Below, piece by piece: positions 1 through 64,000 of a stretch of 64,000 nt of DNA. The notes beneath the pieces are model-generated. The model saw nothing but the letters and a program-made list of their open reading frames with translations. It searched no databases and was not told the origin of the DNA. The number at the start of each line of letters is the position of its first letter. Position 1 is the first letter of the stretch. This DNA comes from Leeuwenhoekiella sp. Lineage in GTDB: Bacteria > Bacteroidota > Bacteroidia > Flavobacteriales > Flavobacteriaceae. The position numbers and the translations under genes are program-made. The stretch spans positions 62,001 to 126,000 of the forward strand of contig PAPI01000019.1 in NCBI GenBank assembly GCA_002708845.1. Reading direction: 5' to 3'.

Positions 1-218
1 CCCCAACCATTTTCACCTGTGCCGATGTTATAGTTCCAGATTTCAGCATTAGGCGCACCATCAACATCAAAGTTATCTTCGAGAACCAGGTCGGTGAAGG
101 TGACCACGGTTTGCTCTTCACTGGTAGAGCAGGACGCAAGAACCAGCAGTGTACAAAGCAGCGGAAGCTTTGCTGCTAAAACTCTGAGTCCGCGTTTTAA
201 TCGTTTCTTATTTTTCAT
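1..218 (-). CDS. GH16 family glycoside hydrolase lipoprotein, N-terminal fragment (cut by window edge)
   Basis: This open frame starts with ATG at 218 and runs off the left edge, so only about 72 residues are visible. It opens with a basic stretch, a hydrophobic signal segment and a lipobox ending LVLASC, followed by an acidic Ser/Thr-rich linker, as in surface lipoproteins. The visible end reads DNFDVDGAPNAEIWNYNIG and then GENGWG, which matches the start of the GH16 domain in the enzyme at 5876-7543 (EFDTDGAPSTANWTYDLG, then AGWG). It is therefore most likely a third GH16 beta-glucanase of this locus. The catalytic ExDxxE motif lies outside the window, so activity cannot be judged. It follows the lipoprotein gene at 232-1623 by 13 bases and should share its transcript. 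Confidence 0.65.
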   Translation of the reverse strand, partial: MKNKKRLKRGLRVLAAKLPLLCTLLVLASCSTSEEQTVVTFTDLVLEDNFDVDGAPNAEIWNYNIGTGENGW

Positions 219-231
219 ATTCAAAATTTTA

Positions 232-1623
232 TTATCTGTAGAAGTATATATTGTCCACAAGCAGTTCGCTTAGGCCTTCGCTGCTTTGAAAGAGGATGAG
301 CCCCAGATTGCTTCGGTTAGAAAGTGCTGTAAAGTCAGTAAAAGGAATGTCTACTGAAATCCACTGTCCGGTCTGTAAACGGTCTGCAGGGAGTTTTATA
401 CGGGATACCGTGTCGTCCCCTCCGCCGGTTACGGCATCACTACCGTAATCCTGTAGTTCAATATCGATAAAGCTATTGTCATTAAGGGTAATACTTTCGG
501 GGATATACAGATCAACATGCAAGCCCGTCATTGCTGAAGCATTCACCCGACCAAATTGGATTCCTACGAAATTCAGATCGGTATAACTGATGATGCGGTT
601 ACCGTTGATGTTTAAATCATCTCCTCCCAGAGTGGTCTGAAAGGGTTCAAAAAATCCGTTATAGAAATCGACATTCACATTGGTGTACGCATCGCTGTAT
701 ACCGAAATCACATCGGCAGCCGGACGCGTAGGTACCGGTGCCAGTTCAAAAGCTCCGCCTACATTTAAGGTAAGCGAACCTGCAGCACGTACACCACCTA
801 ACAGCGCCGTAATGACCGCAGTGCCTTCATTGAGTGTAGTCACGACACCCTGCTCATTTACTAAGGCAACACCGGGGTTTGAAGTTTCAAACGTAAAATA
901 GCCGGGGGCTGCATTTACGGTTTGGTTTATACCATTAGCCAGATTAAAGGTTTGGGTTAGACCGGTTATAGGAATCGTAATGTCTGTAAAGGTTGATTGC
1001 TCAACGTCTTCACCATTAAGAATTGCCGGTCTGGGTTGAGCTACAGTTCCTAATTTTTCGAATTGAATTTCATCAACCCAAAAGGTATAGCCATCACCAT
1101 CTTCGGGGCCTTCAGAATACCAGAATAATCCGCTTTCTGCAACCAGTTTGGAAGGGTCAGGAATGGGGATGGTGTATTTTACCCAATTGGTACTAATGCG
1201 CAGGTTGGTTTTGGTTACCAAAAATTTATTTTCGCCAAAATTGTTACCAAACCCAATCTCATTTATAGTCGCTGCCTTGGTGGCTTTCGCCCAAAAGGTG
1301 AGCGCATCATAACCGGAAAGGTCACGCGGACTATCCGTAGGAAAAACAGCACCTGCATAGGCTCCTGCGGGATCTCCAAAATTGGGAACATCTATACGCA
1401 TTGAGGCTTCGCCGTCGTAGCTTACGTCAGCATCTACCGTAAAGGCATCGAGTTTTGATCCTTCAAACGGGAAGTAATTCAATCCGGCGGTGAAGCCATC
1501 CAGAAAAACATCGCCGTTACTGGCATAAGTTGCAAATTCAACATCGTCTGACAAGGGACGTTCACAGGCGGTAAAACCTATTAAAATACCTGCGCATATG
1601 AGTTTATATATATTCGTTTTCAT
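232..1623 (-). CDS. Surface glycan-binding lipoprotein with Ig-like and C-terminal CBM-like domains
   Basis: This is a predicted lipoprotein of about 463 residues with signal MKTNIYKLICAGILIGFTAC (lipobox FTAC). Residues of about 25-190 form a beta-sandwich carbohydrate-binding-like domain (YDGEASMRIDV, LTFWAKATKAAT, FWVDEIQFE). About 200-290 resembles a bacterial Ig-like Big_2 domain (NPGVALVNEQGVVTTLNEGTA). The last 160 residues form a domain that also occurs twice in the lipoprotein at 7558-9705 (YSDAYTNVNV, LNFVGIQFG, LVDNIYFY). No catalytic motif is visible, so the likely job is to bind the target glucan at the cell surface. The start at ATGATGAAAACG (1626 or 1623) is preferred over the upstream ATG at 1641 because it gives a clean signal peptide and avoids overlap with the preceding gene. 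Confidence 0.7.
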   Translation of the reverse strand: MKTNIYKLICAGILIGFTACERPLSDDVEFATYASNGDVFLDGFTAGLNYFPFEGSKLDAFTVDADVSYDGEASMRIDVPNFGDPAGAYAGAVFPTDSPRDLSGYDALTFWAKATKAATINEIGFGNNFGENKFLVTKTNLRISTNWVKYTIPIPDPSKLVAESGLFWYSEGPEDGDGYTFWVDEIQFEKLGTVAQPRPAILNGEDVEQSTFTDITIPITGLTQTFNLANGINQTVNAAPGYFTFETSNPGVALVNEQGVVTTLNEGTAVITALLGGVRAAGSLTLNVGGAFELAPVPTRPAADVISVYSDAYTNVNVDFYNGFFEPFQTTLGGDDLNINGNRIISYTDLNFVGIQFGRVNASAMTGLHVDLYIPESITLNDNSFIDIELQDYGSDAVTGGGDDTVSRIKLPADRLQTGQWISVDIPFTDFTALSNRSNLGLILFQSSEGLSELLVDNIYFYR

Positions 1624-1630
1624 CATCTCT

Positions 1631-4600
1631 CTATTTACCAATGTTGATATGTATGTATGTTCTGATCTCCCATTCGTTTCCGTCAGGGAATCCTACCGGA
1701 CTGATCGTGGGTTGTGTAGCAAATTCTTCTCCCTGTAGTGGCGCATAACGGTTAGAGAATTCATTAAGTGAGCGCCAGGTTCCGCGAACACCGATGCGGG
1801 TATTGGGCAGAATAAACCAACTGGGTTTACCCAGTGTTGTTGACACATCAAGCATCAACTGCACCGGAAAGGTCAGGTTGAAATCACGGTGATAATCATA
1901 AGGTCCCCAGTCGTTAACTTTAAAAGAATGAATAAACTTAAACTTGTTGTAAATCACCCGAATATCCCCACCAAAGCGTTCAATAAGCCGCGGGTCGCTA
2001 CCGCGCGCCTGAGCGTTACCTAAATACATATTGGCAATCAAGCCCAGATTAGGTGCTGCTTTTGAAACGATACGGCTGTTGAACTCCCATAAATCTTTTG
2101 CAGGTACCGAATTGGGGAACGCAAATGAAGTACGATTGCCGAGAAAACCAATAGCCGCATCCATTGTGGTGGGCAGATGGCGGTAAACAAAACCGGCATT
2201 AAAGGCTAATTTTGCGTCTTCCATCTCATCGTTATCCCAGGCGTACATCCAGGTTCCCGGCGTAGGGTCAAAGGTGAGCAAAAGTTCTCCTGCAACCGTT
2301 TCCCGGTTTTCACGTACCGAAAATGGATCGTCCTGAATGTTACGCAAACGAGCCGGAGCAGGCGCATCATTAGGAATCGCTTCTACCAAAGGTTTTTGCC
2401 AAAGGAAGTTGGGCGCTATGGTAAAGTTTCCGGTTAAAAAGGTAAAACCGGTAAGCACGTTTGTAATGTTTCCACCTCCCACATCTTTCAATCTCCAGCC
2501 GGTAAAGGTCTGGGTTTGATCAAAACCGCTGCGTGCTACAAGCCCCATGGCCGATCCCTGTGCGTACCAGTTGAAAGGTCCGCCGGAAAAGGTGATTTTT
2601 GCCTTAGCACCCCAATTGTCCATGGAGTTGACCTTGTCGGTATACACAATATAATTATCGGGATTATCGCCTCGCACTACCTGAAATTCGCGTCCGTTAA
2701 GCGGCTGTCCTGCCCAGATGGCTCCGGCTTCAAAACCGAATTTACCCAGCGTGGTTTTTCCCTGAAGGGTTACCCGTCTGGTTTTAGGCTGCGGGATCGC
2801 GATCGAACTTACTGTGGTGCCGTAATCGTCAATATCTTCGTGATAGATTGCAGCGACGTCAAAGTTTTTGAACTGCTTATAATATTTTAGAAAAACAGCC
2901 GGGTTAGCACCCCACCATAATTGCGGACCAAAAGCTACTTTAAAATCTTTAAGCGCTTTTTTACCATCTACTTCAAAACCTAAAATCTCCCCGTTATAAA
3001 TATCGAGATTGGGACCGTAATTCGCTTCGGGATACAAACCAAAAAAGTCGCCTTCATAACCCCAGTGGTAGTGCCCGGTACGGTAAAAACCACGTAAGTC
3101 AAAATATTCGGCATTCCACTCATACTCGGCGCTGTAGATCTGAACCCGGTTAGGATCTGTATCAACAATTACCCCATCTGGAGTATTAATACGACGCGGC
3201 CGTGCCCGGTTTTCGTAGAAAATTTCATCTATGGGATTTTCAGCTACATTGCCCACAATGTTGAAATTCACCTCTGCACGCATATTGGCTGTAGGGTTTC
3301 CTTCCACTCCCACATAATAGGATTGCATATGGTCAAAGCCCAGCTCATCAGGGTACATCATCGCATCAGGGTCTGCATTGCGAGGGGTAGTAATGAGACT
3401 TCCGCCGGTGTTGAAAGTGGTAAATTCGGCTCTCAAGTTACTGAGTCTTACTTTGCTGTTGAGTTCTACACCTAAAGCTGCCTTATCGCCACGGGCGCGG
3501 AGTACCGCGTCCATAATTTCAATATCTTTAAATGCTGTAGAAATACTTGCCGCAGTCATTCCGCCGGAGTAAGGATTCAGACTATGGGCCTCTTTCAATA
3601 CATAATAAGCAGCCCGCGGATACAAATCATACAGACCGCGTTCGTTCGTAGGGCCTTTGGCACAGATACCAAACCACTCTTCGTTCATATTGTTTTCGCC
3701 ATCGCGGAAATCAAAGGCATAGCCCCCGTTAGACCAAGATGCGTTATTATCGTGTACCGAAAGATTTTCGGTCTGACCGTATTTCCACCAGCCGTCGCTA
3801 AACTGAAAGGTAAATCCACCGATAGAGTTACCGGCTTCGCCCATACCCGAAGCATTGGCATAAATTTCTTCCCAGTTGCTTTTAAGGTATTTGGCCTGCG
3901 CTTCCTGATCTTCCTGATTTTCTATTGCATTAAAGGCATCAGAACCAAATTCGGTAAACATAATTGGCATGTTGAGTTCGTCCCGTACGCGGGTAAATGC
4001 ATCGCCAAAAGACATCCCGCGATACACGTTTGTACCAAAGATGTCCACGTCTTTACATTCCTCTTTGATGATTTCCAGAAAGAGTAAATCGCCATTACAC
4101 ATCGCCACCGGATGACCGGTATCAATCGCTTTCATAGCTACGGCAGCCTCGTTAAACAATTTGTACATCGCCTCTGCACGTGTGGTAGACTTGCGGTCTT
4201 CAAAGGGAATATCTTCAGTCTCAGCTCCGTCCCAGAACAGGCCGTAGTTGTTTTCGTTACCCAGGAGAAACATCAAAAGACCGCGGGTGTTTTTGTATTT
4301 CTGGGTCATTTCGGTTACTTCTTTAAGCAGCAACTCCCGGGTTAAGGGATTGGAATATTCGGTATTGGGCACCCACTCCCCATTCAGGGTAAGTCCGTAA
4401 CGTCCAAAAGAGTGATTGAGCATCGTATAAATACCGTAGTTGTCGTAGATATAGGTGATCCATTTGGGTTGAATCCCGGTATACTGTCTGATAACATTAA
4501 CCCCCATATTTTTGAGTAGCCCCATCTCTGAATCGAGAGCCGCAATAATGATATCATCAGGCTGATTCCACAAACTGTAGGAGAAATTAGTGCCTATGGG

Positions 4601-4759
4601 AAAGTAATCCCAGTTCATCCCATTTATCATAAATGGTTGGTCTTCTACCAGCAGTTGCATACCCTCTGCATTTTTATCAACCACGACTCGCTGAGTCTGA
4701 CTGATCAATGCGGAACTGTACAAAACAATAGCCAGTGCAAGTAGTTTTTTGTAAATCAT
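1631..4759 (-). CDS. Secreted clan GH-A (GH2-like TIM barrel) glycosidase with beta-rich, outer-membrane-barrel-like C-terminal half
   Basis: The 1042-residue product starts with a signal peptide (MIYKKLLALAIVLYSSALIS). Residues of about 25-380 look like a retaining (beta/alpha)8 glycosidase of the GH2 C-terminal type: LLMFLLGNENNYG offers the acid/base Glu169 in the NE motif after strand 4, and MPIMFTEFGSDAF offers nucleophile Glu270. The family number is uncertain; GH2-like, GH5-like and GH158-like are all possible. From about residue 400 to the end the sequence changes to long alternating, aromatic-rich beta strands (AEYEWNAEYFDLRGFYRTGH, WGAKAKITFSGGPFNWYAQG, NKFKFIHSFKVNDWG), which look like an outer-membrane beta barrel or porin. 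The last residues (YIHINIGK) lack the usual final aromatic. Its place between GH16 genes suggests it acts on beta-glucan. Confidence 0.65.
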   Translation of the reverse strand: MIYKKLLALAIVLYSSALISQTQRVVVDKNAEGMQLLVEDQPFMINGMNWDYFPIGTNFSYSLWNQPDDIIIAALDSEMGLLKNMGVNVIRQYTGIQPKWITYIYDNYGIYTMLNHSFGRYGLTLNGEWVPNTEYSNPLTRELLLKEVTEMTQKYKNTRGLLMFLLGNENNYGLFWDGAETEDIPFEDRKSTTRAEAMYKLFNEAAVAMKAIDTGHPVAMCNGDLLFLEIIKEECKDVDIFGTNVYRGMSFGDAFTRVRDELNMPIMFTEFGSDAFNAIENQEDQEAQAKYLKSNWEEIYANASGMGEAGNSIGGFTFQFSDGWWKYGQTENLSVHDNNASWSNGGYAFDFRDGENNMNEEWFGICAKGPTNERGLYDLYPRAAYYVLKEAHSLNPYSGGMTAASISTAFKDIEIMDAVLRARGDKAALGVELNSKVRLSNLRAEFTTFNTGGSLITTPRNADPDAMMYPDELGFDHMQSYYVGVEGNPTANMRAEVNFNIVGNVAENPIDEIFYENRARPRRINTPDGVIVDTDPNRVQIYSAEYEWNAEYFDLRGFYRTGHYHWGYEGDFFGLYPEANYGPNLDIYNGEILGFEVDGKKALKDFKVAFGPQLWWGANPAVFLKYYKQFKNFDVAAIYHEDIDDYGTTVSSIAIPQPKTRRVTLQGKTTLGKFGFEAGAIWAGQPLNGREFQVVRGDNPDNYIVYTDKVNSMDNWGAKAKITFSGGPFNWYAQGSAMGLVARSGFDQTQTFTGWRLKDVGGGNITNVLTGFTFLTGNFTIAPNFLWQKPLVEAIPNDAPAPARLRNIQDDPFSVRENRETVAGELLLTFDPTPGTWMYAWDNDEMEDAKLAFNAGFVYRHLPTTMDAAIGFLGNRTSFAFPNSVPAKDLWEFNSRIVSKAAPNLGLIANMYLGNAQARGSDPRLIERFGGDIRVIYNKFKFIHSFKVNDWGPYDYHRDFNLTFPVQLMLDVSTTLGKPSWFILPNTRIGVRGTWRSLNEFSNRYAPLQGEEFATQPTISPVGFPDGNEWEIRTYIHINIGK

Positions 4760-4830
4760 AAATACATAGTATTAGCCGTGTTATCCTTTTAAATTTAGTA
4801 TTTTAAATGCTCTTATTTCCTTTATTTCAG

Positions 4831-4842
4831 CGGTTTAAACCG
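4831..4842. promoter_or_regulatory. 12-bp perfect palindrome in the 232-bp gap between two PUL genes
   Basis: The sequence CGGTTTAAACCG is a perfect palindrome in the otherwise gene-free and AT-rich stretch 4760-4991, which lies upstream of the TIM-barrel glycosidase gene on the minus strand. It has no U-rich tail and is not an obvious terminator. A role as an operator for an internal promoter is only a guess. I see nothing else of note in this gap. Confidence 0.25.
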
Positions 4843-4991
4843 GTATTTTAAGCTCTTGTACCTATAAACTTAATAAAAAACTCCGCAAACGTTGTAGTCA
4901 GTACGTTTTCATAAAATGTTAAAGTTTTTACCTCCCTTACATTCATCGGAATTTCTGGGTGGTTTTTATACCATTTTACGCGCTGCAGACC

Positions 4992-5762
4992 CTATTCCAG
5001 CTCATAAACCCGTACATAGTCAATGCTGAATTCCTGTGGAAAAATGGTATCGTCAACATCGGGTCCACCAAAGTTGCCTCCAATGGCCAGATTCAGAATA
5101 AAATAGAAGGGCTGGTCAAAAGGCCAGACAGCTTCGGTTTTATCCTCGGGATTAAAAGTGTACACCAATTGATCATCTACAAAAAAGGCAATTTTTTCAG
5201 GCGACCATTCTGCTGCATACACGTGGTAATCGTCTTCAATACCTGGGAATTGAGTCTTTTCGGTATTGATGGTATTGCCGTGACTGTCAAGCGTATGTAA
5301 AGAAGTGAATATCTCCCCAGGTTCGCGACCTACATACTCCAGAATATCAATCTCGCCACAAGCCGGCCAACCCACTTCGCTGATGTTTGCACCCAGCATC
5401 CAGAATGCGGGCCACAAGCCGTGACCAACAGGGAGCTTGGCCCGGGTTTCCATACGGCCGTATTGAAACTCCTGTTTGTCTTTTGTAGTGATTCGGGTAG
5501 ACGTATACCTATCACCATCTTTTTTTGCCGTGATGATTAACTTACCATCTTCGAGCCGGTGGTTGTCTTTTGTATATACCTGCCGCTCGTTATTACCCCA
5601 GCCACATAAATCAGGACAACCGTCTCCCAATTCGTAATTCCAGGATGACTCGTCGAGGCTTTGCCCGTCAAATTCTTCAGCCCAAATGAGTTTTTGGTTT
5701 TGGGCATTGCCACCAAACGTTGTAAACAACGCAAGCAACAGGGTTAACTTTAGTGTTTTCAT
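4992..5762 (-). CDS. Secreted GH16 endo-beta-1,3-glucanase (laminarinase-like)
   Basis: This 256-residue enzyme is a compact single-domain GH16 protein with a Sec signal peptide ending near FGGNAQ. It should cut internal beta-1,3 (or mixed beta-1,3/1,4) bonds of glucan by a retaining mechanism. The signature GEIDILEYVGRE places nucleophile Glu137, Asp139 and acid/base Glu142, in the longer laminarinase form of the motif with the extra residue. Other family landmarks are AEEFDG near the start, GWGNNERQVYT, LWPAFWMLGANI and the final strand SIDYVRVYELE. It has no lipobox, so it may be periplasmic or released. It is a paralog of the GH16 domain in the next upstream gene. A hairpin with a U-run lies only about 20 bases upstream of its start, which may lower its share of the operon transcript. 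Confidence 0.92.
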   Translation of the reverse strand: MKTLKLTLLLALFTTFGGNAQNQKLIWAEEFDGQSLDESSWNYELGDGCPDLCGWGNNERQVYTKDNHRLEDGKLIITAKKDGDRYTSTRITTKDKQEFQYGRMETRAKLPVGHGLWPAFWMLGANISEVGWPACGEIDILEYVGREPGEIFTSLHTLDSHGNTINTEKTQFPGIEDDYHVYAAEWSPEKIAFFVDDQLVYTFNPEDKTEAVWPFDQPFYFILNLAIGGNFGGPDVDDTIFPQEFSIDYVRVYELE

Positions 5763-5778
5763 AAAATCTATTTCAATA

Positions 5779-5822
5779 AAAAAACGCTCCTCAGCAGATA
5801 AAAACCGTTTGGGGAGCGTTTT
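5779..5822 (-). terminator. Hairpin with U-run between the two GH16 genes
   Basis: The arms AAAACGCTCC (5781-5790) and GGAGCGTTTT (5813-5822) pair. On the minus strand the second arm continues into a run of seven T. It follows the stop of the gene at 5876-7543 by about 55 bases and sits just before the ATG at 5762 of the next GH16 gene, so it may be a partial terminator or an mRNA-stabilising structure inside the operon. Confidence 0.65.
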
Positions 5823-5875
5823 CTATTTTTCGTTTAATTCACAAAATGAGAATCAGTTATGATTCTGTATTCTTA

Positions 5876-7543
5876 TCAGTCACGCTGATAAACTCTTACA
5901 TAGTCTACTTCCATACTTGACTGCTCAAATTCTGTAGCCACATCTCCTCCAAAGTTTCCGCCCATAGCCACATTGAGAATTACAAAGAAGTCCTTGTCAA
6001 AAGGTTTGCTTGAGTCGTTCTCAAATATGTGGTAAAGCTCATCATCAACGTAGAAACGAATCTGAGTTTCGGTCCATTCGGTTGCATATATGTGAAACTC
6101 GGTTGAAGCGGTAGGCACTGTGGTGCTTTCGCTCACTCCATTAGCTCCAGAATTTTCAGGAAAATGCAGGGTTGAGAAAACGGTGTTTTGCTCACGACCT
6201 ACGTGCTCCATAATATCAATCTCTCCAGCTGCAGGCCAGGCATTGGTCTGATAATCGGCCCCGAGCATCCAGATTGCAGGCCATGTACCTACGCCGGTAG
6301 GTAATTTAGCTCTTACTTCTACTCTACCAAAGGTGAATTCCTGTAAACCTTCAGACTTGATGCGTGCCGAGGTAAACGGCTGACCGTTAAACTCTTCGCG
6401 TTTTGCAGTTATTTTAAGCATTCCGTCTTCAACAATTACATTTTCGGGACGGTCTGTATAATACTGTTCTTCATTATTTCCCCAGCCGGCCTGACCAACA
6501 CCCAGATCGTAGGTCCAGTTTGCGGTACTTGGAGCTCCATCGGTATCAAATTCATCTGACCATAACAAATTAGGGAACGAATCGGTCTCTGCTACCGGAC
6601 CTGTGCTTTGTACCGGTTTGGTAGAGGTGAAAATCTGGTACCAGGCTAATGCCGGATCATTACCCTGAATAGCCCGGGTAACCATTCGGTTTTCGGTAAT
6701 TGAAAGAATCTCGTACTGGGTTGTCCCGATGTAGTAGCCCATAAAACCACCATCATTGAAAGTCATTACTGTACCGCGTTTACGCTCTGGTGCCACTACA
6801 GACTCTGAAGGACCCAAAGTCACTGTTTGCGTGCCACCGGAAGTGGTATCAAATTCATAACACTGATCATCTGGAGATGTCCCACCGGCTACACTGGCGT
6901 AACTTCTGTTAAAGAAAGTAGCACCGTTGTTGTCGTACAGGTAATTGAGATTTTCCCCATTTGTAGTGCTGAAAATAAATTCATCGTCATAAGCACAACT
7001 TGCCGCATCAAAATTGAGGGCGAAAGGCTCAGAAAACGAAAAGAAAAACCAAAAGTAATTCTGATCTTCATTATCACTGTTAGGTCCCACACCCAAATGA
7101 TTGGGAACATCTGCCGCCCAATACCATGTTTTGGTTGCCGGATTCCCGGTTGCCGGGTCGTAACCTGTTAACAATTCGACCGCTTCAAAATCAGAAAAAT
7201 CGCTTTCTACCTCAACTTCAACCAGTTGCGAACTGCTTACGCCGGCCTGCCCGTAGGCAATAACAGTTACACTATAGGTATTTAAACCGGTTTTAGTAAA
7301 TCTCTTGGTGTAGACTCCGCTGGGTGCTACATCTGAAGACCCATCAGGAAACACAAAGCGATACGTAATCGCATTGTCTGCCATAGCGGTAAAGGTTACA
7401 TTACCCGAACCGTCTGTGCTTATGTCTGTACTTACGGTAAGGTTTTGCGGCACAACTACTGACTCTAAAGTCGCGTCGTCGTCCTGGCAACTAAACGCCA
7501 GAAGCAAACTCATTACCGTGAATAATTTTAAAATAGCTTTCAT
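5876..7543 (-). CDS. PKD-containing GH16 beta-glucanase lipoprotein
   Basis: The 555-residue product is a predicted surface lipoprotein (lipobox LLAFSC at residues 14-19, followed by QDDD). Residues of about 30-112 form a PKD-like domain (YRFVFPDGSS, TYSVTVIAYG). Residues of about 120-310 hold a module of its own, beginning KTWYWAADVPNHLGVGP and containing CAYDDEFIF; it looks like a glycan-binding module and I cannot name its family. Residues 320-555 form the GH16 catalytic domain with Glu441, Asp443 and Glu446 in GEIDIMEHVG, plus GWGNNEEQYYT and VDYVRVYQRD. It should cut beta-1,3-glucan chains at the outer surface to make fragments for the SusCD pair. It is 14 bases downstream of the glycan-binding lipoprotein gene and clearly part of the same operon. 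Confidence 0.9.
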   Translation of the reverse strand: MKAILKLFTVMSLLLAFSCQDDDATLESVVVPQNLTVSTDISTDGSGNVTFTAMADNAITYRFVFPDGSSDVAPSGVYTKRFTKTGLNTYSVTVIAYGQAGVSSSQLVEVEVESDFSDFEAVELLTGYDPATGNPATKTWYWAADVPNHLGVGPNSDNEDQNYFWFFFSFSEPFALNFDAASCAYDDEFIFSTTNGENLNYLYDNNGATFFNRSYASVAGGTSPDDQCYEFDTTSGGTQTVTLGPSESVVAPERKRGTVMTFNDGGFMGYYIGTTQYEILSITENRMVTRAIQGNDPALAWYQIFTSTKPVQSTGPVAETDSFPNLLWSDEFDTDGAPSTANWTYDLGVGQAGWGNNEEQYYTDRPENVIVEDGMLKITAKREEFNGQPFTSARIKSEGLQEFTFGRVEVRAKLPTGVGTWPAIWMLGADYQTNAWPAAGEIDIMEHVGREQNTVFSTLHFPENSGANGVSESTTVPTASTEFHIYATEWTETQIRFYVDDELYHIFENDSSKPFDKDFFVILNVAMGGNFGGDVATEFEQSSMEVDYVRVYQRD

Positions 7544-7557
7544 AGTTTATTTTTTTC

Positions 7558-9705
7558 CTAGTTGTGGAAATACACATTATCAACAAACACCGTAGCCTCA
7601 CCTGCTGGGCCTGCAGAGTAGATTAATTGTGCTATATGCTCACGTGCAGCCAGACCTGTAAAATCTGTAAGGGGAATATTTAAAGTAACCCAGCTGTTCC
7701 GTACAAAATCTCCGTTATCAAAATTAAGTGTAATCTCGTGCTCACTATCATCACCACCATCGTAGGTACCGTTAGGACCAAAATCAACCAGTTTGATACG
7801 TATTTGAGTCGCATCACCAGTCCAGATATCGGTACTGAAATGCGTCATAGAAGTAGCATTAATTGGTGTGGCTGGTTCTGCCCCTACAAAGTTTAAGGCT
7901 GAATATTTTTTGACCGCATTACCTGCAACAGTTATGTCTTCCAGTGTCGCAGAAGACCAATCAGTTCTCCAGGTTGCCATTGTTACATCTGAATATGCGT
8001 CGCTAAAAAGGGAAAGCACATTTGCCTCAGCAAAAGCAGGTGTTGGCGCTGCATTTTGCGGACTGTCTGGAGCTGAAGCATTAGCATCATAGAAGATAAC
8101 ATTATCAATATATATGGTTGCCTCACCAGCCGGGGCTGCTGAGTAGATAAGCTGCGCTATATTTCCGCGATTCTGAAGACCTGTAAAATCAGACAACGGA
8201 ATATCTAAGGTTACCCACTCAGACTGCGACGGATTTTCAATCACAATCTCGTGTTCAGAATCATCACCTCCCTGATAGGTTCCGTTTGGACCAAAGTCAA
8301 CTAATTTAATTCTAAAAATGGTTGCACCATTAGTCCATATATCTGTTCTGAAATGCGTCATCTGAGAAGCATCGATCTGAGCTACGGGTTCTGCTCCAAC
8401 AAAATTAAGAGCTGAATAAATCTTAACGTCATTTCCATTAATGGCCGATTCTTCAAGAGCGGTATCAGACCAATCTGTTCTCCAGGTTGCCATATCAATA
8501 TTGGTATATGCATTGCTGAATAGCGAAATCACACCACTTTCCGGCTTATCAGGAGTCGGAGCTGCACCCTGTGGAGTAGTCAAACCTCCCGTTTGCTCAA
8601 TATCATCAATATAGAAGGTTCCTGCCAAAGTACCGGGACCATCTATAAAAATAGTCATCGCAGTATATTGTCCGGTAGGGACAAAAGCCTCTCCTACACC
8701 CTGATTACCATCTATGTAACTTTTAATGGCATCTGTAGCAAAATTAAAGCTTAGTTCTTCCCAACCCGTACCATTATGTGACTGGCTAACCTCAGTTTGA
8801 CGCTCTCCACTCACACCTCCTTCAAATTTCAAGAGTACAGGAGTCGGAGTGTCTGACCAAAACTTCATCGTAATGGTTTTATCTGCACCGCTAAAGTCTA
8901 CCGGCGTTCCCAGATTAAACGTACCCCCTTCATATTGTGCTCCGCCATTCTTAATAGCGCCTACATTAGAATCTGAAGTATTAGCACCAGACTGATCGGG
9001 ATTTGCAACCACTTCAAAAGTTACTCCGCCAAAGGTTACGAATTCGTAATTCACATCGGGATTGTCAAAGGTGAGGGGCAACACCATAGGATCAACCGCA
9101 CCTGCTACCAAAATCGATTTTGTCAGCTCGATTGTATTTACTGAAGCTGCTCTAGCAACCACTCTGATGTCGTAAGTTCCCGGTTCTGCGTACTCATAAA
9201 CAGCAGATTCACCAGCCATAATCGTCATCGGCTCTTCATCGTCGCCTAAACCAAAATACACGTCAAATTGTGCTGCATTGGTAGCTTCAGGAGTTACGGT
9301 AAGTTTTAAACCACTTACTGAAGTGGTGAACTCCAGGTTCTCTGGAGCTGTAAAAGAAATAATGAGATTTTGATTATACTCACTGGTTAATCCCGTAGCA
9401 CCTGTTGCCACAATCTTTACAAGGTATTCACCTTCAGTATAGGTAAAACTTGTTGATTCTCCTGCGTTAATTGTTACCGGAGTATCTCCTTCAATACCAG
9501 ATGTTATGGTAAATGTTGAAGCTCCCTCCCCTACAGGAGTGATGGTTACTAAACCTGAATCATCCTGAGTTATCTCAAAATTGGCGTTTAAATTTTGAGG
9601 AGCAGATATATCATCAAAAGCGTAGTTGGTGATGATATCATCCTCACAAGCAGTAAACGCGGTCACTACCGTAAGAACTAACACTAAAAGTTTAAAAATT
9701 TTCAT
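7558..9705 (-). CDS. Large surface glycan-binding lipoprotein (SusE/F-position) with duplicated C-terminal domain
   Basis: The 715-residue product has a lipobox (VVTAFTAC, Cys20) followed by EDD. Residues of about 35-117 and 118-200 are two PKD/Ig-like beta domains. Residues of about 205-370 look like a CBM-type beta sandwich (KTITMKFWSDTPTPVLLKFE, GTFYIDDIEQ). Two closely similar domains of about 150 residues follow (391-540 and 562-715), each with ATWRTDWS, SALNFVGAEP, VDFGPNGTY, GGDDSEHEI, IAQLIYSA and IDNV or VDNV. No active-site motif is visible. Its position directly after susD is the usual place for surface glycan-binding proteins, which hold the polysaccharide next to the SusCD importer. 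The same C-terminal domain occurs once in the lipoprotein at 232-1623. Confidence 0.78.
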   Translation of the reverse strand: MKIFKLLVLVLTVVTAFTACEDDIITNYAFDDISAPQNLNANFEITQDDSGLVTITPVGEGASTFTITSGIEGDTPVTINAGESTSFTYTEGEYLVKIVATGATGLTSEYNQNLIISFTAPENLEFTTSVSGLKLTVTPEATNAAQFDVYFGLGDDEEPMTIMAGESAVYEYAEPGTYDIRVVARAASVNTIELTKSILVAGAVDPMVLPLTFDNPDVNYEFVTFGGVTFEVVANPDQSGANTSDSNVGAIKNGGAQYEGGTFNLGTPVDFSGADKTITMKFWSDTPTPVLLKFEGGVSGERQTEVSQSHNGTGWEELSFNFATDAIKSYIDGNQGVGEAFVPTGQYTAMTIFIDGPGTLAGTFYIDDIEQTGGLTTPQGAAPTPDKPESGVISLFSNAYTNIDMATWRTDWSDTALEESAINGNDVKIYSALNFVGAEPVAQIDASQMTHFRTDIWTNGATIFRIKLVDFGPNGTYQGGDDSEHEIVIENPSQSEWVTLDIPLSDFTGLQNRGNIAQLIYSAAPAGEATIYIDNVIFYDANASAPDSPQNAAPTPAFAEANVLSLFSDAYSDVTMATWRTDWSSATLEDITVAGNAVKKYSALNFVGAEPATPINATSMTHFSTDIWTGDATQIRIKLVDFGPNGTYDGGDDSEHEITLNFDNGDFVRNSWVTLNIPLTDFTGLAAREHIAQLIYSAGPAGEATVFVDNVYFHN
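7561..8535 (-). repeat. Intragenic duplication of a ~150-residue domain (copies at 7561-8022 and 8086-8535)
   Basis: The two C-terminal domains of the lipoprotein share long identical stretches such as SALNFVGAEP, VDFGPNGTY and GGDDSEHEI, and are joined by a Pro/Ala linker (NAAPTPAF in one, GAAPTPDK in the other). This is a tandem domain duplication within one gene. Confidence 0.8.
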
Positions 9706-9723
9706 CGTATTCTGGTGTATTAA

Positions 9724-11199
9724 TTAGTATCCTTGATTTTGTTCCCATCGGTTTCCTGCTAACTCAATCTCAATTGAAGGAATGGGGAATAATTCGTTTT
9801 TATCTGGTGTAAATCCAGGTATTTCATCTGCTGCGCGACCGGTACGAACAAGGTCGAAGAAACGGTGTCCCTCACCTACCAACTCCAGTCTGCGCTCGGC
9901 ATAGATAAACTCAGTGAGTGCTGCGCTGGTCGCCACGATGTCGTGATCAAGATCACCAAAAGCTCTGCGTCTTACGCGGTTTAAATATTCCTGTGCTAAA
10001 ACATCGTTAGGATTGGCCTTACGATTATGCGCTTCTGCAGCCATAAGCAATACATCCGCAAAACGGATAGACCGGTAATTATTAGGGTTAGTAAGGTTTG
10101 CATCTCCCAGATTGGCATCACCTTTACGTGGCAAGTATTTTCTGTTGAAATAACCCGTATGCTCATAGCCTTCATTATAGGTTGCTCCTGTACGTGCAGC
10201 AAAAGCTTCAATATCTAAAATCGCGTTATCCTGACGGGTGTCACCGGGTTCGAAGGCATTATAGGCCTCGGCAACCGGTACATTAAAACTGAACCCACTG
10301 TCAAATTCTGGTCCGGAATAGTTTCGGATACCATTAAAACCTACGGCTACATTACCTTCACTACACTGCAAACAACCAAAACCGGCTCCTTCTTTATCAG
10401 TATACTGTACTTCAAATACCGACTCTACGCTGTTTTCACCTTCCTGAAGAAATAAAATGGAATAATCATCTAGCAAATCATAAGGCCCTGCGATTACCTG
10501 ATCAAGCGCATTTGCAGCTTCGGTAAATTTATCCTGATAGAGATAAGCTTTACCTAAAAGCGCACGTGCTGCTCCGCTGGTAATTCGACCTTCCTGAGCC
10601 TGAGTGGCAGGAAGATTCTCTGCTGCATAAATCAAGTCCTGCTCAATCTGTGCGTATACCTCTGCTGCCGGAGTGCGATCTACATTAAACTGATCTCCGA
10701 AAAGCAGACGCTGATCAACTGCAAGCGGCACATCACCAAACCATTTTACCAGTTCAAAGTAGTAATAGGCTCTTAAAAATCGGGCCTGGGCTATGATTTC
10801 GTTTTTTCCGTCAAAATCAATTTTATCCTGAAACTCCAGGATGTAATTAGCCCGATTAACTCCGCTAAACATCCAGCCCCAGATATCGCGCAATTGCTGA
10901 TTGACCGGAGTATGGGTCATATTGTCAATTTCCTGTATACCCGGGGTATCGGTAGCGCTTTCGCCACCTGCCAGGGTGTTGTCTGATGCAATCTCCCCTA
11001 CCAGAACATTGAGGTAGGTAGCCTGCAATAAATCATAAGCTCCTACTAATGCCAGTTCATAATCTTCCGGAGTATTGAAGTAGTCCTCCGAATTTTCATT
11101 TATAGGCGCTACTTCAATAAAATCCTGTCCGCAGGACACCAGGGTCATTACTGCCGTAACGGCAAGAACTATTCCTGTATATAATTTTGTGTTTTTCAT
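9724..11199 (-). CDS. susD: SusD-like outer-membrane nutrient-binding lipoprotein
   Basis: This is the SusD partner of the SusC transporter: a helical TPR-like surface lipoprotein that lids the SusC barrel and binds oligosaccharide. The start at 11199 (MKNTKLYTGIVLAVTAVMTL followed by VSC) gives a lipobox and 491 residues, a normal SusD length; an earlier in-frame codon at 11280 would overlap susC and add a tail with no signal character. Family landmarks are LRAYYYFELVKWFGDVPL, RALLGKAYLYQDKFTEAA, YLNRVRRRAFGD and the C-terminal AERRLELVGEGHRFFDLVR. It begins 10 bases after the susC stop and is surely co-transcribed with it. Substrate cannot be read from the sequence alone; the GH16 neighbours point to beta-glucan oligosaccharides. 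Confidence 0.95.
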   Translation of the reverse strand: MKNTKLYTGIVLAVTAVMTLVSCGQDFIEVAPINENSEDYFNTPEDYELALVGAYDLLQATYLNVLVGEIASDNTLAGGESATDTPGIQEIDNMTHTPVNQQLRDIWGWMFSGVNRANYILEFQDKIDFDGKNEIIAQARFLRAYYYFELVKWFGDVPLAVDQRLLFGDQFNVDRTPAAEVYAQIEQDLIYAAENLPATQAQEGRITSGAARALLGKAYLYQDKFTEAANALDQVIAGPYDLLDDYSILFLQEGENSVESVFEVQYTDKEGAGFGCLQCSEGNVAVGFNGIRNYSGPEFDSGFSFNVPVAEAYNAFEPGDTRQDNAILDIEAFAARTGATYNEGYEHTGYFNRKYLPRKGDANLGDANLTNPNNYRSIRFADVLLMAAEAHNRKANPNDVLAQEYLNRVRRRAFGDLDHDIVATSAALTEFIYAERRLELVGEGHRFFDLVRTGRAADEIPGFTPDKNELFPIPSIEIELAGNRWEQNQGY

Positions 11200-11209
11200 C
11201 GCTCTTCTT

Positions 11210-14200
11210 TTAAAATTTGAAGTTAAGTCCGGCTGTATAGATACGCGGTACCGGGTAGAATCCCTGATCAATACCGCCACCTATAGGCGCTCCTGAAGTT
11301 GCTGAAGGGTCAAAGCCCTGATATTTGGTTAGCGTAAAGGCGTTTGCCACAGCCACGTAAAAACGCAACTTGCTAATGCCCAACTGCTCGATGGCCTCAT
11401 TGCCTAAACTATATCCCACCTGCACGTTTTGTAATCTCAGATACGAACCATCTTCCACATAAAAATCGGAGAACAGCAAGTTTGAATTGGGACCAATTGT
11501 CACCCGTGGATAGGCGTCTTTAGAACCTGGGCCAATCCATCGGTTAAGCACATAATTGGTTTTATTGGTCAGGTTTTGATTACGGTCATACGCTCGTATA
11601 ATATCATTTCCAATTGATGCATACGCATATGCTGTAAAATCAAAATTCTTATAATTGAATCCAAAATTTAATCCCATCGTTACATCAGGAATTGGGTCTC
11701 CTAAATTTACCCGATCGTCCCCATCGATGACTCCGTCACTATTTTGATCAACGTAACGTAAATCTCCAAGAGTTGCGTTTGCCTGTGTGGCGTGTGCATC
11801 AACTTCTGCCTGGGTCTGAAAAATACCGTTGGTTTGTAAGCCGTAGAAGTAACCGATTGGAAAACCGGCTTCCATACGTGCCGGAGCTTCCTGGCCAAAA
11901 CCAAAAGAACCGCCCGGTATAAATCCGCTTTGATTACCTACCTGAAGCACCTCGTTTTTAAGGGTGGTAAAGTTGTAACCAATATTGAAATCGGCATCAT
12001 CGCTGATGATCTGGTTGTAGTTGATTGAAAATTCAAAACCTTTGTTTTCAACGCTACCGGCATTTACAATAGGCGCAGAAGATCCCGGAGCGGTCACACC
12101 CAATATTCCGGAAACCTGAGGCACCAATAGCAGGTCTTCTGTGCGCTTGTTGAAGTAATCTGCAGTTATTCTTATTGATGAACTGAAGAGCTCAAGATCA
12201 AGACCTATATCGTAGGTTTTTTGACGCTCCCATTTTATTTCAGGATTTGAAAGCCGGCCTGTGGCTTTACCAAAAACCAACTCGTTATCAAAAACATAGG
12301 TTCCCTCTCCATCAAGTGTAGACACAAAAGCAAATCCCGGAATACGGTCATTACCTAATAAGCCGTAACTACCTCTCAACTTGGCAAAATTTATAAGTTC
12401 GCTATTGAAGAAATCTTCATCACTCAACACCCAACCTCCTGATAAGGCATAGAAATATCCGAATTTATTCTCCGGGCCAAAGTTGGAAGAACCGTCTCGT
12501 CTCAGCAAAGCTGAAAGGAGGTATTTCTCTTTAAAGTTATATTGCAAACGAGTAAAATACGAGAGTAAGCGCTGATCGAATTCATTGGGACCCCCAGTTA
12601 TAGTACGTGCATCAATAACCTCTTCTGCACCTTCAAGTGTTGCTTCGGCAAAGGTATTACCCGGTACACCACGACCGGTGAAATTGTAAAACTCCCCACT
12701 GGTTCTAAAAGCCGACATACCCAAAAGAGCCGTTATGTTGTGATCATCTGCAATGGTATTGGTATAGGTCAACAGGTTATCCCAGGTATAATCTCTAAAG
12801 AAACTATCATTTACAAAATACTCATTACGTCCCAGGTTGTTAAACACCTTACCGTCACCATAATTTAAACCGGAAGGGTTGAAAGATCGGTTACGCACTT
12901 CAGAATAGTTGAACTGATAGTTTGACTCGATTTTAAAATTGTCTAAGAATTCATAAGATAATCCTACAGTACCGGTAATTTTATCAACCTGAGTACCATT
13001 AAAAGTATTGGCAATCTGTGCCACCGGGTTGATCACTTCATTACCTAAACCGGTCGCCAGTGTAAAGTCACCGTTAGCGTCATAAACAGGTCTGGTAGGA
13101 TCCATATTTACGGCATTAAACAATACAGAACCTAATGTGTTTTCTAATAAAGTACTTCGATTGGAATTGGTATAAATACCCGAAGCTTTAAATTTTAGAT
13201 TATCGGTTATATCGAGATTGTAGCTTCCGCGCCCAGTAAATCGTTCAAAATTCGCAGCGCTACCACCTACAATACCATCCTGATCTAAATAGCCCAGACC
13301 AATGGAATATGTAGAGTTTTCACCACCTGCATAAACCGTGGCGTTAACATCAGACAACAAGGCTTTCCTAAAAACCTCATCCTGCCAATCGGTTCCCATA
13401 CCCAAATTTCTCAGATTTGGGAAAGGTGGCGCCTGATTACCGGCAGCGAAGGCCTCATTAATAATGGCACCGTACTCGGTTGCATTTAATACAGGAAGCT
13501 TTCGGGTTGTTTCCTGCAGACCCACATACGAATCAACATTTACTCTGACATCTGTATTCTTTCGTCCTGTTTTGGTAGTGATTAATATAACACCATTAGC
13601 AGCACGAACCCCATAAATACCAGCAGTCGCATCTTTCAAAACATTAATGCTTTCTATATCATTTGGGTTGAGCACACTTAAGTCTTCAATTACTGCTCCA
13701 TCAACCAAAATGAGAGGACGGTTATCTCCATTAGTAGAAATACCTCTAATGTTAATAGTTGAAGCACTACCCGGAGAACCCGATGTAGAGCTTACGTTAA
13801 CCCCAGCAACTCTACCTTGTAAGGCTTGTTCAATACGCACCGGGTTTTGCTCTTCAATGGTTTCTGAACCTACCACGGCAACAGCCCCGGTAACCTCTTT
13901 ACGCGTTTGCGTACCGTAACCTATTACCACCACCTCTTTTAAGGCACTGGCATCTTCTACAAGTTGAACGGTGATGGGATTGGCACTCGTAACGGTTATT
14001 TCTTTAGGTTGAAAACCCAAATATGAAAAAACCAGCGTACCGGATTGCGGAACTGAGAGGCTAAATTCACCGTCGAAATTTGTACTGGTACCTCTTGCTG
14101 TTCCTTTAACAATAACATTGACACCGGGAAGTGGCATTCCCGTCATATCTGTTACTGTTCCTGATGCCTGAATTTGATCACCGGTCTGCGCGAGAAGTCC

Positions 14201-14245
14201 CGATGAAAACAAAACAAGAACCATTAAGGATAATATTGATCTCAT
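11210..14245 (-). CDS. susC: SusC-like TonB-dependent outer-membrane transporter
   Basis: The 1011-residue product imports oligosaccharides across the outer membrane using TonB energy. It has a signal peptide (ending SSGLLAQ), an N-terminal carboxypeptidase-regulatory-like beta domain at about 28-105 (GMPLPGVNVIVKGT, FDGEFSLSVPQSG), then the plug at about 110-225 with STINIRGIST, RPLILVDGAVI and LKDATAGIYGVRAANGVILI, and a 22-strand barrel ending in GLNFKF with a terminal aromatic. There is no N-terminal sigma/anti-sigma signalling extension, so control is more likely through the adjacent regulator gene than through an ECF sigma factor. It is the first gene of the sugar-uptake operon; a 249-base gap with candidate control sites separates it from the regulator. 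Confidence 0.95.
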   Translation of the reverse strand: MRSILSLMVLVLFSSGLLAQTGDQIQASGTVTDMTGMPLPGVNVIVKGTARGTSTNFDGEFSLSVPQSGTLVFSYLGFQPKEITVTSANPITVQLVEDASALKEVVVIGYGTQTRKEVTGAVAVVGSETIEEQNPVRIEQALQGRVAGVNVSSTSGSPGSASTINIRGISTNGDNRPLILVDGAVIEDLSVLNPNDIESINVLKDATAGIYGVRAANGVILITTKTGRKNTDVRVNVDSYVGLQETTRKLPVLNATEYGAIINEAFAAGNQAPPFPNLRNLGMGTDWQDEVFRKALLSDVNATVYAGGENSTYSIGLGYLDQDGIVGGSAANFERFTGRGSYNLDITDNLKFKASGIYTNSNRSTLLENTLGSVLFNAVNMDPTRPVYDANGDFTLATGLGNEVINPVAQIANTFNGTQVDKITGTVGLSYEFLDNFKIESNYQFNYSEVRNRSFNPSGLNYGDGKVFNNLGRNEYFVNDSFFRDYTWDNLLTYTNTIADDHNITALLGMSAFRTSGEFYNFTGRGVPGNTFAEATLEGAEEVIDARTITGGPNEFDQRLLSYFTRLQYNFKEKYLLSALLRRDGSSNFGPENKFGYFYALSGGWVLSDEDFFNSELINFAKLRGSYGLLGNDRIPGFAFVSTLDGEGTYVFDNELVFGKATGRLSNPEIKWERQKTYDIGLDLELFSSSIRITADYFNKRTEDLLLVPQVSGILGVTAPGSSAPIVNAGSVENKGFEFSINYNQIISDDADFNIGYNFTTLKNEVLQVGNQSGFIPGGSFGFGQEAPARMEAGFPIGYFYGLQTNGIFQTQAEVDAHATQANATLGDLRYVDQNSDGVIDGDDRVNLGDPIPDVTMGLNFGFNYKNFDFTAYAYASIGNDIIRAYDRNQNLTNKTNYVLNRWIGPGSKDAYPRVTIGPNSNLLFSDFYVEDGSYLRLQNVQVGYSLGNEAIEQLGISKLRFYVAVANAFTLTKYQGFDPSATSGAPIGGGIDQGFYPVPRIYTAGLNFKF

Positions 14246-14263
14246 ACATGTTTAATTTGAAAT

Positions 14264-14271
14264 CAAATCTA
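14264..14271 (-). promoter_or_regulatory. Candidate -7 promoter element for susC
   Basis: On the minus strand this reads TAGATTTG, matching the Bacteroidota TAnnTTTG element. It is only 18 bases upstream of the susC ATG, and the nearest upstream TTG is 14 bases away rather than the usual 17-23, so the call is weak. Confidence 0.3.
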
Positions 14272-14449
14272 CCCGCAAGCATTAACAATTCCTTAGAATT
14301 TGCCTTTACAAAAAATCAACAAGTGCTATTGAAATCAGGTTTAGTGAGAAAAACTCAACGCAAACGCTTTCGTAATAAGGCTTCAGAACAGATGTTAAAA
14401 TTAGGAGTGTGCAGTCGAAAAACACTAAAAAACACCACATTACGGAGAT

Positions 14450-14491
14450 TTGTATAGGTAATGTTGAGTTCAAAATCAAACTTGTATAGGT
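14450..14491 (-). promoter_or_regulatory. Pair of 10-bp direct repeats upstream of susC, possible operator
   Basis: TTGTATAGGT occurs at 14450-14459 and again at 14482-14491, in the same orientation and exactly 32 bp apart, close to three helical turns. On the susC coding strand each copy reads ACCTATACAA. The pair lies about 205-245 bp upstream of susC and directly after the regulator stop codon. The repeat and spacing are seen; binding by the regulator is inferred. Confidence 0.45.
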
Positions 14492-14494
14492 CAG

Positions 14495-17335
14495 TTAGAT
14501 GGAAAGTATATACTCAACAAGGCCATCTTCACGCTCCAGGTCCATTTTTTTACGCAAACGATATCTTTTGATCTCTACGCTGCGTACTGAAATATTGAGT
14601 AAGGGAGCAATCTCTTTTGAAGTCAAATTTAAGCGCAGGTATGCGCAAAGTTTCAGGTCATTTGGAGTGAGTTTGGGATGCAGGCGTTTGATCTTCTTGA
14701 GGAAGTCTTTATCGGCATTATTGAAGGCTTCTTTAAAAAATTCCCAGTCCTTTTTAGGGTCGAGATTATTATCAATGATTTTAATAACGCTGTTTTTGTT
14801 TTTCGGTTCCGTCTGCTCCAGCTCTTTTTTGATGGTGCTCAACAATTCATTTTTCTTAACCAGATTCATAGTAGATGCTGCAAGCTCTCTACTCTTACTA
14901 TCTACATCCTGCTGTAGTTTTTCGTTTTCAAGTCTGATGATTTCTCGCTGCTTCTCTGAATTAGCCAACTCAATTTTACGATTATTGATGTCGATGAGCC
15001 GTTGTTTTTGTTTTCGGTAGTGGCGCCGGTTGTAAATCTGAATTCCTGCTAAAAGCATAAACAATGTAATGATATACAGTACGATGGCCAGTATTGATAA
15101 ATACCAGGGTCTTTTTAAAGTAAAGGGATAACTTATAGTATTTTCTGAATAGGATTCCCCAATACGCGCTCTTACTTCAAAAACATAATCTCCGTGCGGT
15201 AGGTTTTCGTAGGAAACCGAAGCCTCAGGTGACCAGGAAGACCACTCATCATAGTAGCCCAGCAAACGGTATTGATATACTACTGCCCTAAATTTATCAT
15301 ACTGTGGCACGCTAAACATAAAGCGAAAATTGGACTGCTTATTAGGAAATGACTCTTCGACGTCTTGAATTATGAATTGTAATCTTCCATCACGGGTGCC
15401 ATTCTCTACCCCTCGCAAGCGTAGGGTAAACCCTTCCTCGCGGGTCTCATTTAAATCGAAAAGTGTATAGCCGGTTGAGTTACCCAGAAGATATACATTA
15501 TTGCCTATGGGCGCTATATTCTCAAATCCCGGAATATCCCTACGGGCTTTTGCCGGTAAAGCAAAACGGTTTATTTCAAACTCATTAGCAAGAATCCCCG
15601 GCTTTAAAAAACTTATTTCCTGAGAATTAAAAGCCCATAACCGGTCATTCTCCCGGTCGTAAGTAAGCTTGCCGGTAGTATAGGTACCACTTTCAAAAAA
15701 ACTTTTGGTCAATAAACTGTCGAGCTGAAAACCTTTGGTCTGCTCGCTAAGCTCATAAACACCCAATTGACTTACGTAAAACAAGCGGTCCTTATAGGGA
15801 GTTATACCAGCTTTCTCTGCCGGAGGTAATTCTGAAATTAATTCGTAATTAAGGACCTCGGTAAAATTTTCGTTTACAGTAAGTTTAAAAACCCCTTTAT
15901 ACTCGTGACTAACGTAAATCGCCTGGTCTGCCCCCATCCCAAAATACCTACTTGAGATATCAAAACCAGAGATTTTGTTACGCAATTGCCAAGCATCCCC
16001 TGTTTTTTGAAGAATGTAAAGTCCGCTGTAATTTCCTTGCATGGCTAGTCCACGAGCTTCATCAAGCCACTGTACCTGCCAGGTTCCCGGTATTTTGGCG
16101 AGCTGTGTAACTCGGGCTTCATTCACTAAAAAAGTACCTTCATGATGACCGCAGAACAGATCATCTCCCAGTTTATCGAGGCTCCACACCTGTCCCTTAG
16201 TGCCGGGAATCAATTGATAACTCGCTGTTTTATCCTGAACATTGCGATAAAACAAGCCCTGATTGGTGCCTAAGTATAAATAGTCTCCCACCCGAGCTGC
16301 GGTGTAAACTGAACCCAACTTGCCGGCGTTATCTTTAAATACTTTAAATGCGGTACTGCTGTTGATGACGCTTACCCCATTATCAAGGCCCAGCCATACG
16401 TTAGCATCCCGGTCTTCTTCAATATAGAGTATTGTATTATTACCAAGGCCTCGTTGCTGATTGAGAACATATTCAACATTAAAAGACTTATCCAGGTGAA
16501 TAAGACCTGATGAAATTGTACCCACCATCAGCGAGCCATCTCTAAGGCGTTGACAGCTGTAAATAACCGCATCCTGTATAGACTGGGGTATCGGCAAAGC
16601 GTTCACTTCATCATTTTGCAGACTGAAGAATCCCGATCGTGCCATAATCATCACATACTGATCTTCTTCTTTAAAAAAGCCTACCAGCACATCATTTTTT
16701 AAAAAAGAATCCTCTGAAATTAATACAGCCTTTCCTTCCTGAAGCTGAAAAAGGCCCTGCCCTTCCAATTGAAAATACACCGATTTATCAATCTGGAAAG
16801 CTTTGGTGATATTCCCTTCAGGTGCAAAGATCTCGATGCTCTGATTCTGTGTATCGTAGCTGTAGATGCGGTTTAAAGACTGAAATAAGACTAGATTATC
16901 AATGGTGAATATATTCCAGAATTGTTCATCTTCCACCAGCTTCAGCTCCTCATTCTCAATTAAAGAATGGTATTCCAGAAGTCCTTTTTGATCGGGTTCC
17001 CAATAGCCAAATTCCATATAGGCTCCCGTGTAAATGCGATCACCACTAGCTTCAACCGCTCTGATGATGGTTTTATTGGGCGAATCGTAAACCCGCCAGC
17101 GCGCACCGTCATATTCCAGTAAACCTGAGTTGTTAGCTACATAAATAAAATCATTGGCTCCCTGTGTGATCGCCCAGTTTTGATTCTCTGCAGCATAGGT
17201 TTCGGGAGCGAAGTTTTGAACAGGAGGTAACTCCTGCCCCAGCATAACGGGCAGAACCAATAGATAGCAACAAACAAAATGCAGAAATCTCACCTGAGTA
17301 GTGTTTTTAAGCAAGATACTTAAAACCGAAGCCAA
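14495..17335 (-). CDS. Membrane-spanning sensor-regulator: beta-propeller repeats, Y_Y_Y domain and LuxR-type HTH
   Basis: This 946-residue protein joins a large periplasmic sensor to a DNA-binding domain. After a signal-like segment, residues of about 40-680 look like Reg_prop-type propeller repeats (LLEYDGARWRVYDSP, NVWLGLDNGVSVINSS). A triple-tyrosine Y_Y_Y domain follows (YQYRLLGYYDEWSSWS, GDYVFEVRAR). There is one membrane segment at about 745-767, a coiled coil at about 770-845 and a C-terminal LuxR-type helix-turn-helix (TSKEIAPLLNISVRSVEIKR, about 905-924). No histidine kinase or receiver domain is present, so it is a one-protein transmembrane regulator and not a classical hybrid two-component system. 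It likely senses glucan fragments and switches on susC. A GTG at 17293 would give a tidier signal peptide (RFLHFVCCYLLVLPVMLGQ) than the ATG at 17335. Confidence 0.88.
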   Translation of the reverse strand: MASVLSILLKNTTQVRFLHFVCCYLLVLPVMLGQELPPVQNFAPETYAAENQNWAITQGANDFIYVANNSGLLEYDGARWRVYDSPNKTIIRAVEASGDRIYTGAYMEFGYWEPDQKGLLEYHSLIENEELKLVEDEQFWNIFTIDNLVLFQSLNRIYSYDTQNQSIEIFAPEGNITKAFQIDKSVYFQLEGQGLFQLQEGKAVLISEDSFLKNDVLVGFFKEEDQYVMIMARSGFFSLQNDEVNALPIPQSIQDAVIYSCQRLRDGSLMVGTISSGLIHLDKSFNVEYVLNQQRGLGNNTILYIEEDRDANVWLGLDNGVSVINSSTAFKVFKDNAGKLGSVYTAARVGDYLYLGTNQGLFYRNVQDKTASYQLIPGTKGQVWSLDKLGDDLFCGHHEGTFLVNEARVTQLAKIPGTWQVQWLDEARGLAMQGNYSGLYILQKTGDAWQLRNKISGFDISSRYFGMGADQAIYVSHEYKGVFKLTVNENFTEVLNYELISELPPAEKAGITPYKDRLFYVSQLGVYELSEQTKGFQLDSLLTKSFFESGTYTTGKLTYDRENDRLWAFNSQEISFLKPGILANEFEINRFALPAKARRDIPGFENIAPIGNNVYLLGNSTGYTLFDLNETREEGFTLRLRGVENGTRDGRLQFIIQDVEESFPNKQSNFRFMFSVPQYDKFRAVVYQYRLLGYYDEWSSWSPEASVSYENLPHGDYVFEVRARIGESYSENTISYPFTLKRPWYLSILAIVLYIITLFMLLAGIQIYNRRHYRKQKQRLIDINNRKIELANSEKQREIIRLENEKLQQDVDSKSRELAASTMNLVKKNELLSTIKKELEQTEPKNKNSVIKIIDNNLDPKKDWEFFKEAFNNADKDFLKKIKRLHPKLTPNDLKLCAYLRLNLTSKEIAPLLNISVRSVEIKRYRLRKKMDLEREDGLVEYILSI

Positions 17336-17338
17336 CTT

Positions 17339-18694
17339 CTAAAACTGGTAGCGGTAGTTAAGCCCGATTCCCAAGTTTTCTTTAGATAGATTGCTGTAAT
17401 CTACCCCAAACAACCCGGTGAAACTTCCAAAATTACTGGGATACGTAAGCTCCAGAAAAGAATAAATGGCTTTTTCAGAAACGGGATAAGGTCTGCCGTA
17501 AGTACCTAAATTCTTTACGTAACTTACTTTACCCTTAAAATTAAATTTTCCCAGACTACCAGTGGCTCCAAGGTGGTGAACATAAAAACGGTCATTTATG
17601 TTTTTACTTTGAGGATTAACCCGATCAGGAATTATAAAAGGTAAACCAATGATGCGGTTGTGGTATTGCCAACCGGTGTTGTAAATCCCGTTCCAGAAAT
17701 AACTATCGCTACCACTTATACTCCCTTGTGAAGGATCTTTTGAAAAGCGACCGCTCTGCGAAACGGTTTGCACATATTCATAAATAATAGCGTCTATGAA
17801 GCCCCAATTTTCAGGCTCCAGATAAGCGCCCCACACCCCGTCAGGAAAATTGCTGAGTTCTATACCTGAAGTATCCTCAAACAGCGACTGATGATACATT
17901 CTCAGGTAAAAATTCTCACGGGTGAGGTCGTAGGCGAGTTCATAAGACCCCAAACCATTACCTAAGGAATTTACCTGCTCACCATCAAAAGAGCCAGCAC
18001 TACTTGATCCCTGCCCAAAAAAAACATCAATAAAATCTCTGAATCCGGAAGGTTGTTTCCCAAATCGAGGATCAGGTGAAGTCCCACCAAATTGCACATA
18101 GTGCTTCATACTTCCGCTCAGACGATCACCCGGTGAAAAGACCAAAGCCAGTTCCAGACTCTTGTGGTGCACCTGTGCATCCTGAACCACCCGGTCATCT
18201 CCTAAAAAGTAATGCCCAAAGGTTGCTTTAGCTTCAAACCATTTAAAAATCTTAAACGGCTCGGTCATTTGTATATACACTCCCGGTAATGCACGGGCAT
18301 TGTTGCTCCAAATGATATCTCCGCCCACACTAGAAATTCCGCTAAATTTTTCATCGCGGTGCTTAACACCCACGTCTGCTTTCAAGATTTTCCACTGATA
18401 GGTACCGTAAAGCTGATCTACTATAACCCCATCATAAAGTCCATCTTTATAAAGCAGTCCGCCTCCAAGTTCAAAATGGCTATTCTCATTCAGCGTATTT
18501 TTAGAGGACGTTTCTGCCAAAGCGTAAAAATTTGTTTGCTCATCTACACGACCTTTTTGATTGGCATAAAACCAAAAGTTATTGGTGTCCCCGCTTGAGG
18601 CCATTCCGCGTAGCTCAATAGAGGTAACCAGGCTATCTTGTGCCTGCAGGGAAGCCATTAGTATAAGATTTAGATAAATAAAAAGCTTTTTCAT
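17339..18694 (-). CDS. Capsule assembly Wzi-family outer-membrane protein
   Basis: The 451-residue product has a signal peptide (LILMASLQAQ) and the look of the Wzi family: an outer-membrane beta barrel that helps hold capsular polysaccharide on the cell surface. Typical stretches are NFWFYANQKGRVDEQTNFYA near the start, LYDGVIVDQLYGTYQW, a long aromatic-rich middle (YLEPENWGFIDAIIYEYVQ) and a final strand ending YRYQF. It is the first gene of a minus-strand run that continues, three bases later, into the PUL regulator. It diverges from the capsule-type phosphatase gene at 18782, which supports a polysaccharide surface role. The assignment rests on family resemblance and not on a catalytic motif. 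Confidence 0.75.
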   Translation of the reverse strand: MKKLFIYLNLILMASLQAQDSLVTSIELRGMASSGDTNNFWFYANQKGRVDEQTNFYALAETSSKNTLNENSHFELGGGLLYKDGLYDGVIVDQLYGTYQWKILKADVGVKHRDEKFSGISSVGGDIIWSNNARALPGVYIQMTEPFKIFKWFEAKATFGHYFLGDDRVVQDAQVHHKSLELALVFSPGDRLSGSMKHYVQFGGTSPDPRFGKQPSGFRDFIDVFFGQGSSSAGSFDGEQVNSLGNGLGSYELAYDLTRENFYLRMYHQSLFEDTSGIELSNFPDGVWGAYLEPENWGFIDAIIYEYVQTVSQSGRFSKDPSQGSISGSDSYFWNGIYNTGWQYHNRIIGLPFIIPDRVNPQSKNINDRFYVHHLGATGSLGKFNFKGKVSYVKNLGTYGRPYPVSEKAIYSFLELTYPSNFGSFTGLFGVDYSNLSKENLGIGLNYRYQF

Positions 18695-18754
18695 AATTGC
18701 TTAATTTAAAGTTACCAGGAGGCGGTTAAACATTTTAATCCGATCAATAAAACG

Positions 18755-18762
18755 TACTTTTG
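18755..18762 (+). promoter_or_regulatory. Candidate -7 promoter element for the phosphatase gene
   Basis: TACTTTTG matches TAnnTTTG and lies 19 bases upstream of the ATG at 18782, in the short gap between divergent genes. No good -33 TTG is seen at the usual spacing. Confidence 0.4.
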
Positions 18763-18781
18763 CACAAAATAAACCGGCAGT

Positions 18782-19519
18782 ATGTTTTCCATATTCAGTT
18801 CAAAAAAACTTCTAGCCTCCAGGTTGGGCGAATTTACAGATATTCACAATCATATACTACCCGGAATCGACGATGGGGCTAAAACACCTGAAGATTCCCT
18901 GCAATTGCTTAGCCATTTTAAGGAACTTGGAATTACAAACCTCATCTGTACACCCCATACGATGAGTGATTTTCATCCTAATACCCCAGAAACCATTACA
19001 GATGCCAAAAAGCGGCTTCAGGAATTTTTAGCCGAAAAAAGCCACAATGAATTTCAGATTCGGGCTTCGTCTGAATATATGATGGACAGTGCCTTTACCG
19101 ATTTGCTGGAAGCCAAAATCATACTACCTCTTAAAGATCAGTTTGTACTGGTCGAAATGTCTTACCTGCAACCTCCGGTAAACCTGCGGGAAATTTTGTT
19201 TAAAATAGGCAATGCGGGTTTTATTCCGGTATTGGCTCACCCGGAGCGTTACGCATTTTACCACAGCAAATACAGCACCTATACTGAGTTGAAAAGTATT
19301 TGCAAATTTCAGCTTAACGCGCTCTCAATAACCGGTTATTACGGTCCCGGCATCGCCAAAACCGCATTAAAGCTTCTGGAAGATGGCATGTTTGACTTCT
19401 TAGGTACCGATACGCATCATATGCGCCACATTGAAAATCTGAAAAAGGCGAAATATTCGGGAAAACACGAGCAGGCACTTGATCGCATTATTAACAATAC
19501 TACGGCTACATTCAGTTGA
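18782..19519 (+). CDS. PHP-family protein-tyrosine phosphatase, CpsB/CapC/YwqE type
   Basis: This 245-residue cytoplasmic enzyme belongs to the metal-dependent PHP phosphatases that remove phosphate from bacterial tyrosine kinases controlling capsule or exopolysaccharide chain length. All the metal-site motifs are present: FTDIHNHILPGIDDGA (Asp20, His22, His24), CTPHT (His59), SSEYMM, LAHPERY and GTDTHH. The matching Wzc-type kinase is not in this window. The gene is divergent from the Wzi-like gene and convergent with the sugar dehydratase gene, with only 3 bases between the two stop codons. This fits a surface-polysaccharide neighbourhood. Confidence 0.9.
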   Translation: MFSIFSSKKLLASRLGEFTDIHNHILPGIDDGAKTPEDSLQLLSHFKELGITNLICTPHTMSDFHPNTPETITDAKKRLQEFLAEKSHNEFQIRASSEYMMDSAFTDLLEAKIILPLKDQFVLVEMSYLQPPVNLREILFKIGNAGFIPVLAHPERYAFYHSKYSTYTELKSICKFQLNALSITGYYGPGIAKTALKLLEDGMFDFLGTDTHHMRHIENLKKAKYSGKHEQALDRIINNTTATFS

Positions 19520-19522
19520 GTT

Positions 19523-20515
19523 TTAGGCTGAAGTCAGTAGCTTAAGAAGGCGGTGTGCTTCAGCTACCTCATAGTTTTCTGCGGAATGAATACAGTTCTG
19601 AAGCACTGTTAAGTCAAGTGTAATTTCCTCTGTATTAGTTACGCGAACTAGAGGACCTGCGGGCTCTGCACATCTGATTTCGGTGGAAGCTCTAAGTTCT
19701 TCATTTTCTTTTTCTGAAGCAAAAAGCGGCTCGTAAGTGATGGGATAATTTTCAAGATTAAGTCCAAAAGATTCCAATACACGTGCTGCCACCTCAGGAA
19801 CCGTAAGCAGTTCATAATCGTTTGGGATATACACTCCCGAAAGCGTATCACCCATCAAAGCATCAAGCATAGGGATCAGTTGATCGGATTGCACAAAAGC
19901 CCTTCTCGCCTCTTTTCCCCTTATAATAAGCGGCTGTTGCTTAGCAATACGTGCTTCAAACAGAGGCACTACAGAACCTGACGAATTATAAACATTGCAC
20001 AAACGCATGATGTGAATCTGTATGGCCGGGTTTTCCTGCTGGCGGATTAGCGCGTAGTCTTCAAAAAGCTTTTTGGTCTGCCCCATCACGCTCTGTGGAT
20101 TCACCGCCTTATCTGTAGAAATAAAGATGAACCGCGCAAGTTGATGTTCTATTCCAGCATCCAAAACCAGTTTGGCCCCGTAAACATTCGTATTTATAGT
20201 TGCACACACATTAGTCTCGGCCATAGAAACGTGTTTGTAAGCCGCGGCGTGAATCACTGTAGTGGGTTTAAATTCCCTAAACACATAGGAAACCAGGGCT
20301 GCATTGCAAATACTGTCAATAAAATAAACAACGGGTATTTGCGGAGCGATTTCACGGAGCTCCAGAAGTAAACTGTGCAAAGCCGTTTCTGCGATATCTA
20401 CGAGAATGAGCTTTTTTGGATTACGTTTAGCAAGACCTAAAGTGAGTTCGCGGCCTATACTTCCTGCTGCACCGGTGATAAGAAAGATTTTTTCCTGTAC
20501 TAATTTTTGCTTCAT
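19523..20515 (-). CDS. Soluble PglF/CapD-like UDP-sugar 4,6-dehydratase
   Basis: This protein of about 330 residues has a Rossmann NAD-binding start (LITGAAGSIGREL) and the Polysacc_synt_2 motifs KPTTVIHAAAYKHVSM, FISTDKAVNPQSVMGQTKK and RLCNVYNSSGSVVPLF. In this family Asp and Lys of STDKAV take part in catalysis and a Met stands where short-chain dehydrogenases have Tyr, as here (VMG). It probably forms the 4-keto-6-deoxy intermediate from UDP-GlcNAc for the aminotransferase encoded just upstream. The usual N-terminal membrane half of CapD/PglF is absent. The start at 20515, two bases after the aminotransferase stop, gives a normal N-terminus; an upstream codon at 20599 would add an unlikely tail that overlaps that gene. 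Confidence 0.83.
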   Translation of the reverse strand: MKQKLVQEKIFLITGAAGSIGRELTLGLAKRNPKKLILVDIAETALHSLLLELREIAPQIPVVYFIDSICNAALVSYVFREFKPTTVIHAAAYKHVSMAETNVCATINTNVYGAKLVLDAGIEHQLARFIFISTDKAVNPQSVMGQTKKLFEDYALIRQQENPAIQIHIMRLCNVYNSSGSVVPLFEARIAKQQPLIIRGKEARRAFVQSDQLIPMLDALMGDTLSGVYIPNDYELLTVPEVAARVLESFGLNLENYPITYEPLFASEKENEELRASTEIRCAEPAGPLVRVTNTEEITLDLTVLQNCIHSAENYEVAEAHRLLKLLTSA

Positions 20516-20517
20516 AA

Positions 20518-21657
20518 TCAAGTCGAAAAATACGCAATTAGCGTTTCCCGAATGTGTTTTAATTCGGTTTTTGTGAGTCCGCAACCGCTGGGTAAACACA
20601 GTCCGTTGCGCCAGAGCGTTTCGGCGGCCTTATCTCCAAAATAATGCTGTTGCTCATAAATCCCCTGTAAATGCAAAGGTTTCCAGGGCTGCCGACTTTC
20701 GATTCCCGCATCTTTGAAGTGCTGCATCAGGCCGGCAGGTGTGAATCGACTAGCCGGATTTGTAAACCGTAGCACACTCAACCAATAATTGGCGAATGTG
20801 TCGGTTGTTTCATTTACCAATTCAACGTCAGGTAGATTCTCGAAAATTTCAGTGTATAAGCCGTGTAAATTCCGCTTTGCGGAAATCCGGGCTTCCAGAG
20901 ATTTTAACTGACTGATTCCTAAAGCCGCATTAAGACCCGGCATCGCATAATTATAGCCAATACTATCGTGATCAAAACCCTCCTGCCCAATTTTGGCCTG
21001 ACTAGCCAAATGCCTCGCCTGCTTTGCTTTTGTAGCATCTTTACAAATCAATGCCCCACCCCCGCCGGTGGTGATTATTTTATTTCCGTTAAAGGATAAG
21101 ATTCCAAAATCACCAAAAGTTCCGCAAGCCTGACCTTTATAGGTACTTCCCAGCGCTTCTGCGGCATCTTCGATAAGCGGAATCTCGTATTGCCGTGCAA
21201 TCGCAGCTATTTCGTCTAGTTTACACGGGATTCCGTAGGAATGCACCGTGAAAATTGCTGCAGGCTTTTTATTTTGACTTAAACAAAATTGAATGGCTTC
21301 GCGCAACGCATCGGGATTGAGATTGAAGGTTTCGGCCTCACTATCCACAAATACGGGAATGGCGTTGAGATAAGCAATGGGATTTGCAGTTGCCACATAA
21401 CTCATCGTCTGGCAAATCACAAAATCTCCCGGTTTTACATCAGCAAGAAGGAGTGACAGGTGTAAAGCAGCAGTGCCTGTATTTAGGGCTACGACTTCGC
21501 TTTTTGTATTTAAACAATCTCGCAAATGCTGCTCAAAAGTCCCCACAAAAGGACCTCCGGCGGTGATCCAATTGGCTTGCAAAGCCTCTGTCACAGCCGC
21601 AGTATCCCTTTCGTCAATAAGCGGAATAGAAAGACCTATTTTTGAAGCTTTACCCAT
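20518..21657 (-). CDS. DegT/DnrJ/EryC1 aminotransferase, PglE-like (UDP-4-amino sugar synthesis)
   Basis: This PLP-dependent aminotransferase of about 379 residues should add an amino group at C4 of a UDP-4-keto-6-deoxy sugar. The Schiff-base lysine is in LSFNGNKIITTGGGG, and other family marks are LNTGTAALHLSLLLA, IEDAAEALGSTYKG and the C-terminal ESRQPWKPLHLQ and GLCLPSGCGLTKTEL. From memory these last two match Campylobacter PglE (RPLWKAMH, GICLPSGTAMSK) closely, which favours the bacillosamine-type branch over PseC or LegC. The ATG at 21657 is preferred to the GTG at 21663. It lies between the WecA-like and dehydratase genes with gaps of 12 and 2 bases, forming a three-gene operon. Confidence 0.88.
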   Translation of the reverse strand: MGKASKIGLSIPLIDERDTAAVTEALQANWITAGGPFVGTFEQHLRDCLNTKSEVVALNTGTAALHLSLLLADVKPGDFVICQTMSYVATANPIAYLNAIPVFVDSEAETFNLNPDALREAIQFCLSQNKKPAAIFTVHSYGIPCKLDEIAAIARQYEIPLIEDAAEALGSTYKGQACGTFGDFGILSFNGNKIITTGGGGALICKDATKAKQARHLASQAKIGQEGFDHDSIGYNYAMPGLNAALGISQLKSLEARISAKRNLHGLYTEIFENLPDVELVNETTDTFANYWLSVLRFTNPASRFTPAGLMQHFKDAGIESRQPWKPLHLQGIYEQQHYFGDKAAETLWRNGLCLPSGCGLTKTELKHIRETLIAYFST

Positions 21658-21669
21658 AAACACTTGGAA

Positions 21670-22719
21670 TTACTTTCCTTTTTTAAACTGTTTTACTAAA
21701 GTTCTAAGATACACGTGGAATCCAAACCAGAGCGCCAATTGCAGAACAAAATACACATAAATCCCGGTTACCGGGACAAGATACACAACTCCCAAAACCT
21801 GAATAAGCGTTGCCATAAAAACCAGAAGTGCGATAAAGGCAGGGCGGTATCCCAAACGTAACAAAACAGAATAACTGTGGCGCTTGTCCCGCTTAAACAA
21901 AGACTCCCCTGCTTTTAAACGCAACAAAAAAACCCGTAGGGTATCAAAAATAGGATACCAAAACAAGGCAATTGCAATGGGTAAGCGCTGGCTATAGGTT
22001 TCCAGCCAATAGTTTGTGATAGAAAGATCAGCTTCGATAAACTTGATGAGCAACACGCTACACAATAAGCCCAAAACTAAAGACCCACTGTCTCCCATAA
22101 ATATTTTTGCAGGTTCTTTATTGAGCATTCTAAACGCAAATACCGCAGCAACAACTATAAATAGAAAGGGATTGAAGAAAGGAATTTGAAAAAACAGCAT
22201 TCCTAAAATTGCCGTAAGCGCCACCAATGCTGCAAGTCCGTCTGAACCGTCAATAAAATTAAAGGCGTTGGTACCAAAAGTAAGAATGACAATACTTGAT
22301 AAAACACTCAACCAGTAAGGCATCAACATAAAACGATCTTCAAACAACACGGTTTCTAAACGTACTTCGGCAAGCACAACCACGGCGCTTATGATAAGCA
22401 ACTGGGCGATAAGTTTAGGCAACCACCCCAATGGTTTTAGATCATCAATCAATCCTAGAATAAAAATACCTGTCAGGCCTAAAAAAAGCCATTTTTCACT
22501 TAAAAGAAAATCGGTATAAAACCAGACTGAAGCACCAAAAATTCCCAGAACCAATGCAATACCTCCGGAAGCCGGGACAGGATTTTTATGCAACTTTTTT
22601 CCACCTACAGCATCGCTAAAAAAATCTGCCAGTCGGGTTTTGTAAAGCAGGGTGCACAAGGCATAGGTAAGCACAAAGGCTATAAACGGCGGTAATAAAT
22701 TATCTAAAGAATAGGGCAC
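21670..22719 (-). CDS. MraY/WecA-family undecaprenyl-phosphate N-acetylhexosamine-1-phosphate transferase
   Basis: This 349-residue polytopic inner-membrane protein has about ten membrane helices and the GT4-family (PF00953) motifs KLHKNPVPASGG, ILGLIDDLKPLG, FNFIDGSDGLAAL, KIFMGDSGSLVLG and KRDKRHSYSVLLR. It should transfer an N-acetylhexosamine-1-phosphate from UDP to undecaprenyl phosphate and so start a lipid-linked glycan. The two genes after it make a 4-amino-6-deoxy sugar, so WbpL-like use of such a sugar is as likely as plain GlcNAc. It is not MraY of cell-wall synthesis, because no mur genes are nearby and the loops resemble WecA/WbpL. Confidence 0.88.
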   Translation of the reverse strand: MPYSLDNLLPPFIAFVLTYALCTLLYKTRLADFFSDAVGGKKLHKNPVPASGGIALVLGIFGASVWFYTDFLLSEKWLFLGLTGIFILGLIDDLKPLGWLPKLIAQLLIISAVVVLAEVRLETVLFEDRFMLMPYWLSVLSSIVILTFGTNAFNFIDGSDGLAALVALTAILGMLFFQIPFFNPFLFIVVAAVFAFRMLNKEPAKIFMGDSGSLVLGLLCSVLLIKFIEADLSITNYWLETYSQRLPIAIALFWYPIFDTLRVFLLRLKAGESLFKRDKRHSYSVLLRLGYRPAFIALLVFMATLIQVLGVVYLVPVTGIYVYFVLQLALWFGFHVYLRTLVKQFKKGK

Positions 22720-22738
22720 GTATCAACTTTATGGTTTT

Positions 22739-22746
22739 CAAATATA
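22739..22746 (-). promoter_or_regulatory. Candidate -7 promoter element for the WecA-like operon
   Basis: The minus strand reads TATATTTG (TAnnTTTG), 19 bases upstream of the ATG at 22719. A TTTG lies 13 bases further upstream, closer than the usual spacing. Confidence 0.35.
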
Positions 22747-22787
22747 CGCAAGGCCAGAACAAACCGCTTTAGAATTTAAACCAAATG

Positions 22788-22814
22788 AAAAAAGCCGCCT
22801 GATGGCGACTTTTA
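22788..22814 (-). terminator. Terminator-like hairpin after the OsmC gene
   Basis: AAAAGCCGCC and GGCGACTTTT pair around a TGAT loop with one mismatch. T-runs flank both sides. It lies about 23 bases after the OsmC stop on the minus strand. Confidence 0.55.
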
Positions 22815-22836
22815 ATATTCTGTATTTCTACAAATC

Positions 22837-23256
22837 TTAGGATTCTAAACTGGCATCAAGCGTAATTTCTGCTTTCAGTAGTTTTGAGATCGGGCAATTT
22901 TCTTTGGCTTTGTTGGCCAGCTTTAAAAATTCTTCTTCGCTGCACTCCGGTACTTTTCCGGTTAAGGTTAAATGTACCTTGGTTACTGCACCGTCTTCAA
23001 AGGTTACTTTAGCCTCTGTGTGTAAGTTTTCAGGATTGTAATCTTCTTCACCTAAAAATGCAGACAACTGCATCGTGTAACATCCTGCGTGAGCAGCACC
23101 AATTAATTCTTCCGGGTTTGTACCTTTTCCGTCTTCAAAACGGGTAGCAAATCCATATTTTGCAGCATCAAGCACTCCGCTTTCGGTAGAAATAGTTCCC
23201 ATTCCGGCTTTGATTCTTCCTTTCCAGTTTGCAGATGCGTTACGTGTAAATTTCAT
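22837..23256 (-). CDS. osmC: OsmC/Ohr-family thiol peroxidase (OsmC subgroup)
   Basis: This 139-residue protein reduces organic hydroperoxides through two cysteines. Cys59 in GAAHAGCYTMQLS is the peroxidatic cysteine and Cys121 in NCPISKLLKAE is the resolving one; both are in the family's usual places, and Cys105 is extra. The N-terminal ANWKGRIKAGMGTISTES is typical of the OsmC rather than the Ohr branch. It is a single-gene unit, bounded by a terminator-like hairpin on one side and a divergent gene on the other, and probably belongs to a general stress response. Confidence 0.9.
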   Translation of the reverse strand: MKFTRNASANWKGRIKAGMGTISTESGVLDAAKYGFATRFEDGKGTNPEELIGAAHAGCYTMQLSAFLGEEDYNPENLHTEAKVTFEDGAVTKVHLTLTGKVPECSEEEFLKLANKAKENCPISKLLKAEITLDASLES

Positions 23257-23391
23257 AGTTGTAGTATTTTTTCGTTTGGTTATATCTAAAATTACTCATC
23301 AGACAACGCTTCTGCAACATTTTAAACATAATTTAGCTTTTGAAACACCAGTATTAACGGGCTTTAACAGCTTTTTGGCTAACTTGCAGGT

Positions 23392-23865
23392 ATGAAGACA
23401 GCGACGGTTTCTCAACTAAAGAAAGAATTGCAGCAACGGGATGAAGCAGACCTGCTTGAAATCTGCCTGAGACTGGCCAAATTCAAAAAAGAAAACAAAG
23501 AACTGCTTACCTATTTACTCTTCGAGTCGGATTATGAAGCGGGGTATGTGGAGAGTGTAAAGGAATTGATTGCAGAACAGTTTGAGGCTATAAATATCAA
23601 GAATTATTACTGGATGAAAAAAGGCATCCGCAAGATTCTGAAGGAGACTAAAAAATATGCGCGCTATTCAGGTAACAAAGAAACCGAAGTAGGGCTTTTG
23701 CTATTTTTCTGTGAACAAATGAATGCAGTGCGGCCTGCCATTCGAAATAACAATGTCCTACGCAACCTGTATTTGCGCCAGAAAGAATACATCGCCAAAA
23801 AGATCGAAGCGCTGCACGAAGACCTGCAGCTTGATTATACTAATGCACTTGAAAAATTAGACTGA
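23392..23865 (+). CDS. Conserved hypothetical protein, small helical
   Basis: I do not recognise a function. The 157-residue product has no signal peptide or membrane segment and looks entirely helical, rich in Lys, Glu and Leu (SQLKKELQQRDEADLLEICL, YYWMKKGIRKILKETKKYAR). It may belong to one of the small Bacteroidota DUF families of this size (DUF6155 is a possibility, not confirmed). Its stop is one base from the ATG of the mutarotase-like gene, so the two are translated from one message and may be functionally linked. Confidence 0.6.
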   Translation: MKTATVSQLKKELQQRDEADLLEICLRLAKFKKENKELLTYLLFESDYEAGYVESVKELIAEQFEAINIKNYYWMKKGIRKILKETKKYARYSGNKETEVGLLLFFCEQMNAVRPAIRNNNVLRNLYLRQKEYIAKKIEALHEDLQLDYTNALEKLD

Positions 23866-23866
23866 T

Positions 23867-24640
23867 ATGACCACGTTACAACTTGACAACCTCAAAGTAC
23901 AGATAAATAAAGGTTCGCTGGTAAGCTTTCTCGCCAATGACCACGAATACATACATCAGGTAGGCAGTCCCGGTTGGGGCAAGTCTGACGACGAAATGTT
24001 TCCTATTATTGGCCCAACCGATGAAGCCGGATTTAAAGTAAAAACCCCGAAAGGCGAAGCCATTCTGGATCAACACGGGCTCTTACGCGAACTTGACTAC
24101 ACCTGTATTGAGGCTACAGACACCCGTACAGTTTTTCAGAAGACCTACACGGCCAATACACCCGTAAAAAACTCAAAATATCCTAAAAAATCGAGTGAAG
24201 AATGGTTAAGCTGGCCTTATGATTTTCGGTTTCAGAAGCAATTCAACCTCAAACAGGACGAACTGGAAATTGAATTTATAATTACCGGCCCTGAAGGTAT
24301 GCCGTTTATGCTGGGCTATCATCCCGCATTTAAATTACACGGCGAGAATCCCGTAGTATCTACTTCTAAACAAGAAATTCCCCTTAAGGATATTCTGGCA
24401 GTAGGTAGCAGAGCCTATGAGGTTGCAGACTGTTCCGAAATCATGCTTAAAGATTCAAAAACACTCCGCATTAGTTCTCAGGGGTTTGAAAACTTTATGC
24501 TGTGGACCGAAGTGACCAATATGCTTTGCATTGAGCCTGTAAGCTTTTATCCCTATGCTGTTGAGCAGCAAAATCTGGATAAAGGCTTTAGACAACTCAT
24601 AAATGAGCCGGCACGGTTTAAGGTTACACTTTCGGTTTAG
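23867..24640 (+). CDS. Aldose 1-epimerase family protein
   Basis: This 257-residue protein has the galactose-mutarotase fold motifs: SPGWGKSDDEMFPIIGPTDE, the histidine of DQHGLLRELDY, GYHPAFKLH with a second histidine, and CIEPVSFYPYA with the presumed catalytic glutamate. It should interconvert alpha and beta anomers of a hexose or hexose phosphate in the cytoplasm. It has no signal peptide and is shorter than GalM, closer to the YeaD/LacX-like branch, so its sugar is uncertain. It is coupled to the hypothetical gene before it and convergent with the next gene, with 2 bases between stops. Confidence 0.8.
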   Translation: MTTLQLDNLKVQINKGSLVSFLANDHEYIHQVGSPGWGKSDDEMFPIIGPTDEAGFKVKTPKGEAILDQHGLLRELDYTCIEATDTRTVFQKTYTANTPVKNSKYPKKSSEEWLSWPYDFRFQKQFNLKQDELEIEFIITGPEGMPFMLGYHPAFKLHGENPVVSTSKQEIPLKDILAVGSRAYEVADCSEIMLKDSKTLRISSQGFENFMLWTEVTNMLCIEPVSFYPYAVEQQNLDKGFRQLINEPARFKVTLSV

Positions 24641-24642
24641 AA

Positions 24643-27567
24643 TTACAGTAAGGCCTCCCGCAATATCGTTACGGGATGCAGTGCCTCGCGCTGGGTCCCG
24701 TCTTTAATCTGATGCCTGCAACTGGTACCCGGAGCAACGATTAGCGTGTCTGAAGGTGCCTTACGCACCGCCGGGAAAAGCGTCTGCTCCCCTATTTGCA
24801 TGCTCAGTTCGTAGTGTTCTTTTTCATACCCAAAAGAACCAGCCATCCCACAACAACCCGAAGGTATAATTGTAGGTTTATAATTTTCCGGGAGATTTAG
24901 CATGGCAAAAGTATGCTCCATCCCGCTCAGGGATTTTTGATGGCAATGCCCGTGAATCTTAAGTTTTTTTGGCTGAGTAGTAAATGATTTGGCGGTGATG
25001 TTACCCAGCTTGATTTCGGCTGCAATAAACTCATCGATGATGAACACGTTATTCGCCAAAATTTTTGCTGTTTCCACATCTTCACTTAGCCTGATATATT
25101 CATCCCTAAAACCCAATATAGCCGAAGGTTCAATCCCAATAAGTGGGTGCTCTGCATCGACCAAATTTTTAAATGCATTGATGTTTTTATCAGAAACCTT
25201 AGCGGCTTCCTTTAAAAAACCTTTAGAAATCATGGAACGTCCACTCTCGGCGTGATCTACCGTGCGCACTCCATAATTGAGGCGTTGCAACAGTACAATC
25301 GCGTCTTCACCAATTTGTGCATCTAAAAAGTTAGTAAACTCATCTACAAAAAGATAGACCGTCTTGATTGGCTTTTTAGGATTAAACGCACGTAATTTTT
25401 TAATGCGACTGCGTAAAGTTTTTTTAGCCAAAGGTGGAAGGCTTCGCTCAGGGGCTACCTCAAGTGTTTTCTTGATGAATTTACCGGTAAATTTACTAGC
25501 GTATAAACCGTTTGTAACTCCCGGTACGACCGAAGCAAACCGGTTTAAATAGCTGTTAAAAGCGAAAGCACGTGTACGAAGGGAGCTTCCGTTTTCTTTT
25601 TTATACTGGTATTCAAATTCAGCCTTTAAAGCCGCAACGTCTACGTTACTGGGGCATTCGCTGGCACAGGCTTTACAGCTGAGACACAGATCAAAAACCT
25701 CCTTCAATTCTTTGTGATTAAAGGCATTTTTACGGGATGAATTCGTCAAAAATTCACGCAATGCGTTGGCTCTACCGCGGGTTGTATCTTTCTCGTTTCG
25801 GGTAGCGCGGTAACTAGGGCACATCGTACCACCGGCTAAAGGCAATTTACGACAGTCGCCACTTCCGTTGCATTGTTCTGCCGCGCGTAAAATGCCCTCG
25901 GTATCTGAGAAATCCATTAGGGTGTCCACCTCCGGTTCATCGCGATCAGGCGTGTATCTCAAATGGGCATCAAGGGGTTGGGCATCTACAATTTTCCCCG
26001 GATTAAAAATACAATCCGGATCAAAGGCATTCTTCACAGCTTTAATTCGCTCGTAATTCGCTTTCCCCAGCATAAGCTCTACAAACTCGCCACGTACGAT
26101 ACCATCGCCGTGCTCTCCACTCATAGAACCTTTATATTTTTTTACCAGTTGCGCGACAGCAGTTGTTATCTGTCTGAATAAAACTATATCATCGCTATTT
26201 TTTAGGTTGAGAATGGGTCGCAGGTGCAACTCACCCGCACCGGCGTGCGCATAGTACACGGCATCCTGTTTAAACTCCTCCATCAGCGCGCTAAATTCTT
26301 TAATGTATGGTGCCAAATCTTCAAGCGCGACGGCAGTATCTTCTATACAGGCCACAGCTTTGCGATCGCCCACGATGTTACCCAGCAGGCCCAGACCGGC
26401 TTTACGCAACTCCAGCGCCTGATTGATTTCGGGTCCCTCGAGCGTGGGATGCGCATAACTCAGACCGGAGGCGTCCAAAGTTTCAATAAGTTTAAGAGCC
26501 TGTCTGCGCGCGGTATCTAAATCTCCCGCACGTACCTCGAGCATCAAAATAGCCTGAGGATCGCCTTGAATGAAAAAGCGATTTTTCTGCTGTTCCCGAT
26601 TGTTTAGGGTACAATCTAAAATTACCTTGTCCATCATTTCACAGGCATACAAATTGTGCTTCATAACCGGCACAACCGCTTCCAGACATTCCCTGATGGT
26701 TTTAAAATGTGCTGCAACCATCACACCCGCAGCAGGCTGAAGTTCATCAAGTTTTAGCGTGATTTCTGTAGTAAACGCCAGGGTACCCTCGCTACCGGCT
26801 AGCAGCTTACACATATTAAAAGCTTCGGGCTTATTTGAAAACACCTCATTATCTAAAAGCGAATCCAGGGCATAACCCGTATTACGCCGGTGAATTTCAG
26901 GCTTGGGATAATTGCTTTTGATATCTTTCTGAGCTTCTTTGCTGTGGAGTTGCTCATAAATGGTATTGTAAATATTCCCTTCAAGGGTGTTTAGTTTTCG
27001 CTTTTGCGAAAATTCTTCAGGATTAATACTGTTGAAAACCGCTTCGCTTCCGTCGCTCAAAAGTGTTTTTAACTCCATCACTTTATCACGCGTTACACCA
27101 TATTGAATAGAAGTTGTCCCGGAAGAATTGTTACCCACCATTCCGCCGATCATACAGCGGTTAGAAGTGGAAGTATTCGGACCAAAAAACAAACCATGCG
27201 GCTCCAGAAAACGGTTTAACTCATCGCGAATAACCCCGGGCTGAACTGTAACGGTTTTCTCCTGCTTATTGAAGTCTATAATTCGTGTAAAATGTTTAGA
27301 CACGTCTACCACAATACCATCTCCCACGCACTGCCCGGCCAGAGATGTACCAGCCGTTCTGGGAATGAGTCCCACCTTATGCGATTGTGCAAAAAGAATG
27401 AGTTTTTTCAGATCCTCTTCGGTTTTGGGGAATGCTACGGCGAGAGGCAGGCGGCGATACACCGATGCATCTGTCGCGTATAAATTGCGGTGCAATTGAT
27501 CTTGCACCAGTTCTCCTTCCAGAGATAGGGCAAGAGTATCCAGAGCTTCGTCAAGACTTGTAATCAT
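24643..27567 (-). CDS. Fused FAD-linked oxidase and Fe-S/CCG-domain 2-hydroxyacid dehydrogenase (YdiJ-like)
   Basis: The 974-residue product joins GlcD-like and GlcF-like parts in one chain. Residues of about 20-470 are the FAD-binding PCMH and FAD-oxidase C domains (PRTAGTSLAGQCVGDG, MVGNNSSGTTSIQYG, GEHGDGIVRGEFVE). About 570-680 carries Fe-S cysteines (CNGSGDCRKLP, CLSCKACASECPSNVDV). The last 250 residues hold a CCG-type domain (HGHCHQKSLSG, IPSGCCGMAGSFGYEKE, PGTSCRHQI). It likely oxidises a D-2-hydroxyacid such as D-lactate or D-2-hydroxyglutarate and passes electrons to the respiratory chain. Length and order match the E. coli YdiJ type; the substrate is not readable from sequence. Confidence 0.88.
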   Translation of the reverse strand: MITSLDEALDTLALSLEGELVQDQLHRNLYATDASVYRRLPLAVAFPKTEEDLKKLILFAQSHKVGLIPRTAGTSLAGQCVGDGIVVDVSKHFTRIIDFNKQEKTVTVQPGVIRDELNRFLEPHGLFFGPNTSTSNRCMIGGMVGNNSSGTTSIQYGVTRDKVMELKTLLSDGSEAVFNSINPEEFSQKRKLNTLEGNIYNTIYEQLHSKEAQKDIKSNYPKPEIHRRNTGYALDSLLDNEVFSNKPEAFNMCKLLAGSEGTLAFTTEITLKLDELQPAAGVMVAAHFKTIRECLEAVVPVMKHNLYACEMMDKVILDCTLNNREQQKNRFFIQGDPQAILMLEVRAGDLDTARRQALKLIETLDASGLSYAHPTLEGPEINQALELRKAGLGLLGNIVGDRKAVACIEDTAVALEDLAPYIKEFSALMEEFKQDAVYYAHAGAGELHLRPILNLKNSDDIVLFRQITTAVAQLVKKYKGSMSGEHGDGIVRGEFVELMLGKANYERIKAVKNAFDPDCIFNPGKIVDAQPLDAHLRYTPDRDEPEVDTLMDFSDTEGILRAAEQCNGSGDCRKLPLAGGTMCPSYRATRNEKDTTRGRANALREFLTNSSRKNAFNHKELKEVFDLCLSCKACASECPSNVDVAALKAEFEYQYKKENGSSLRTRAFAFNSYLNRFASVVPGVTNGLYASKFTGKFIKKTLEVAPERSLPPLAKKTLRSRIKKLRAFNPKKPIKTVYLFVDEFTNFLDAQIGEDAIVLLQRLNYGVRTVDHAESGRSMISKGFLKEAAKVSDKNINAFKNLVDAEHPLIGIEPSAILGFRDEYIRLSEDVETAKILANNVFIIDEFIAAEIKLGNITAKSFTTQPKKLKIHGHCHQKSLSGMEHTFAMLNLPENYKPTIIPSGCCGMAGSFGYEKEHYELSMQIGEQTLFPAVRKAPSDTLIVAPGTSCRHQIKDGTQREALHPVTILREALL

Positions 27568-27671
27568 AGGCTAAAGGTACAATTATTAACGGATTCTGAT
27601 ATTAACAGAGTCTTAGGTAAGCTTAACAAAATATTGGCGCAACCCCCATTATAACTTGTACTTTCTAAAAC

Positions 27672-27679
27672 TACATTTG
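27672..27679 (+). promoter_or_regulatory. Candidate -7 promoter element for the small outer-membrane protein gene
   Basis: TACATTTG matches TAnnTTTG, 33 bases upstream of the ATG at 27713. A TTG lies 13 bases upstream, closer than the usual 17-23. Confidence 0.4.
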
Positions 27680-27712
27680 CATCAACCAAGTATTAACAAA
27701 CACGTATTTATT

Positions 27713-28198
27713 ATGAAAAAATTATTTATAGCTTTTGTTTTAATTGCCGGCTTTTCATTTAGCTCACAGGCTCAGGAAATCGCAGACAACGCTTTAGGTC
27801 TACGTCTTGGAGACAATGACGGTTTTGGTGGGGAGATCTCTTACCAACGTGCCTTAGGCGGAAACAATCGACTAGAGCTTGATTTAGGCCTGAGAAGTGG
27901 TAATGATTTCGATGGTTTTCAACTTGCAGGACTTTATCAATGGGTATGGAATATAGACGGTGGTTTTAATTGGTACGCCGGTGCGGGTGGTGGACTTGCT
28001 TCTCGTGATTATAATAGAGGACCTTACGAAGATGATACTGATACATACATATTTGCTGCTGGTGATATAGGTATCGAATACAATTTTGACATTCCATTAA
28101 TACTTTCTTTGGACTTTAGACCAGAATTCGGTTTTGGTCGCTACGACAATGATGATTTAGATTTTGATATTGCATTAGGTATCCGTTATCAATTCTAA
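27713..28198 (+). CDS. Small secreted outer-membrane beta-barrel protein
   Basis: The product of about 161 residues starts with a clear signal peptide (MKKLFIAFVLIAGFSFSSQA then QE). The mature part is a series of short amphipathic strands with Gly and aromatic residues (GFQLAGLYQWVWNIDGGFNW, IGIEYNFDIPLILSLDF) and ends in IRYQF with a C-terminal Phe, as outer-membrane barrels do. This is the pattern of the OmpW/OprF-N-like eight-stranded barrel proteins common in flavobacteria. No specific role can be given. The ATG at 27713 was chosen because upstream in-frame codons add residues before the signal peptide and overlap the promoter element. It stands alone between a promoter and a strong terminator, so it is monocistronic. 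Confidence 0.8.
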   Translation: MKKLFIAFVLIAGFSFSSQAQEIADNALGLRLGDNDGFGGEISYQRALGGNNRLELDLGLRSGNDFDGFQLAGLYQWVWNIDGGFNWYAGAGGGLASRDYNRGPYEDDTDTYIFAAGDIGIEYNFDIPLILSLDFRPEFGFGRYDNDDLDFDIALGIRYQF

Positions 28199-28218
28199 TA
28201 CAAGATAAAATCATACGT

Positions 28219-28250
28219 AAAAGGCTGTCATTGATTTGACAGCCTTTTTT
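28219..28250 (+). terminator. Strong intrinsic terminator
   Basis: AAAGGCTGTCA and TGACAGCCTTT form a perfect stem around a short loop and run into TTTTTT, 21 bases after the stop of the outer-membrane protein gene. It may also serve the convergent bshA transcript. Confidence 0.87.
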
Positions 28251-28292
28251 ATGCTTTATAGTTTTCGTCTAAAAACTAAGAATGACAGCGTA

Positions 28293-29450
28293 TTATTTGC
28301 TCAAGGAAGGCTTTTTCTTAATAGCGATACGCTTAATAGCTTTGGCATAGACTTCTTCATACAAAGGCACCACCTTTTCTATGGCGAAGTTTTGCGCCTG
28401 CTCCTTGGCCTGTTTTTTAAAGTTTTTGAGTCCGGCATCAGTACGTAAAATGGTGAGGGCATTTGCAGCCATATCGCTTGTATCACCCACATCGCTTAAA
28501 AATCCGGAAAACCCGTGAACATTTACTTCAGCAAGACCACCTGCATTTGACGAAATTACCGGAACCCCGTGCGACATCGCCTCAAGTGCGGCAAGACCAA
28601 AACTTTCAGCCTTTGAGGGCAGTAAAAACAGATCTGAAAAGCACAATATTTTTTCAACTTCGTTACTATTTCCTAAGAATACTACTTTAGAAGCAATGCC
28701 GAGTTCGCTTGCAAGATCTTCAGCAGGACCGCTCTCGGGACCGTCTCCCACCATAATGAGTTTAGACGGAATATCCTTTTGAATCGCATAAAACGTTCGA
28801 ATCACATCGGGAATGCATTTTACTTCTCGCATATTACTGATGTGCGTGATGATACGTTCATCTTCGGTAGCCATCAACCCGCGCTGGCAATCTGTAAATG
28901 TATTTTTGACTGTAGCCAAATCAATAAAATTTGGGATTACCTTTATTTTGCGCTTGATGTCAAATAAACGATTTGTGTCTTCTTTCAGACTTTGAGAAAC
29001 AGAGGTCACAACATCGCTTTTATTAATACTGAAGGTTACCGCAGGTTTGTAAAACGGATGGTTACCAACCAGGGTAATATCAGTACCGTGAAGGGTAGTT
29101 ACCATAGGAATACTTATTCCCTCCTGCTCCAGCATTTTTTTTGCCATATAACCTGCGTAAGCGTGCGGAATGGCATAGTGTACGTGAAGCACATCAATTT
29201 TATAGCCTTTGATAATGTTTACCAACTTGCTTGAAAGCGCCAGTTCATAAGGCTGAAAGTGAAATAAGGGATATTCCGGTACATTGACCTCGTGGAAGAA
29301 TATTTTCTCATTGAGCAAGTCTAGCCGCACGGGCTGCTTGTAGGTTATAAAGTGAACTTCGTGACCCCGCTTGGAAAGCGCGATTCCCAATTCGGTTGCG
29401 ACAACACCGCTTCCCCCAAAAGTGGGATAACAAACTATAGCAATTTTCAT
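28293..29450 (-). CDS. bshA: N-acetyl-alpha-D-glucosaminyl L-malate synthase (bacillithiol pathway)
   Basis: The 385-residue GT4-fold glycosyltransferase joins UDP-GlcNAc and L-malate in the first step of bacillithiol synthesis. The N-terminus IVCYPTFGGSGVVATELGIA and HFHEVNVPEYPLFHFQPYE-like region (seen here as EVNVPEYPLFHFQPYELALS), VLHVHYAIPHAYAGYMAKK and VTTLHGTDITLVGNHP are characteristic of BshA. The C-terminal donor site holds MVGDGPESGPAEDLA and LLPSKAESFGLAALEAMSHG. Its length is typical. It is the only bacillithiol gene visible here. A 71-base gap separates it from the upstream GH3 gene on the same strand. Confidence 0.92.
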   Translation of the reverse strand: MKIAIVCYPTFGGSGVVATELGIALSKRGHEVHFITYKQPVRLDLLNEKIFFHEVNVPEYPLFHFQPYELALSSKLVNIIKGYKIDVLHVHYAIPHAYAGYMAKKMLEQEGISIPMVTTLHGTDITLVGNHPFYKPAVTFSINKSDVVTSVSQSLKEDTNRLFDIKRKIKVIPNFIDLATVKNTFTDCQRGLMATEDERIITHISNMREVKCIPDVIRTFYAIQKDIPSKLIMVGDGPESGPAEDLASELGIASKVVFLGNSNEVEKILCFSDLFLLPSKAESFGLAALEAMSHGVPVISSNAGGLAEVNVHGFSGFLSDVGDTSDMAANALTILRTDAGLKNFKKQAKEQAQNFAIEKVVPLYEEVYAKAIKRIAIKKKPSLSK

Positions 29451-29521
29451 CGCCTAAAATTACTCAATAATCAGACGGCACAGATTGCAAAAGCTTTTTT
29501 TTAGAAATAATTAAGAAGTAG

Positions 29522-32437
29522 CTAAAGTATGATAGCCTCCTGAATTACCTCCTGAATACGGGTTCTTAAATCTGAAGTAATCAATTTTCGGTTTTCTGCG
29601 GTGGGGAAGGTACGGTTGGAGAGAAACACGTAGATAATTCCACTCTCGGGATCTGCCCAGGTAAATGTCCCAGTAAATCCTGAATGCCCAAAACTGGATC
29701 TTGAAACACATCCACAGGTAGGACCTACTGTTCCCAGTTGGGGCTTATCAAAACCTACACCTCTTCTTACATCATCCTTGCAATAATAACACGTATTAAA
29801 GGCTTTCATCGTATTCTCTGAAAAATACCGTTTCCCGCCATAATAGCCATTTTGCAAATACATCTGCATCATCTTGGCTACATCATTAGCATTACTAAAA
29901 AGTCCTGCGTGACCGCCTATATTGTCTTCCATTGCGGCACCCATATCGTGCACATAACCCTGCACCTGCTGCATACGCCAATAGGTATCATTTTCTGAAG
30001 GAACAATTTTAGCTTTTGAAAGTCTGGAGAGCGGTTTGTAGCCCATTTCATAAGCTCCGAGTGGCTGATAATATCTTTTTTGTGTAAGGGTATCTAAATC
30101 AGAACCTAAAGTGTCTTCCAGATATTTTTTGAACAGGAAATAAGAAAGATCACTGTATTTATAAACACGTCTGGAAAGCAAATCTGAATCAGCAATGGTT
30201 TTTATAATACTATCGGGATAATCATTACGCAGGTATAAATCTTCGGCTACCTTAATGCTGAAATCATCTTCAGGACGGGTGCGGTAGTAGTTTTTAGAAA
30301 GTTTGCCGTTGTCATCAAAAGTCGCGGTATAAAACGGAATCCATGGTTTTAAACGCCCATAATGCGATAAAACTTCTTTTACGGTAATATTTTGTTTGTT
30401 GGTTCCTTTTAAGACAGGAAGCAAGTCACCCAGTTTGTCATCAAGCTTAAGCATCCCGGCATCGTACTGTTGCATCAAAAGGGGTAATGTTGCCAGTATT
30501 TTAGTCATTGAGGCCAAATCATACACATCATCCAGAGCTACGGGTTCTTTTTTTCTATAGGTATGATAACCGTATGCTTTTTCAAAAATGACTTTACCAT
30601 GACGTGCCACAAGCACCTGTGCTCCGGGAAACATCAAATCAGTAAGTCCTTCACGCATGAGTTGATCAATACCCTGCAATTTCCTGGAATCCATCTGCTC
30701 CTCTTCCGGAATGCCATATTTTAAACGACGTAAAGTTCCAGTCTCATAACTGGTATTTATTTTGAAGTTGGGTTCTAAAGACACCGGAAGCTTCCCTTCG
30801 GCACCTATCGCTCCAAAAATGAGTTGGGCGCTCAACTGCTGTGCGATACGGCTGTTCTGATATGACAGCACTACACCCTCAAGATTGGACACCTCTTTTA
30901 GTTTCAGCAAGGCATATGGGCGCACAAATACATCAAGTACCGTAGGTTTACTCGCTGCAATAGCTTCAATGGTTGCAACATCCTGTGTTGTAAATGAAAA
31001 GGATTTCCAGGGGGTTTCGTTAGAACGATGGAAGCCAATAATTACGTAATTAAATTTTTCAAGCTTTTCCAGAAGCTCAGCGGAACTACTTCCCGTTACC
31101 TGAGTTACGGCTGCATACTTTCGCATAGCCTCGTAAAAAGGTTTACCACTGTCATCACCCAGCTCTACATAGGCAATTTTCTTGTCATCCAGATCTTTTA
31201 CGGGAAGTATAGCACCATCATTTTTTAAAACAGTTAAGGCCTGAGCCATCGCTTTGGTGTAGATCACATCATCTTCCGGTTTGTTTAAATCGGCATACAG
31301 GTTTTGCGTATCAACCGGCTTGTAATCATTAAGCCCCACTTTAAATTTGGCAAATAAGATTTTCTTTACAGACCGGGCAAGTCGGTCTTCGGAGATGCTT
31401 CCATTTTTAAAAGCTTCTTCAATTTTTGCTGCGGCTTTAGGTACATTTTCACTGATAAGCAAAATATCATTTCCTGCTAAAAAGGCTTCCAGATCGATAT
31501 CTCCAGGCTCTTTAAAATTAGCAGCTCCCTTCATATTCAAAGCATCCGTAAAAATAAGTCCCTGAAAATCGAGGCTATCTTTTAGCAAACCGGTTACTAC
31601 CTTTTTAGATATGGATGTGGGATATCCTTTGCGACTCTCCAATGCAGGTACATTAAGATGTGCAACCATAATACTGGCAATACCCGCGTCAATCAAAGGC
31701 TTATACGGATACATCTCAATAGAATCTAGGCGTTGACGCGAAAAAGGTATCGTAGGTAAGGTTTTATGCGAGTCCTGATTGGTATCGCCGTGACCTGGGA
31801 AATGCTTGGCACTCCCTAATACTCCGGTGCTTTGCATTCCTTTTAAAAAGGCAATACTTTTCTGAGTAACATTGTTTCGGTCTTCACCAAAAGAGCGATT
31901 ACCAATAATCGGGTTTTCAGGATTCACATTGATATCTACTACGGGCGCAAAATTGATATGAACACCCAGGCGTTTATTGTGCAAACCTATTTGTCTCCCG
32001 ACTGCTTCAACAATTTTATCATCTTTAATCGCACCCAGAGTCATATTCCAAGGGAAAGCATAAGTAGAATCAAGACGCATAGCAAGTCCCCATTCGGCAT
32101 CCATTGCGACGAGCAACGGCACTTTACTGGCAGCCTGAAATTCGTTATTGAGTTTGGCCTGCCGCATGGGACCACCTTTAGAAAAAATTACACCTCCTAT
32201 ATGCTGGTTGCGAATTAATGATTTGATCGCATCAGTTTTGCTTTTGGGATCACTAGAAAAAACATCTACCATAAAAAGCTGACCAATGCGCTCCTTCAGG
32301 CTCATAGCATTATATACGCTGTCAACCCAGGCTTGTTGTTCTGAGAGTTCTTTTGCTATTAATGGATTTTTATTCTGTGAAAAAGCCTGAGAACTTATCA
32401 GAACAATAAGCATCAGGAAAACTGATTTATGCAGCAT
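29522..32437 (-). CDS. GH3 beta-N-acetylglucosaminidase (NagZ-like) fused to a serine beta-lactamase-like hydrolase domain
   Basis: The 971-residue product has a signal peptide (LIVLISSQAFSQ). Residues of about 35-380 are the GH3 N-terminal domain with the NagZ signature KHFPGHGDTNQDSH (211-224), which supplies the His/Asp catalytic dyad, and nucleophile Asp298 in FTDALNMKG. A GH3 C-terminal-like region follows. From about residue 600 it carries a class-C beta-lactamase/DD-peptidase fold with SMTK (Ser-x-x-Lys), YSD and FGHSGFTGTF. It should act in the periplasm on peptidoglycan, removing GlcNAc and perhaps hydrolysing a peptide or ester. Such fusions are known in Bacteroidota, and I would not call it antibiotic resistance. 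The next gene upstream ends 7 bases before its start. Confidence 0.9.
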   Translation of the reverse strand: MLHKSVFLMLIVLISSQAFSQNKNPLIAKELSEQQAWVDSVYNAMSLKERIGQLFMVDVFSSDPKSKTDAIKSLIRNQHIGGVIFSKGGPMRQAKLNNEFQAASKVPLLVAMDAEWGLAMRLDSTYAFPWNMTLGAIKDDKIVEAVGRQIGLHNKRLGVHINFAPVVDINVNPENPIIGNRSFGEDRNNVTQKSIAFLKGMQSTGVLGSAKHFPGHGDTNQDSHKTLPTIPFSRQRLDSIEMYPYKPLIDAGIASIMVAHLNVPALESRKGYPTSISKKVVTGLLKDSLDFQGLIFTDALNMKGAANFKEPGDIDLEAFLAGNDILLISENVPKAAAKIEEAFKNGSISEDRLARSVKKILFAKFKVGLNDYKPVDTQNLYADLNKPEDDVIYTKAMAQALTVLKNDGAILPVKDLDDKKIAYVELGDDSGKPFYEAMRKYAAVTQVTGSSSAELLEKLEKFNYVIIGFHRSNETPWKSFSFTTQDVATIEAIAASKPTVLDVFVRPYALLKLKEVSNLEGVVLSYQNSRIAQQLSAQLIFGAIGAEGKLPVSLEPNFKINTSYETGTLRRLKYGIPEEEQMDSRKLQGIDQLMREGLTDLMFPGAQVLVARHGKVIFEKAYGYHTYRKKEPVALDDVYDLASMTKILATLPLLMQQYDAGMLKLDDKLGDLLPVLKGTNKQNITVKEVLSHYGRLKPWIPFYTATFDDNGKLSKNYYRTRPEDDFSIKVAEDLYLRNDYPDSIIKTIADSDLLSRRVYKYSDLSYFLFKKYLEDTLGSDLDTLTQKRYYQPLGAYEMGYKPLSRLSKAKIVPSENDTYWRMQQVQGYVHDMGAAMEDNIGGHAGLFSNANDVAKMMQMYLQNGYYGGKRYFSENTMKAFNTCYYCKDDVRRGVGFDKPQLGTVGPTCGCVSRSSFGHSGFTGTFTWADPESGIIYVFLSNRTFPTAENRKLITSDLRTRIQEVIQEAIIL

Positions 32438-32444
32438 AGCTTTT

Positions 32445-32930
32445 TTATTTAAAGAAACGGTTATGCCAGCTTTCTATTGCAGGAACTTCCCAATGTTCCT
32501 CATATTCTTCAACGGTATTGACCAAATTATTGAAAACTGTGGTATTCTTACCTACAGCACCGTCTTTAGCCATCTTTTTAAAGTCTGCCAAAGGTTTAAA
32601 ATGCAAACGATCATTTTGAATGTAGGTTACATTCATTTTATCAAGAAGTGAAACTTCGTAGTCATTCTCCAACTTTTGTATAAAACGAACCTGAGCATCT
32701 ATAGAGCATCCGGAAGCAGCATTCAAATTTTGATCCAGGCCAATTACAATAAAACGGTCGTATTTAATCTCAAATGCCGCATTGAGGTTCGCCCCGTGAG
32801 CCGTCCACTGTTCGAGAAAAATGGAAAGTTCCTGATTTAGTTTGGGTAGTTCTTCATCGGTGAATTTACGGTCGCTCTGATAAATCCAGATGCGTGAATT
32901 TTTAGGTAATTCCTGAAATTGAATAAGCAT
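32445..32930 (-). CDS. Conserved Bacteroidota protein of unknown function
   Basis: This 161-residue protein has no signal peptide or membrane segment. Conserved-looking stretches are SRIWIYQSDRKFTDEELPKL, QWTAHGANLNAAFEIKYDRF and NAASGCSIDAQVRFIQ. From memory, orthologs are often labelled 'ABC transporter ATPase', but I see no Walker A, Walker B or ABC signature, so that name is not supported. It precedes the GH3/serine-hydrolase gene by 7 bases and is probably co-transcribed with it. Confidence 0.65.
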   Translation of the reverse strand: MLIQFQELPKNSRIWIYQSDRKFTDEELPKLNQELSIFLEQWTAHGANLNAAFEIKYDRFIVIGLDQNLNAASGCSIDAQVRFIQKLENDYEVSLLDKMNVTYIQNDRLHFKPLADFKKMAKDGAVGKNTTVFNNLVNTVEEYEEHWEVPAIESWHNRFFK

Positions 32931-32954
32931 AAAGTTTGATCCTGAATATGATCA

Positions 32955-32962
32955 CAAACTTA
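32955..32962 (-). promoter_or_regulatory. Candidate -7 promoter element
   Basis: The minus strand reads TAAGTTTG (TAnnTTTG), 24 bases upstream of the ATG at 32930. A TTTG lies a further 10 bases upstream, too close for the usual pair. Confidence 0.33.
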
Positions 32963-32998
32963 AGGTTTATCACAAAGTTGTTGAGAGAAGAGAGTGTT

Positions 32999-33025
32999 AA
33001 AAGGCTCTAAAAACCAAAGCCTTTT
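32999..33025 (-). terminator. Possible weak terminator after the secreted-protein triplet
   Basis: AAAAGGCT and AGCCTTTT pair with an 11-base loop, about 48 bases after the stop of the gene at 33073. The T-run is short, so the call is modest. Confidence 0.4.
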
Positions 33026-33072
33026 CCGGGATTATTTATTCGAAAAGGTAAAAGAAGAAATCAAATCTACAA

Positions 33073-33693
33073 TTATTCGATATGAGAAATCACAACCCAT
33101 TTGCTCGTGGGGCCATCATATACCATTTCGATCATTCCGCGTGCTGAAATATTAAAGGAAGAGCCGGTAAGGGTATCTACCTGATTGCCGGGAAGCGATA
33201 AATTACTCATATTAAGAATAGTGAGCGTGCTTTTGTCATCCTGGTACAGGTATATATGACGGCCATCATAGCCGCCCTGTATACCGGTAATTTTAATATT
33301 ACCTGGTGTATTGATGAGTTTAATGACTATTTTATCTTCATTAGCTTGCCCTGCACCTATTTTGAGGTCTAGATTATTAGTGATTCCTCCAGGAAAAACT
33401 ACGATATTTTTAAGGTCTCCGACGCCCATTGTATAATAGCTCGAACTTCGCATAGATATGCGACCTTCATTCAAAACCAGATTCTGACCCAGATCAATGG
33501 TTGTGAGTACTCCGTTTTCATCTGCGGCGACCAATGCATCTACATTTTTATCAATAATGGCAGACTCTACCATTATGGTACCATTAACATCAAGCATTTT
33601 GGTAGGCTGTGTCGTACCAATCCCTACCTGAGCCTGAGTTGCAAATGATACTGTTGCCAGAAGCACTATACTAAATAGCTGTATTGTTTTCAT
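33073..33693 (-). CDS. Small secreted 'VGIGT' protein, third of three paralogs
   Basis: The 206-residue product has a signal peptide (LLATVSFATQAQ) directly followed by VGIGTTQPTKMLDVNGTIMV, a start found in many flavobacterial secreted proteins that resemble the neck of phage tail-spike or collagen-like surface proteins. The C-terminal half has ITGIQGGYDGRHIYLYQDD and ends GMIEMVYDGPTSKWVVI. It aligns by eye along its whole length with the two genes upstream (33713-34351 and 34363-35019). Function is unknown; it is presumably exported to the surface or medium. No type IX sorting domain is visible. Confidence 0.65.
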   Translation of the reverse strand: MKTIQLFSIVLLATVSFATQAQVGIGTTQPTKMLDVNGTIMVESAIIDKNVDALVAADENGVLTTIDLGQNLVLNEGRISMRSSSYYTMGVGDLKNIVVFPGGITNNLDLKIGAGQANEDKIVIKLINTPGNIKITGIQGGYDGRHIYLYQDDKSTLTILNMSNLSLPGNQVDTLTGSSFNISARGMIEMVYDGPTSKWVVISHIE

Positions 33694-33712
33694 AATTTGG
33701 GGTTATTATGTG

Positions 33713-34351
33713 CTATTCCTGAAACTTGATGATAAACCAGCGTCCTAAGCCGTCATCACCACCGTTTTCATCATAAACCAATTCACAAAACCCCTGTCCT
33801 GATGTGGACCTTGAAGAATTAGCAAGGGTTAGAATTCTATTCTGAGCCGCAGAGCCTTTATCGTCTTGCTGAAAACTCATATTCGCAGTACCAGCGTTAT
33901 AAATAATAACACGACGACCATGGCTGCCATCTTTAAGTCCTGTGATTGAAACCTTGCCACCCGTATTAAAAACAGTTAGAAGCGTAACATCCTTATTGGT
34001 CCCATTGATATCTAAATCAAGATCGTTGTAAAACCGGTTACCTCCGCTGTTTTTGTCAGGAGTCACAGTGTCTAAATCATATTCTCCTAGAGATAATTTT
34101 GTTGGCGTAAGACGAATTTCTTTCTTGTTGTTTTCTTTAATGATGCCTCCACCTAATTCTGTTTTTCGAAGCAAGCCATTTGAGGTGGTACCAGTAAGAT
34201 CGAGACCGTTAGAAGAAAGGTCCCGCACCCTAACATTACCATTAACATCTAACTGATGTTGTGGGTTTGAAGTGCCAATACCTACCTGAGCAGTCAGAAG
34301 ACCACTTCCTAGAAATAAAATTCCATAAAAAAAGAGTAATTTTTTCTTCAT
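33713..34351 (-). CDS. Small secreted 'VGIGT' protein, second of three paralogs
   Basis: The 212-residue product has a signal peptide (GILFLGSGLLTAQ) and then VGIGTSNPQHQLDVNGNVRV. A middle block (NDLDLDINGTNKDVTLLTVF) and the C-terminal module (ITGLKDGSHGRRVIIYNAG, CELVYDENGG, RWFIIKFQE) match those of both neighbours. I know no function for the family. It lies 19 bases upstream of the third paralog and 11 bases downstream of the first, so all three form one transcript. Confidence 0.65.
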   Translation of the reverse strand: MKKKLLFFYGILFLGSGLLTAQVGIGTSNPQHQLDVNGNVRVRDLSSNGLDLTGTTSNGLLRKTELGGGIIKENNKKEIRLTPTKLSLGEYDLDTVTPDKNSGGNRFYNDLDLDINGTNKDVTLLTVFNTGGKVSITGLKDGSHGRRVIIYNAGTANMSFQQDDKGSAAQNRILTLANSSRSTSGQGFCELVYDENGGDDGLGRWFIIKFQE

Positions 34352-34362
34352 ACGCGGATGTT

Positions 34363-35019
34363 TTAATCTCTAAGATTGACCAGTAGCCATTTGTTAATTG
34401 TGCCATCATAAATGAATTCTGCGACACCTTTACCACTTAGTCCCATACTTGAACCATTAGGTAAAATAATTTGATTCTCATCACTTGAAGCTGTTGCACC
34501 GTTTGATCTGTCAAGAAAAGTAACGTTAACTGTAGATTCATTCAAAACATAAATATGTTTACCGTCTATACCATCCTGAAAACCGCTTATACTGTAGTTA
34601 CCCGAAACATCATTAAGCCTTACAATAGGAGTCATTTGATGCACTCCATTTAAGGCTATATCAAAGTCGTGGTAAACATTACCACCGCTCAAAGTATTTG
34701 TAGTAACCGATAAATCTTCGATATTGAGCAAGTCTGCACCTGAATCGTTTATAATGGTAAGCTCATTATTAATAATCCCAAACTCATCACCTAAATCGAC
34801 TTCACCAAGAATACCGGTATCACCAATACCAACTACCCGCTTAGGCTGCACGGAAGTATCTGGAATATATTGCATTGCTCCAGCCACGTGCAGCGTTGCC
34901 TGTGGATTATTAGTTCCAAAACCCACTCCCTGAGCGGAAATTTGATTGGTGCTAAATAGTATATTTATAACACAAAATACTATTATAAGACAGTTGTGAT
35001 TTGGGGTGAAATTGCACAT
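34363..35019 (-). CDS. Small secreted 'VGIGT'-like protein, first of three paralogs
   Basis: The 218-residue product has a longer, hydrophobic N-terminus (NCLIIVFCVINILFSTNQIS) acting as signal peptide, then GVGFGTNNPQATLHVAGAMQ. It shares ISGFQDGIDGKHIYVLNES and the closing VAEFIYDGTINKWLLVNL with the other two paralogs but is the most divergent at the front. Role unknown. The 212-base gap upstream (35020-35231) is AT-rich and holds the terminator of the neighbouring operon; I see no clear TAnnTTTG element there. Confidence 0.62.
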   Translation of the reverse strand: MCNFTPNHNCLIIVFCVINILFSTNQISAQGVGFGTNNPQATLHVAGAMQYIPDTSVQPKRVVGIGDTGILGEVDLGDEFGIINNELTIINDSGADLLNIEDLSVTTNTLSGGNVYHDFDIALNGVHQMTPIVRLNDVSGNYSISGFQDGIDGKHIYVLNESTVNVTFLDRSNGATASSDENQIILPNGSSMGLSGKGVAEFIYDGTINKWLLVNLRD

Positions 35020-35170
35020 ATTCTGTTAATTACTTTTACGAATATAACAAGAATAAAAGTCTAAGTACTAATTTAATCGATTAAATACATAATAAACATT
35101 AAAATTTAACTTTATTAAATTTTAATGTAAGTTTTTAACCTACAAAAATCATGTGCTTCATTTTATACAT

Positions 35171-35200
35171 ATAAAAAAAGCATCGCTTTCGCGATGCTTT
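35171..35200 (-). terminator. Strong intrinsic terminator of the Fe-S operon
   Basis: AAAGCATCGC (35177-35186) and GCGATGCTTT (35191-35200) form a perfect 10-bp stem with a TTTC loop. On the minus strand it is followed by a run of seven T. It lies about 31 bases after the stop of the CCG-domain gene. Confidence 0.87.
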
Positions 35201-35231
35201 CTGGCTTTGTTTATGCTTTAAAACAACAGGC

Positions 35232-36023
35232 TTATAAATCATCTGCTGCTGCAATCATTTCTGCAATATCTAGAACCTCGATTTCAGACTCCCTTTCCTT
35301 GTTTTTAACACCATCAGTCATCATGGTATTGCAAAATGGACAACCTGCCGCAATTATTTCAGGTTTTGTTTCAAGAGCCTGCTCGGTTCGTTCAATATTT
35401 ACATCCTTGTTTCCCGGTTCTGGTTCTTTAAACATTTGTGCTCCACCAGCACCACAACAAAATCCTTTGGTTTTACAACGCTTCATTTCTACCAACTCCA
35501 CTTCCAGCTTTGCGAGAAGGTCTCTTGGAGCTTCATAAATACGATTAGCTCTTGCTAGATAGCACGGATCGTGAAAGGTTATACGTTTACCTTTGTACTT
35601 ACCGCCTTCAACTGTGAGGCGCCCTTCCGAAATAAGCGACTTCAAAAATTGTGTATGATGCAGTACTTCATAAGTGCCTCCCAAACCAGGGTATTCATTC
35701 GCGATGGTATTGAAACAATGTGGACAAGCGGTTACGATCTTTTTAACCTCGTATCCATTCAGTACTTCAATATTGGTAACAGCCTGCATTTGGAATAGAA
35801 ACTCATTACCCGCCCGTTTAGCCGGGTCTCCGGTACAGCTCTCCTCAGTTCCCAGTACTGCAAATTCAACACCAGCTTTTGCCAATAACTTAACAAAGGC
35901 CTTGGTTATTTTTTTGGCACGGTCGTCAAAACTTCCGGCACAACCCACCCAGAATAAAACTTCAGGGGTTTTTCCTTGTGCCATAAATTCTGCCATTGTA
36001 GGAACCTTGATCGCTTCTGCCAT
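35232..36023 (-). CDS. CCG-domain Fe-S reductase subunit (HdrB/GlpC/LutA-like)
   Basis: This 263-residue soluble protein has two cysteine-rich CCG-type motifs (VTACPHCFNTIANEYPG with DPCYLARANRIYEAP and GFCCGAGGAQMF, and AAGCPFCNTMMTDG) plus EESCTGDPAKRAGNE. In heterodisulfide-reductase-like systems such motifs bind an unusual Fe-S cluster or a quinone-side site. It is the likely partner of the membrane 2x[4Fe-4S] protein at 36509-37852, with one small HAD gene between them. Together they may pass electrons between a soluble donor and the quinone pool. The real donor is not known to me. Confidence 0.85.
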   Translation of the reverse strand: MAEAIKVPTMAEFMAQGKTPEVLFWVGCAGSFDDRAKKITKAFVKLLAKAGVEFAVLGTEESCTGDPAKRAGNEFLFQMQAVTNIEVLNGYEVKKIVTACPHCFNTIANEYPGLGGTYEVLHHTQFLKSLISEGRLTVEGGKYKGKRITFHDPCYLARANRIYEAPRDLLAKLEVELVEMKRCKTKGFCCGAGGAQMFKEPEPGNKDVNIERTEQALETKPEIIAAGCPFCNTMMTDGVKNKERESEIEVLDIAEMIAAADDL

Positions 36024-36042
36024 AAAATGATGCTCTTTTGAG

Positions 36043-36477
36043 TTAGTCTTTAAATACTTCTATGGTAACGTCTTTTTCTACCAAATCAGTGAATTTACCT
36101 TTATAACGGGTAGCACGCACCAAGTGATTATCTATCCAGTGATAGTTACCACCTCTGGGTTTACCCATCAATAAGCTGTGGTAATTGAAACCGTGCTTAT
36201 CAAGCCAGGCTTCGGTAACTTCACGATGCTCTTCGGTACGTGAGGTGAAAAAGCAAATTATATGACCTTCGTCATACCACTTATTTAAGGTTGCCAAAGC
36301 ATCCGGAAAGGGCTTACAGGTGGCCATACGCTCAGGTTCCTCATTTGGCACATCTTCAGTAATGGTACCGTCTATATCAATGAGGTAGTTTTTTACACCT
36401 TCCGGCAATACAGGACTTACGTGCTCCCCGTCCTCCAATTTTTCACTTAACATTTTGTCTACTTCCTCTTTTTTCAT
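36043..36477 (-). CDS. HAD-like phosphatase-fold protein
   Basis: The product of about 144 residues has the HAD motif I as NYLIDIDGTITEDVP (two aspartates in DxDGT), motif II in CFFTSRTEEHR and a later Lys/Asp region (HWIDNHLVRATRYKG). There is no cap domain of note. Orthologs are, from memory, often labelled phosphoheptose isomerase, but no SIS domain is present and that label is not supported. The substrate is unknown. The ATG at 36477 is preferred over a TTG at 36486. It lies between two Fe-S protein genes, with gaps of 31 and 19 bases, and is clearly part of their operon. Confidence 0.7.
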   Translation of the reverse strand: MKKEEVDKMLSEKLEDGEHVSPVLPEGVKNYLIDIDGTITEDVPNEEPERMATCKPFPDALATLNKWYDEGHIICFFTSRTEEHREVTEAWLDKHGFNYHSLLMGKPRGGNYHWIDNHLVRATRYKGKFTDLVEKDVTIEVFKD

Positions 36478-36508
36478 GAGATTCAAATTATAAAATTATG
36501 GTTGGTTG

Positions 36509-37852
36509 CTAGATTTCGTTAATCCAGTTCGCACGGTCCATTTGATTAAAGGGCCATGGGGCTGCATTGTTTTCGATGTTAGTCATTGCATTATTAAGAT
36601 CTGACGGTGCTGCACTTTGCTCCATAACCAGATATTGTCTCATATCCATTATTATTGAAAGTGGATTAATCCCCACCGGGCATGCTTCAACGCAGGCGTT
36701 ACAGGTTGTACAAGCCCACAATTCCTCACGAGTAATATAATCATCAAGCAATTGCTTTCCGTCTTCTTTAAATTCGCCTTTATTGGCATCTATATTTTTA
36801 CCGATGTCTTCAATACGATCGCGTGTTGCCATCATAATGCGTCGCGGAGATAACTTTTTACCGGTCTGATGTGCCGGGCATTCGCTAGTACAACGGCCAC
36901 ATTCCGTGCAGGTATATGCATTTAAAAGTTGCGCCCAGCTTAAATCTGTAGCCTCACTGGCTCCAAACTTTGCAGGAACGTCATCAGCTGAACCTTCTTC
37001 TGGCATCGCATAGGGATCAGCATCAGGATCCATCATCAACTTCACCTCATTCGTAACAGCTTCCAGATTATCAAATTCTCCCTGAGGTTTAAGTCGGGCG
37101 AAGTAGGTGTTGGGAAATGCTAACAGAATGTGCAAATGCTTAGAATAATACAGGTAATTGAGAAAAACTAAAATACCTAAAATATGTATCCACCAGGCCG
37201 CACGCTCAATCATTATGACTGAGGCAGTATCCATATTTTCAAAAAGAGGAGCGATAAACTGGCTTACCGGAAACGCACCTACAACCCCTGAAGCCTGAGC
37301 GTAATGATCTGCACCTCGCAGCTGCAAACTCAAATCTGCGGCATTCATAGTAAGAAAAAGCAGCATTAATACAACCTCAAAATACAGGATGAGATTGGCG
37401 TCAAGTTTTGGCCAACCCTTCAATTCTTTATTGATAAAACGTCTGATGTGCAGCAGATTACGACGTATCCAGAAGATTATAACACCTACCAGAACCAATA
37501 GCGCAAAAACTTCAAAGACTGCGATTAAAAAGTCGTAGAAGCTGCCAAGAAAACTGAAAATACGATGTGTCCCAAAAATCCCATCTATTATGATTTCAAG
37601 CACTTCAATGTTGATGATGACAAAGCCTAGATAAACCAGCACGTGAATGATACCTGAAACCGGTCTGCGCACCATCTTATATTGCCCTAAAGCAATCTTA
37701 GCCATGTTTTTAAAACGCTGTGGCTTATTATCGCTGCGATTTTCGTCACGACCCAATTTTATATTACGTATGAGTTTTCTGCAATTGAAAACAAAAAAAC
37801 CTACTCCAGCAGCCAGGGCTAGTGTAAATAAAATATTAGGTAAATACTCCAT
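36509..37852 (-). CDS. Membrane Fe-S oxidoreductase with two [4Fe-4S] motifs (HdrC/NarI-like)
   Basis: The 447-residue product begins with several membrane helices in its first 270 residues (NILFTLALAAGVGFFVF, GIIHVLVYLGFVIINIEVLE, WIHILGILVFLNYLYYSKHL), with histidines that could bind heme b. It ends with a ferredoxin-like domain carrying CTECGRCTSECPAHQTG and CTTCNACVEACPVGINP. It should move electrons between the membrane quinone pool and the CCG protein encoded two genes downstream. The same three-gene order (Fe-S membrane protein, HAD, CCG protein), preceded by an MCE gene, is from memory common in Flavobacteriaceae. The MCE gene stop lies 5 bases before its ATG. Confidence 0.85.
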   Translation of the reverse strand: MEYLPNILFTLALAAGVGFFVFNCRKLIRNIKLGRDENRSDNKPQRFKNMAKIALGQYKMVRRPVSGIIHVLVYLGFVIINIEVLEIIIDGIFGTHRIFSFLGSFYDFLIAVFEVFALLVLVGVIIFWIRRNLLHIRRFINKELKGWPKLDANLILYFEVVLMLLFLTMNAADLSLQLRGADHYAQASGVVGAFPVSQFIAPLFENMDTASVIMIERAAWWIHILGILVFLNYLYYSKHLHILLAFPNTYFARLKPQGEFDNLEAVTNEVKLMMDPDADPYAMPEEGSADDVPAKFGASEATDLSWAQLLNAYTCTECGRCTSECPAHQTGKKLSPRRIMMATRDRIEDIGKNIDANKGEFKEDGKQLLDDYITREELWACTTCNACVEACPVGINPLSIIMDMRQYLVMEQSAAPSDLNNAMTNIENNAAPWPFNQMDRANWINEI

Positions 37853-37857
37853 CGGGT

Positions 37858-38808
37858 TTATTTAAGTGAGTCTTTCGGCTCCTCATACGGACCGGGGTTT
37901 TTGCCAAAAACAGAGAAATGTACGTATCGCTTGGGGTTTAATTTTATGTCCTGAAGCAACTCCTCCATCTGCTTGGTTGCGCGCTCCATGTTATTATACA
38001 TATTCTTATCATTGATAAGCTGACCCAGAGTACCATCTCCCTGCTCAATTTTTGCAGTGATGCTTTCAAAGTCTGCAACCACACGCTCCATTTTTCCTAC
38101 GAGTTCATTAACGTTAATCTGTGATAAGCTGTCACTCACCTTACTAAAGTTAGAGGACATATTATCAAGATTTGTAAAAGTACGGGATAGTTTCTGATCA
38201 TTATCAGCTAATAGCGCATTGAGGTTTTTTGATGCTTCTTTAAAATAGATCGCTGTCTGACTGATGTCGGCTATGGTTTCTCTTAAATTTTTTCGGGTAG
38301 GCTCATCCAATACATTAGATACCCCGGTAAGAACGGAGTCTGTACTGTTAATTACAGATTCTACCTTGGCCTGCAATGGCGTAAGACGCTCATTTACCAG
38401 TTCAAAAATACCTTCATCAATAGTCCCCTCAAGAGTATCTCCTGATTTTGCTACTTCCTCACGATCGTATTCGGGAACGATAGATAGGTTTTTACCTCCG
38501 ATCAATCCCCCGCCATAAATCTGTGCCTTACTATTTTTTGAAAACTGAAAATCATTCTGAATATTGAAGGTAACGAGGAGGTCTCCTTTTGAATCGGCAA
38601 AATCTATAGATAAGACTTTACCCACAACAAGACCATTAATAGTGACATTAGAACCTGGAGAAAGCCCTTCTACATTGTCGTAGATAGCATAATAGGTACG
38701 GTCGTTATTGAGCAGATTGTTACCCTTAAGGAAACTATAGCCAAAGATCAATAGAGCTATGGCTACAACAGCTAAAAGACCTGTTTTTACTTCTCTAGAA
38801 ATGTTCAA
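37858..38808 (-). CDS. MlaD/MCE-domain lipid transport protein
   Basis: The 316-residue product has one N-terminal membrane anchor (KTGLLAVVAIALLIFGYSFL), then an MCE domain at about 35-115 (YYAIYDNVEGLSPGSNVTIN, GLVVGKVLSIDFADSKGD), then a long helical C-terminal part with many Ser/Asn-rich heptads. It should form a ring in the periplasm that passes phospholipids between the membranes. No ATPase or permease partner is beside it. The start appears to be TTG at 38808, since no in-frame ATG precedes the anchor. It follows the amidase gene by 59 bases and precedes the Fe-S membrane protein gene by 5. Confidence 0.88.
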   Translation of the reverse strand: MNISREVKTGLLAVVAIALLIFGYSFLKGNNLLNNDRTYYAIYDNVEGLSPGSNVTINGLVVGKVLSIDFADSKGDLLVTFNIQNDFQFSKNSKAQIYGGGLIGGKNLSIVPEYDREEVAKSGDTLEGTIDEGIFELVNERLTPLQAKVESVINSTDSVLTGVSNVLDEPTRKNLRETIADISQTAIYFKEASKNLNALLADNDQKLSRTFTNLDNMSSNFSKVSDSLSQINVNELVGKMERVVADFESITAKIEQGDGTLGQLINDKNMYNNMERATKQMEELLQDIKLNPKRYVHFSVFGKNPGPYEEPKDSLK

Positions 38809-38867
38809 TGCACTGAATTTTTGATGAGCTTCAAATTTAGGAATAAAATCTCTTGGGACTTAATCTG

Positions 38868-39965
38868 CTAACTTTTATTTATAAAATCGTTAGCGTTTTG
38901 TTTTATACCATTTTTAAAGGCTACAATATAAGCTGTTTTGTATCCTTTAGCCTGAGCTTCACTCAATTTACGTTGGATCTCGGTATAATTTGAAGTATGC
39001 CCGTAATAATATTTGTACAATTTCCCTTCCTTTTCGCGCTCAATCGGGGAAAGCCCTTTGAAGTTGTAGGGTTTCGTATCAAGACTGCGACTACTGGCTG
39101 CTATTTGAACCCGAAAAATTGCATTTTCAACCACGACATCTTCAACCTGAGCTACGGGTAACTCTTTCTGAATAGGTAGAAAATCATTTGCCTTTACGTG
39201 GTCTTTGTAGTCTACAACTGCACGAGCGATTGAGCCAGCTATTTCCTGCTGACCTCTTGAAGAGTTTAAATACCTCCCTTCTTCCGTATTTGTGATAAAA
39301 CCGGTCTCTATAAGAATACTGGGCATTACGGTCTGATGTAAGACCACAAAACCAGCCTGCTTTACACTGCGGTCTTTTCGTTTTAATTTCTCTCTAAAAT
39401 TATCCTGTACATAACTCGCCAGCTGAATGCTTTGATCTAAAAATTCCTCCTGCATCAATGTAAGACCTATAAGAGACTCCGGAGCATTTAAATTATACTG
39501 GGCATACTTCTCCTTATAATTATCTTCCAAAAAGATCACTTCGTTTTCAGCTTTAGCAACTTCCAAATTTGTTTTGTTGCGGTGCAATCCCAATACATAA
39601 GTCTCTGCGCCAGATGCCTGCGAATGATGGGCATTGCAATGTATCGAAATAAAAAGGTCTGCCTTGGCCCGGTTTGCAATATGACCGCGTTCTTCAAGAC
39701 CTATAAATACATCTGTTTTACGGGTATAAATTACTTCAATATCCCGGTCACGCTTCAACTGATCACCTACAAGCAGTGCAATTTTAAGAGCAATATCCTT
39801 TTCTTTAATTCCACTCCCGGTATTTTTACCGGGGTCGTGCCCTCCGTGACCGGCATCAATCACCACTACAAATTTCTTATAATCAGCGGGTTTGAGATTA
39901 GCGTAACTTGTTTTCGCATAAGCGAAAACTATAAATACTAATACGTAGGTTATAATCGTTCTCAT
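38868..39965 (-). CDS. N-acetylmuramoyl-L-alanine amidase with C-terminal SPOR-like domain
   Basis: The 365-residue product has a signal peptide (YVLVFIVFAYAKTSYA) and an Amidase_3 domain at about 33-250 with zinc-site motifs VVIDAGHGGHDPGKNTG, the glutamate in the next block, SIHCNAHHSQASGAE and PSILIETGFITNTEEG. Residues of about 280-350 resemble an SPOR domain (FRVQIAASSRSLDTKPYNF), which binds denuded glycan at the division septum. It should cut the amide bond between MurNAc and the stem peptide during cell separation. It is the first gene of a minus-strand run and is divergent from lptD. Confidence 0.92.
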   Translation of the reverse strand: MRTIITYVLVFIVFAYAKTSYANLKPADYKKFVVVIDAGHGGHDPGKNTGSGIKEKDIALKIALLVGDQLKRDRDIEVIYTRKTDVFIGLEERGHIANRAKADLFISIHCNAHHSQASGAETYVLGLHRNKTNLEVAKAENEVIFLEDNYKEKYAQYNLNAPESLIGLTLMQEEFLDQSIQLASYVQDNFREKLKRKDRSVKQAGFVVLHQTVMPSILIETGFITNTEEGRYLNSSRGQQEIAGSIARAVVDYKDHVKANDFLPIQKELPVAQVEDVVVENAIFRVQIAASSRSLDTKPYNFKGLSPIEREKEGKLYKYYYGHTSNYTEIQRKLSEAQAKGYKTAYIVAFKNGIKQNANDFINKS

Positions 39966-40077
39966 ATTTGGGTAACGTCAATTTTGTTGGGCTATTTTAC
40001 ACACATTCTAAAACCTGCACTTTCATTTTGCAACGATGAACGTGCATCATCAGCGAGGCTTTTCTATTTTACCAGGG

Positions 40078-40113
40078 TTTGCCTAGGGCTTCTAAAAAAT
40101 AGATGTAATTTTG
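40078..40113 (+). promoter_or_regulatory. Candidate promoter of lptD
   Basis: TTTG at 40078-40081 and TAATTTTG at 40106-40113 are separated by 24 bases, close to the Bacteroidota -33/-7 arrangement. Transcription would start near 40119, which places the TTG at 40161 just downstream and excludes the in-frame TTG at 39984. Confidence 0.48.
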
Positions 40114-40160
40114 GCACTTTGAATTTTGCCCTTACATTTACAAAAATAGTATTAATCCCA

Positions 40161-42878
40161 TTGCAAACAAAGATCCTCTCAGTACTACTGGTTCTAGGCT
40201 TAGGCCTTATAAGCTGTGGGTCTGTTTGGTCTCAGGAACTTCCCGTTAGCAGCCTTAACACCATACCTGCAGACACCTCAGAGACTGATAGGCTTATCCC
40301 CAAAGGAACCCTGTTAAGCGAACAAAAACCTGAAGCTGTTCAGGACAGCACCGCTAAAGACAGTATTGTAGCCCCAAGAGAGTCTCTCTCCGATATTGTC
40401 AAATACAATGCCACAGACTATAGCCGCTACAATCGTCGGGAAAACAAGCTCTATTTATATAATGAGGCACAAGTTAATTACACCGATATCAATATAAAAG
40501 CCGGGCAGATTGTTGTTGATAACAATACTAATACTGTTTTCGCCAAAGGAATCCTCGATTCTACCGGCACCTACACGCAGGCTCCGGTTTTTGTTCAGGG
40601 ACCCAACACCGTAGAGCCAGACTCTATCAAATACAATTTTAAAACCGAAAAAGCCCTGATCTATGGTTCGCGTACCCAACAACAGGAATTCTACATCCGT
40701 AATGAGGTGAGTAAACGGGTAAATGATTCGGTTGTTTTTATGAAAAATGTACGTTTCACTACCAGTGAAAATGAGGATGACCCCGAATATTACTTTTACG
40801 CCCGGAAAGTGAAATTCGTACCCGGCAAAAAAATTGTTACCGGCCTGGTCAATATGTTTGTCTATGATGTCCCCATACCACTAGGAGTGCCTTTTGCTTA
40901 TTTCCCAATGGAAAAGGAAACCAGCGTTTCCGGCTTCATTTTACCATCTCCCGGTGAAAACAGAGAACGGGGGTATTTTTTACAGAATGGAGGTTATTAT
41001 TTTGCTATAAACGATTATGTTGACCTCACGTTGCAGGGTGATTATTATACAAACGGAAGTTATGCATTACGCGGAAGCAGCTCGTATCGTAAGCGTTATA
41101 AATTTAGTGGTAATGTAAACATCCGATTTGAACGCTTATTGGCCAGCGAGCGTGGGTTTCCTGATTTTTCAGAAACCAATACTTACAACATTCAATGGTC
41201 GCACAGTCAGGATACCAAATCAAGCCCCAACAGTCGCTTTTCGGCATCGGTAAACCTGGGAAGTAGTAATTACTTCAGGCAGTCTACTAACATTGACAAC
41301 GTAGCCAGCCGTCTTACCAATACTCTGAGTTCATCTGTGTCCTATTCTAAGACCTTTCAAACTGTGCCACAGGTAAACCTGGCTTTAACGGCAAGACATT
41401 CTCAAAATACGCAGACGCAGCAAATTAATATGACGCTACCCAGTTTACAGGTAAACGTTGATCGTATTTATCCTTTTGCACCAGCTTCAGGAACGAAAAA
41501 AGGTATTTTTCAAAATATTAACTTCAACTACTCGGGAAGTGGTGAAAACCGCATACAAACTACAGACAGTTTATTTTTTACCGCTCAGATGTTTCGGGAT
41601 GCCGAATTGGGAATTCGTCACAGCATACCCATAACAACCAACTTTAAACTCTTTGATTACCTCAGTGTTTCGGCCAGTACAAATTTTCAGGAAAGCTGGG
41701 TATTTGAGACCATCAATCAGCGATATGATGTGGAACAGCAGGCAATTGTTAGAGACACTGTAGGTGGTTTTGACCGGTTTAATACGTATAATTTCAGTAC
41801 AAGTATTGGTACAACCCTATATGGTCAGTTTAACTTTGGCGATGATAAAAAAATTCAGGCCATACGCCATACTGTCAAGCCTTCGGTATCTTTCAATTAC
41901 AACCCGGCATTTGACCAGTATTACGAGACTTTCCTTGCTCCGGAGCTTGATGACCCAAACGGCCCATTAACCCGTGAAGTGACTTATAGCCGTTTTCAGG
42001 GCGGTTTTTATGGTGCTCCCAGCAACTTTCAGTCTAGCGGAATCAGCTTTAACGTTAATAACACCATTGAAGCCAAAGTACGTGACAAAGATTCAACCGC
42101 ACTGGAGCCTAAAAAAATAGACTTACTGAGTAACCTGGCCATTTCAACCAACTACAACTTTTTGGCAGACAGTTTAAAACTGAGTCCAATCAATGTTCGG
42201 GGAACGATACCCATTATTCAGAGCAAACTCAGTGTAAATTTTAATATGACTCTGGATCCCTACGCATTAAATAATAACAACAGACGTATTGATAAGCTGA
42301 ATATTGCAAATGGCGGAAGCTTATTTAGGCTGACTAATGCCAGTGCCAACTTTGGATATTCCTTTAGCAGTAAAACCTTTGGGAAAGAAAATGACGACCT
42401 TGAAGGTGAGGATACACAAACTGCCCGAAACGGAGCAAGACGCGATAACTTACTGGGGGAAGACAGCAGGCAATTACAGAATAAGTTTAATGACGCCGAG
42501 GGTGCCGATGAAGATCCGGAAGAAGATCAGGAACTGTACAATTACAAAATCCCGTGGAACTTGCGGGTAAACTATAATGTAAATTACGGCAACAACGCAA
42601 GGCAGAATATGATTACTTCCCACGCCATCAACTTTAGCGGTGATGTGGAACTGGGCGAAAAATGGTTTGTAGGAGCCTCCTCAGGTATTGATGTTACTAC
42701 CGGAAAGTTTACCCCTACCCAATTGCGCTTTGCCAGAGACCTGGAAAGCTTTAATATGACCTTTGCCTGGACGCCATTTGGAACCTATGCTTCGTGGAAC
42801 TTCTTTATCGGAATTAAATCGAGCGTGCTTAGCGATCTCAAATACGAGCAGCGCCGAACTCCAGATCAACGTCTATAA
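40161..42878 (+). CDS. lptD: LptD-like outer-membrane LPS assembly protein
   Basis: The product of about 905 residues has a signal peptide (KILSVLLVLGLGLISCGSVW then SQ), an OstA/LptD N-terminal beta-jellyroll region at about 80-260 (YNEAQVNYTDINIKAGQIVV, KAGQIVVDNNTNTVFAKG) and a large C-terminal barrel (YFPMEKETSVSGFILPSPGE, GYYFAINDYVDLTLQGDYYT). It should insert lipopolysaccharide into the outer leaflet. The C-terminus ends in basic residues after FFIGIKSSVLSD, which is common in flavobacterial homologs. There is no in-frame ATG before the signal peptide. I chose TTG at 40161, directly before the signal peptide and after a promoter-like element, over an in-frame TTG at 39984 that would add 59 residues. 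Confidence 0.85.
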   Translation: MQTKILSVLLVLGLGLISCGSVWSQELPVSSLNTIPADTSETDRLIPKGTLLSEQKPEAVQDSTAKDSIVAPRESLSDIVKYNATDYSRYNRRENKLYLYNEAQVNYTDINIKAGQIVVDNNTNTVFAKGILDSTGTYTQAPVFVQGPNTVEPDSIKYNFKTEKALIYGSRTQQQEFYIRNEVSKRVNDSVVFMKNVRFTTSENEDDPEYYFYARKVKFVPGKKIVTGLVNMFVYDVPIPLGVPFAYFPMEKETSVSGFILPSPGENRERGYFLQNGGYYFAINDYVDLTLQGDYYTNGSYALRGSSSYRKRYKFSGNVNIRFERLLASERGFPDFSETNTYNIQWSHSQDTKSSPNSRFSASVNLGSSNYFRQSTNIDNVASRLTNTLSSSVSYSKTFQTVPQVNLALTARHSQNTQTQQINMTLPSLQVNVDRIYPFAPASGTKKGIFQNINFNYSGSGENRIQTTDSLFFTAQMFRDAELGIRHSIPITTNFKLFDYLSVSASTNFQESWVFETINQRYDVEQQAIVRDTVGGFDRFNTYNFSTSIGTTLYGQFNFGDDKKIQAIRHTVKPSVSFNYNPAFDQYYETFLAPELDDPNGPLTREVTYSRFQGGFYGAPSNFQSSGISFNVNNTIEAKVRDKDSTALEPKKIDLLSNLAISTNYNFLADSLKLSPINVRGTIPIIQSKLSVNFNMTLDPYALNNNNRRIDKLNIANGGSLFRLTNASANFGYSFSSKTFGKENDDLEGEDTQTARNGARRDNLLGEDSRQLQNKFNDAEGADEDPEEDQELYNYKIPWNLRVNYNVNYGNNARQNMITSHAINFSGDVELGEKWFVGASSGIDVTTGKFTPTQLRFARDLESFNMTFAWTPFGTYASWNFFIGIKSSVLSDLKYEQRRTPDQRL

Positions 42879-42917
42879 CAGGTAAACCTGAAATCAACTC
42901 ACTAAAATCAATACAAA

Positions 42918-43298
42918 ATGAAAAAAATAATCAGCACCTCAAATGCCCCAGCACCCATAGGGCCTTATAATCAGGCGATCTTTGCCGGAGACACGTTATA
43001 CATTAGTGGTCAAATACCTCTTGATCCAAAAACCGGCGAACTCGTTAGCGGAGATATAGCAAAAGAGACTAAAATGGTGATGAAAAATCTGGAAGCCATT
43101 CTTACCGAAGCTGGCCTTAACTTCGAAAACGTAGTGAAAAGCTCTATCTTCTTGAGTGATATGGGCAGTTTTGCAGCAGTTAACGAGGTGTATGGAAGTT
43201 ATTTTAATGAAGAAACAGCACCTGCGCGAGAGACTGTGGAAGTAGCTAATCTTCCGAAATATGTGAACGTTGAGATCTCTATGATCGCTATAAAATAG
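42918..43298 (+). CDS. ridA: RidA family enamine/imine deaminase
   Basis: The 126-residue product is a typical RidA/YjgF protein that removes reactive 2-aminoacrylate and related imines made by PLP enzymes. Motifs are SNAPAPIGPYNQAI at the front, LYISGQIPLDPKTGEL, VVKSSIFLSDMGSFAAVN and APARETVEVANLPK, which contains the substrate-binding arginine and conserved tail. It follows lptD by 39 bases on the same strand and ends at a strong terminator, so it is probably in the same transcript though unrelated in function. Confidence 0.95.
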   Translation: MKKIISTSNAPAPIGPYNQAIFAGDTLYISGQIPLDPKTGELVSGDIAKETKMVMKNLEAILTEAGLNFENVVKSSIFLSDMGSFAAVNEVYGSYFNEETAPARETVEVANLPKYVNVEISMIAIK

Positions 43299-43317
43299 CA
43301 CTCGTTTTTAACGCACA

Positions 43318-43351
43318 AAAAAGCCCGAAACTCAAGAGTTTCGGGCTTTTT
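43318..43351. terminator. Bidirectional intrinsic terminator between convergent genes
   Basis: A 16-bp perfect inverted repeat (AAAAAGCCCGAAACTC and its complement, 2-base centre) is flanked by A-runs and T-runs on both sides. It lies between ridA (plus) and the kinase gene at 43374 (minus) and can end both transcripts. Confidence 0.9.
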
Positions 43352-43373
43352 ATTTTATAAAGTAGACGACAGG

Positions 43374-44237
43374 CTACTTGACCATCATATAGTTCTTGTG
43401 ATACGATACAAGACCTTCAATAGGACGTTTCAGCACCTTACCGATCTTCAAATCGTATTCTTTAAGCACAGCTTTCAGTTCATCCTGCAAGTAGAAGGAT
43501 ATGGAACCTACAAAGTGAACCGGAATTTCCTTAGCGTTTTCAAACTGAAGTACCTGGTGCTCTATAAATAATCTAAAGCCTTTGCGAATAAGCTTTTTGC
43601 AGTAATCATGATCTTTGTTAGTTATCACAAAACGTGCAAACTGCGCCAAATAAGTATTTGGATTCGGCATTTTATATAAATGATTCTTTATACTTTCGGC
43701 AGTAAGATCAAATTGCTTTGCAAACTCGTAAGCCAGTTCTTTTGGGATTTTATTGAAATGAAAATCTCGCAGTAATTGTCTTCCGAAGTAATTACCACTT
43801 CCATCATCCATAAGGATGTAACCCAATGAAGTTACTTTTTGCTCTATATCCTTACCGTCGTACAAACTGCAGTTAGAACCGGTACCTATGATACATACAA
43901 TACCCGGCTCGCCTTTTTTAGTAGTAGCATAAAGAGCAGCATAGGTATCTTCTTTAATATCGATAACCTCAGCCTTATCAAAGAAATCTTCAAAAACACC
44001 TTTTATAAGCTCTTTTGGCTTTTGAGTTCCACAACCTGCACCGTAAAAATGAACGTGCGTCACGTCATGACGGTGTTTGTACAACTCGTAATTGTTGATG
44101 ATGCGCTCGGTTAGAATTTCAGCAGACAAAACCTGTGGATTTAACCCAAAAGTTTGTGTTTGAAACATCTCGTTACCTTCAGCATCAAGGGCTATCCAAT
44201 CTGTCTTGGTCGACCCGCTATCTACTAATAATATCAT
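43374..44237 (-). CDS. BadF/BadG-type ATPase, N-acetylglucosamine kinase-like
   Basis: The 287-residue protein has the ASKHA ATPase fold: LLVDSGSTKTDWIALD as phosphate-1 loop, CIIGTGSNCSLYDG as phosphate-2 loop, and GYILMDDGSGNYFGRQLLRD with the likely catalytic aspartate, which matches eukaryotic-type GlcNAc kinases. It should phosphorylate an amino sugar, in keeping with recycling of GlcNAc released from peptidoglycan. It is not a benzoyl-CoA reductase activator, because the Fe-S cysteines of BadF are missing. It lies 60 bases after gap, whose terminator occupies most of that gap, so it may depend on read-through. Confidence 0.85.
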   Translation of the reverse strand: MILLVDSGSTKTDWIALDAEGNEMFQTQTFGLNPQVLSAEILTERIINNYELYKHRHDVTHVHFYGAGCGTQKPKELIKGVFEDFFDKAEVIDIKEDTYAALYATTKKGEPGIVCIIGTGSNCSLYDGKDIEQKVTSLGYILMDDGSGNYFGRQLLRDFHFNKIPKELAYEFAKQFDLTAESIKNHLYKMPNPNTYLAQFARFVITNKDHDYCKKLIRKGFRLFIEHQVLQFENAKEIPVHFVGSISFYLQDELKAVLKEYDLKIGKVLKRPIEGLVSYHKNYMMVK

Positions 44238-44250
44238 GTGGTAAGGGTTT

Positions 44251-44288
44251 AAAAAAACCCTTTAAGCCTATACAGACTTAAAGGGTTG
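44251..44288 (-). terminator. Intrinsic terminator of the pfkA-gap operon
   Basis: AACCCTTTAAG (44256-44266) pairs with CTTAAAGGGTT (44277-44287). On the minus strand the stem is followed by seven T. It lies 10 bases after the gap stop codon. Confidence 0.85.
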
Positions 44289-44297
44289 AAACTTTTA

Positions 44298-46314
<2,017 letters not shown>

Positions 46315-46536
46315 TTCCTGTAGAATGAAAGGTAAAAATAGCAATTTCATTGCCTTTTAATAAGCCATTGGCAATGAATTTAATCGTATTCTCAATTTCA
46401 ATCGTTATCGTTAATAACTATTTTTATTTGAGGGGTGTTTTTTTAGAAATAATGATCTGAAATGAGTCTTTTTGAGAGTTTAAAAAAGAAATAGCCTTCA
46501 AAATATCATATTCTCAAAGCCACAGTCCGAAATAAA

Positions 46537-49500
46537 TCAGTCTAATCCCTGATACGGGATCTCCGAATCTGGTTGAATGATCTTGATTTCTTCTTCAACT
46601 TCCCGCATCTTGCCTTTAAATATTTTCCTGATGAGTTCTTTGAATGTATTGAAATCTACCGAGTATGACAGACCGGCTCCCTGTGTATACCCTTCATTAT
46701 TGCGGGCAACAAATTGAATATCGGTCTGACGGTTAAAAATACTGGCGCGCAATGTTCCATCCTCGTTGAGCAAGAAGTTAACCTCTACGTCACCTACAAC
46801 TGCCTGTTCGCTGATACCGCCCACCGGCACCCCTACTTTACCATTTATGATGACTCTATTAGATATTTGGGTTGAAAGTGTAAATCCAAAACGCCCCGAA
46901 GTCTGCAGATCAGGACGGTTGTCTGCCTGCACATAATCTAAGCCTACATTAAACTTACCGTCTTCGTCCGATAACAGATCGTTAAAAATACCTGAAGCCG
47001 TCTCAATAAGGTTACCATAAGCAGCCGACTGCGCATCAATACCATTCTGGCTAAAGAAAGATCCCTGAGTAACTAAAGAGAATGCCTGCAACTCCCGTGT
47101 CGCCCGGTTGTCTAACCTGTAAGCTAACTCAGAAGTTACAATAGAACTCGTGTTAGGGAACTCAAAATCAAAAGTAATCTCTGGCTGCATCAATTCGCCA
47201 TCAAGATTAATAATCACATTTACCGGAATTTTGCGGTTTATAGAAGGGTTTTCCAACAGAATGGAAGGATTTGCCTGTGTTTTGTAGACTGCGCTGATGT
47301 CTAGCAAGGCTTCGGTAGGATTTCCATCCCAGCTTATTTTTCCTTCCGGAAGGATGTCAAATTGTTTCTGCACTACCCCGCTGTACCTGAAGTTGTAAGT
47401 TCCTTCATAGGGCGTAAAGTCACCAAACATATTAAACTTACCGTTGGTGTTAATTTGAATAAGCAAATAACCCGCACCCCTGCCTTTCAAAGTACTTCCA
47501 TTGACCTCATCGACCACGATTTCCACTTCGGCATCACGGGTAACCTCCAGATCAAAATTGAGCTCTAAACCTTTAATCTCTTCGATTACGAGCTCATTAC
47601 CCTGCATACGGCTTTCCTTTTCTTCCGGACTTAAAAAATAAATATTACTGCTGTCTCCAAAAGATTCTGTATCGCTTAGAGGAATTTTAAATACCGTACC
47701 ACGCTCTGTAGTAGCGGTTACATCAATGACTAACTCGTCTGTAGGTCCTTTTAGTGTGGCTTCCCCACTCATAAAACCGGTACCGTAATAAAGAGCTAAA
47801 TCATCCTGCTCAGTATCCAACACCAGCAAACGATCTGTATCTATTGACAGATCGAGTTCCCAGTCTCTAAAATACTGGTGACTTATAGTACCACTAAGCG
47901 TTCCTTTAGTGTTGTATTTGGTATCGCTTAGCGACACATTGTTAAACCGGAAATTCTGATCATTAAGGGTCACACGTGCCGTACCAGTAAAATCATAATT
48001 GGTATTTAAATAAGGTATTGCCAGACCTGCGTTACGCAGCAGCAGCTCCCCGTCTACATCAGGGTTGCGGTAATCTCCAGTTACCGAAGCCCGGCCGCTG
48101 GCCAGGCCTCTTATTTTAGATATCACATCTCCTCCCAGTGGACTAAAAGCCTCAAGATTCAGTTTTCGCAGCTGCACGTCCAGATCAATAGAGGGGTTAT
48201 TTGTGCTTACATCAATGGTTCCTAAAGCAGAAAGCGATTGCACTTCCTCGTTAGTAAGGGTAGTGTTGATTTTATAGTTAGTAAGACTCTCATTGCCCGA
48301 AATGGAGAGATCCAAATCACCCATCAGAATGTTATTGATGGTAAAGTTTGAAATATCAACCGTACTGCTGGGCAGGTAAACACCATCTTTCTGTAAAATA
48401 TCCAGGTTTCCGTTAACAAGCCCCTTTAAATCCAAGCTATCAACATAAGGCGTGATGTGCGAAAGGCGCACCTGCTCAAAATTAGTTTTGATATCCTTAT
48501 AGGTTGTATCCTTTATTTGCCCGCTAAGGCTAATACGCTCTTCATTGTGCGATAAAATCAACTCTTTAATATCAATGTCTTTAAAATTGTTATCAAAGAC
48601 AATTTTATTCTCTTTATTATCGGCTTCATTTAAAAACCAATCATTGTTTTTAAACTTAAGACTGCTACGCTTAAATCCTACTACCGAATTGTTGTCTTCA
48701 TTAATGGTATGATAAAAACTCAGATCAAAGGCATCCTGCTTTTGAGGCCCTCCTTTAAATTCAGATCGAATGAACAGCGTATCCTTCAGAGTAACGTTAA
48801 TTAAATTGAAATCACTTACACCATACAATCCGCTACCTATGCTATCTGCTTCAATGAACGTATTGAAAAGTGGATTTTTATTATCTACCCGCACATTGAC
48901 CGATTCGGCCAAAATACCGAAGGCTTTAATTTTTGGAGACCGAAAGGTTAGCTTAAACTCCGAATCGTCAGATACCACACTACCCCGCACAAAGGTGTCG
49001 GGTTCAAGTTCTATTTCCGGCACCAGGATTTCAACAATCTTACTGTAGATTTTGATGTCAAAATCCATGAATTGAGCCGTTGTGATTTTTGTTGGTTCAT
49101 AATTGGTATACAGGCTTCCAATTGCATTTCTGAACAAGGCCTTGACATCGCCTATTTTAAACTGACCTGATATCTGCCCCGAAATAATATCAGGTGAATT
49201 GATGGTAATGGTACGTATGCCGCGTCTAAAACCTGAAGTAATTAAAAAGTCCTGAAACTCATACAGGTCGTTGCCATTTTCAAAACTGGCATCGGTAAAC
49301 AAAATTGTTCCGCCTGTATCATCAATGTTGGTCCCGCGCATATCCATCGCGACATTACCCTTAAGTACAGCAGAAGAATCTTTTAAGAAATTGAGCTTTC
49401 CGAGATCAACACGGGTAATATCTGCCGTAAAATCGTAGGTGTGTATTTCTTCGGAAATATCAATAAGTCCATCAAATGTAAACTGTGCATTGGGATCGTC

Positions 49501-50892
49501 TACCGTCAGGTTACCATCAAAAACCGGATTTCGTAAGTTTCCAGAAACAGTAATTCCCTTATAGGTGTAGCCTTTATATCGCAATCTGCTAATATTTCCG
49601 TCTACACTGGTAGCAAGCGTTTCTGCCTCGAGCCCTTTACCGTCAACAGTAACATTAAAACTCGCGGTTTCTAACAGGGGATCTTTAAATAATCGCCCCA
49701 GATTAAAGCGTTCCCCGCGCAATGAACCGCTGTAGGTGGCCTGGCCTATATTTTGGAAGTTTCTAAAATCAATATCGGTTTGTAGAAAGCCGAGATCGGT
49801 TTGTACATCAGCATTTGCGTAAACCGTATTTTCGGTTACCGTGAGTTTACCCTTTAAATCTGCAGTGCCCAGACGCACCAGTTCGGGCGGAAGACTATTG
49901 CCCAACACATTGGGAAGCAACCGGGTAAGATCAAGATAGGAAGTCTGTAGCGTGCGGTAATCGCCATCTATACGGAAGGTGTTTCCGTCTGAAAGCAGGC
50001 GTTCAAAATGTACATTACCCAAAACCCGACTGTTTTCAATACCTCTTAGATTTAGGTTTTGCACCCTGAAATCATTGAGTGTACCAGTCAATTTTCCGGA
50101 AAGGTCAATGCGATAGCCGCCTCCAAATTCAGCATAGAAGGCTTTTAAATCTGTTGTAGCGATTTCGCTTTGCTTAAAGTCTGCCGTGATCTGCACCAGA
50201 TTATTGAAGTCAGAAAAAGCCTCATTGCGGGTATCGAGTTTAAGGTCGCCACGAATCATCGAATTTTCGGTTTTAAGGGTCATGTCTTTTAAAACAATCT
50301 CATCAGGATTGTACTTAAAATCGGCCTCAAGACCCCGCACGTGGTAACCCTGAGCAGCATCAAGGTTTAGTTCTTCAATTTGTGCTGTGACTTCGACATC
50401 ATCAAGCTTAAAATCACTGGCAACCAAATTCAAATTGGAGAAATTTACCAAATTGGGATCATCCCGGTTTTCATCGATAAACCGGAATTTCATATGCTCT
50501 AAATTAACTTCAGAAGATGATAATTTGAAAGGAGTGCCAGATGGATTACCGGTATTGAATTTCTGCGAAAAAATATAGAGATTATCGTTTTCTTCACCTT
50601 TATACTTGCGTACATTCATCGTTCCGTCCGAAATAGTCACATCCCCAAGGTTGAGCCGGTTATTAAGCAGTTGCTGAAGACTAAGAATACTGGTTTCTAC
50701 TGTTTCGGCAAAAATGAGTGTGTCGTCGTGATGATCTGCGATATAGACCTCATCAAGCACGGCATTCCCGTTATACTTGATACGCACACGCTCTACCGAA
50801 ATATCTGTCCCGTACTTTTCATTGAGCGAATTGGTAACCTTACGTGCCACTGAAGTCTGTACACCGGGAATGGAGAAAATAATTAGAAACAA
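46537..50892 (-). CDS. tamB: TamB-family translocation and assembly module protein
   Basis: The product is at least 1451 residues, an N-terminal membrane helix followed by a very long repetitive beta structure (groove-forming AsmA/TamB type) and a C-terminal TamB domain (YLLIQINTNGKFNMFGDFTP, YEGTYNFRYSGVVQKQFDIL, PSILLENPSINRKIPVNVII). It should span the periplasm and move lipids or help assemble outer-membrane proteins. The called start is TTG at 50892, but the open frame extends in frame up to a stop at 50956-50958 and encodes RRVLFIAIGSFALFLIIFS, which completes the membrane anchor together with an upstream basic patch. No ATG, GTG or TTG lies in that extension, so the true start may be a rare codon near 50931-50952. 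Confidence 0.88.
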   Translation of the reverse strand: MFLIIFSIPGVQTSVARKVTNSLNEKYGTDISVERVRIKYNGNAVLDEVYIADHHDDTLIFAETVETSILSLQQLLNNRLNLGDVTISDGTMNVRKYKGEENDNLYIFSQKFNTGNPSGTPFKLSSSEVNLEHMKFRFIDENRDDPNLVNFSNLNLVASDFKLDDVEVTAQIEELNLDAAQGYHVRGLEADFKYNPDEIVLKDMTLKTENSMIRGDLKLDTRNEAFSDFNNLVQITADFKQSEIATTDLKAFYAEFGGGYRIDLSGKLTGTLNDFRVQNLNLRGIENSRVLGNVHFERLLSDGNTFRIDGDYRTLQTSYLDLTRLLPNVLGNSLPPELVRLGTADLKGKLTVTENTVYANADVQTDLGFLQTDIDFRNFQNIGQATYSGSLRGERFNLGRLFKDPLLETASFNVTVDGKGLEAETLATSVDGNISRLRYKGYTYKGITVSGNLRNPVFDGNLTVDDPNAQFTFDGLIDISEEIHTYDFTADITRVDLGKLNFLKDSSAVLKGNVAMDMRGTNIDDTGGTILFTDASFENGNDLYEFQDFLITSGFRRGIRTITINSPDIISGQISGQFKIGDVKALFRNAIGSLYTNYEPTKITTAQFMDFDIKIYSKIVEILVPEIELEPDTFVRGSVVSDDSEFKLTFRSPKIKAFGILAESVNVRVDNKNPLFNTFIEADSIGSGLYGVSDFNLINVTLKDTLFIRSEFKGGPQKQDAFDLSFYHTINEDNNSVVGFKRSSLKFKNNDWFLNEADNKENKIVFDNNFKDIDIKELILSHNEERISLSGQIKDTTYKDIKTNFEQVRLSHITPYVDSLDLKGLVNGNLDILQKDGVYLPSSTVDISNFTINNILMGDLDLSISGNESLTNYKINTTLTNEEVQSLSALGTIDVSTNNPSIDLDVQLRKLNLEAFSPLGGDVISKIRGLASGRASVTGDYRNPDVDGELLLRNAGLAIPYLNTNYDFTGTARVTLNDQNFRFNNVSLSDTKYNTKGTLSGTISHQYFRDWELDLSIDTDRLLVLDTEQDDLALYYGTGFMSGEATLKGPTDELVIDVTATTERGTVFKIPLSDTESFGDSSNIYFLSPEEKESRMQGNELVIEEIKGLELNFDLEVTRDAEVEIVVDEVNGSTLKGRGAGYLLIQINTNGKFNMFGDFTPYEGTYNFRYSGVVQKQFDILPEGKISWDGNPTEALLDISAVYKTQANPSILLENPSINRKIPVNVIINLDGELMQPEITFDFEFPNTSSIVTSELAYRLDNRATRELQAFSLVTQGSFFSQNGIDAQSAAYGNLIETASGIFNDLLSDEDGKFNVGLDYVQADNRPDLQTSGRFGFTLSTQISNRVIINGKVGVPVGGISEQAVVGDVEVNFLLNEDGTLRASIFNRQTDIQFVARNNEGYTQGAGLSYSVDFNTFKELIRKIFKGKMREVEEEIKIIQPDSEIPYQGLD

Positions 50893-50991
50893 AGCAAATG
50901 ACCCTATTGCGATAAATAGGACACGTCTCAGTATTTTTCTAAATTTTCTGATATGTTATTAAGTTTTAACTTTGCCAATCCCGGCAAAATA

Positions 50992-50999
50992 CAAATTTA
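50992..50999 (-). promoter_or_regulatory. Candidate -7 promoter element for tamB
   Basis: The minus strand reads TAAATTTG (TAnnTTTG), about 40 bases upstream of the earliest possible tamB start codon near 50952. It lies in the divergent gap shared with tsaD. Confidence 0.4.
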
Positions 51000-51056
51000 G
51001 TTTACCATTTGTAGCCAGGCTTTTGAACAGCTTATAAAAGTCTATTACTAAAAGCC

Positions 51057-51064
51057 TAATTTTG
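51057..51064 (+). promoter_or_regulatory. Candidate -7 promoter element for tsaD
   Basis: TAATTTTG matches TAnnTTTG and lies 24 bases upstream of the tsaD ATG. No TTG is seen at the usual -33 distance. Confidence 0.4.
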
Positions 51065-51088
51065 GGTAAAAGTACATGAACAATCCCT

Positions 51089-52141
51089 ATGCCTAACGCA
51101 GATCTTACAAAAAATAAAACCTATATTCTCGCTATAGAATCGTCCTGTGATGATACGGCAGCAGCTGTACTCGACAACGACAAAACCCTCTCAAATGTTG
51201 TGGCCCGCCAGGCCGTTCATGAGGAATATGGCGGCGTAGTGCCCGAGCTGGCCTCGCGTGCACACCAGCAAAATATTGTCCCGGTAGTACATCAGGCTCT
51301 TAAAAAAGCCGGAATTACCAAAGAAGACCTAAGCGCGGTAGCGTTTACAAGTGGCCCCGGCCTTATGGGTTCCCTTCTTGTAGGCATGTCGTTTGCCAAA
51401 TCACTTGCAATGGGCTTAGACATTCCACTTATCGATGTAAACCACATGCAGGCACATATTCTGGCGCACTTTATAGACGAGGCAGGCTATGATAAACCAG
51501 AATTTCCGTTTCTGGCGCTGACCATTTCCGGAGGACACACTCAGGTGGTACGGGTAGATTCCTATTTTGATATGACCATCTTAGGACAAACCCTTGACGA
51601 TGCTGTAGGTGAAGCCTTTGATAAAAGTGCCAAAATCCTGGGACTGCCCTATCCCGGCGGACCTTTAATTGATAAATATGCGCAAAGCGGAAACCCCAAA
51701 GCATTCCCATTTACCAAACCGAAAGTAGGTGGACTTGACTTTAGCTTTAGCGGACTCAAAACCGCAATTTTATATTTCTACCAAAAAGAGGTTGCAGCAG
51801 ATCCTGATTTTGTTGAAAAGCACCGGGATGACATTTGTGCTTCCATACAATATACCATCATCAACATTTTGATGGATAAAATCAAGAAGGCTGTAAAACA
51901 AACCGGAATCAAACGGGTTGCCATTGGTGGCGGCGTTTCAGCAAATAGCGGTATTCGCAAGGCTCTCAAGGATGCTGAAGCTAAATACGGGTGGAAAACC
52001 TTTGTGCCCAAATTTGAATACACTACAGACAATGCTGCGATGATAGGAATTGTAGGCTATTTAAAATATAAAGATGAAAACTTACAGGGCTCCGGTTATG
52101 TAGAAACCCAAGCCAAGGCGCAATCCCGACTTAAATTCTAA
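51089..52141 (+). CDS. tsaD: tRNA N6-adenosine threonylcarbamoyltransferase
   Basis: The 350-residue protein transfers the threonylcarbamoyl group to A37 of ANN-decoding tRNAs. It has AIESSCDDTAAAVLDN at the front, SGPGLMGSLLVGMSFAKSLA, the metal-binding histidines His119 and His123 in NHMQAHILAHF, SGGHTQVV, and the second metal-site region TTDNAAMIGIVG. Its partner TsaC-type enzyme is encoded at 56573-57190 in this same window; TsaB and TsaE are not seen. It is followed after 2 bases by rsmE, so the two share a transcript. It diverges from tamB across 196 bases. Confidence 0.97.
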   Translation: MPNADLTKNKTYILAIESSCDDTAAAVLDNDKTLSNVVARQAVHEEYGGVVPELASRAHQQNIVPVVHQALKKAGITKEDLSAVAFTSGPGLMGSLLVGMSFAKSLAMGLDIPLIDVNHMQAHILAHFIDEAGYDKPEFPFLALTISGGHTQVVRVDSYFDMTILGQTLDDAVGEAFDKSAKILGLPYPGGPLIDKYAQSGNPKAFPFTKPKVGGLDFSFSGLKTAILYFYQKEVAADPDFVEKHRDDICASIQYTIINILMDKIKKAVKQTGIKRVAIGGGVSANSGIRKALKDAEAKYGWKTFVPKFEYTTDNAAMIGIVGYLKYKDENLQGSGYVETQAKAQSRLKF

Positions 52142-52143
52142 CT

Positions 52144-52857
52144 ATGCAGCTTTTTTACAATCCGGATATTGCGGCAAATGCCCAAGAGGCAAAGTTCCCT
52201 AAAGATGAGAGCAAGCATATTGTAAAGGTACTGCGCAAGCGCGAAGGAGATATTCTCGACATCACAAATGGAAGCGGTAATTTTTTTAAAGCCGAAATCA
52301 CTCAGGCGAGTCCGTCAAATTGTAAGGTAAAAATCCTCGAAGTCACAACGGAAAAACCCTTTGACTATCACTTGCATATGGCTGTAGCGCCTACCAAACT
52401 GAATGATCGTTACGAGTATTTTCTTGAAAAGGCTACTGAAATTGGTATCTCAGAAATAACTCCTATCATCTGTGATCACAGCGAGCGCAAAGTCATTAAA
52501 GAAGATCGCTACGAGCGTATTCTGCAAAGTGCGATGAAGCAATCGCTTAAAGCATACATTCCCAAACTGAACCCTGCGGTTTCCTTTTCAGAATTCATCG
52601 AAGCGCAAAAAAACACAGAAACGGAACGATTTATTGCCCATTGTGAAGAAACCGACCGGTTTTCTCTGAAGCAAAAACTAAAACCCAAAATGGATGTCCT
52701 AATCCTGATAGGGCCCGAAGGTGATTTCTCTACAACTGAGATTGAATTGGCTCTAAAATCGGGCTTTCTACCCGTGATGCTGGGTGAACAACGCTTACGT
52801 ACCGAAACTGCGGCTGTTGTGGCTACTCATAGCGTTGCCTTTGTGAATGAGGTTTAG
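52144..52857 (+). CDS. rsmE: 16S rRNA (uracil-1498-N3)-methyltransferase
   Basis: This 237-residue SPOUT-fold enzyme methylates U1498 of 16S rRNA. It has an N-terminal PUA-like domain (SKHIVKVLRKREGDILDIT) and C-terminal SAM-binding knot motifs ILIGPEGDFSTTEIELA and VMLGEQRLRTETAAVVA; the block TEIGISEITPIICDHSERKV is characteristic of RsmE. It starts 2 bases after tsaD and ends in a convergent gap with holA that holds a long imperfect hairpin. Confidence 0.95.
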   Translation: MQLFYNPDIAANAQEAKFPKDESKHIVKVLRKREGDILDITNGSGNFFKAEITQASPSNCKVKILEVTTEKPFDYHLHMAVAPTKLNDRYEYFLEKATEIGISEITPIICDHSERKVIKEDRYERILQSAMKQSLKAYIPKLNPAVSFSEFIEAQKNTETERFIAHCEETDRFSLKQKLKPKMDVLILIGPEGDFSTTEIELALKSGFLPVMLGEQRLRTETAAVVATHSVAFVNEV

Positions 52858-52864
52858 GGTTCAA

Positions 52865-52909
52865 AATTCAAGGTTCCAACTTCAAACTTTGAATCTTAAA
52901 TCTTGAATT
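52865..52909. terminator. 45-base imperfect inverted repeat between convergent rsmE and holA
   Basis: AATTCAAG (52865-52872) pairs with CTTGAATT (52902-52909) and TTCAAA (52881-52886) with TTTGAA (52888-52893), all around the same centre at 52887. The arm lacks GC and has no long T-run, so it may act as a weak bidirectional end-of-transcript structure rather than a classic terminator. Confidence 0.5.
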
Positions 52910-52915
52910 ATCAAA

Positions 52916-53944
52916 CTAATTCATCACCTGAACCAGTAATTCTTTAAGCAAATCTCCCTGAGGTACATTATACGCCCCTACCCCTTTGCTTTTTACATCT
53001 GCGGTACGCAAGAGGTTAATGATGTGACTTACTTTTTTCATCGGGTAATTACGCGCCGCATCTGTATACTGACTCACGAAATACGGATTCACCTTTAAAG
53101 CTTTGGCTACCGATGCTTTGTCTTTACTAGGCAAGCCGTGGTAAATCAACAGGTTTTGAAAAAAGCTAAACAACAGCGCAATGGTCACCACCATCGGGTT
53201 GTCTTTTGGGTTTTGAGCAAAATAATTGATTATACGATGCGCTTTAACCACATCCTTATCTCCAATCGCCCGTTGTAACTCGAAGTTATTAAAGTCTTTA
53301 CTGATCCCGATATTCTGTTCCACAGCAAGCGGCGTAATCGTACTGCCTTTCTCCATTATGAGTTGCAGTTTTTCGAGCTCATTGTTGATTTTTGAAAGAT
53401 CGGTCCCCAGAAACTCCACCAGCATATGAGCTGCTTTGGGTTCTACAGGATAGCCTTTGCTTTGCATTATCCGGCGTATCCAATCGCCAACCTGGTTTTC
53501 ATAAAGGCGTTTGCTCTCGAAAATAATCCCATTCTTGGCGATATTTTTGTAAACTCGCTTACGCTTGTCAAGCTTTTTGTATTTGTAGCAAAAAACCAAA
53601 ATAGTAGATGGTTGCGGATTTTCGGCGTAAGCTTCCAGCTTATTTTTTTTGTCGTCAGACTGCGCCAGGATTTCCCGGGACATATCCTGAGCTTCCTTAA
53701 CAATCACAACCTGATGTTCGGCCATCATCGGGAAACGCTTAGCCTGAGCAATCACATCATCCAGACTCACATCACGACCGTAAAGCACCATTTGATTGAA
53801 GCCACGCTCTTCTTCGGTTAATATTGTTGAAGCAATAAAATCAGAAAGTTGATCAATGTAATACGGCTCATCACCCATCAAAAAATAGATGGGCTTGTAG
53901 TTTTTATTCCTAATGTCTTTTACAATTCGGGTAACTTCTTCCAC
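52916..53944 (-). CDS. holA: DNA polymerase III subunit delta
   Basis: The 342-residue protein is the clamp-loader delta subunit, which opens the beta sliding clamp. It begins KPIYFLMGDEPYYIDQLSDF and has the clamp-binding start of the fold, GFNQMVLYGRDVSLDDV, then AKRFPMMAEHQVVIVKEAQ and the domain-III helices VNPYFVSQYTDAARNYPMKK. Length is normal. The start is GTG at 53944. It stands alone: convergent with rsmE and divergent from the nuclease-domain gene. Confidence 0.93.
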   Translation of the reverse strand: MEEVTRIVKDIRNKNYKPIYFLMGDEPYYIDQLSDFIASTILTEEERGFNQMVLYGRDVSLDDVIAQAKRFPMMAEHQVVIVKEAQDMSREILAQSDDKKNKLEAYAENPQPSTILVFCYKYKKLDKRKRVYKNIAKNGIIFESKRLYENQVGDWIRRIMQSKGYPVEPKAAHMLVEFLGTDLSKINNELEKLQLIMEKGSTITPLAVEQNIGISKDFNNFELQRAIGDKDVVKAHRIINYFAQNPKDNPMVVTIALLFSFFQNLLIYHGLPSKDKASVAKALKVNPYFVSQYTDAARNYPMKKVSHIINLLRTADVKSKGVGAYNVPQGDLLKELLVQVMN

Positions 53945-54039
53945 AGATCTGATTTTTACTGCCGCAACTAAGACCAGTTGCCGGGCAGACTGCTATTTGG
54001 AGCTTGGTATACTTATACGGGATAATTACCTTTGCCGGG

Positions 54040-54486
54040 ATGCAGCAACTCAACTTCCCCCCGTATACCTTCAGGCTCAAAAGTAGCGAAAATAAACCGC
54101 TTATATTTGACCCCATCCGTAAAAAATTCGTCGTCCTGACCCCAGAAGAATGGGTTCGTCAACATACGGTAAAGCATCTTCAAGAAGCTTATAACTATCC
54201 GTTGAGTTTGATCAACGTGGAGAAAGAACTTAAGGTTAATGGACTCTCAAAACGTTATGATGTTGTTGTTTTTGAATCTGACGGAAGCATCAGGCTTATT
54301 GTTGAGTGCAAAGCTCCTAAGGTTATTATCAATCAAGTCACTTTTGACCAGATTGCCCGATACAACCTCACCCTGCAAGCTTCCTTTTTAATGGTTACAA
54401 ACGGCTTGAATCATTATTTCTGCCAGATGGACTACGAACAGAAAAAATATAATTTTTTGCCGGATATTCCGGTTTACAGCCCGTAA
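54040..54486 (+). CDS. Stand-alone type I restriction HsdR N-terminal-like nuclease domain protein
   Basis: The product of about 148 residues resembles the HSDR_N_2 domain (PF13588). The PD-(D/E)xK pieces are visible: VRQHTVKHLQEAYNYPLSLI, RYDVVVFESDGSIRLIVECK with Asp and the E-x-K, and the later QVTFDQIARYN helix. No helicase, specificity or methylase gene is nearby, so it is not part of a restriction system here. Single-domain versions are, from memory, common and uncharacterised in Bacteroidota. The ATG at 54040 is preferred over a TTG at 54004. The GT2 gene follows after 9 bases. Confidence 0.75.
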   Translation: MQQLNFPPYTFRLKSSENKPLIFDPIRKKFVVLTPEEWVRQHTVKHLQEAYNYPLSLINVEKELKVNGLSKRYDVVVFESDGSIRLIVECKAPKVIINQVTFDQIARYNLTLQASFLMVTNGLNHYFCQMDYEQKKYNFLPDIPVYSP

Positions 54487-54495
54487 TTTGCCGTT

Positions 54496-55503
54496 GTGAA
54501 TATCGCGATTGTCATACTCAATTGGAACGGCAGACATCTGCTTGAAAAATTTGTACCTGTAGTGCTTGAACATAGTGCTGAGCAGGCTACTGTTTATGTT
54601 GCAGACAATGCTTCTACGGATGATTCTGTTGCATTTTTGGACGAAAACTTTCCGCAGGTAAAAGTTATTCGCAATACGACAAATGGGGGATACGCAAAAG
54701 GCTATAATGAGGCCTTGCAGCATTTAAATGAAGACCTCTTCATCCTGATGAATAGCGACATTGCAACATCAAAAGGCTGGCTTGGGTCCATTATCAAAAA
54801 CTTTGAAGAAAACCCGCAACTGGGTGCTGCTCAGCCTAAGATTCTGGATCTTAAACGCCCAGATCATTTTGAATATGCGGGTGCTGGCGGAGGATTCTTA
54901 GACTATTTTGGATATCCGTTTTGCAGGGGGCGCTTGTTTGATACGCTCGAAAAAGATCAAGGTCAGTACGACGACACCTTACCGGTATTTTGGGCAAGTG
55001 GGGCTTGCCTTGTCGTTCGCAAAAAGGCCTTTTACGAAGCCGGGGCTTTAGATGAAAGCTTCTTTGCCCATCAGGAAGAGATTGACCTGTGCTGGCGCAT
55101 ACAAGCTGTAAATTATAAGGTGTATCATATAGGCAGTAGCCAGGTTTATCATCTTGGTGGAGCAACGCTCGAACAAATGAATCCCCAAAAGACGTTTTTA
55201 AATTTTAGAAATAACTTAATGTTACTGCTTAAGAATGTGTCAGGCTTTCGGGTTTGGGGAATACTGTTTTTAAGAATGTGCCTGGATGGTATTGCCGCCA
55301 TTAAATTTTTAGCTCAGTGGAAAAGCAAACATTGTTTTGCCATTATACGTGCTCATTTTGCTTTTTACTCTAAAATAGGGAGCGTATTGAAGCAACGTCG
55401 AAAAACACCTAAAATCAGAAGGTATTCCATTACAAAATCAGTCGTGTGGCAGTATTTTGTACTAGGAAAAAAGTATTACAACGATATCTCCAGAAATTAC
55501 TAA
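54496..55503 (+). CDS. GT2 family glycosyltransferase
   Basis: The 335-residue protein has a GT-A domain with IAIVILNWNGRHLLEKFVP, VADNASTDDSVAFLDENF, the LFILMNSDIATSKGW metal-binding DxD-like region and SFFAHQEEIDLCWRIQAVNY, which is the acceptor-side ED/W motif of rhamnosyl- and related transferases. The C-terminal part has hydrophobic helices that may touch the membrane. It probably adds one sugar to a surface glycan; donor and acceptor are unknown. The start is GTG at 54496. It follows the nuclease-domain gene closely and precedes the OmpA-type gene, which has its own promoter element. Confidence 0.85.
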   Translation: MNIAIVILNWNGRHLLEKFVPVVLEHSAEQATVYVADNASTDDSVAFLDENFPQVKVIRNTTNGGYAKGYNEALQHLNEDLFILMNSDIATSKGWLGSIIKNFEENPQLGAAQPKILDLKRPDHFEYAGAGGGFLDYFGYPFCRGRLFDTLEKDQGQYDDTLPVFWASGACLVVRKKAFYEAGALDESFFAHQEEIDLCWRIQAVNYKVYHIGSSQVYHLGGATLEQMNPQKTFLNFRNNLMLLLKNVSGFRVWGILFLRMCLDGIAAIKFLAQWKSKHCFAIIRAHFAFYSKIGSVLKQRRKTPKIRRYSITKSVVWQYFVLGKKYYNDISRNY

Positions 55504-55542
55504 AAGTATTGTTAAGAATCTGTCATTGGATAGGTTTTTTAA

Positions 55543-55550
55543 TATTTTTG
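55543..55550 (+). promoter_or_regulatory. Candidate -7 promoter element for the OmpA-type lipoprotein gene
   Basis: TATTTTTG matches TAnnTTTG, 35 bases upstream of the ATG at 55586. A TTG lies 14 bases upstream, a little closer than usual. Confidence 0.42.
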
Positions 55551-55585
55551 TTGTTACCGAATACTAAAAATTAACAACACGAATT

Positions 55586-56416
55586 ATGAGAAAAATGATG
55601 ATAGTATCTGCCTCTGCGTTGATACTGCTAAGTTCTTGTGTGTCTCAAAAAAAATACGCTGCTTTAGAAGCCAAACAGCGTGAGACTCAAGATATGTTAA
55701 ATACAGCAACTGTAAAATTGAACTCGTGTCTGGCGACAGAAGAAAGCCTTCGCGATCAAATAGCAGATTTACGTAAGACCAATACAGATCTTATTAATAC
55801 ACAGGGTAACCTGACCACACTATCTGCTAAAGGTGCAGAAAACCTTGAGAAATCTTTGGAGCAAATGAAGGAGAAAGATCTTCAGATCAAAGCTTTCCGT
55901 GATGCTCTTAACCGAAAAGATTCTGTAACGCTTGCTTTAGTTACCAGTTTAAAAGGAGCTATTGGCAACCTGAACGACGAAGACATCGAAATCAATGTTG
56001 AGAAAGGCGTTGTTTATGTTTCTATTTCTGATAAATTACTTTTTAACAGCGGTCGTTGGGATGTTACCAACCGTGCAAAAGAAGTTTTAGGCAAAGTAGC
56101 TACAGTAGTGAAAAATAAGCCTGAAATTGAATTTATGGTAGAAGGTCACACCGATAGCAAGCCTATTAGCACTTCAGTAATTGAAGATAACTGGGATCTT
56201 AGTGTGAAGCGTGCGACTTCTGTTGTACGTATTCTTCAGGAAGAATTTGGTGTACCACCAGAGCGTATGGTTGCAGCAGGTAGAAGTTATTATGTACCTC
56301 TTGCCAGCAACGATACTGCTGAAGGTCGTGCTCGTAACCGTAGAACCCGTATTGTAGTATTACCAAAACTGGATCAATTCTACAAAATGATTGAAGACGG
56401 AATGCCGAAAAACTAA
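55586..56416 (+). CDS. OmpA-family peptidoglycan-binding lipoprotein
   Basis: The 276-residue product has a lipobox (ALILLSSC) and then a long coiled coil (about 20-120) rich in Lys, Glu and Gln. The C-terminal 130 residues form an OmpA domain with LLFNSGRWDVTNRAKEVLG, FMVEGHTDSKPIS, the NWDLSVKRATSVVRIL helix and EGRARNRRTRIVVLPK with the diaminopimelate-binding Asp/Arg pair. It should link the outer membrane to peptidoglycan, and the coiled coil may reach across the periplasm. It has its own promoter element and terminator. Confidence 0.9.
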   Translation: MRKMMIVSASALILLSSCVSQKKYAALEAKQRETQDMLNTATVKLNSCLATEESLRDQIADLRKTNTDLINTQGNLTTLSAKGAENLEKSLEQMKEKDLQIKAFRDALNRKDSVTLALVTSLKGAIGNLNDEDIEINVEKGVVYVSISDKLLFNSGRWDVTNRAKEVLGKVATVVKNKPEIEFMVEGHTDSKPISTSVIEDNWDLSVKRATSVVRILQEEFGVPPERMVAAGRSYYVPLASNDTAEGRARNRRTRIVVLPKLDQFYKMIEDGMPKN

Positions 56417-56438
56417 GAAAGATTAGTCTTTTGAACAA

Positions 56439-56468
56439 AAAAACCCGGTCTATATAGACCGGGTTTTT
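56439..56468 (+). terminator. Strong intrinsic terminator
   Basis: AAAAACCCGGTC and GACCGGGTTTTT form a perfect palindrome around TATATA with T-rich flanks, 22 bases after the stop of the OmpA-type gene. It can act in both directions. Confidence 0.88.
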
Positions 56469-56572
56469 ATTTTATCATCCTTTCAATTCATTAATTATTC
56501 AAGGAAGTCATAATCTCTTCTTCGGTATGGATAAAAACTAATCGGTTTAATTTTAAACCGTATTTATGTTTT

Positions 56573-57190
56573 CTAAATGGTTAAGTCTCCCTTTCCTTCC
56601 CGTATTAATACGGCTTCACCACTCGTAAGGTCAATCACAGTTGAAGGAACGTTACCGCCGTATCCTCCATCAACCACCGCATCTACCAGCTTCTCCCATT
56701 TTTCAAGTATTAGCTCAGGATCTGTAGTGTATTCGATTACTTCATCTTCATCACGTATAGAAGTAGAAATAATTGGGTTACCCAATTCTTTAACGATCGC
56801 ACGTGCTATGGCATTATCGGGTACCCGTATACCAACCGTTTTTTTCTTTTTAAACACCGTTGGCAGGTTGTTATTACCTGGCAGGATAAAGGTATAAGGT
56901 CCCGGAAGGGCTCTTTTTAGCAGTTTAAAAGTTGGTGTATCTATTTGCCTAACGTAGTCTGACAGATTGCTCAAATCTTCGCAAATAAATGAGAAGTTGG
57001 CTTTATCAAGTTTTACCCCACGCAATTGCGCCACGCGCTCCAGAGCCCGGTTACTGGTTATATCACATCCTAAACCGTAAACCGTATCTGTAGGGTAGAT
57101 GATGACGCCATCATTTTTAAGAATTTTGACGATACGCCTGATCTCCTTTTCACTGGGATTTTCTTCGTAAACTTTGATAAACTCTGCCAT
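56573..57190 (-). CDS. L-threonylcarbamoyladenylate synthase, TsaC/YciO/Sua5 type
   Basis: This 205-residue protein has the YrdC fold with DGVIIYPTDTVYGLGCDI, KANFSFICEDLSNLSDYVRQ, LPGPYTFIL, TVGIRVPDNAIARAIVKELG and NPIISTSIRDEDE. TsaC makes threonylcarbamoyl-AMP for the tRNA t6A modification. The length and the ending (STVIDLTSGEAVLIREGKG) fit the YciO-like subgroup, which is sometimes separate from the true t6A enzyme; TsaD is encoded in the same window, but I cannot tell whether this is its partner. It lies 4 bases after the DUF2945-type gene. Confidence 0.88.
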   Translation of the reverse strand: MAEFIKVYEENPSEKEIRRIVKILKNDGVIIYPTDTVYGLGCDITSNRALERVAQLRGVKLDKANFSFICEDLSNLSDYVRQIDTPTFKLLKRALPGPYTFILPGNNNLPTVFKKKKTVGIRVPDNAIARAIVKELGNPIISTSIRDEDEVIEYTTDPELILEKWEKLVDAVVDGGYGGNVPSTVIDLTSGEAVLIREGKGDLTI

Positions 57191-57194
57191 AGTC

Positions 57195-57404
57195 TTAGGC
57201 TTTTTGTACTTCGCTTTCCAGTTTTAAAACCTTAGCCCCATCTTCCTGTTCAATATAAAGAGCTTTATCGCCTTCTTCACCTTTTCGGGTGATTTCTGAA
57301 CCGTCAATGGTTTTAGTTACTTCTTTGGTATAGGTCTCTTTTACAGTACCAGTTGCTGTACCGTTACCCCATTTCCATTTTACATCGCTTCCTTCTCGTA
57401 TCAT
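57195..57404 (-). CDS. DUF2945 / HVA1-type TUDOR-like small protein
   Basis: The 69-residue product resembles the DUF2945 (hypervirulence-associated TUDOR) family: GSDVKWKWGNGTATGTVKET at the front and DKALYIEQEDGAKVLKLES at the end. This is a small beta-barrel protein of unknown role, common in environmental bacteria. It has no signal peptide. It is co-directional with and 4 bases upstream of the TsaC-type gene, so the two share a message. Confidence 0.8.
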   Translation of the reverse strand: MIREGSDVKWKWGNGTATGTVKETYTKEVTKTIDGSEITRKGEEGDKALYIEQEDGAKVLKLESEVQKA

Positions 57405-57484
57405 GTTTTTCTTTTAAAAATAAATGACTTCAGGAAAATAAGCCTGCACACTAACAGAAGATTAACGTTGCTAAAAAACAGAAA

Positions 57485-58114
57485 TTAACTTGCCCAGTGT
57501 CTGTATTTATAAAGCAGTTTGGCCACGTTAGCCTCCCAGGCTTGTTCTTTTTCTCGATCAACAGAGTGTTTAGTTTCCCGATCAAAATCTACCTGCATCG
57601 CCTTTCGGGCCTTTTCTATCTTTTGATAAATAGCCTGTATTTCGGCTTTTGAATTGCGGGTGAATCTATACTCGGCAATGGTTTGACGTAGTATCCGCGC
57701 ATGAAGTTCGGAGATATCAAAGTGCGTCTGTTCGTGAGCCAGTGTGGTCTCATTAATCAGTTTGGGCACATACCAAGAAAGATTCGGATAAAAATTTGCG
57801 TAAACCTTAGACGCTTTTTTAATGAGGTAGCCCCGAGAATTTATAGCATAGGTATGACTGATTCCTGTGTTAGCAGTAGCTGCATATTTGCTGCTGCGGT
57901 CTGGCATTCCTCTAAAATCAGACCACGTAAGTCTCTTAGTAGGGTGCCAGCTAAAGCGTACGTTTTTATTAGGAATTCGAAAAACCTCATCGCCCAAACG
58001 GATTTTTTCAACTTTAGCATCCTGTATTTTGCCGGCATCAGAAAGTCCCACTTCTCCTAAAGGCAGAAGTTTGAATACGATTGAAAATACAATTATACTA
58101 AACAGGCGTATCAC
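57485..58114 (-). CDS. Secreted putative zinc-dependent protease (DUF922-like)
   Basis: The 209-residue product has an N-terminal hydrophobic segment (FSIIVFSIVFKLLPLG) and a possible zinc site HEQTHFDISELHAR, with His127, Glu128 and His131 forming HExxH. Other stretches are RLTWSDFRGMPD and a C-terminal helical part with ETKHSVDREKEQAWE. This pattern fits the DUF922 family, predicted metalloproteases. The start is GTG at 58114, overlapping the TGA stop of the gene before it (GTGA), which indicates translational coupling. Confidence 0.65.
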   Translation of the reverse strand: MIRLFSIIVFSIVFKLLPLGEVGLSDAGKIQDAKVEKIRLGDEVFRIPNKNVRFSWHPTKRLTWSDFRGMPDRSSKYAATANTGISHTYAINSRGYLIKKASKVYANFYPNLSWYVPKLINETTLAHEQTHFDISELHARILRQTIAEYRFTRNSKAEIQAIYQKIEKARKAMQVDFDRETKHSVDREKEQAWEANVAKLLYKYRHWAS

Positions 58115-59415
58115 GTTTTTTGCTTTTTCTTTTTAGCTGCGGGAAACAGGATGTTATTTAAAATAAGACGATATCCCGGACTGGTAGGATGTAATCTTAA
58201 TTCCGTTTTGGGATCACCTACACGATGCTGGTAATCTTCGGGATCATGGCCGCCATAAAAGGTAAAAAAGCCTTTACCTTTCACCCCGTGAATGTAACGA
58301 GCCTCTCCATTCGCTTTATTTTCGCCCATAACCAAAACCTGAGGTTTGATCTGTTCAGCATTATACGCCGTTGTCTGCCCCATAAAACCTTTGACCAAAG
58401 CTGTATGGTTTTGGCACAACATCGTAGGCACGGGATCCCATTTTGCCGAAAAGCTTTTCAGACTGAAATAATCAGTATCCGGGTTTACCCTCCGGTAAGG
58501 TGTGGTGTCAATACTTGAAAATTCATACCGTGCCGGATTTTTTTCAAGCATAAAGTCCTGAAAGGCAAAGGTGCGCTCAAAGCTGATTCTGCTTTGATAA
58601 TTAGGGTCTGAAGCATCGCCATCAAACATGGGCTCGCAAATATCTACCCCTTCAGCCGAGAGGGCTATATCAAAACTGTCTGTAGCACTACACATCGCAA
58701 ACATAAAACCGCCACCAATCACATAATCACTTATTTTATTAGCAACAGCCAGCTTTTCCTGAGAAACCTTATCATAACCTAAGTCTGCGGCTAAAGCTTC
58801 AGCATCCTGTTTGTCTTTGATATACCAGGGAGCTGCGCGGTATGAACCATAAAATTTACCGTACTGACCGGTAAAATCTTCGTGATGCAGGTGTAACCAG
58901 TCGTAAAGCACCAACTCATCAGCAAGGACCTCGCGATCGTAAATTTTGGTATAGGGTATTTCGGCATATTCTAAAACCATAGTAACCGCATCATCCCAAG
59001 GTGCATTTCCATCAGGGGTATAAACTGCGACTTTGGGTGCCTTTTCAAGGGCCACAGCTTCCATATTTTGAGACGGACTTTCTATTTCGGCCAAAATACT
59101 TTCGGCCTTTGCATCGCTTATCACTTCAAATGAAACGCCTCGAATCTTACATTCTTTCTGTAACTCTTCGGTATCCGGAAGCAAAAAAGATCCGCCCCGA
59201 TAATTGAGCAGCCATTTGACTTTTTGTTGTTTAGCCAACGTCCAATAGGTGATTCCATAGGCCTTAAGGTGTTCTTTTTGACTATCGGCATCCATAGGGA
59301 TAAGCACATAAGAGGCCATTGCAGGTAACGTAAATGCAATAAAGAATACGCCAAATACAAGCGCTTTAACTAGTGCTCGAGTAGACATATATGCGAAAGT
59401 AAATTTTGTTTTCAT
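58111..59415 (-). CDS. Exported protein of the flavobacterial 'asparagine synthetase B'-labelled family
   Basis: The 434-residue product starts with a hydrophobic signal (VFGVFFIAFTLPAMASYVLI). From memory, homologs are often labelled asparagine synthetase B, but there is no N-terminal nucleophile Cys2 and no PP-loop (SGGxDS), so that activity is not supported. The middle reads KVAVYTPDGNAPWDDAVTMV, LVLYDWLHLHHEDFTGQYGK and GGGFMFAMCSATDSFD, which resembles a class I amidotransferase-like or ThuA-like fold with Cys242 in nucleophile-elbow position. The C-terminal block HGVKGKGFFTFYGGHDPEDY and LRLHPTSPGYRLILNNILFP is conserved-looking. Activity is unknown. It is translationally coupled to the putative metalloprotease gene. 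Confidence 0.7.
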   Translation of the reverse strand: MKTKFTFAYMSTRALVKALVFGVFFIAFTLPAMASYVLIPMDADSQKEHLKAYGITYWTLAKQQKVKWLLNYRGGSFLLPDTEELQKECKIRGVSFEVISDAKAESILAEIESPSQNMEAVALEKAPKVAVYTPDGNAPWDDAVTMVLEYAEIPYTKIYDREVLADELVLYDWLHLHHEDFTGQYGKFYGSYRAAPWYIKDKQDAEALAADLGYDKVSQEKLAVANKISDYVIGGGFMFAMCSATDSFDIALSAEGVDICEPMFDGDASDPNYQSRISFERTFAFQDFMLEKNPARYEFSSIDTTPYRRVNPDTDYFSLKSFSAKWDPVPTMLCQNHTALVKGFMGQTTAYNAEQIKPQVLVMGENKANGEARYIHGVKGKGFFTFYGGHDPEDYQHRVGDPKTELRLHPTSPGYRLILNNILFPAAKKKKQKT

Positions 59416-59503
59416 AGGCGCTGCTTAAAGTACAACGTTGCAAAGAATATGCCTAGTATCTCTTAAACAGATTCATTTCTAGAATAACCATTTGTATTGT
59501 TTA

Positions 59504-60064
59504 TTATTTGAAAAGCTTACCGATGCGTATGCGGTGATAACGCTGAAGAATAACCGGATACGCGTTACCCAAAATATTGATTAAAAACGCAAAGATAACA
59601 AGCCAATAATAGTTGAAATATAAAAGCATTACACAGGCGATTAGAGTCACGATGAATGCTGCCAGATGTCCAAATTCTGATTGTTTAGTCTGATAGATAA
59701 AGTTTCTGATTCCTTGTCTTGTACCATTAAAGTACTTTTTTCGATTTTTTCTGCTACCCCAGAAAAACAGTAAAAGAGCTTTTCTAAAAAGATCGACCTG
59801 AGCAAATACATAGATTTTTTTTAGTCTTACCGGATTTTGAATTTCATAGTAGGTATTCGATAAAAATTTGTGAGTAGGGTATATGAAACCTAAAAAAGCG
59901 AAAACTCCGGTAATAAAGAGACTCAGCAAAAAGGCAAAAATAAAATGCAGGGACACTGAAAACGTATTCGGATCACTACGAATCAAGGTTTCCACAAAAA
60001 AATAAACCTGATAAGCCAGAAAAAAAGCAAAAAGCGTAAAAGCAATTTTTTTAATAAGATTCAT
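59504..60064 (-). CDS. Small polytopic membrane protein resembling CrtO-type glycosyl-diaponeurosporenoate acyltransferase
   Basis: The 186-residue product has four or so membrane helices (about 6-27, 37-62, 135-155, 156-172). The second half (GIRNFIYQTKQSEFGHLAAF, then ILGNAYPVILQRYHRIRIGK) matches, as I remember it, the pattern of Staphylococcus CrtO (ETKRAELIHW ... ANVPIIIVQRYNRPRL). That enzyme adds a fatty acid to a glycosylated carotenoid in staphyloxanthin synthesis. Whether the homolog here modifies a carotenoid or some other lipid is unknown; no carotenoid genes are close by. A 88-base gap separates it from the exported protein gene downstream. Confidence 0.6.
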   Translation of the reverse strand: MNLIKKIAFTLFAFFLAYQVYFFVETLIRSDPNTFSVSLHFIFAFLLSLFITGVFAFLGFIYPTHKFLSNTYYEIQNPVRLKKIYVFAQVDLFRKALLLFFWGSRKNRKKYFNGTRQGIRNFIYQTKQSEFGHLAAFIVTLIACVMLLYFNYYWLVIFAFLINILGNAYPVILQRYHRIRIGKLFK

Positions 60065-60092
60065 GAGCTATTGAAATTCAGATTTTGAAAAT

Positions 60093-60125
60093 AAAAAAGG
60101 AAGCCGTTTCTAGCAGCTTCCTTTT
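60093..60125 (-). terminator. Intrinsic terminator after dnaB
   Basis: AAAAAGGAAGC (60094-60104) and GCTTCCTTTTT (60115-60125) pair around a 10-base loop. On the minus strand the stem ends in a T-run, 27 bases after the dnaB stop. Confidence 0.82.
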
Positions 60126-60151
60126 TAGTTATATAACCAGTCTAAATTGAA

Positions 60152-61714
60152 TTAAAAAGGAACCTCATCTTCCCCATCACGGTCAAAACCGCCATCGTTC
60201 ATGCTACTTCCAAAAGCCTGATCCGGGGTAGGAAAAGTATCGGGTCTAAAGGTATCATCGTTAGCTGCCGCGTTTTGATTCATCGCAGACTCAAACTGAT
60301 ACGGCGTGCTAAAATCATCGAGGTTATCAAATTTACCAAGGTGACCAATAAACTTAAGCCGTATGTTCTCAAGTCCACCATTACGGTGCTTGGCTACAAT
60401 AAATTCGGCCTGGCCGTCAGTTGGGCTGCGTTCTTCATCATCCCATTCATCAATTTTATAGTATTCAGGACGGTAAATAAATGATACGATATCGGCATCC
60501 TGCTCAATCGCTCCAGATTCCCGAAGGTCAGAAAGCAAAGGTCGTTTACTACCACCACGAGTCTCCACCGCACGCGATAGCTGCGATAGTGCAATTACTG
60601 GCACATCCAGTTCTTTTGCCAAGGCTTTAAGGTTACGCGAAATCATCGAGATCTCCTGCTCGCGGTTTCCGTTTTTCTGGCTACCTCCCGCGGTCATCAA
60701 CTGCAAGTAGTCAATGATAATCATCTTTATACCGTGCTGTGAAGCAAGTCGGCGTGCTTTTGCGCGCAGGTCAAAGATGGAAAGCGACGGCGTATCATCA
60801 ATAAAAAGTGGAGCCTTCTCCAGACTTTTTACTTTTACGTTAAGCTGTTCCCACTCGTGTTTTTCAAGCTTTCCAGTACGTAATTTCTCTGAAGAAAGTC
60901 CGGTTTCTGAAGAGATCAAACGGGTAATCAACTGTACCGAAGCCATCTCGAGTGAGAAAAATGCAACCGGTATACCCTGCCCTACTGCGATATTTCGGGC
61001 CATAGATAGCGTCAATGCGGTTTTACCCATACCCGGACGTGCCGCAACTATAATCAAGTCACTGGGCTGCCAGCCGGAAGTTAGTTTATCGAGACGGTCA
61101 AAGCCCGAAGGGATACCGGACAAACCTTCTTTATTCGAAATTTCTTCAATTTTCTTTTTAGCCTGAATAACAAGACTCTGCGCTGTTTCTGAACTTCTTT
61201 TTATGTTACCCTGAGTAACCTCATAGAGTTTACTTTCAGCATTATCTAAAAGATCAAAAACATCTGTTGTCTCGTCATACGCTTCTTCAATAATTTCATT
61301 AGAAATTTTAATCAAGCTGCGCTGAATGTATTTCTGCAAAATGATACGCGCATGGTATTCAATGTGCGCAGAAGAGGACACTTTTTGGGTAAGTTGAATC
61401 AAATAATAGTCGCCACCTGCCTTGTCAAGCTTGGCCATTTGTTTTAATTGCTCAGAAACGGTTAATAAGTCAATAGGCTCACCGTTTTCAAAGAGGGATC
61501 TGATAGCGTCATAGATGTGCTGATGGGCATCTTTATAGAAAACTTCAGGACTAAGAATATCGATGATTTCATCTACACCTTTTTTATCTATCATCATTGC
61601 TCCAAGAACAACTTGCTCTAAATCAATAGCTTGTGGCGGTATTTTACCCTTCTCAAGGGCAATAACATCATTAGAAGGAATTATATAGTTAGGTTTGGTC
61701 TTTAGATTTTCCAT
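60152..61714 (-). CDS. dnaB: Replicative DNA helicase
   Basis: The 520-residue hexameric helicase unwinds DNA at the replication fork. The N-terminal domain (PPQAIDLEQVVLGAMMIDKK, DAHQHIYDAIRSLFENGEPI) is followed by the RecA-like motor with Walker A VAARPGMGKTALTLSMARNI, Walker B MIIIDYLQLM, and QLSRAVETRGGSKRPLLSDL with the arginine-finger region. An acidic, Gly/Asp-rich tail (GGFDRDGEDEVPF) is typical of flavobacterial DnaB. No intein is present. It is monocistronic, with a terminator after it and a 169-base gap before it. Confidence 0.97.
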   Translation of the reverse strand: MENLKTKPNYIIPSNDVIALEKGKIPPQAIDLEQVVLGAMMIDKKGVDEIIDILSPEVFYKDAHQHIYDAIRSLFENGEPIDLLTVSEQLKQMAKLDKAGGDYYLIQLTQKVSSSAHIEYHARIILQKYIQRSLIKISNEIIEEAYDETTDVFDLLDNAESKLYEVTQGNIKRSSETAQSLVIQAKKKIEEISNKEGLSGIPSGFDRLDKLTSGWQPSDLIIVAARPGMGKTALTLSMARNIAVGQGIPVAFFSLEMASVQLITRLISSETGLSSEKLRTGKLEKHEWEQLNVKVKSLEKAPLFIDDTPSLSIFDLRAKARRLASQHGIKMIIIDYLQLMTAGGSQKNGNREQEISMISRNLKALAKELDVPVIALSQLSRAVETRGGSKRPLLSDLRESGAIEQDADIVSFIYRPEYYKIDEWDDEERSPTDGQAEFIVAKHRNGGLENIRLKFIGHLGKFDNLDDFSTPYQFESAMNQNAAANDDTFRPDTFPTPDQAFGSSMNDGGFDRDGEDEVPF

Positions 61715-61829
61715 TAAGGCGAATGTAAAAAAAATGTTAAGGGCAGTTCAAGTTTTTTGACCAGTCGTTGTTCACTACAAGTTAACAATATGATTGTTGA
61801 TAACTAAATAATCTTGTTAACAACCATAA

Positions 61830-61860
61830 AAAAATCCAGAGTCAAAAACTCCGGATTTTA
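61830..61860 (-). terminator. Intrinsic terminator after accA
   Basis: AAAATCCAGAGT and ACTCCGGATTTT pair with one mismatch around CAAAA. On the minus strand it runs into seven T, about 24 bases after the accA stop. Confidence 0.8.
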
Positions 61861-61883
61861 ATGACAAGTGATGTTTAAGTCTT

Positions 61884-62837
61884 TTAGCCTTTGAATACTC
61901 CCATTTCAGAATATTTATCCATACGGTTTTTAATCAAATCTGCTGGTGATAAGTTTTTAAACTCATCATAGGCTTGTAGAATCTTTTCTTTTACCGTATC
62001 AAATGTTTTTTGACGGTCGCTATGCGCTCCTCCAAGAGGTTCTTTAACGATCTCATCAATAAGTTTTTGCTTCTTCATATCGGTTGCGGTAAGCTTAAGC
62101 GCTTCTGCAGCCTGCTCTTTAAATTCCCAGCTTCTCCAGAGAATAGACGAGCAGGATTCCGGCGAAATAACCGAATACCAGGTGTTTTCAAGCATAAGCA
62201 CTTTATCGCCCACGCCAATTCCCAAAGCACCTCCACTCGCGCCCTCTCCTATGATGCAAACAATAATAGGCACTTTTAGCCGTGTCATCTCCAAAATGTT
62301 TCGGGCAATGGCTTCTCCCTGACCGCGCTCCTCCGCTTCCAGACCGGGGTAGGCGCCTGGGGTGTCAATAAAAGTCACTACCGGTAAACCAAATTTTTCA
62401 GCACTCTTCATCAAACGAAGTGCCTTGCGGTATCCTTCCGGATTTGCCATACCAAAATTACGGTACTGGCGTGTTTTTGTATTATATCCTTTTTGCTGAC
62501 CAATAAGCATAAAACTCTGCTCGCCAATTTTACCCAGACCTCCTATCATCGCCTTATCATCCTTAACATTGCGGTCGCCGTGTAATTCTAAAAAGGTATC
62601 ACCACAAATGGCTTTGATATAATCTAAAGTATAAGGCCGATTGGGATGACGCGAAAGCTGAACGCGCTGCCATGGCGTAAGGTTTTTATAAAGATCTTTC
62701 TTGGTTTCTTTAAGCTTTTTCTCGATCTGTTTGCAGGTATTGGTGACATCTACGTCACTCTCCTGCCCTATTAGGGTACATTTTTCGAGCTGTTCTTCAA
62801 GCTCTTTTATAGGTTGTTCAAAGTCTAAATATTCCAT
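61884..62837 (-). CDS. accA: Acetyl-CoA carboxylase carboxyltransferase subunit alpha
   Basis: The 317-residue protein is one half of the carboxyltransferase that makes malonyl-CoA for fatty acid synthesis. It opens with [18 protein letters not shown], has the crotonase-fold core [40 protein letters not shown] and [20 protein letters not shown], and ends within the usual length. AccD is not in the window, as is normal for these genomes. It appears monocistronic, with a promoter element upstream and a terminator downstream. Confidence 0.97.
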
Positions 62838-62861
62838 TAGGGGAAGATTTTAGTTAGCTGA

Positions 62862-62869
62862 CAAATATA
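62862..62869 (-). promoter_or_regulatory. Candidate -7 promoter element for accA
   Basis: The minus strand reads TATATTTG (TAnnTTTG), 24 bases upstream of the accA ATG. No TTG is seen at the usual -33 distance. Confidence 0.4.
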
Positions 62870-62983
62870 GCGTATTTACTCGATACTAGAGAAGGAATGC
62901 TTACTGGCTTATCTCCGGAAAATTTCAAAATAAACCTCAAAATTCCTTCTTAATGTTATGCAAAGGTTCAAAAAAAGAGCTAC

Positions 62984-63901
62984 TTACAAAAACGATTTAC
63001 TGTTTTGAAGTTTGCGCTGTTGTTTTTTACGCTCGCGGGTTTTAAAAATTCCGTTTAAAATAACCGTAATCAAAATCAAAATTGCACCCAGATAAAAATC
63101 GGTATGCATGCGCTCTGCATCACCTAAAATGATAAAGGCCAAAATGATACCATACACCGGCTCCAGATTTGTAGTAAGCATTACGGTATAGGGTGAAAGA
63201 TTGCGCATCACCGTTACCGAAGCAATAAAAGCATAGGCCGTACAAACAAGAGCCAGAATACCCAAATACCACCAGTCTGATACCTGAAGGTTGAAAAAAC
63301 CGGAATTAAAACGGGAAGTTAAAGCCAGAAATAGGGTAATGCTTCCCGCGCCCGCGAGCATTTCAAAAAACGAAATCTTGACCGGATGATGTTCCTTTAC
63401 CAGCTTTCCGTTTATCAAGGTAAAAAAAGCCGCTAGCAAAGCGGAAAGAAGCGCGACAAGTATTCCGGCGGTGTATCGGGTTTCCACATTAAATATCATA
63501 TACAAACCCACGATGACCAGGAGACCAAAAAGTATTTCGTAACCAATAAGCTTTCGCTTATAAAATATGGGTTCAAGAATGCTCGTAAAAAAAGCTCCCG
63601 TACTCATCATCGCCAGGGTAACCGAAACATTAGCCATCTTGATCGCTCCAAAAAAAGTAATCCAGTGCAGTGCGATAAGTATACCTGCTCCCATCATCAG
63701 CCCTAAAACTTTAGGATTTGTGCTTAACGGGATTTTCTTGAATTTCAGGTATCCAAAAATAGCCAGACTGGCTAAACCCATTCGATACCAAACCAGTTCT
63801 AACGCTCCTATACTGATTAAAGCTCCTAAAACAGCTGTGAACCCCCAAATAAAAACAATGAGGTGTAAATGCAGGTAATCTTTGAGACTAGCGTTTTGCA
63901 T
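62984..63901 (-). CDS. EamA-family (DMT superfamily) transporter
   Basis: The product of about 305 residues has ten membrane helices in two EamA repeats (VFIWGFTAVLGALISIGALE, NVSVTLAMMSTGAFFTSILE in the first; WWYLGILALVCTAYAFIASV and TTNLEPVYGIILAFIILGDA in the second). Such proteins export or import small metabolites across the inner membrane; the substrate cannot be read. The ATG at 63901 (MQNASLKDYLHLHL) is preferred over an in-frame codon at 63940. The start overlaps the end of the permease gene upstream by 14 bases, so the two are translationally coupled. The C-terminal tail is basic. Confidence 0.87.
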   Translation of the reverse strand: MQNASLKDYLHLHLIVFIWGFTAVLGALISIGALELVWYRMGLASLAIFGYLKFKKIPLSTNPKVLGLMMGAGILIALHWITFFGAIKMANVSVTLAMMSTGAFFTSILEPIFYKRKLIGYEILFGLLVIVGLYMIFNVETRYTAGILVALLSALLAAFFTLINGKLVKEHHPVKISFFEMLAGAGSITLFLALTSRFNSGFFNLQVSDWWYLGILALVCTAYAFIASVTVMRNLSPYTVMLTTNLEPVYGIILAFIILGDAERMHTDFYLGAILILITVILNGIFKTRERKKQQRKLQNSKSFL

Positions 63902-64000
63902 AATTGAGCAAATAAACCGCCAGAATTCCAAAAAGCACATTGGGTAACCAGACGGCTACCATAGGCGAAAAATCAGATTGCTCTGAGATGGTGCCAAAAA
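63888..64000 (-). CDS. LptF/LptG (YjgP/YjgQ) family permease, C-terminal fragment (cut by window edge)
   Basis: Only the last 37 or so residues are visible, ending in TAG at 63888-63890. They read FGTISEQSDFSPMVAVWLPN and then VLFGILAVYLLNYAKR, with the P-x-x-A-x-W-x-P-N-x-x-F pattern and final membrane helix of YjgP/YjgQ permeases, which extract lipopolysaccharide from the inner membrane for the Lpt bridge. LptD is encoded in this window at 40161-42878. The assignment rests on a short stretch, so it is tentative. It overlaps the EamA gene by 14 bases. Confidence 0.6.
   Translation of the reverse strand, partial: FGTISEQSDFSPMVAVWLPNVLFGILAVYLLNYAKR

Follow-up and report, generated by a model that had tools for sequence, protein, structure and literature searches.

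A secreted clan GH-A glycosidase joined to an outer-membrane-type beta-barrel in Bacteroidota beta-1,3-glucan operons, a candidate glucan entry module

The window, the whole stretch of 64,000 nucleotides analysed from contig PAPI01000019.1 of Leeuwenhoekiella sp. (GCA_002708845.1), begins with a cluster of minus-strand genes in which a large fusion protein lies among glucanases, lipoproteins and a SusC/SusD pair (Table 1). Past the window edge, the genome continues with a glycan-binding-type lipoprotein and GH3 (blastp labels); GH149 is not among these downstream genes, and no GH149 match was found in the window's own genome. In a related locus (L015), a homologue of the propeller-type regulator passed the cut-offs of Y_Y_Y and Reg_prop and fell just short of that of a LuxR-type HTH.

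Table 1. Features of the fusion locus, in window coordinates.
Feature	Position	Strand	Evidence
Third GH16 lipoprotein gene, start; runs past window edge	1..269	-	blastp labels
lipoP232, partner lipoprotein, Big-like domain, mature N-terminus CERPLSDDVEF	232..1641	-	ORF, Pfam, neighbourhoods, lipoprotein signal
Fusion protein, 1042 aa	1631..4759	-	ORF, Pfam, AlphaFold2, Foldseek, relatives
Beta-barrel half of fusion, residues 437-1042, ~24 strands	1634..3451	-	AlphaFold2, Foldseek, alternation, loop asymmetry, conservation
TIM-barrel enzyme half of fusion, about residues 22-395	3575..4696	-	Glyco_hydro_2_C, GH158/GH157/GH2 folds, profile alignment
GH16 beta-glucanase	4992..5762	-	Pfam
GH16 beta-glucanase, PKD-like domain at N-terminus; judged a lipoprotein by eye	5876..7543	-	Pfam, sequence
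Surface glycan-binding-type lipoprotein; weak PKD-like and CBM11-like matches	7558..9705	-	Pfam below cut-offs
SusD homologue	9724..11280	-	PF07980, PF14322
SusC-type TonB-dependent transporter	11210..14245	-	Plug, CarbopepD_reg_2; TIGR04056 above cut-off (G000:C19:73213-76170)
Propeller-type regulator	14495..17335	-	ORF, homologue's domains, neighbourhoods

The fusion consists of an N-terminal signal peptide (judged by eye), a TIM-barrel glycosidase and a C-terminal beta-barrel half, which confirms the initial annotation of a glycosidase and a barrel-like half in one secreted protein; the gene is on the minus strand. When the two halves were checked separately by profile and fold, the first was identified as a clan GH-A enzyme and the second was left without a Pfam family. 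The sole Pfam match of the fusion above its cut-off was Glyco_hydro_2_C (residues 75-292, E 1.4e-5), and NCBIfam gave one match only, far below cut-off.

For the enzyme half, AlphaFold2 predicted a TIM fold over residues ~25-380, with 320-379 modelled at low confidence. The GNEN and FTEFG motifs noticed earlier are present, and their glutamates are invariant in 75 aligned sequences: E169 as acid/base and E270 as nucleophile, paired by profile alignment with E137 and E220 of BuGH158. In the model, N168-E169 follows strand 161-166 and E270 lies at the end of strand 266-271, giving the (beta/alpha)8 fold, Asn-Glu after strand 4 and Glu after strand 7 that define clan GH-A. Foldseek neighbours were GH158, GH157 (LaGH157, PDB 9fz9/9g5g) and GH2 enzymes. 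In GH2 enzymes, N-terminal sugar-binding and Ig-like sandwich domains precede the TIM barrel, whereas in the model of the fusion these are absent, the TIM fold starting at ~residue 25 right after the signal peptide, and the C-terminal half is an outer-membrane-type barrel. The closest match by both fold and profile was the endo-beta-1,3-glucanase BuGH158 (PDB 6pal), with both catalytic glutamates aligned, at 12-14% identity in fold alignments and a weak profile E-value of 4.1e-6. BuGH158 has a C-terminal Ig-like domain (PMC7157763); the model of the fusion has none and the profile match is no stronger than stated, so the enzyme was not assigned to GH158.

The barrel half was modelled in the full protein as a series of long antiparallel strands (437-1040), and barrel-type strands were again obtained when it was folded alone (mean pLDDT 78, pTM 0.74). 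All 50 PDB matches listed by Foldseek for this half were outer-membrane barrels, with low TM-scores of 0.25-0.35 by query. Strands were taken from the models, and the count of 24 leaves out six short model strands. Over these 24, dyad alternation was 0.69, compared with 0.37 +/- 0.05 in 5000 within-strand shuffles, none of which reached 0.69. In outer-membrane barrels, the loops on the outer side are long and the turns on the periplasmic side short; here, the strand connections alternate between long loops (median 27.5, n=12) and short turns (median 2, n=11), and with 24 strands both barrel ends fall on the short-turn side. The protein thus combines a signal peptide, an even number of amphipathic strands and long loops with short turns, as outer-membrane barrels do. 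Charged residues occupy 39/133 pore-facing and 8/139 lipid-facing positions, and 44% of pore-facing positions are at least 97% identical, compared with 17% of lipid-facing ones. Loops L3 (562-590), L4 (612-620) and L11 (951-963) are nearly invariant, and L7 (738-764) largely so. The description of this half as aromatic-rich does not set it apart from the TIM half (aromatics 14.5% and 14.0%, respectively). The reported lack of a terminal aromatic was upheld, as 0/75 sequences end in F, W or Y; this residue is common in outer-membrane barrels, not universal.

No Pfam family was found for the barrel half: the best E among 75 members was 0.042, and the window's protein stayed under the cut-off. 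The sole match of the barrel profile against PDB chains was an antibody chain (E 1.1). The top structural matches were the TonB-dependent transporters BtuB and BtuB3G3, at ~9% identity and low TM-scores. These are plugged barrels of 22 strands, and BtuB3, too, has a surface lipoprotein as partner, according to the title of its structure entry. The fusion had no Pfam match to a plug or CarbopepD_reg domain, which sets it apart from SusC-type TonB-dependent transporters, and visual inspection revealed no TonB box.

Relatives were retained when complete or near-complete (n=80, 66-95% identical), and the fusion is conserved across Bacteroidota in beta-1,3-glucan operons. A homologue of the propeller-type regulator was the next labelled gene upstream in 55 of the 80 loci, and a lipoP232 homologue was the first labelled gene downstream in every one. 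In a further set, lipoP232 accompanied 9/10 fusions and 0/12 barrel-less enzymes, several of these on short contigs; the barrel thus travels with one lipoprotein family. Downstream genes vary between genomes; GH17 and GH30 lipoproteins are frequent there, as are a symporter of the GPH type and a GH149 phosphorylase that lacks a signal peptide.

Lipoprotein signals were scored with a lipobox script, which recognised 81/109 lipoP232, 63/85 GH16, 39/50 GH17, 28/41 GH30, 6/8 SusD and 8/11 barrel-less enzymes (a twelfth, L182, cut by a contig end, was excluded). It flagged 4/106 fusions, and these four resemble ordinary signal peptides. Among recognised lipoproteins, the acidic surface-export-type signal (described in PMC5080379) was present in 67/81 lipoP232, 53/63 GH16 and 5/6 SusD, as compared with 1/39 GH17, 6/28 GH30 and 1/8 barrel-less enzymes, the last being L165 by script score only. 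LipoP232 is likely a surface glycan-binding lid. Since the gene is followed in all 80 loci by a lipoprotein whose signal is of the surface-export type, the protein can hardly be called self-contained, as the degrade-and-import protein of the initial annotation had been.

By profile, no barrel without enzyme was found in 296 Bacteroidota genomes, setting aside fragmentary or broken copies (G204, at contig ends; G119 and G235, with in-frame stops or split frames), and a single-sequence barrel search of 395 genomes gave two weak matches (G014 and G134, E 0.002 and 0.008). Enzymes lacking the barrel do exist, and in other lineages a lipid anchor takes the barrel's place. These barrel-less relatives match the barrel profile up to position 43 at most (~residue 426), short of strand 1 at 437. 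The tree comprised 67 rows, without the distant rows L115-L117, and was midpoint-rooted; L113 forms a long branch of unsure placement.

The fusion had been placed next to SusCD, which is correct for this window and does not hold as a rule: of the 60 loci whose upstream DNA extends for 8.5 kb or more, only 8 have SusC/D upstream, and SusC/D was rejected as a constant companion. In family f21, SusC/SusD or SusD alone precedes the barrel-less enzyme in 3/5 loci, while SusC/D occurs in 0/4 fusion loci within the 12-19.5 kb examined; fusion plus lipoP232 and SusC/SusD plus barrel-less enzyme thus alternate in comparable operons. The swap is not universal, since in family f29 the enzyme is barrel-less and 7/7 enzyme genomes, several incomplete, lack a PF07980 SusD; the barrel-less loci G123 and G400 likewise had no SusC/D within the stretch examined. 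Among 33 fusion hosts, 28 have a PF07980 SusD, and in three (G051, G066 and G255) none of the three SusD families tested was found; each of these three has GH149 on the same contig as the fusion. SusC above cut-off is also absent from G066 and G255, and both contain many lower-scoring SusC-type matches, which presumably belong to TonB-dependent receptors of other kinds. G144 lacks the two main SusD families, yet has a SusD-like_2 protein and SusC; no lipoP232 label accompanies its fusion. Given that most hosts have SusD, and given the weaker matches in G066 and G255, the barrel need not be the import route.

Searches of the PMC full-text library turned up no description of the fusion or its barrel. 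The published 'GH2 beta-glycosidase' of Muricauda laminarin PULs is, we infer, probably an orthologue, its operon being of the same kind, with GH16, GH149, GH17, GH30 and MFS genes (PMC13188888). In the parts of that paper available, the protein is described solely as GH2, and 'barrel' refers in its five uses to TIM or (alpha/alpha)6 barrels.

On balance, we lean slightly towards the fusion being a SusCD-like outer-membrane module for glucan entry that carries its cutting enzyme at the exit of the channel; its transport function, its orientation and its activity are predictions. Surface GH16 and glycan-binding lipoproteins would cut and capture laminarin, lipoP232 would sit on the extracellular mouth as lid or receptor, like SusD on SusC, and the glucan would travel through the barrel. 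Held at the periplasmic opening of the barrel by a minimal linker, the TIM enzyme would hydrolyse or transglycosylate the emerging beta-1,3-glucan and perhaps also cap the pore. As there is no plug domain, entry would be passive, pulled by cutting. In genomes that also encode SusCD, the window's included, the module would work beside it. The enzyme is better placed on the periplasmic side than on the cell surface because of the strand topology and the lipoprotein signals. Of the earlier proposal that barrel-anchored cutting passes glucan inward, the joined enzyme and barrel, the beta-1,3-glucan operons and an import role, the last through genomic evidence, remain supported.

Other readings were weighed against the entry module. 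The barrel might instead be an anchor or autotransporter, with a helix passing through it, the enzyme displayed as a surface laminarinase and no sugar transported, which we consider unlikely. Type V autotransporters export a passenger to the outside through a 12-strand barrel of ~300 aa, and the fusion shares their order of N-terminal enzyme, helix and C-terminal barrel, though its enzyme is predicted to lie in the periplasm. The helix of ~20 residues directly before strand 1 in the AlphaFold2 models recalls type V secretion and makes surface display possible, and the lipid anchor that replaces the barrel in other lineages points the same way. However, the helix region is mostly common to the barrel-less forms, leaving ~10 residues before strand 1, and ~24 strands over ~605 residues is twice the classical number. 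The strong conservation of pore-facing residues and the rarity of surface-export-type signals among the barrel-less lipoproteins also argue against display.

It is less probable still, and in our view improbable, that the barrel moves something else, such as edited glucan for export or another ligand, with the TIM half acting as a periplasmic glucanosyltransferase that remodels self-made beta-1,3-glucan. Such an activity would agree with the match of 6/41 enzyme sequences to the glucanosyltransferase family Glyco_hydro_72 (E <= 0.01) and with MlGH17B of a comparable operon, a beta-1,3-glucanosyltransglycosylase (PMC13188888). The neighbouring genes nevertheless suggest catabolism (GH16 bearing surface-type signals, GH30, a symporter of the GPH type and GH149), and laminarin induces the laminarin PULs of a Formosa strain (PMC6246565), whose induced proteins may include the fusion. 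A soluble periplasmic enzyme of stacked beta-sandwich domains with no membrane barrel is very improbable: the missing terminal aromatic, the low barrel TM-scores and the sandwiches that clan GH-A enzymes usually carry would suit it, but stacked sandwiches were rejected on the outer-membrane barrels among the Foldseek matches and the strand alternation, and the asymmetry of long and short connections also speaks against them.

SusC/SusD importers, with utilisome complexes alongside, are the system to which the entry module compares. Both have an outer-membrane barrel, a cognate surface-type lipoprotein and a GH16 glycanase in the PUL, and either set replaces the other in the comparable f21 operons; the fusion differs in lacking a plug or CarbopepD match and in carrying its enzyme covalently on the barrel, probably in the periplasm. 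A bolder proposal, which we hold tentatively and at somewhat under even chances, is an unrecognised class of SusCD-independent glycan importers: an unplugged ~24-strand barrel whose periplasmic mouth is sealed by its own glucanase and which has a surface lipoprotein lid dedicated to it, with polysaccharide drawn in by cutting as it emerges, evolutionarily interchangeable with SusC/SusD and working in SusD-free bacteria.

Laminarin ranks among the largest marine carbon stores, and SusC/SusD is the entry route through which Bacteroidota PULs are commonly interpreted. The fusion is a widely conserved protein of laminarin operons that seems to have been annotated as a plain GH2 enzyme, and its larger half resembles an outer-membrane barrel. 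If glucan passes through this barrel, operons are missed by PUL predictions that depend on the presence of SusC/D, hosts deemed incapable of laminarin import may be capable of it, and the physical coupling of uptake to cutting would be testable in a single polypeptide. Algal sugar may then be taken up independently of the usual SusC/SusD pair.

The initial annotation had described a glycosidase TIM barrel joined to an outer-membrane-like barrel in one secreted protein; its extent was borne out as one open reading frame of 1042 residues, both the GNEN and the FTEFG motifs were found in it, and the observation as a whole was confirmed. The two catalytic glutamates were invariant in an alignment of 75 sequences (74 of 80 related loci and the window). 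When the halves were searched separately, the TIM half was recognised, its GH2-type TIM domain being the only Pfam match above cut-off in the fusion (E 1.4e-5), and the barrel half had no significant Pfam match (best E-value 0.042 among 75 members); a barrel-half profile run against solved chains gave a single match, to an antibody (E 1.1). Glyco_hydro_72 was also matched by 6/41 enzyme sequences, so transglycosylation by the enzyme half is possible.

Coordinates of the fusion, its neighbours and the segments of the fusion protein
Feature	Position	Strand	Remark
Fusion	window 1631-4759	-	
Partner lipoprotein (lipoP232)	window 232-1641	-	just downstream of the fusion
Operon beyond the window	window 1-269, G000:C19:56224-62269		third GH16 lipoprotein; another glycan-binding-type lipoprotein; GH3
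GH2-type TIM domain	residues 75-292		Pfam
Catalytic glutamates	E169, E270		
Poorly modelled segment	residues 320-379		AlphaFold2
Helices	residues 403-411, 415-434		AlphaFold2
Long antiparallel strands	residues 437 to 1040		AlphaFold2
Short strands omitted from the statistics	residues 522-526, 529-533, 691-696, 704-709, 870-872, 878-880		six strands

The AlphaFold2 model of the whole fusion (75-row alignment; mean pLDDT 76, pTM 0.55) had a TIM-type first half, followed after two helices by long antiparallel strands. Ranked Foldseek matches in the PDB were GH158 (E 8e-13), GH157 and GH2 glucuronidases on the enzyme half and TonB-dependent transporters, MOMP and OprC on the remainder of the protein. 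Modelled on its own (pLDDT 78, pTM 0.74), the C-terminal half matched outer-membrane barrels in all 50 matches listed, with BtuB3, BtuB and MOMP at the top and low TM-scores of 0.25-0.35 by query length. The structure prediction thus upheld the proposed fold class, and because of these models and the uniformly outer-membrane-barrel matches, assignment of the half to the membrane-barrel class is well supported, strand count, closure and pore size being provisional.

Barrel statistics were calculated on 24 strands chosen from the models. The difference in interface hydrophobicity between alternate positions averaged 0.69, against 0.37 ± 0.05 when residues were shuffled within strands (0/5000 as high), and was 0.30 in nine strands of the TIM half. 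The connections alternated in length, the 12 odd ones having a median of 27.5 residues and the 11 even ones a median of 2, with the exception of two long even turns (20 and 10) and two short odd loops (9 each). Charged residues numbered 39/133 at inward and 8/139 at outward positions, a contrast partly built in because facing was assigned by hydrophobicity. Positions at least 97% identical made up 44% of inward and 17% of outward positions (0/5000 permutations as large), which may partly mirror easy exchange among hydrophobic residues. Loops L3, L4 and L11 were nearly invariant and L7 largely so, and these loops contain numerous aromatics. A barrel serving as a mere anchor would not need such conservation of its interior and loops.

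A scan of genome contigs confirmed at least 580 relatives from 586 candidate stretches. The best 80 were retained; they are complete or almost complete, with 66-95% identity, and the nearest of the 80 comes from Leeuwenhoekiella nanhaiensis. At E 0.001, 38/296 Bacteroidota genomes had a match: 27 full-length fusions (window counted), 3 clear barrel-less enzymes (G104, G123, G242), 3 fragmentary or broken copies (G204, G119, G235) and 5 distant partial matches (G077, G139, G151, G240, G282). Searching the 296 genomes with the barrel profile turned up no enzyme-free intact barrel. The copies on G119:C314 and G235:C53 had in-frame stops or split frames, reflecting broken genes or assembly errors, and one Bacteroidota-type fusion operon (L076) lay on a contig titled Bifidobacterium breve MAG, probably a mislabelled record.

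A lipoP232 homologue was the first labelled same-strand gene downstream of the fusion in 80/80 loci, and it is added as a partner lipoprotein to the module first proposed as self-contained. The mature lipoprotein often begins CERxxSDDxE, a start similar to the surface-export signal of Flavobacterium. Upstream of the fusion, 55/80 loci had a propeller-type regulator as the next labelled gene. Labels in the DNA around the 80 loci, from blastp against a small set of reference proteins, comprised GH16 (74), GH149 (52), GH17 (50), GH30 (41), GH3 (8) and SusC (8). At locus L015, HMMs upheld the GH149, GH17, GH30, GH16 and MFS_2 transporter labels; GH149 matched the 1,3-beta-D-glucan phosphorylase model with 1817 bits (cut-off 1150), and the transporter fell below the cut-off of the GPH model TIGR00792. 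No signal peptide was seen by eye in GH149, which had no match in the window's own genome, unlike most related loci. The claimed position next to SusCD holds in the window, where the minus strand carries SusC, SusD, a glycan-binding-type lipoprotein, two GH16, the fusion and lipoP232 one after another, but not as a rule, since SusC or SusD lay upstream in 8/60 loci for which 8.5 kb or more of upstream sequence was available.

In family f21 the enzyme was present in 9/11 genomes, 4 as fusion and 5 barrel-less. None of the 4 fusion loci (12-19.5 kb examined each) had SusC/D and all 4 had lipoP232. The barrel-less order was SusC, SusD, GH16, enzyme, GH149 in G104 and G395, and SusD, GH16, enzyme, GH149 from the contig start in G396; the G400 locus lay on a 6-kb contig, and G123 had no SusC/D within the 16 kb examined, its contig carrying the nearest SusD at a distance of about 16 kb. 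Among 22 re-examined loci, lipoP232 was beside 9/10 fusions and 0/12 barrel-less enzymes, several of these on short contigs. G104 and G123 nest among fusions with strong support in a midpoint-rooted tree, which suggests that the barrel was lost in their lineages. At f21 loci L163, L164 and L165, a barrel-less enzyme occupies the place of fusion and lipoP232, after SusC/SusD (L165 SusD only, contig end) and GH16 and before GH149. Family f29 counts against a simple swap rule: 7/27 genomes had a barrel-less enzyme, and PF07980 SusD was found in 0/7, several being incomplete. At f29 loci L179, L180, L181, L183 and L185 the enzyme adjoins genes resembling DNA gyrase subunits by eye; three of these loci have GH149 nearby, and the genomes of all five are without PF07980 SusD.

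SusD_RagB (PF07980) was matched in 28/33 fusion genomes. PF14322 was sought in the remaining five and G318, and PF12771 in G051, G066, G144 and G255; G204 has PF14322, G144 a SusD-like_2 (PF12771) protein beside SusC, and G051, G066 and G255 none of the three families. SusC (TIGR04056) was absent above cut-off from G066 and G255 and marginal, with one match, in G051; the many weaker SusC-type matches in these three genomes are presumably other TonB-dependent receptors. At their loci (by Pfam in G066 and G255, by likeness in G051) the fusion is accompanied by a lipoP232 homologue, GH16, a ROK-type regulator and an MFS_2-type transporter, with GH149 11-15 kb away on the same contig; no other outer-membrane barrel was found among the ORFs labelled or scanned, which cover part of those present, and porins may be encoded elsewhere in these genomes. 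The ROK-type regulator stands in the operon at L148 and L149 (L150 by likeness), genomes without a SusD match, and no propeller-type regulator was labelled around these three loci. At L151 (G144), no lipoP232 was labelled downstream of the fusion, and a shorter glycan-binding-like protein lies upstream of it instead.

The proposal that the enzyme cuts glucan at the membrane and perhaps passes products inward was partly supported, with the amendment that the enzyme likely lies in the periplasm. Given an even strand number and long loops on the outside, both barrel ends would be periplasmic, and the enzyme half precedes strand 1. Two or more acidic residues at positions +2 to +6 are a surface-export signal type of Bacteroidota lipoproteins (PMC5080379). 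Among script-recognised lipoproteins, such acidic signals were frequent in lipoP232 (67/81), GH16 (53/63) and SusD (5/6), and rare in GH17 (1/39), GH30 (6/28) and the barrel-less enzyme (1/8). SusD neighbours in f21 carry CIDDF or CMDDF directly behind the lipobox, so the signal type exists in that family. An autotransporter-like arrangement of the fusion is possible; in barrel-less homologues, however, the match to the barrel profile covers just positions 1-43 or 1-32, to about residue 426, which leaves some 10 residues before strand 1, little for threading a pore. For the enzyme half, strand topology and the lipoprotein signals of relatives point to a periplasmic position.

In the parts of the papers available to us, PMC13188888 reports a comparable Muricauda operon with one gene named GH2 beta-glycosidase, which from gene content would be the fusion orthologue; PMC6246565 reports induction of Formosa laminarin PULs by laminarin, and PMC7157763 the catalytic residues of BuGH158. 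The fusion is not named in the corresponding parts of PMC6298971, on laminarin PUL variants, or PMC11345257, on Maribacter, and no paper listed by the full-text searches describes it in its title or abstract opening.

Neighbouring genes and fold kinship to endo-laminarinases point to beta-1,3-glucan as the probable substrate. In the simplest account, the barrel and lipoP232 would fill the role in the fusion operon that SusC and SusD fill elsewhere, with the enzyme acting at the exit of the barrel channel.
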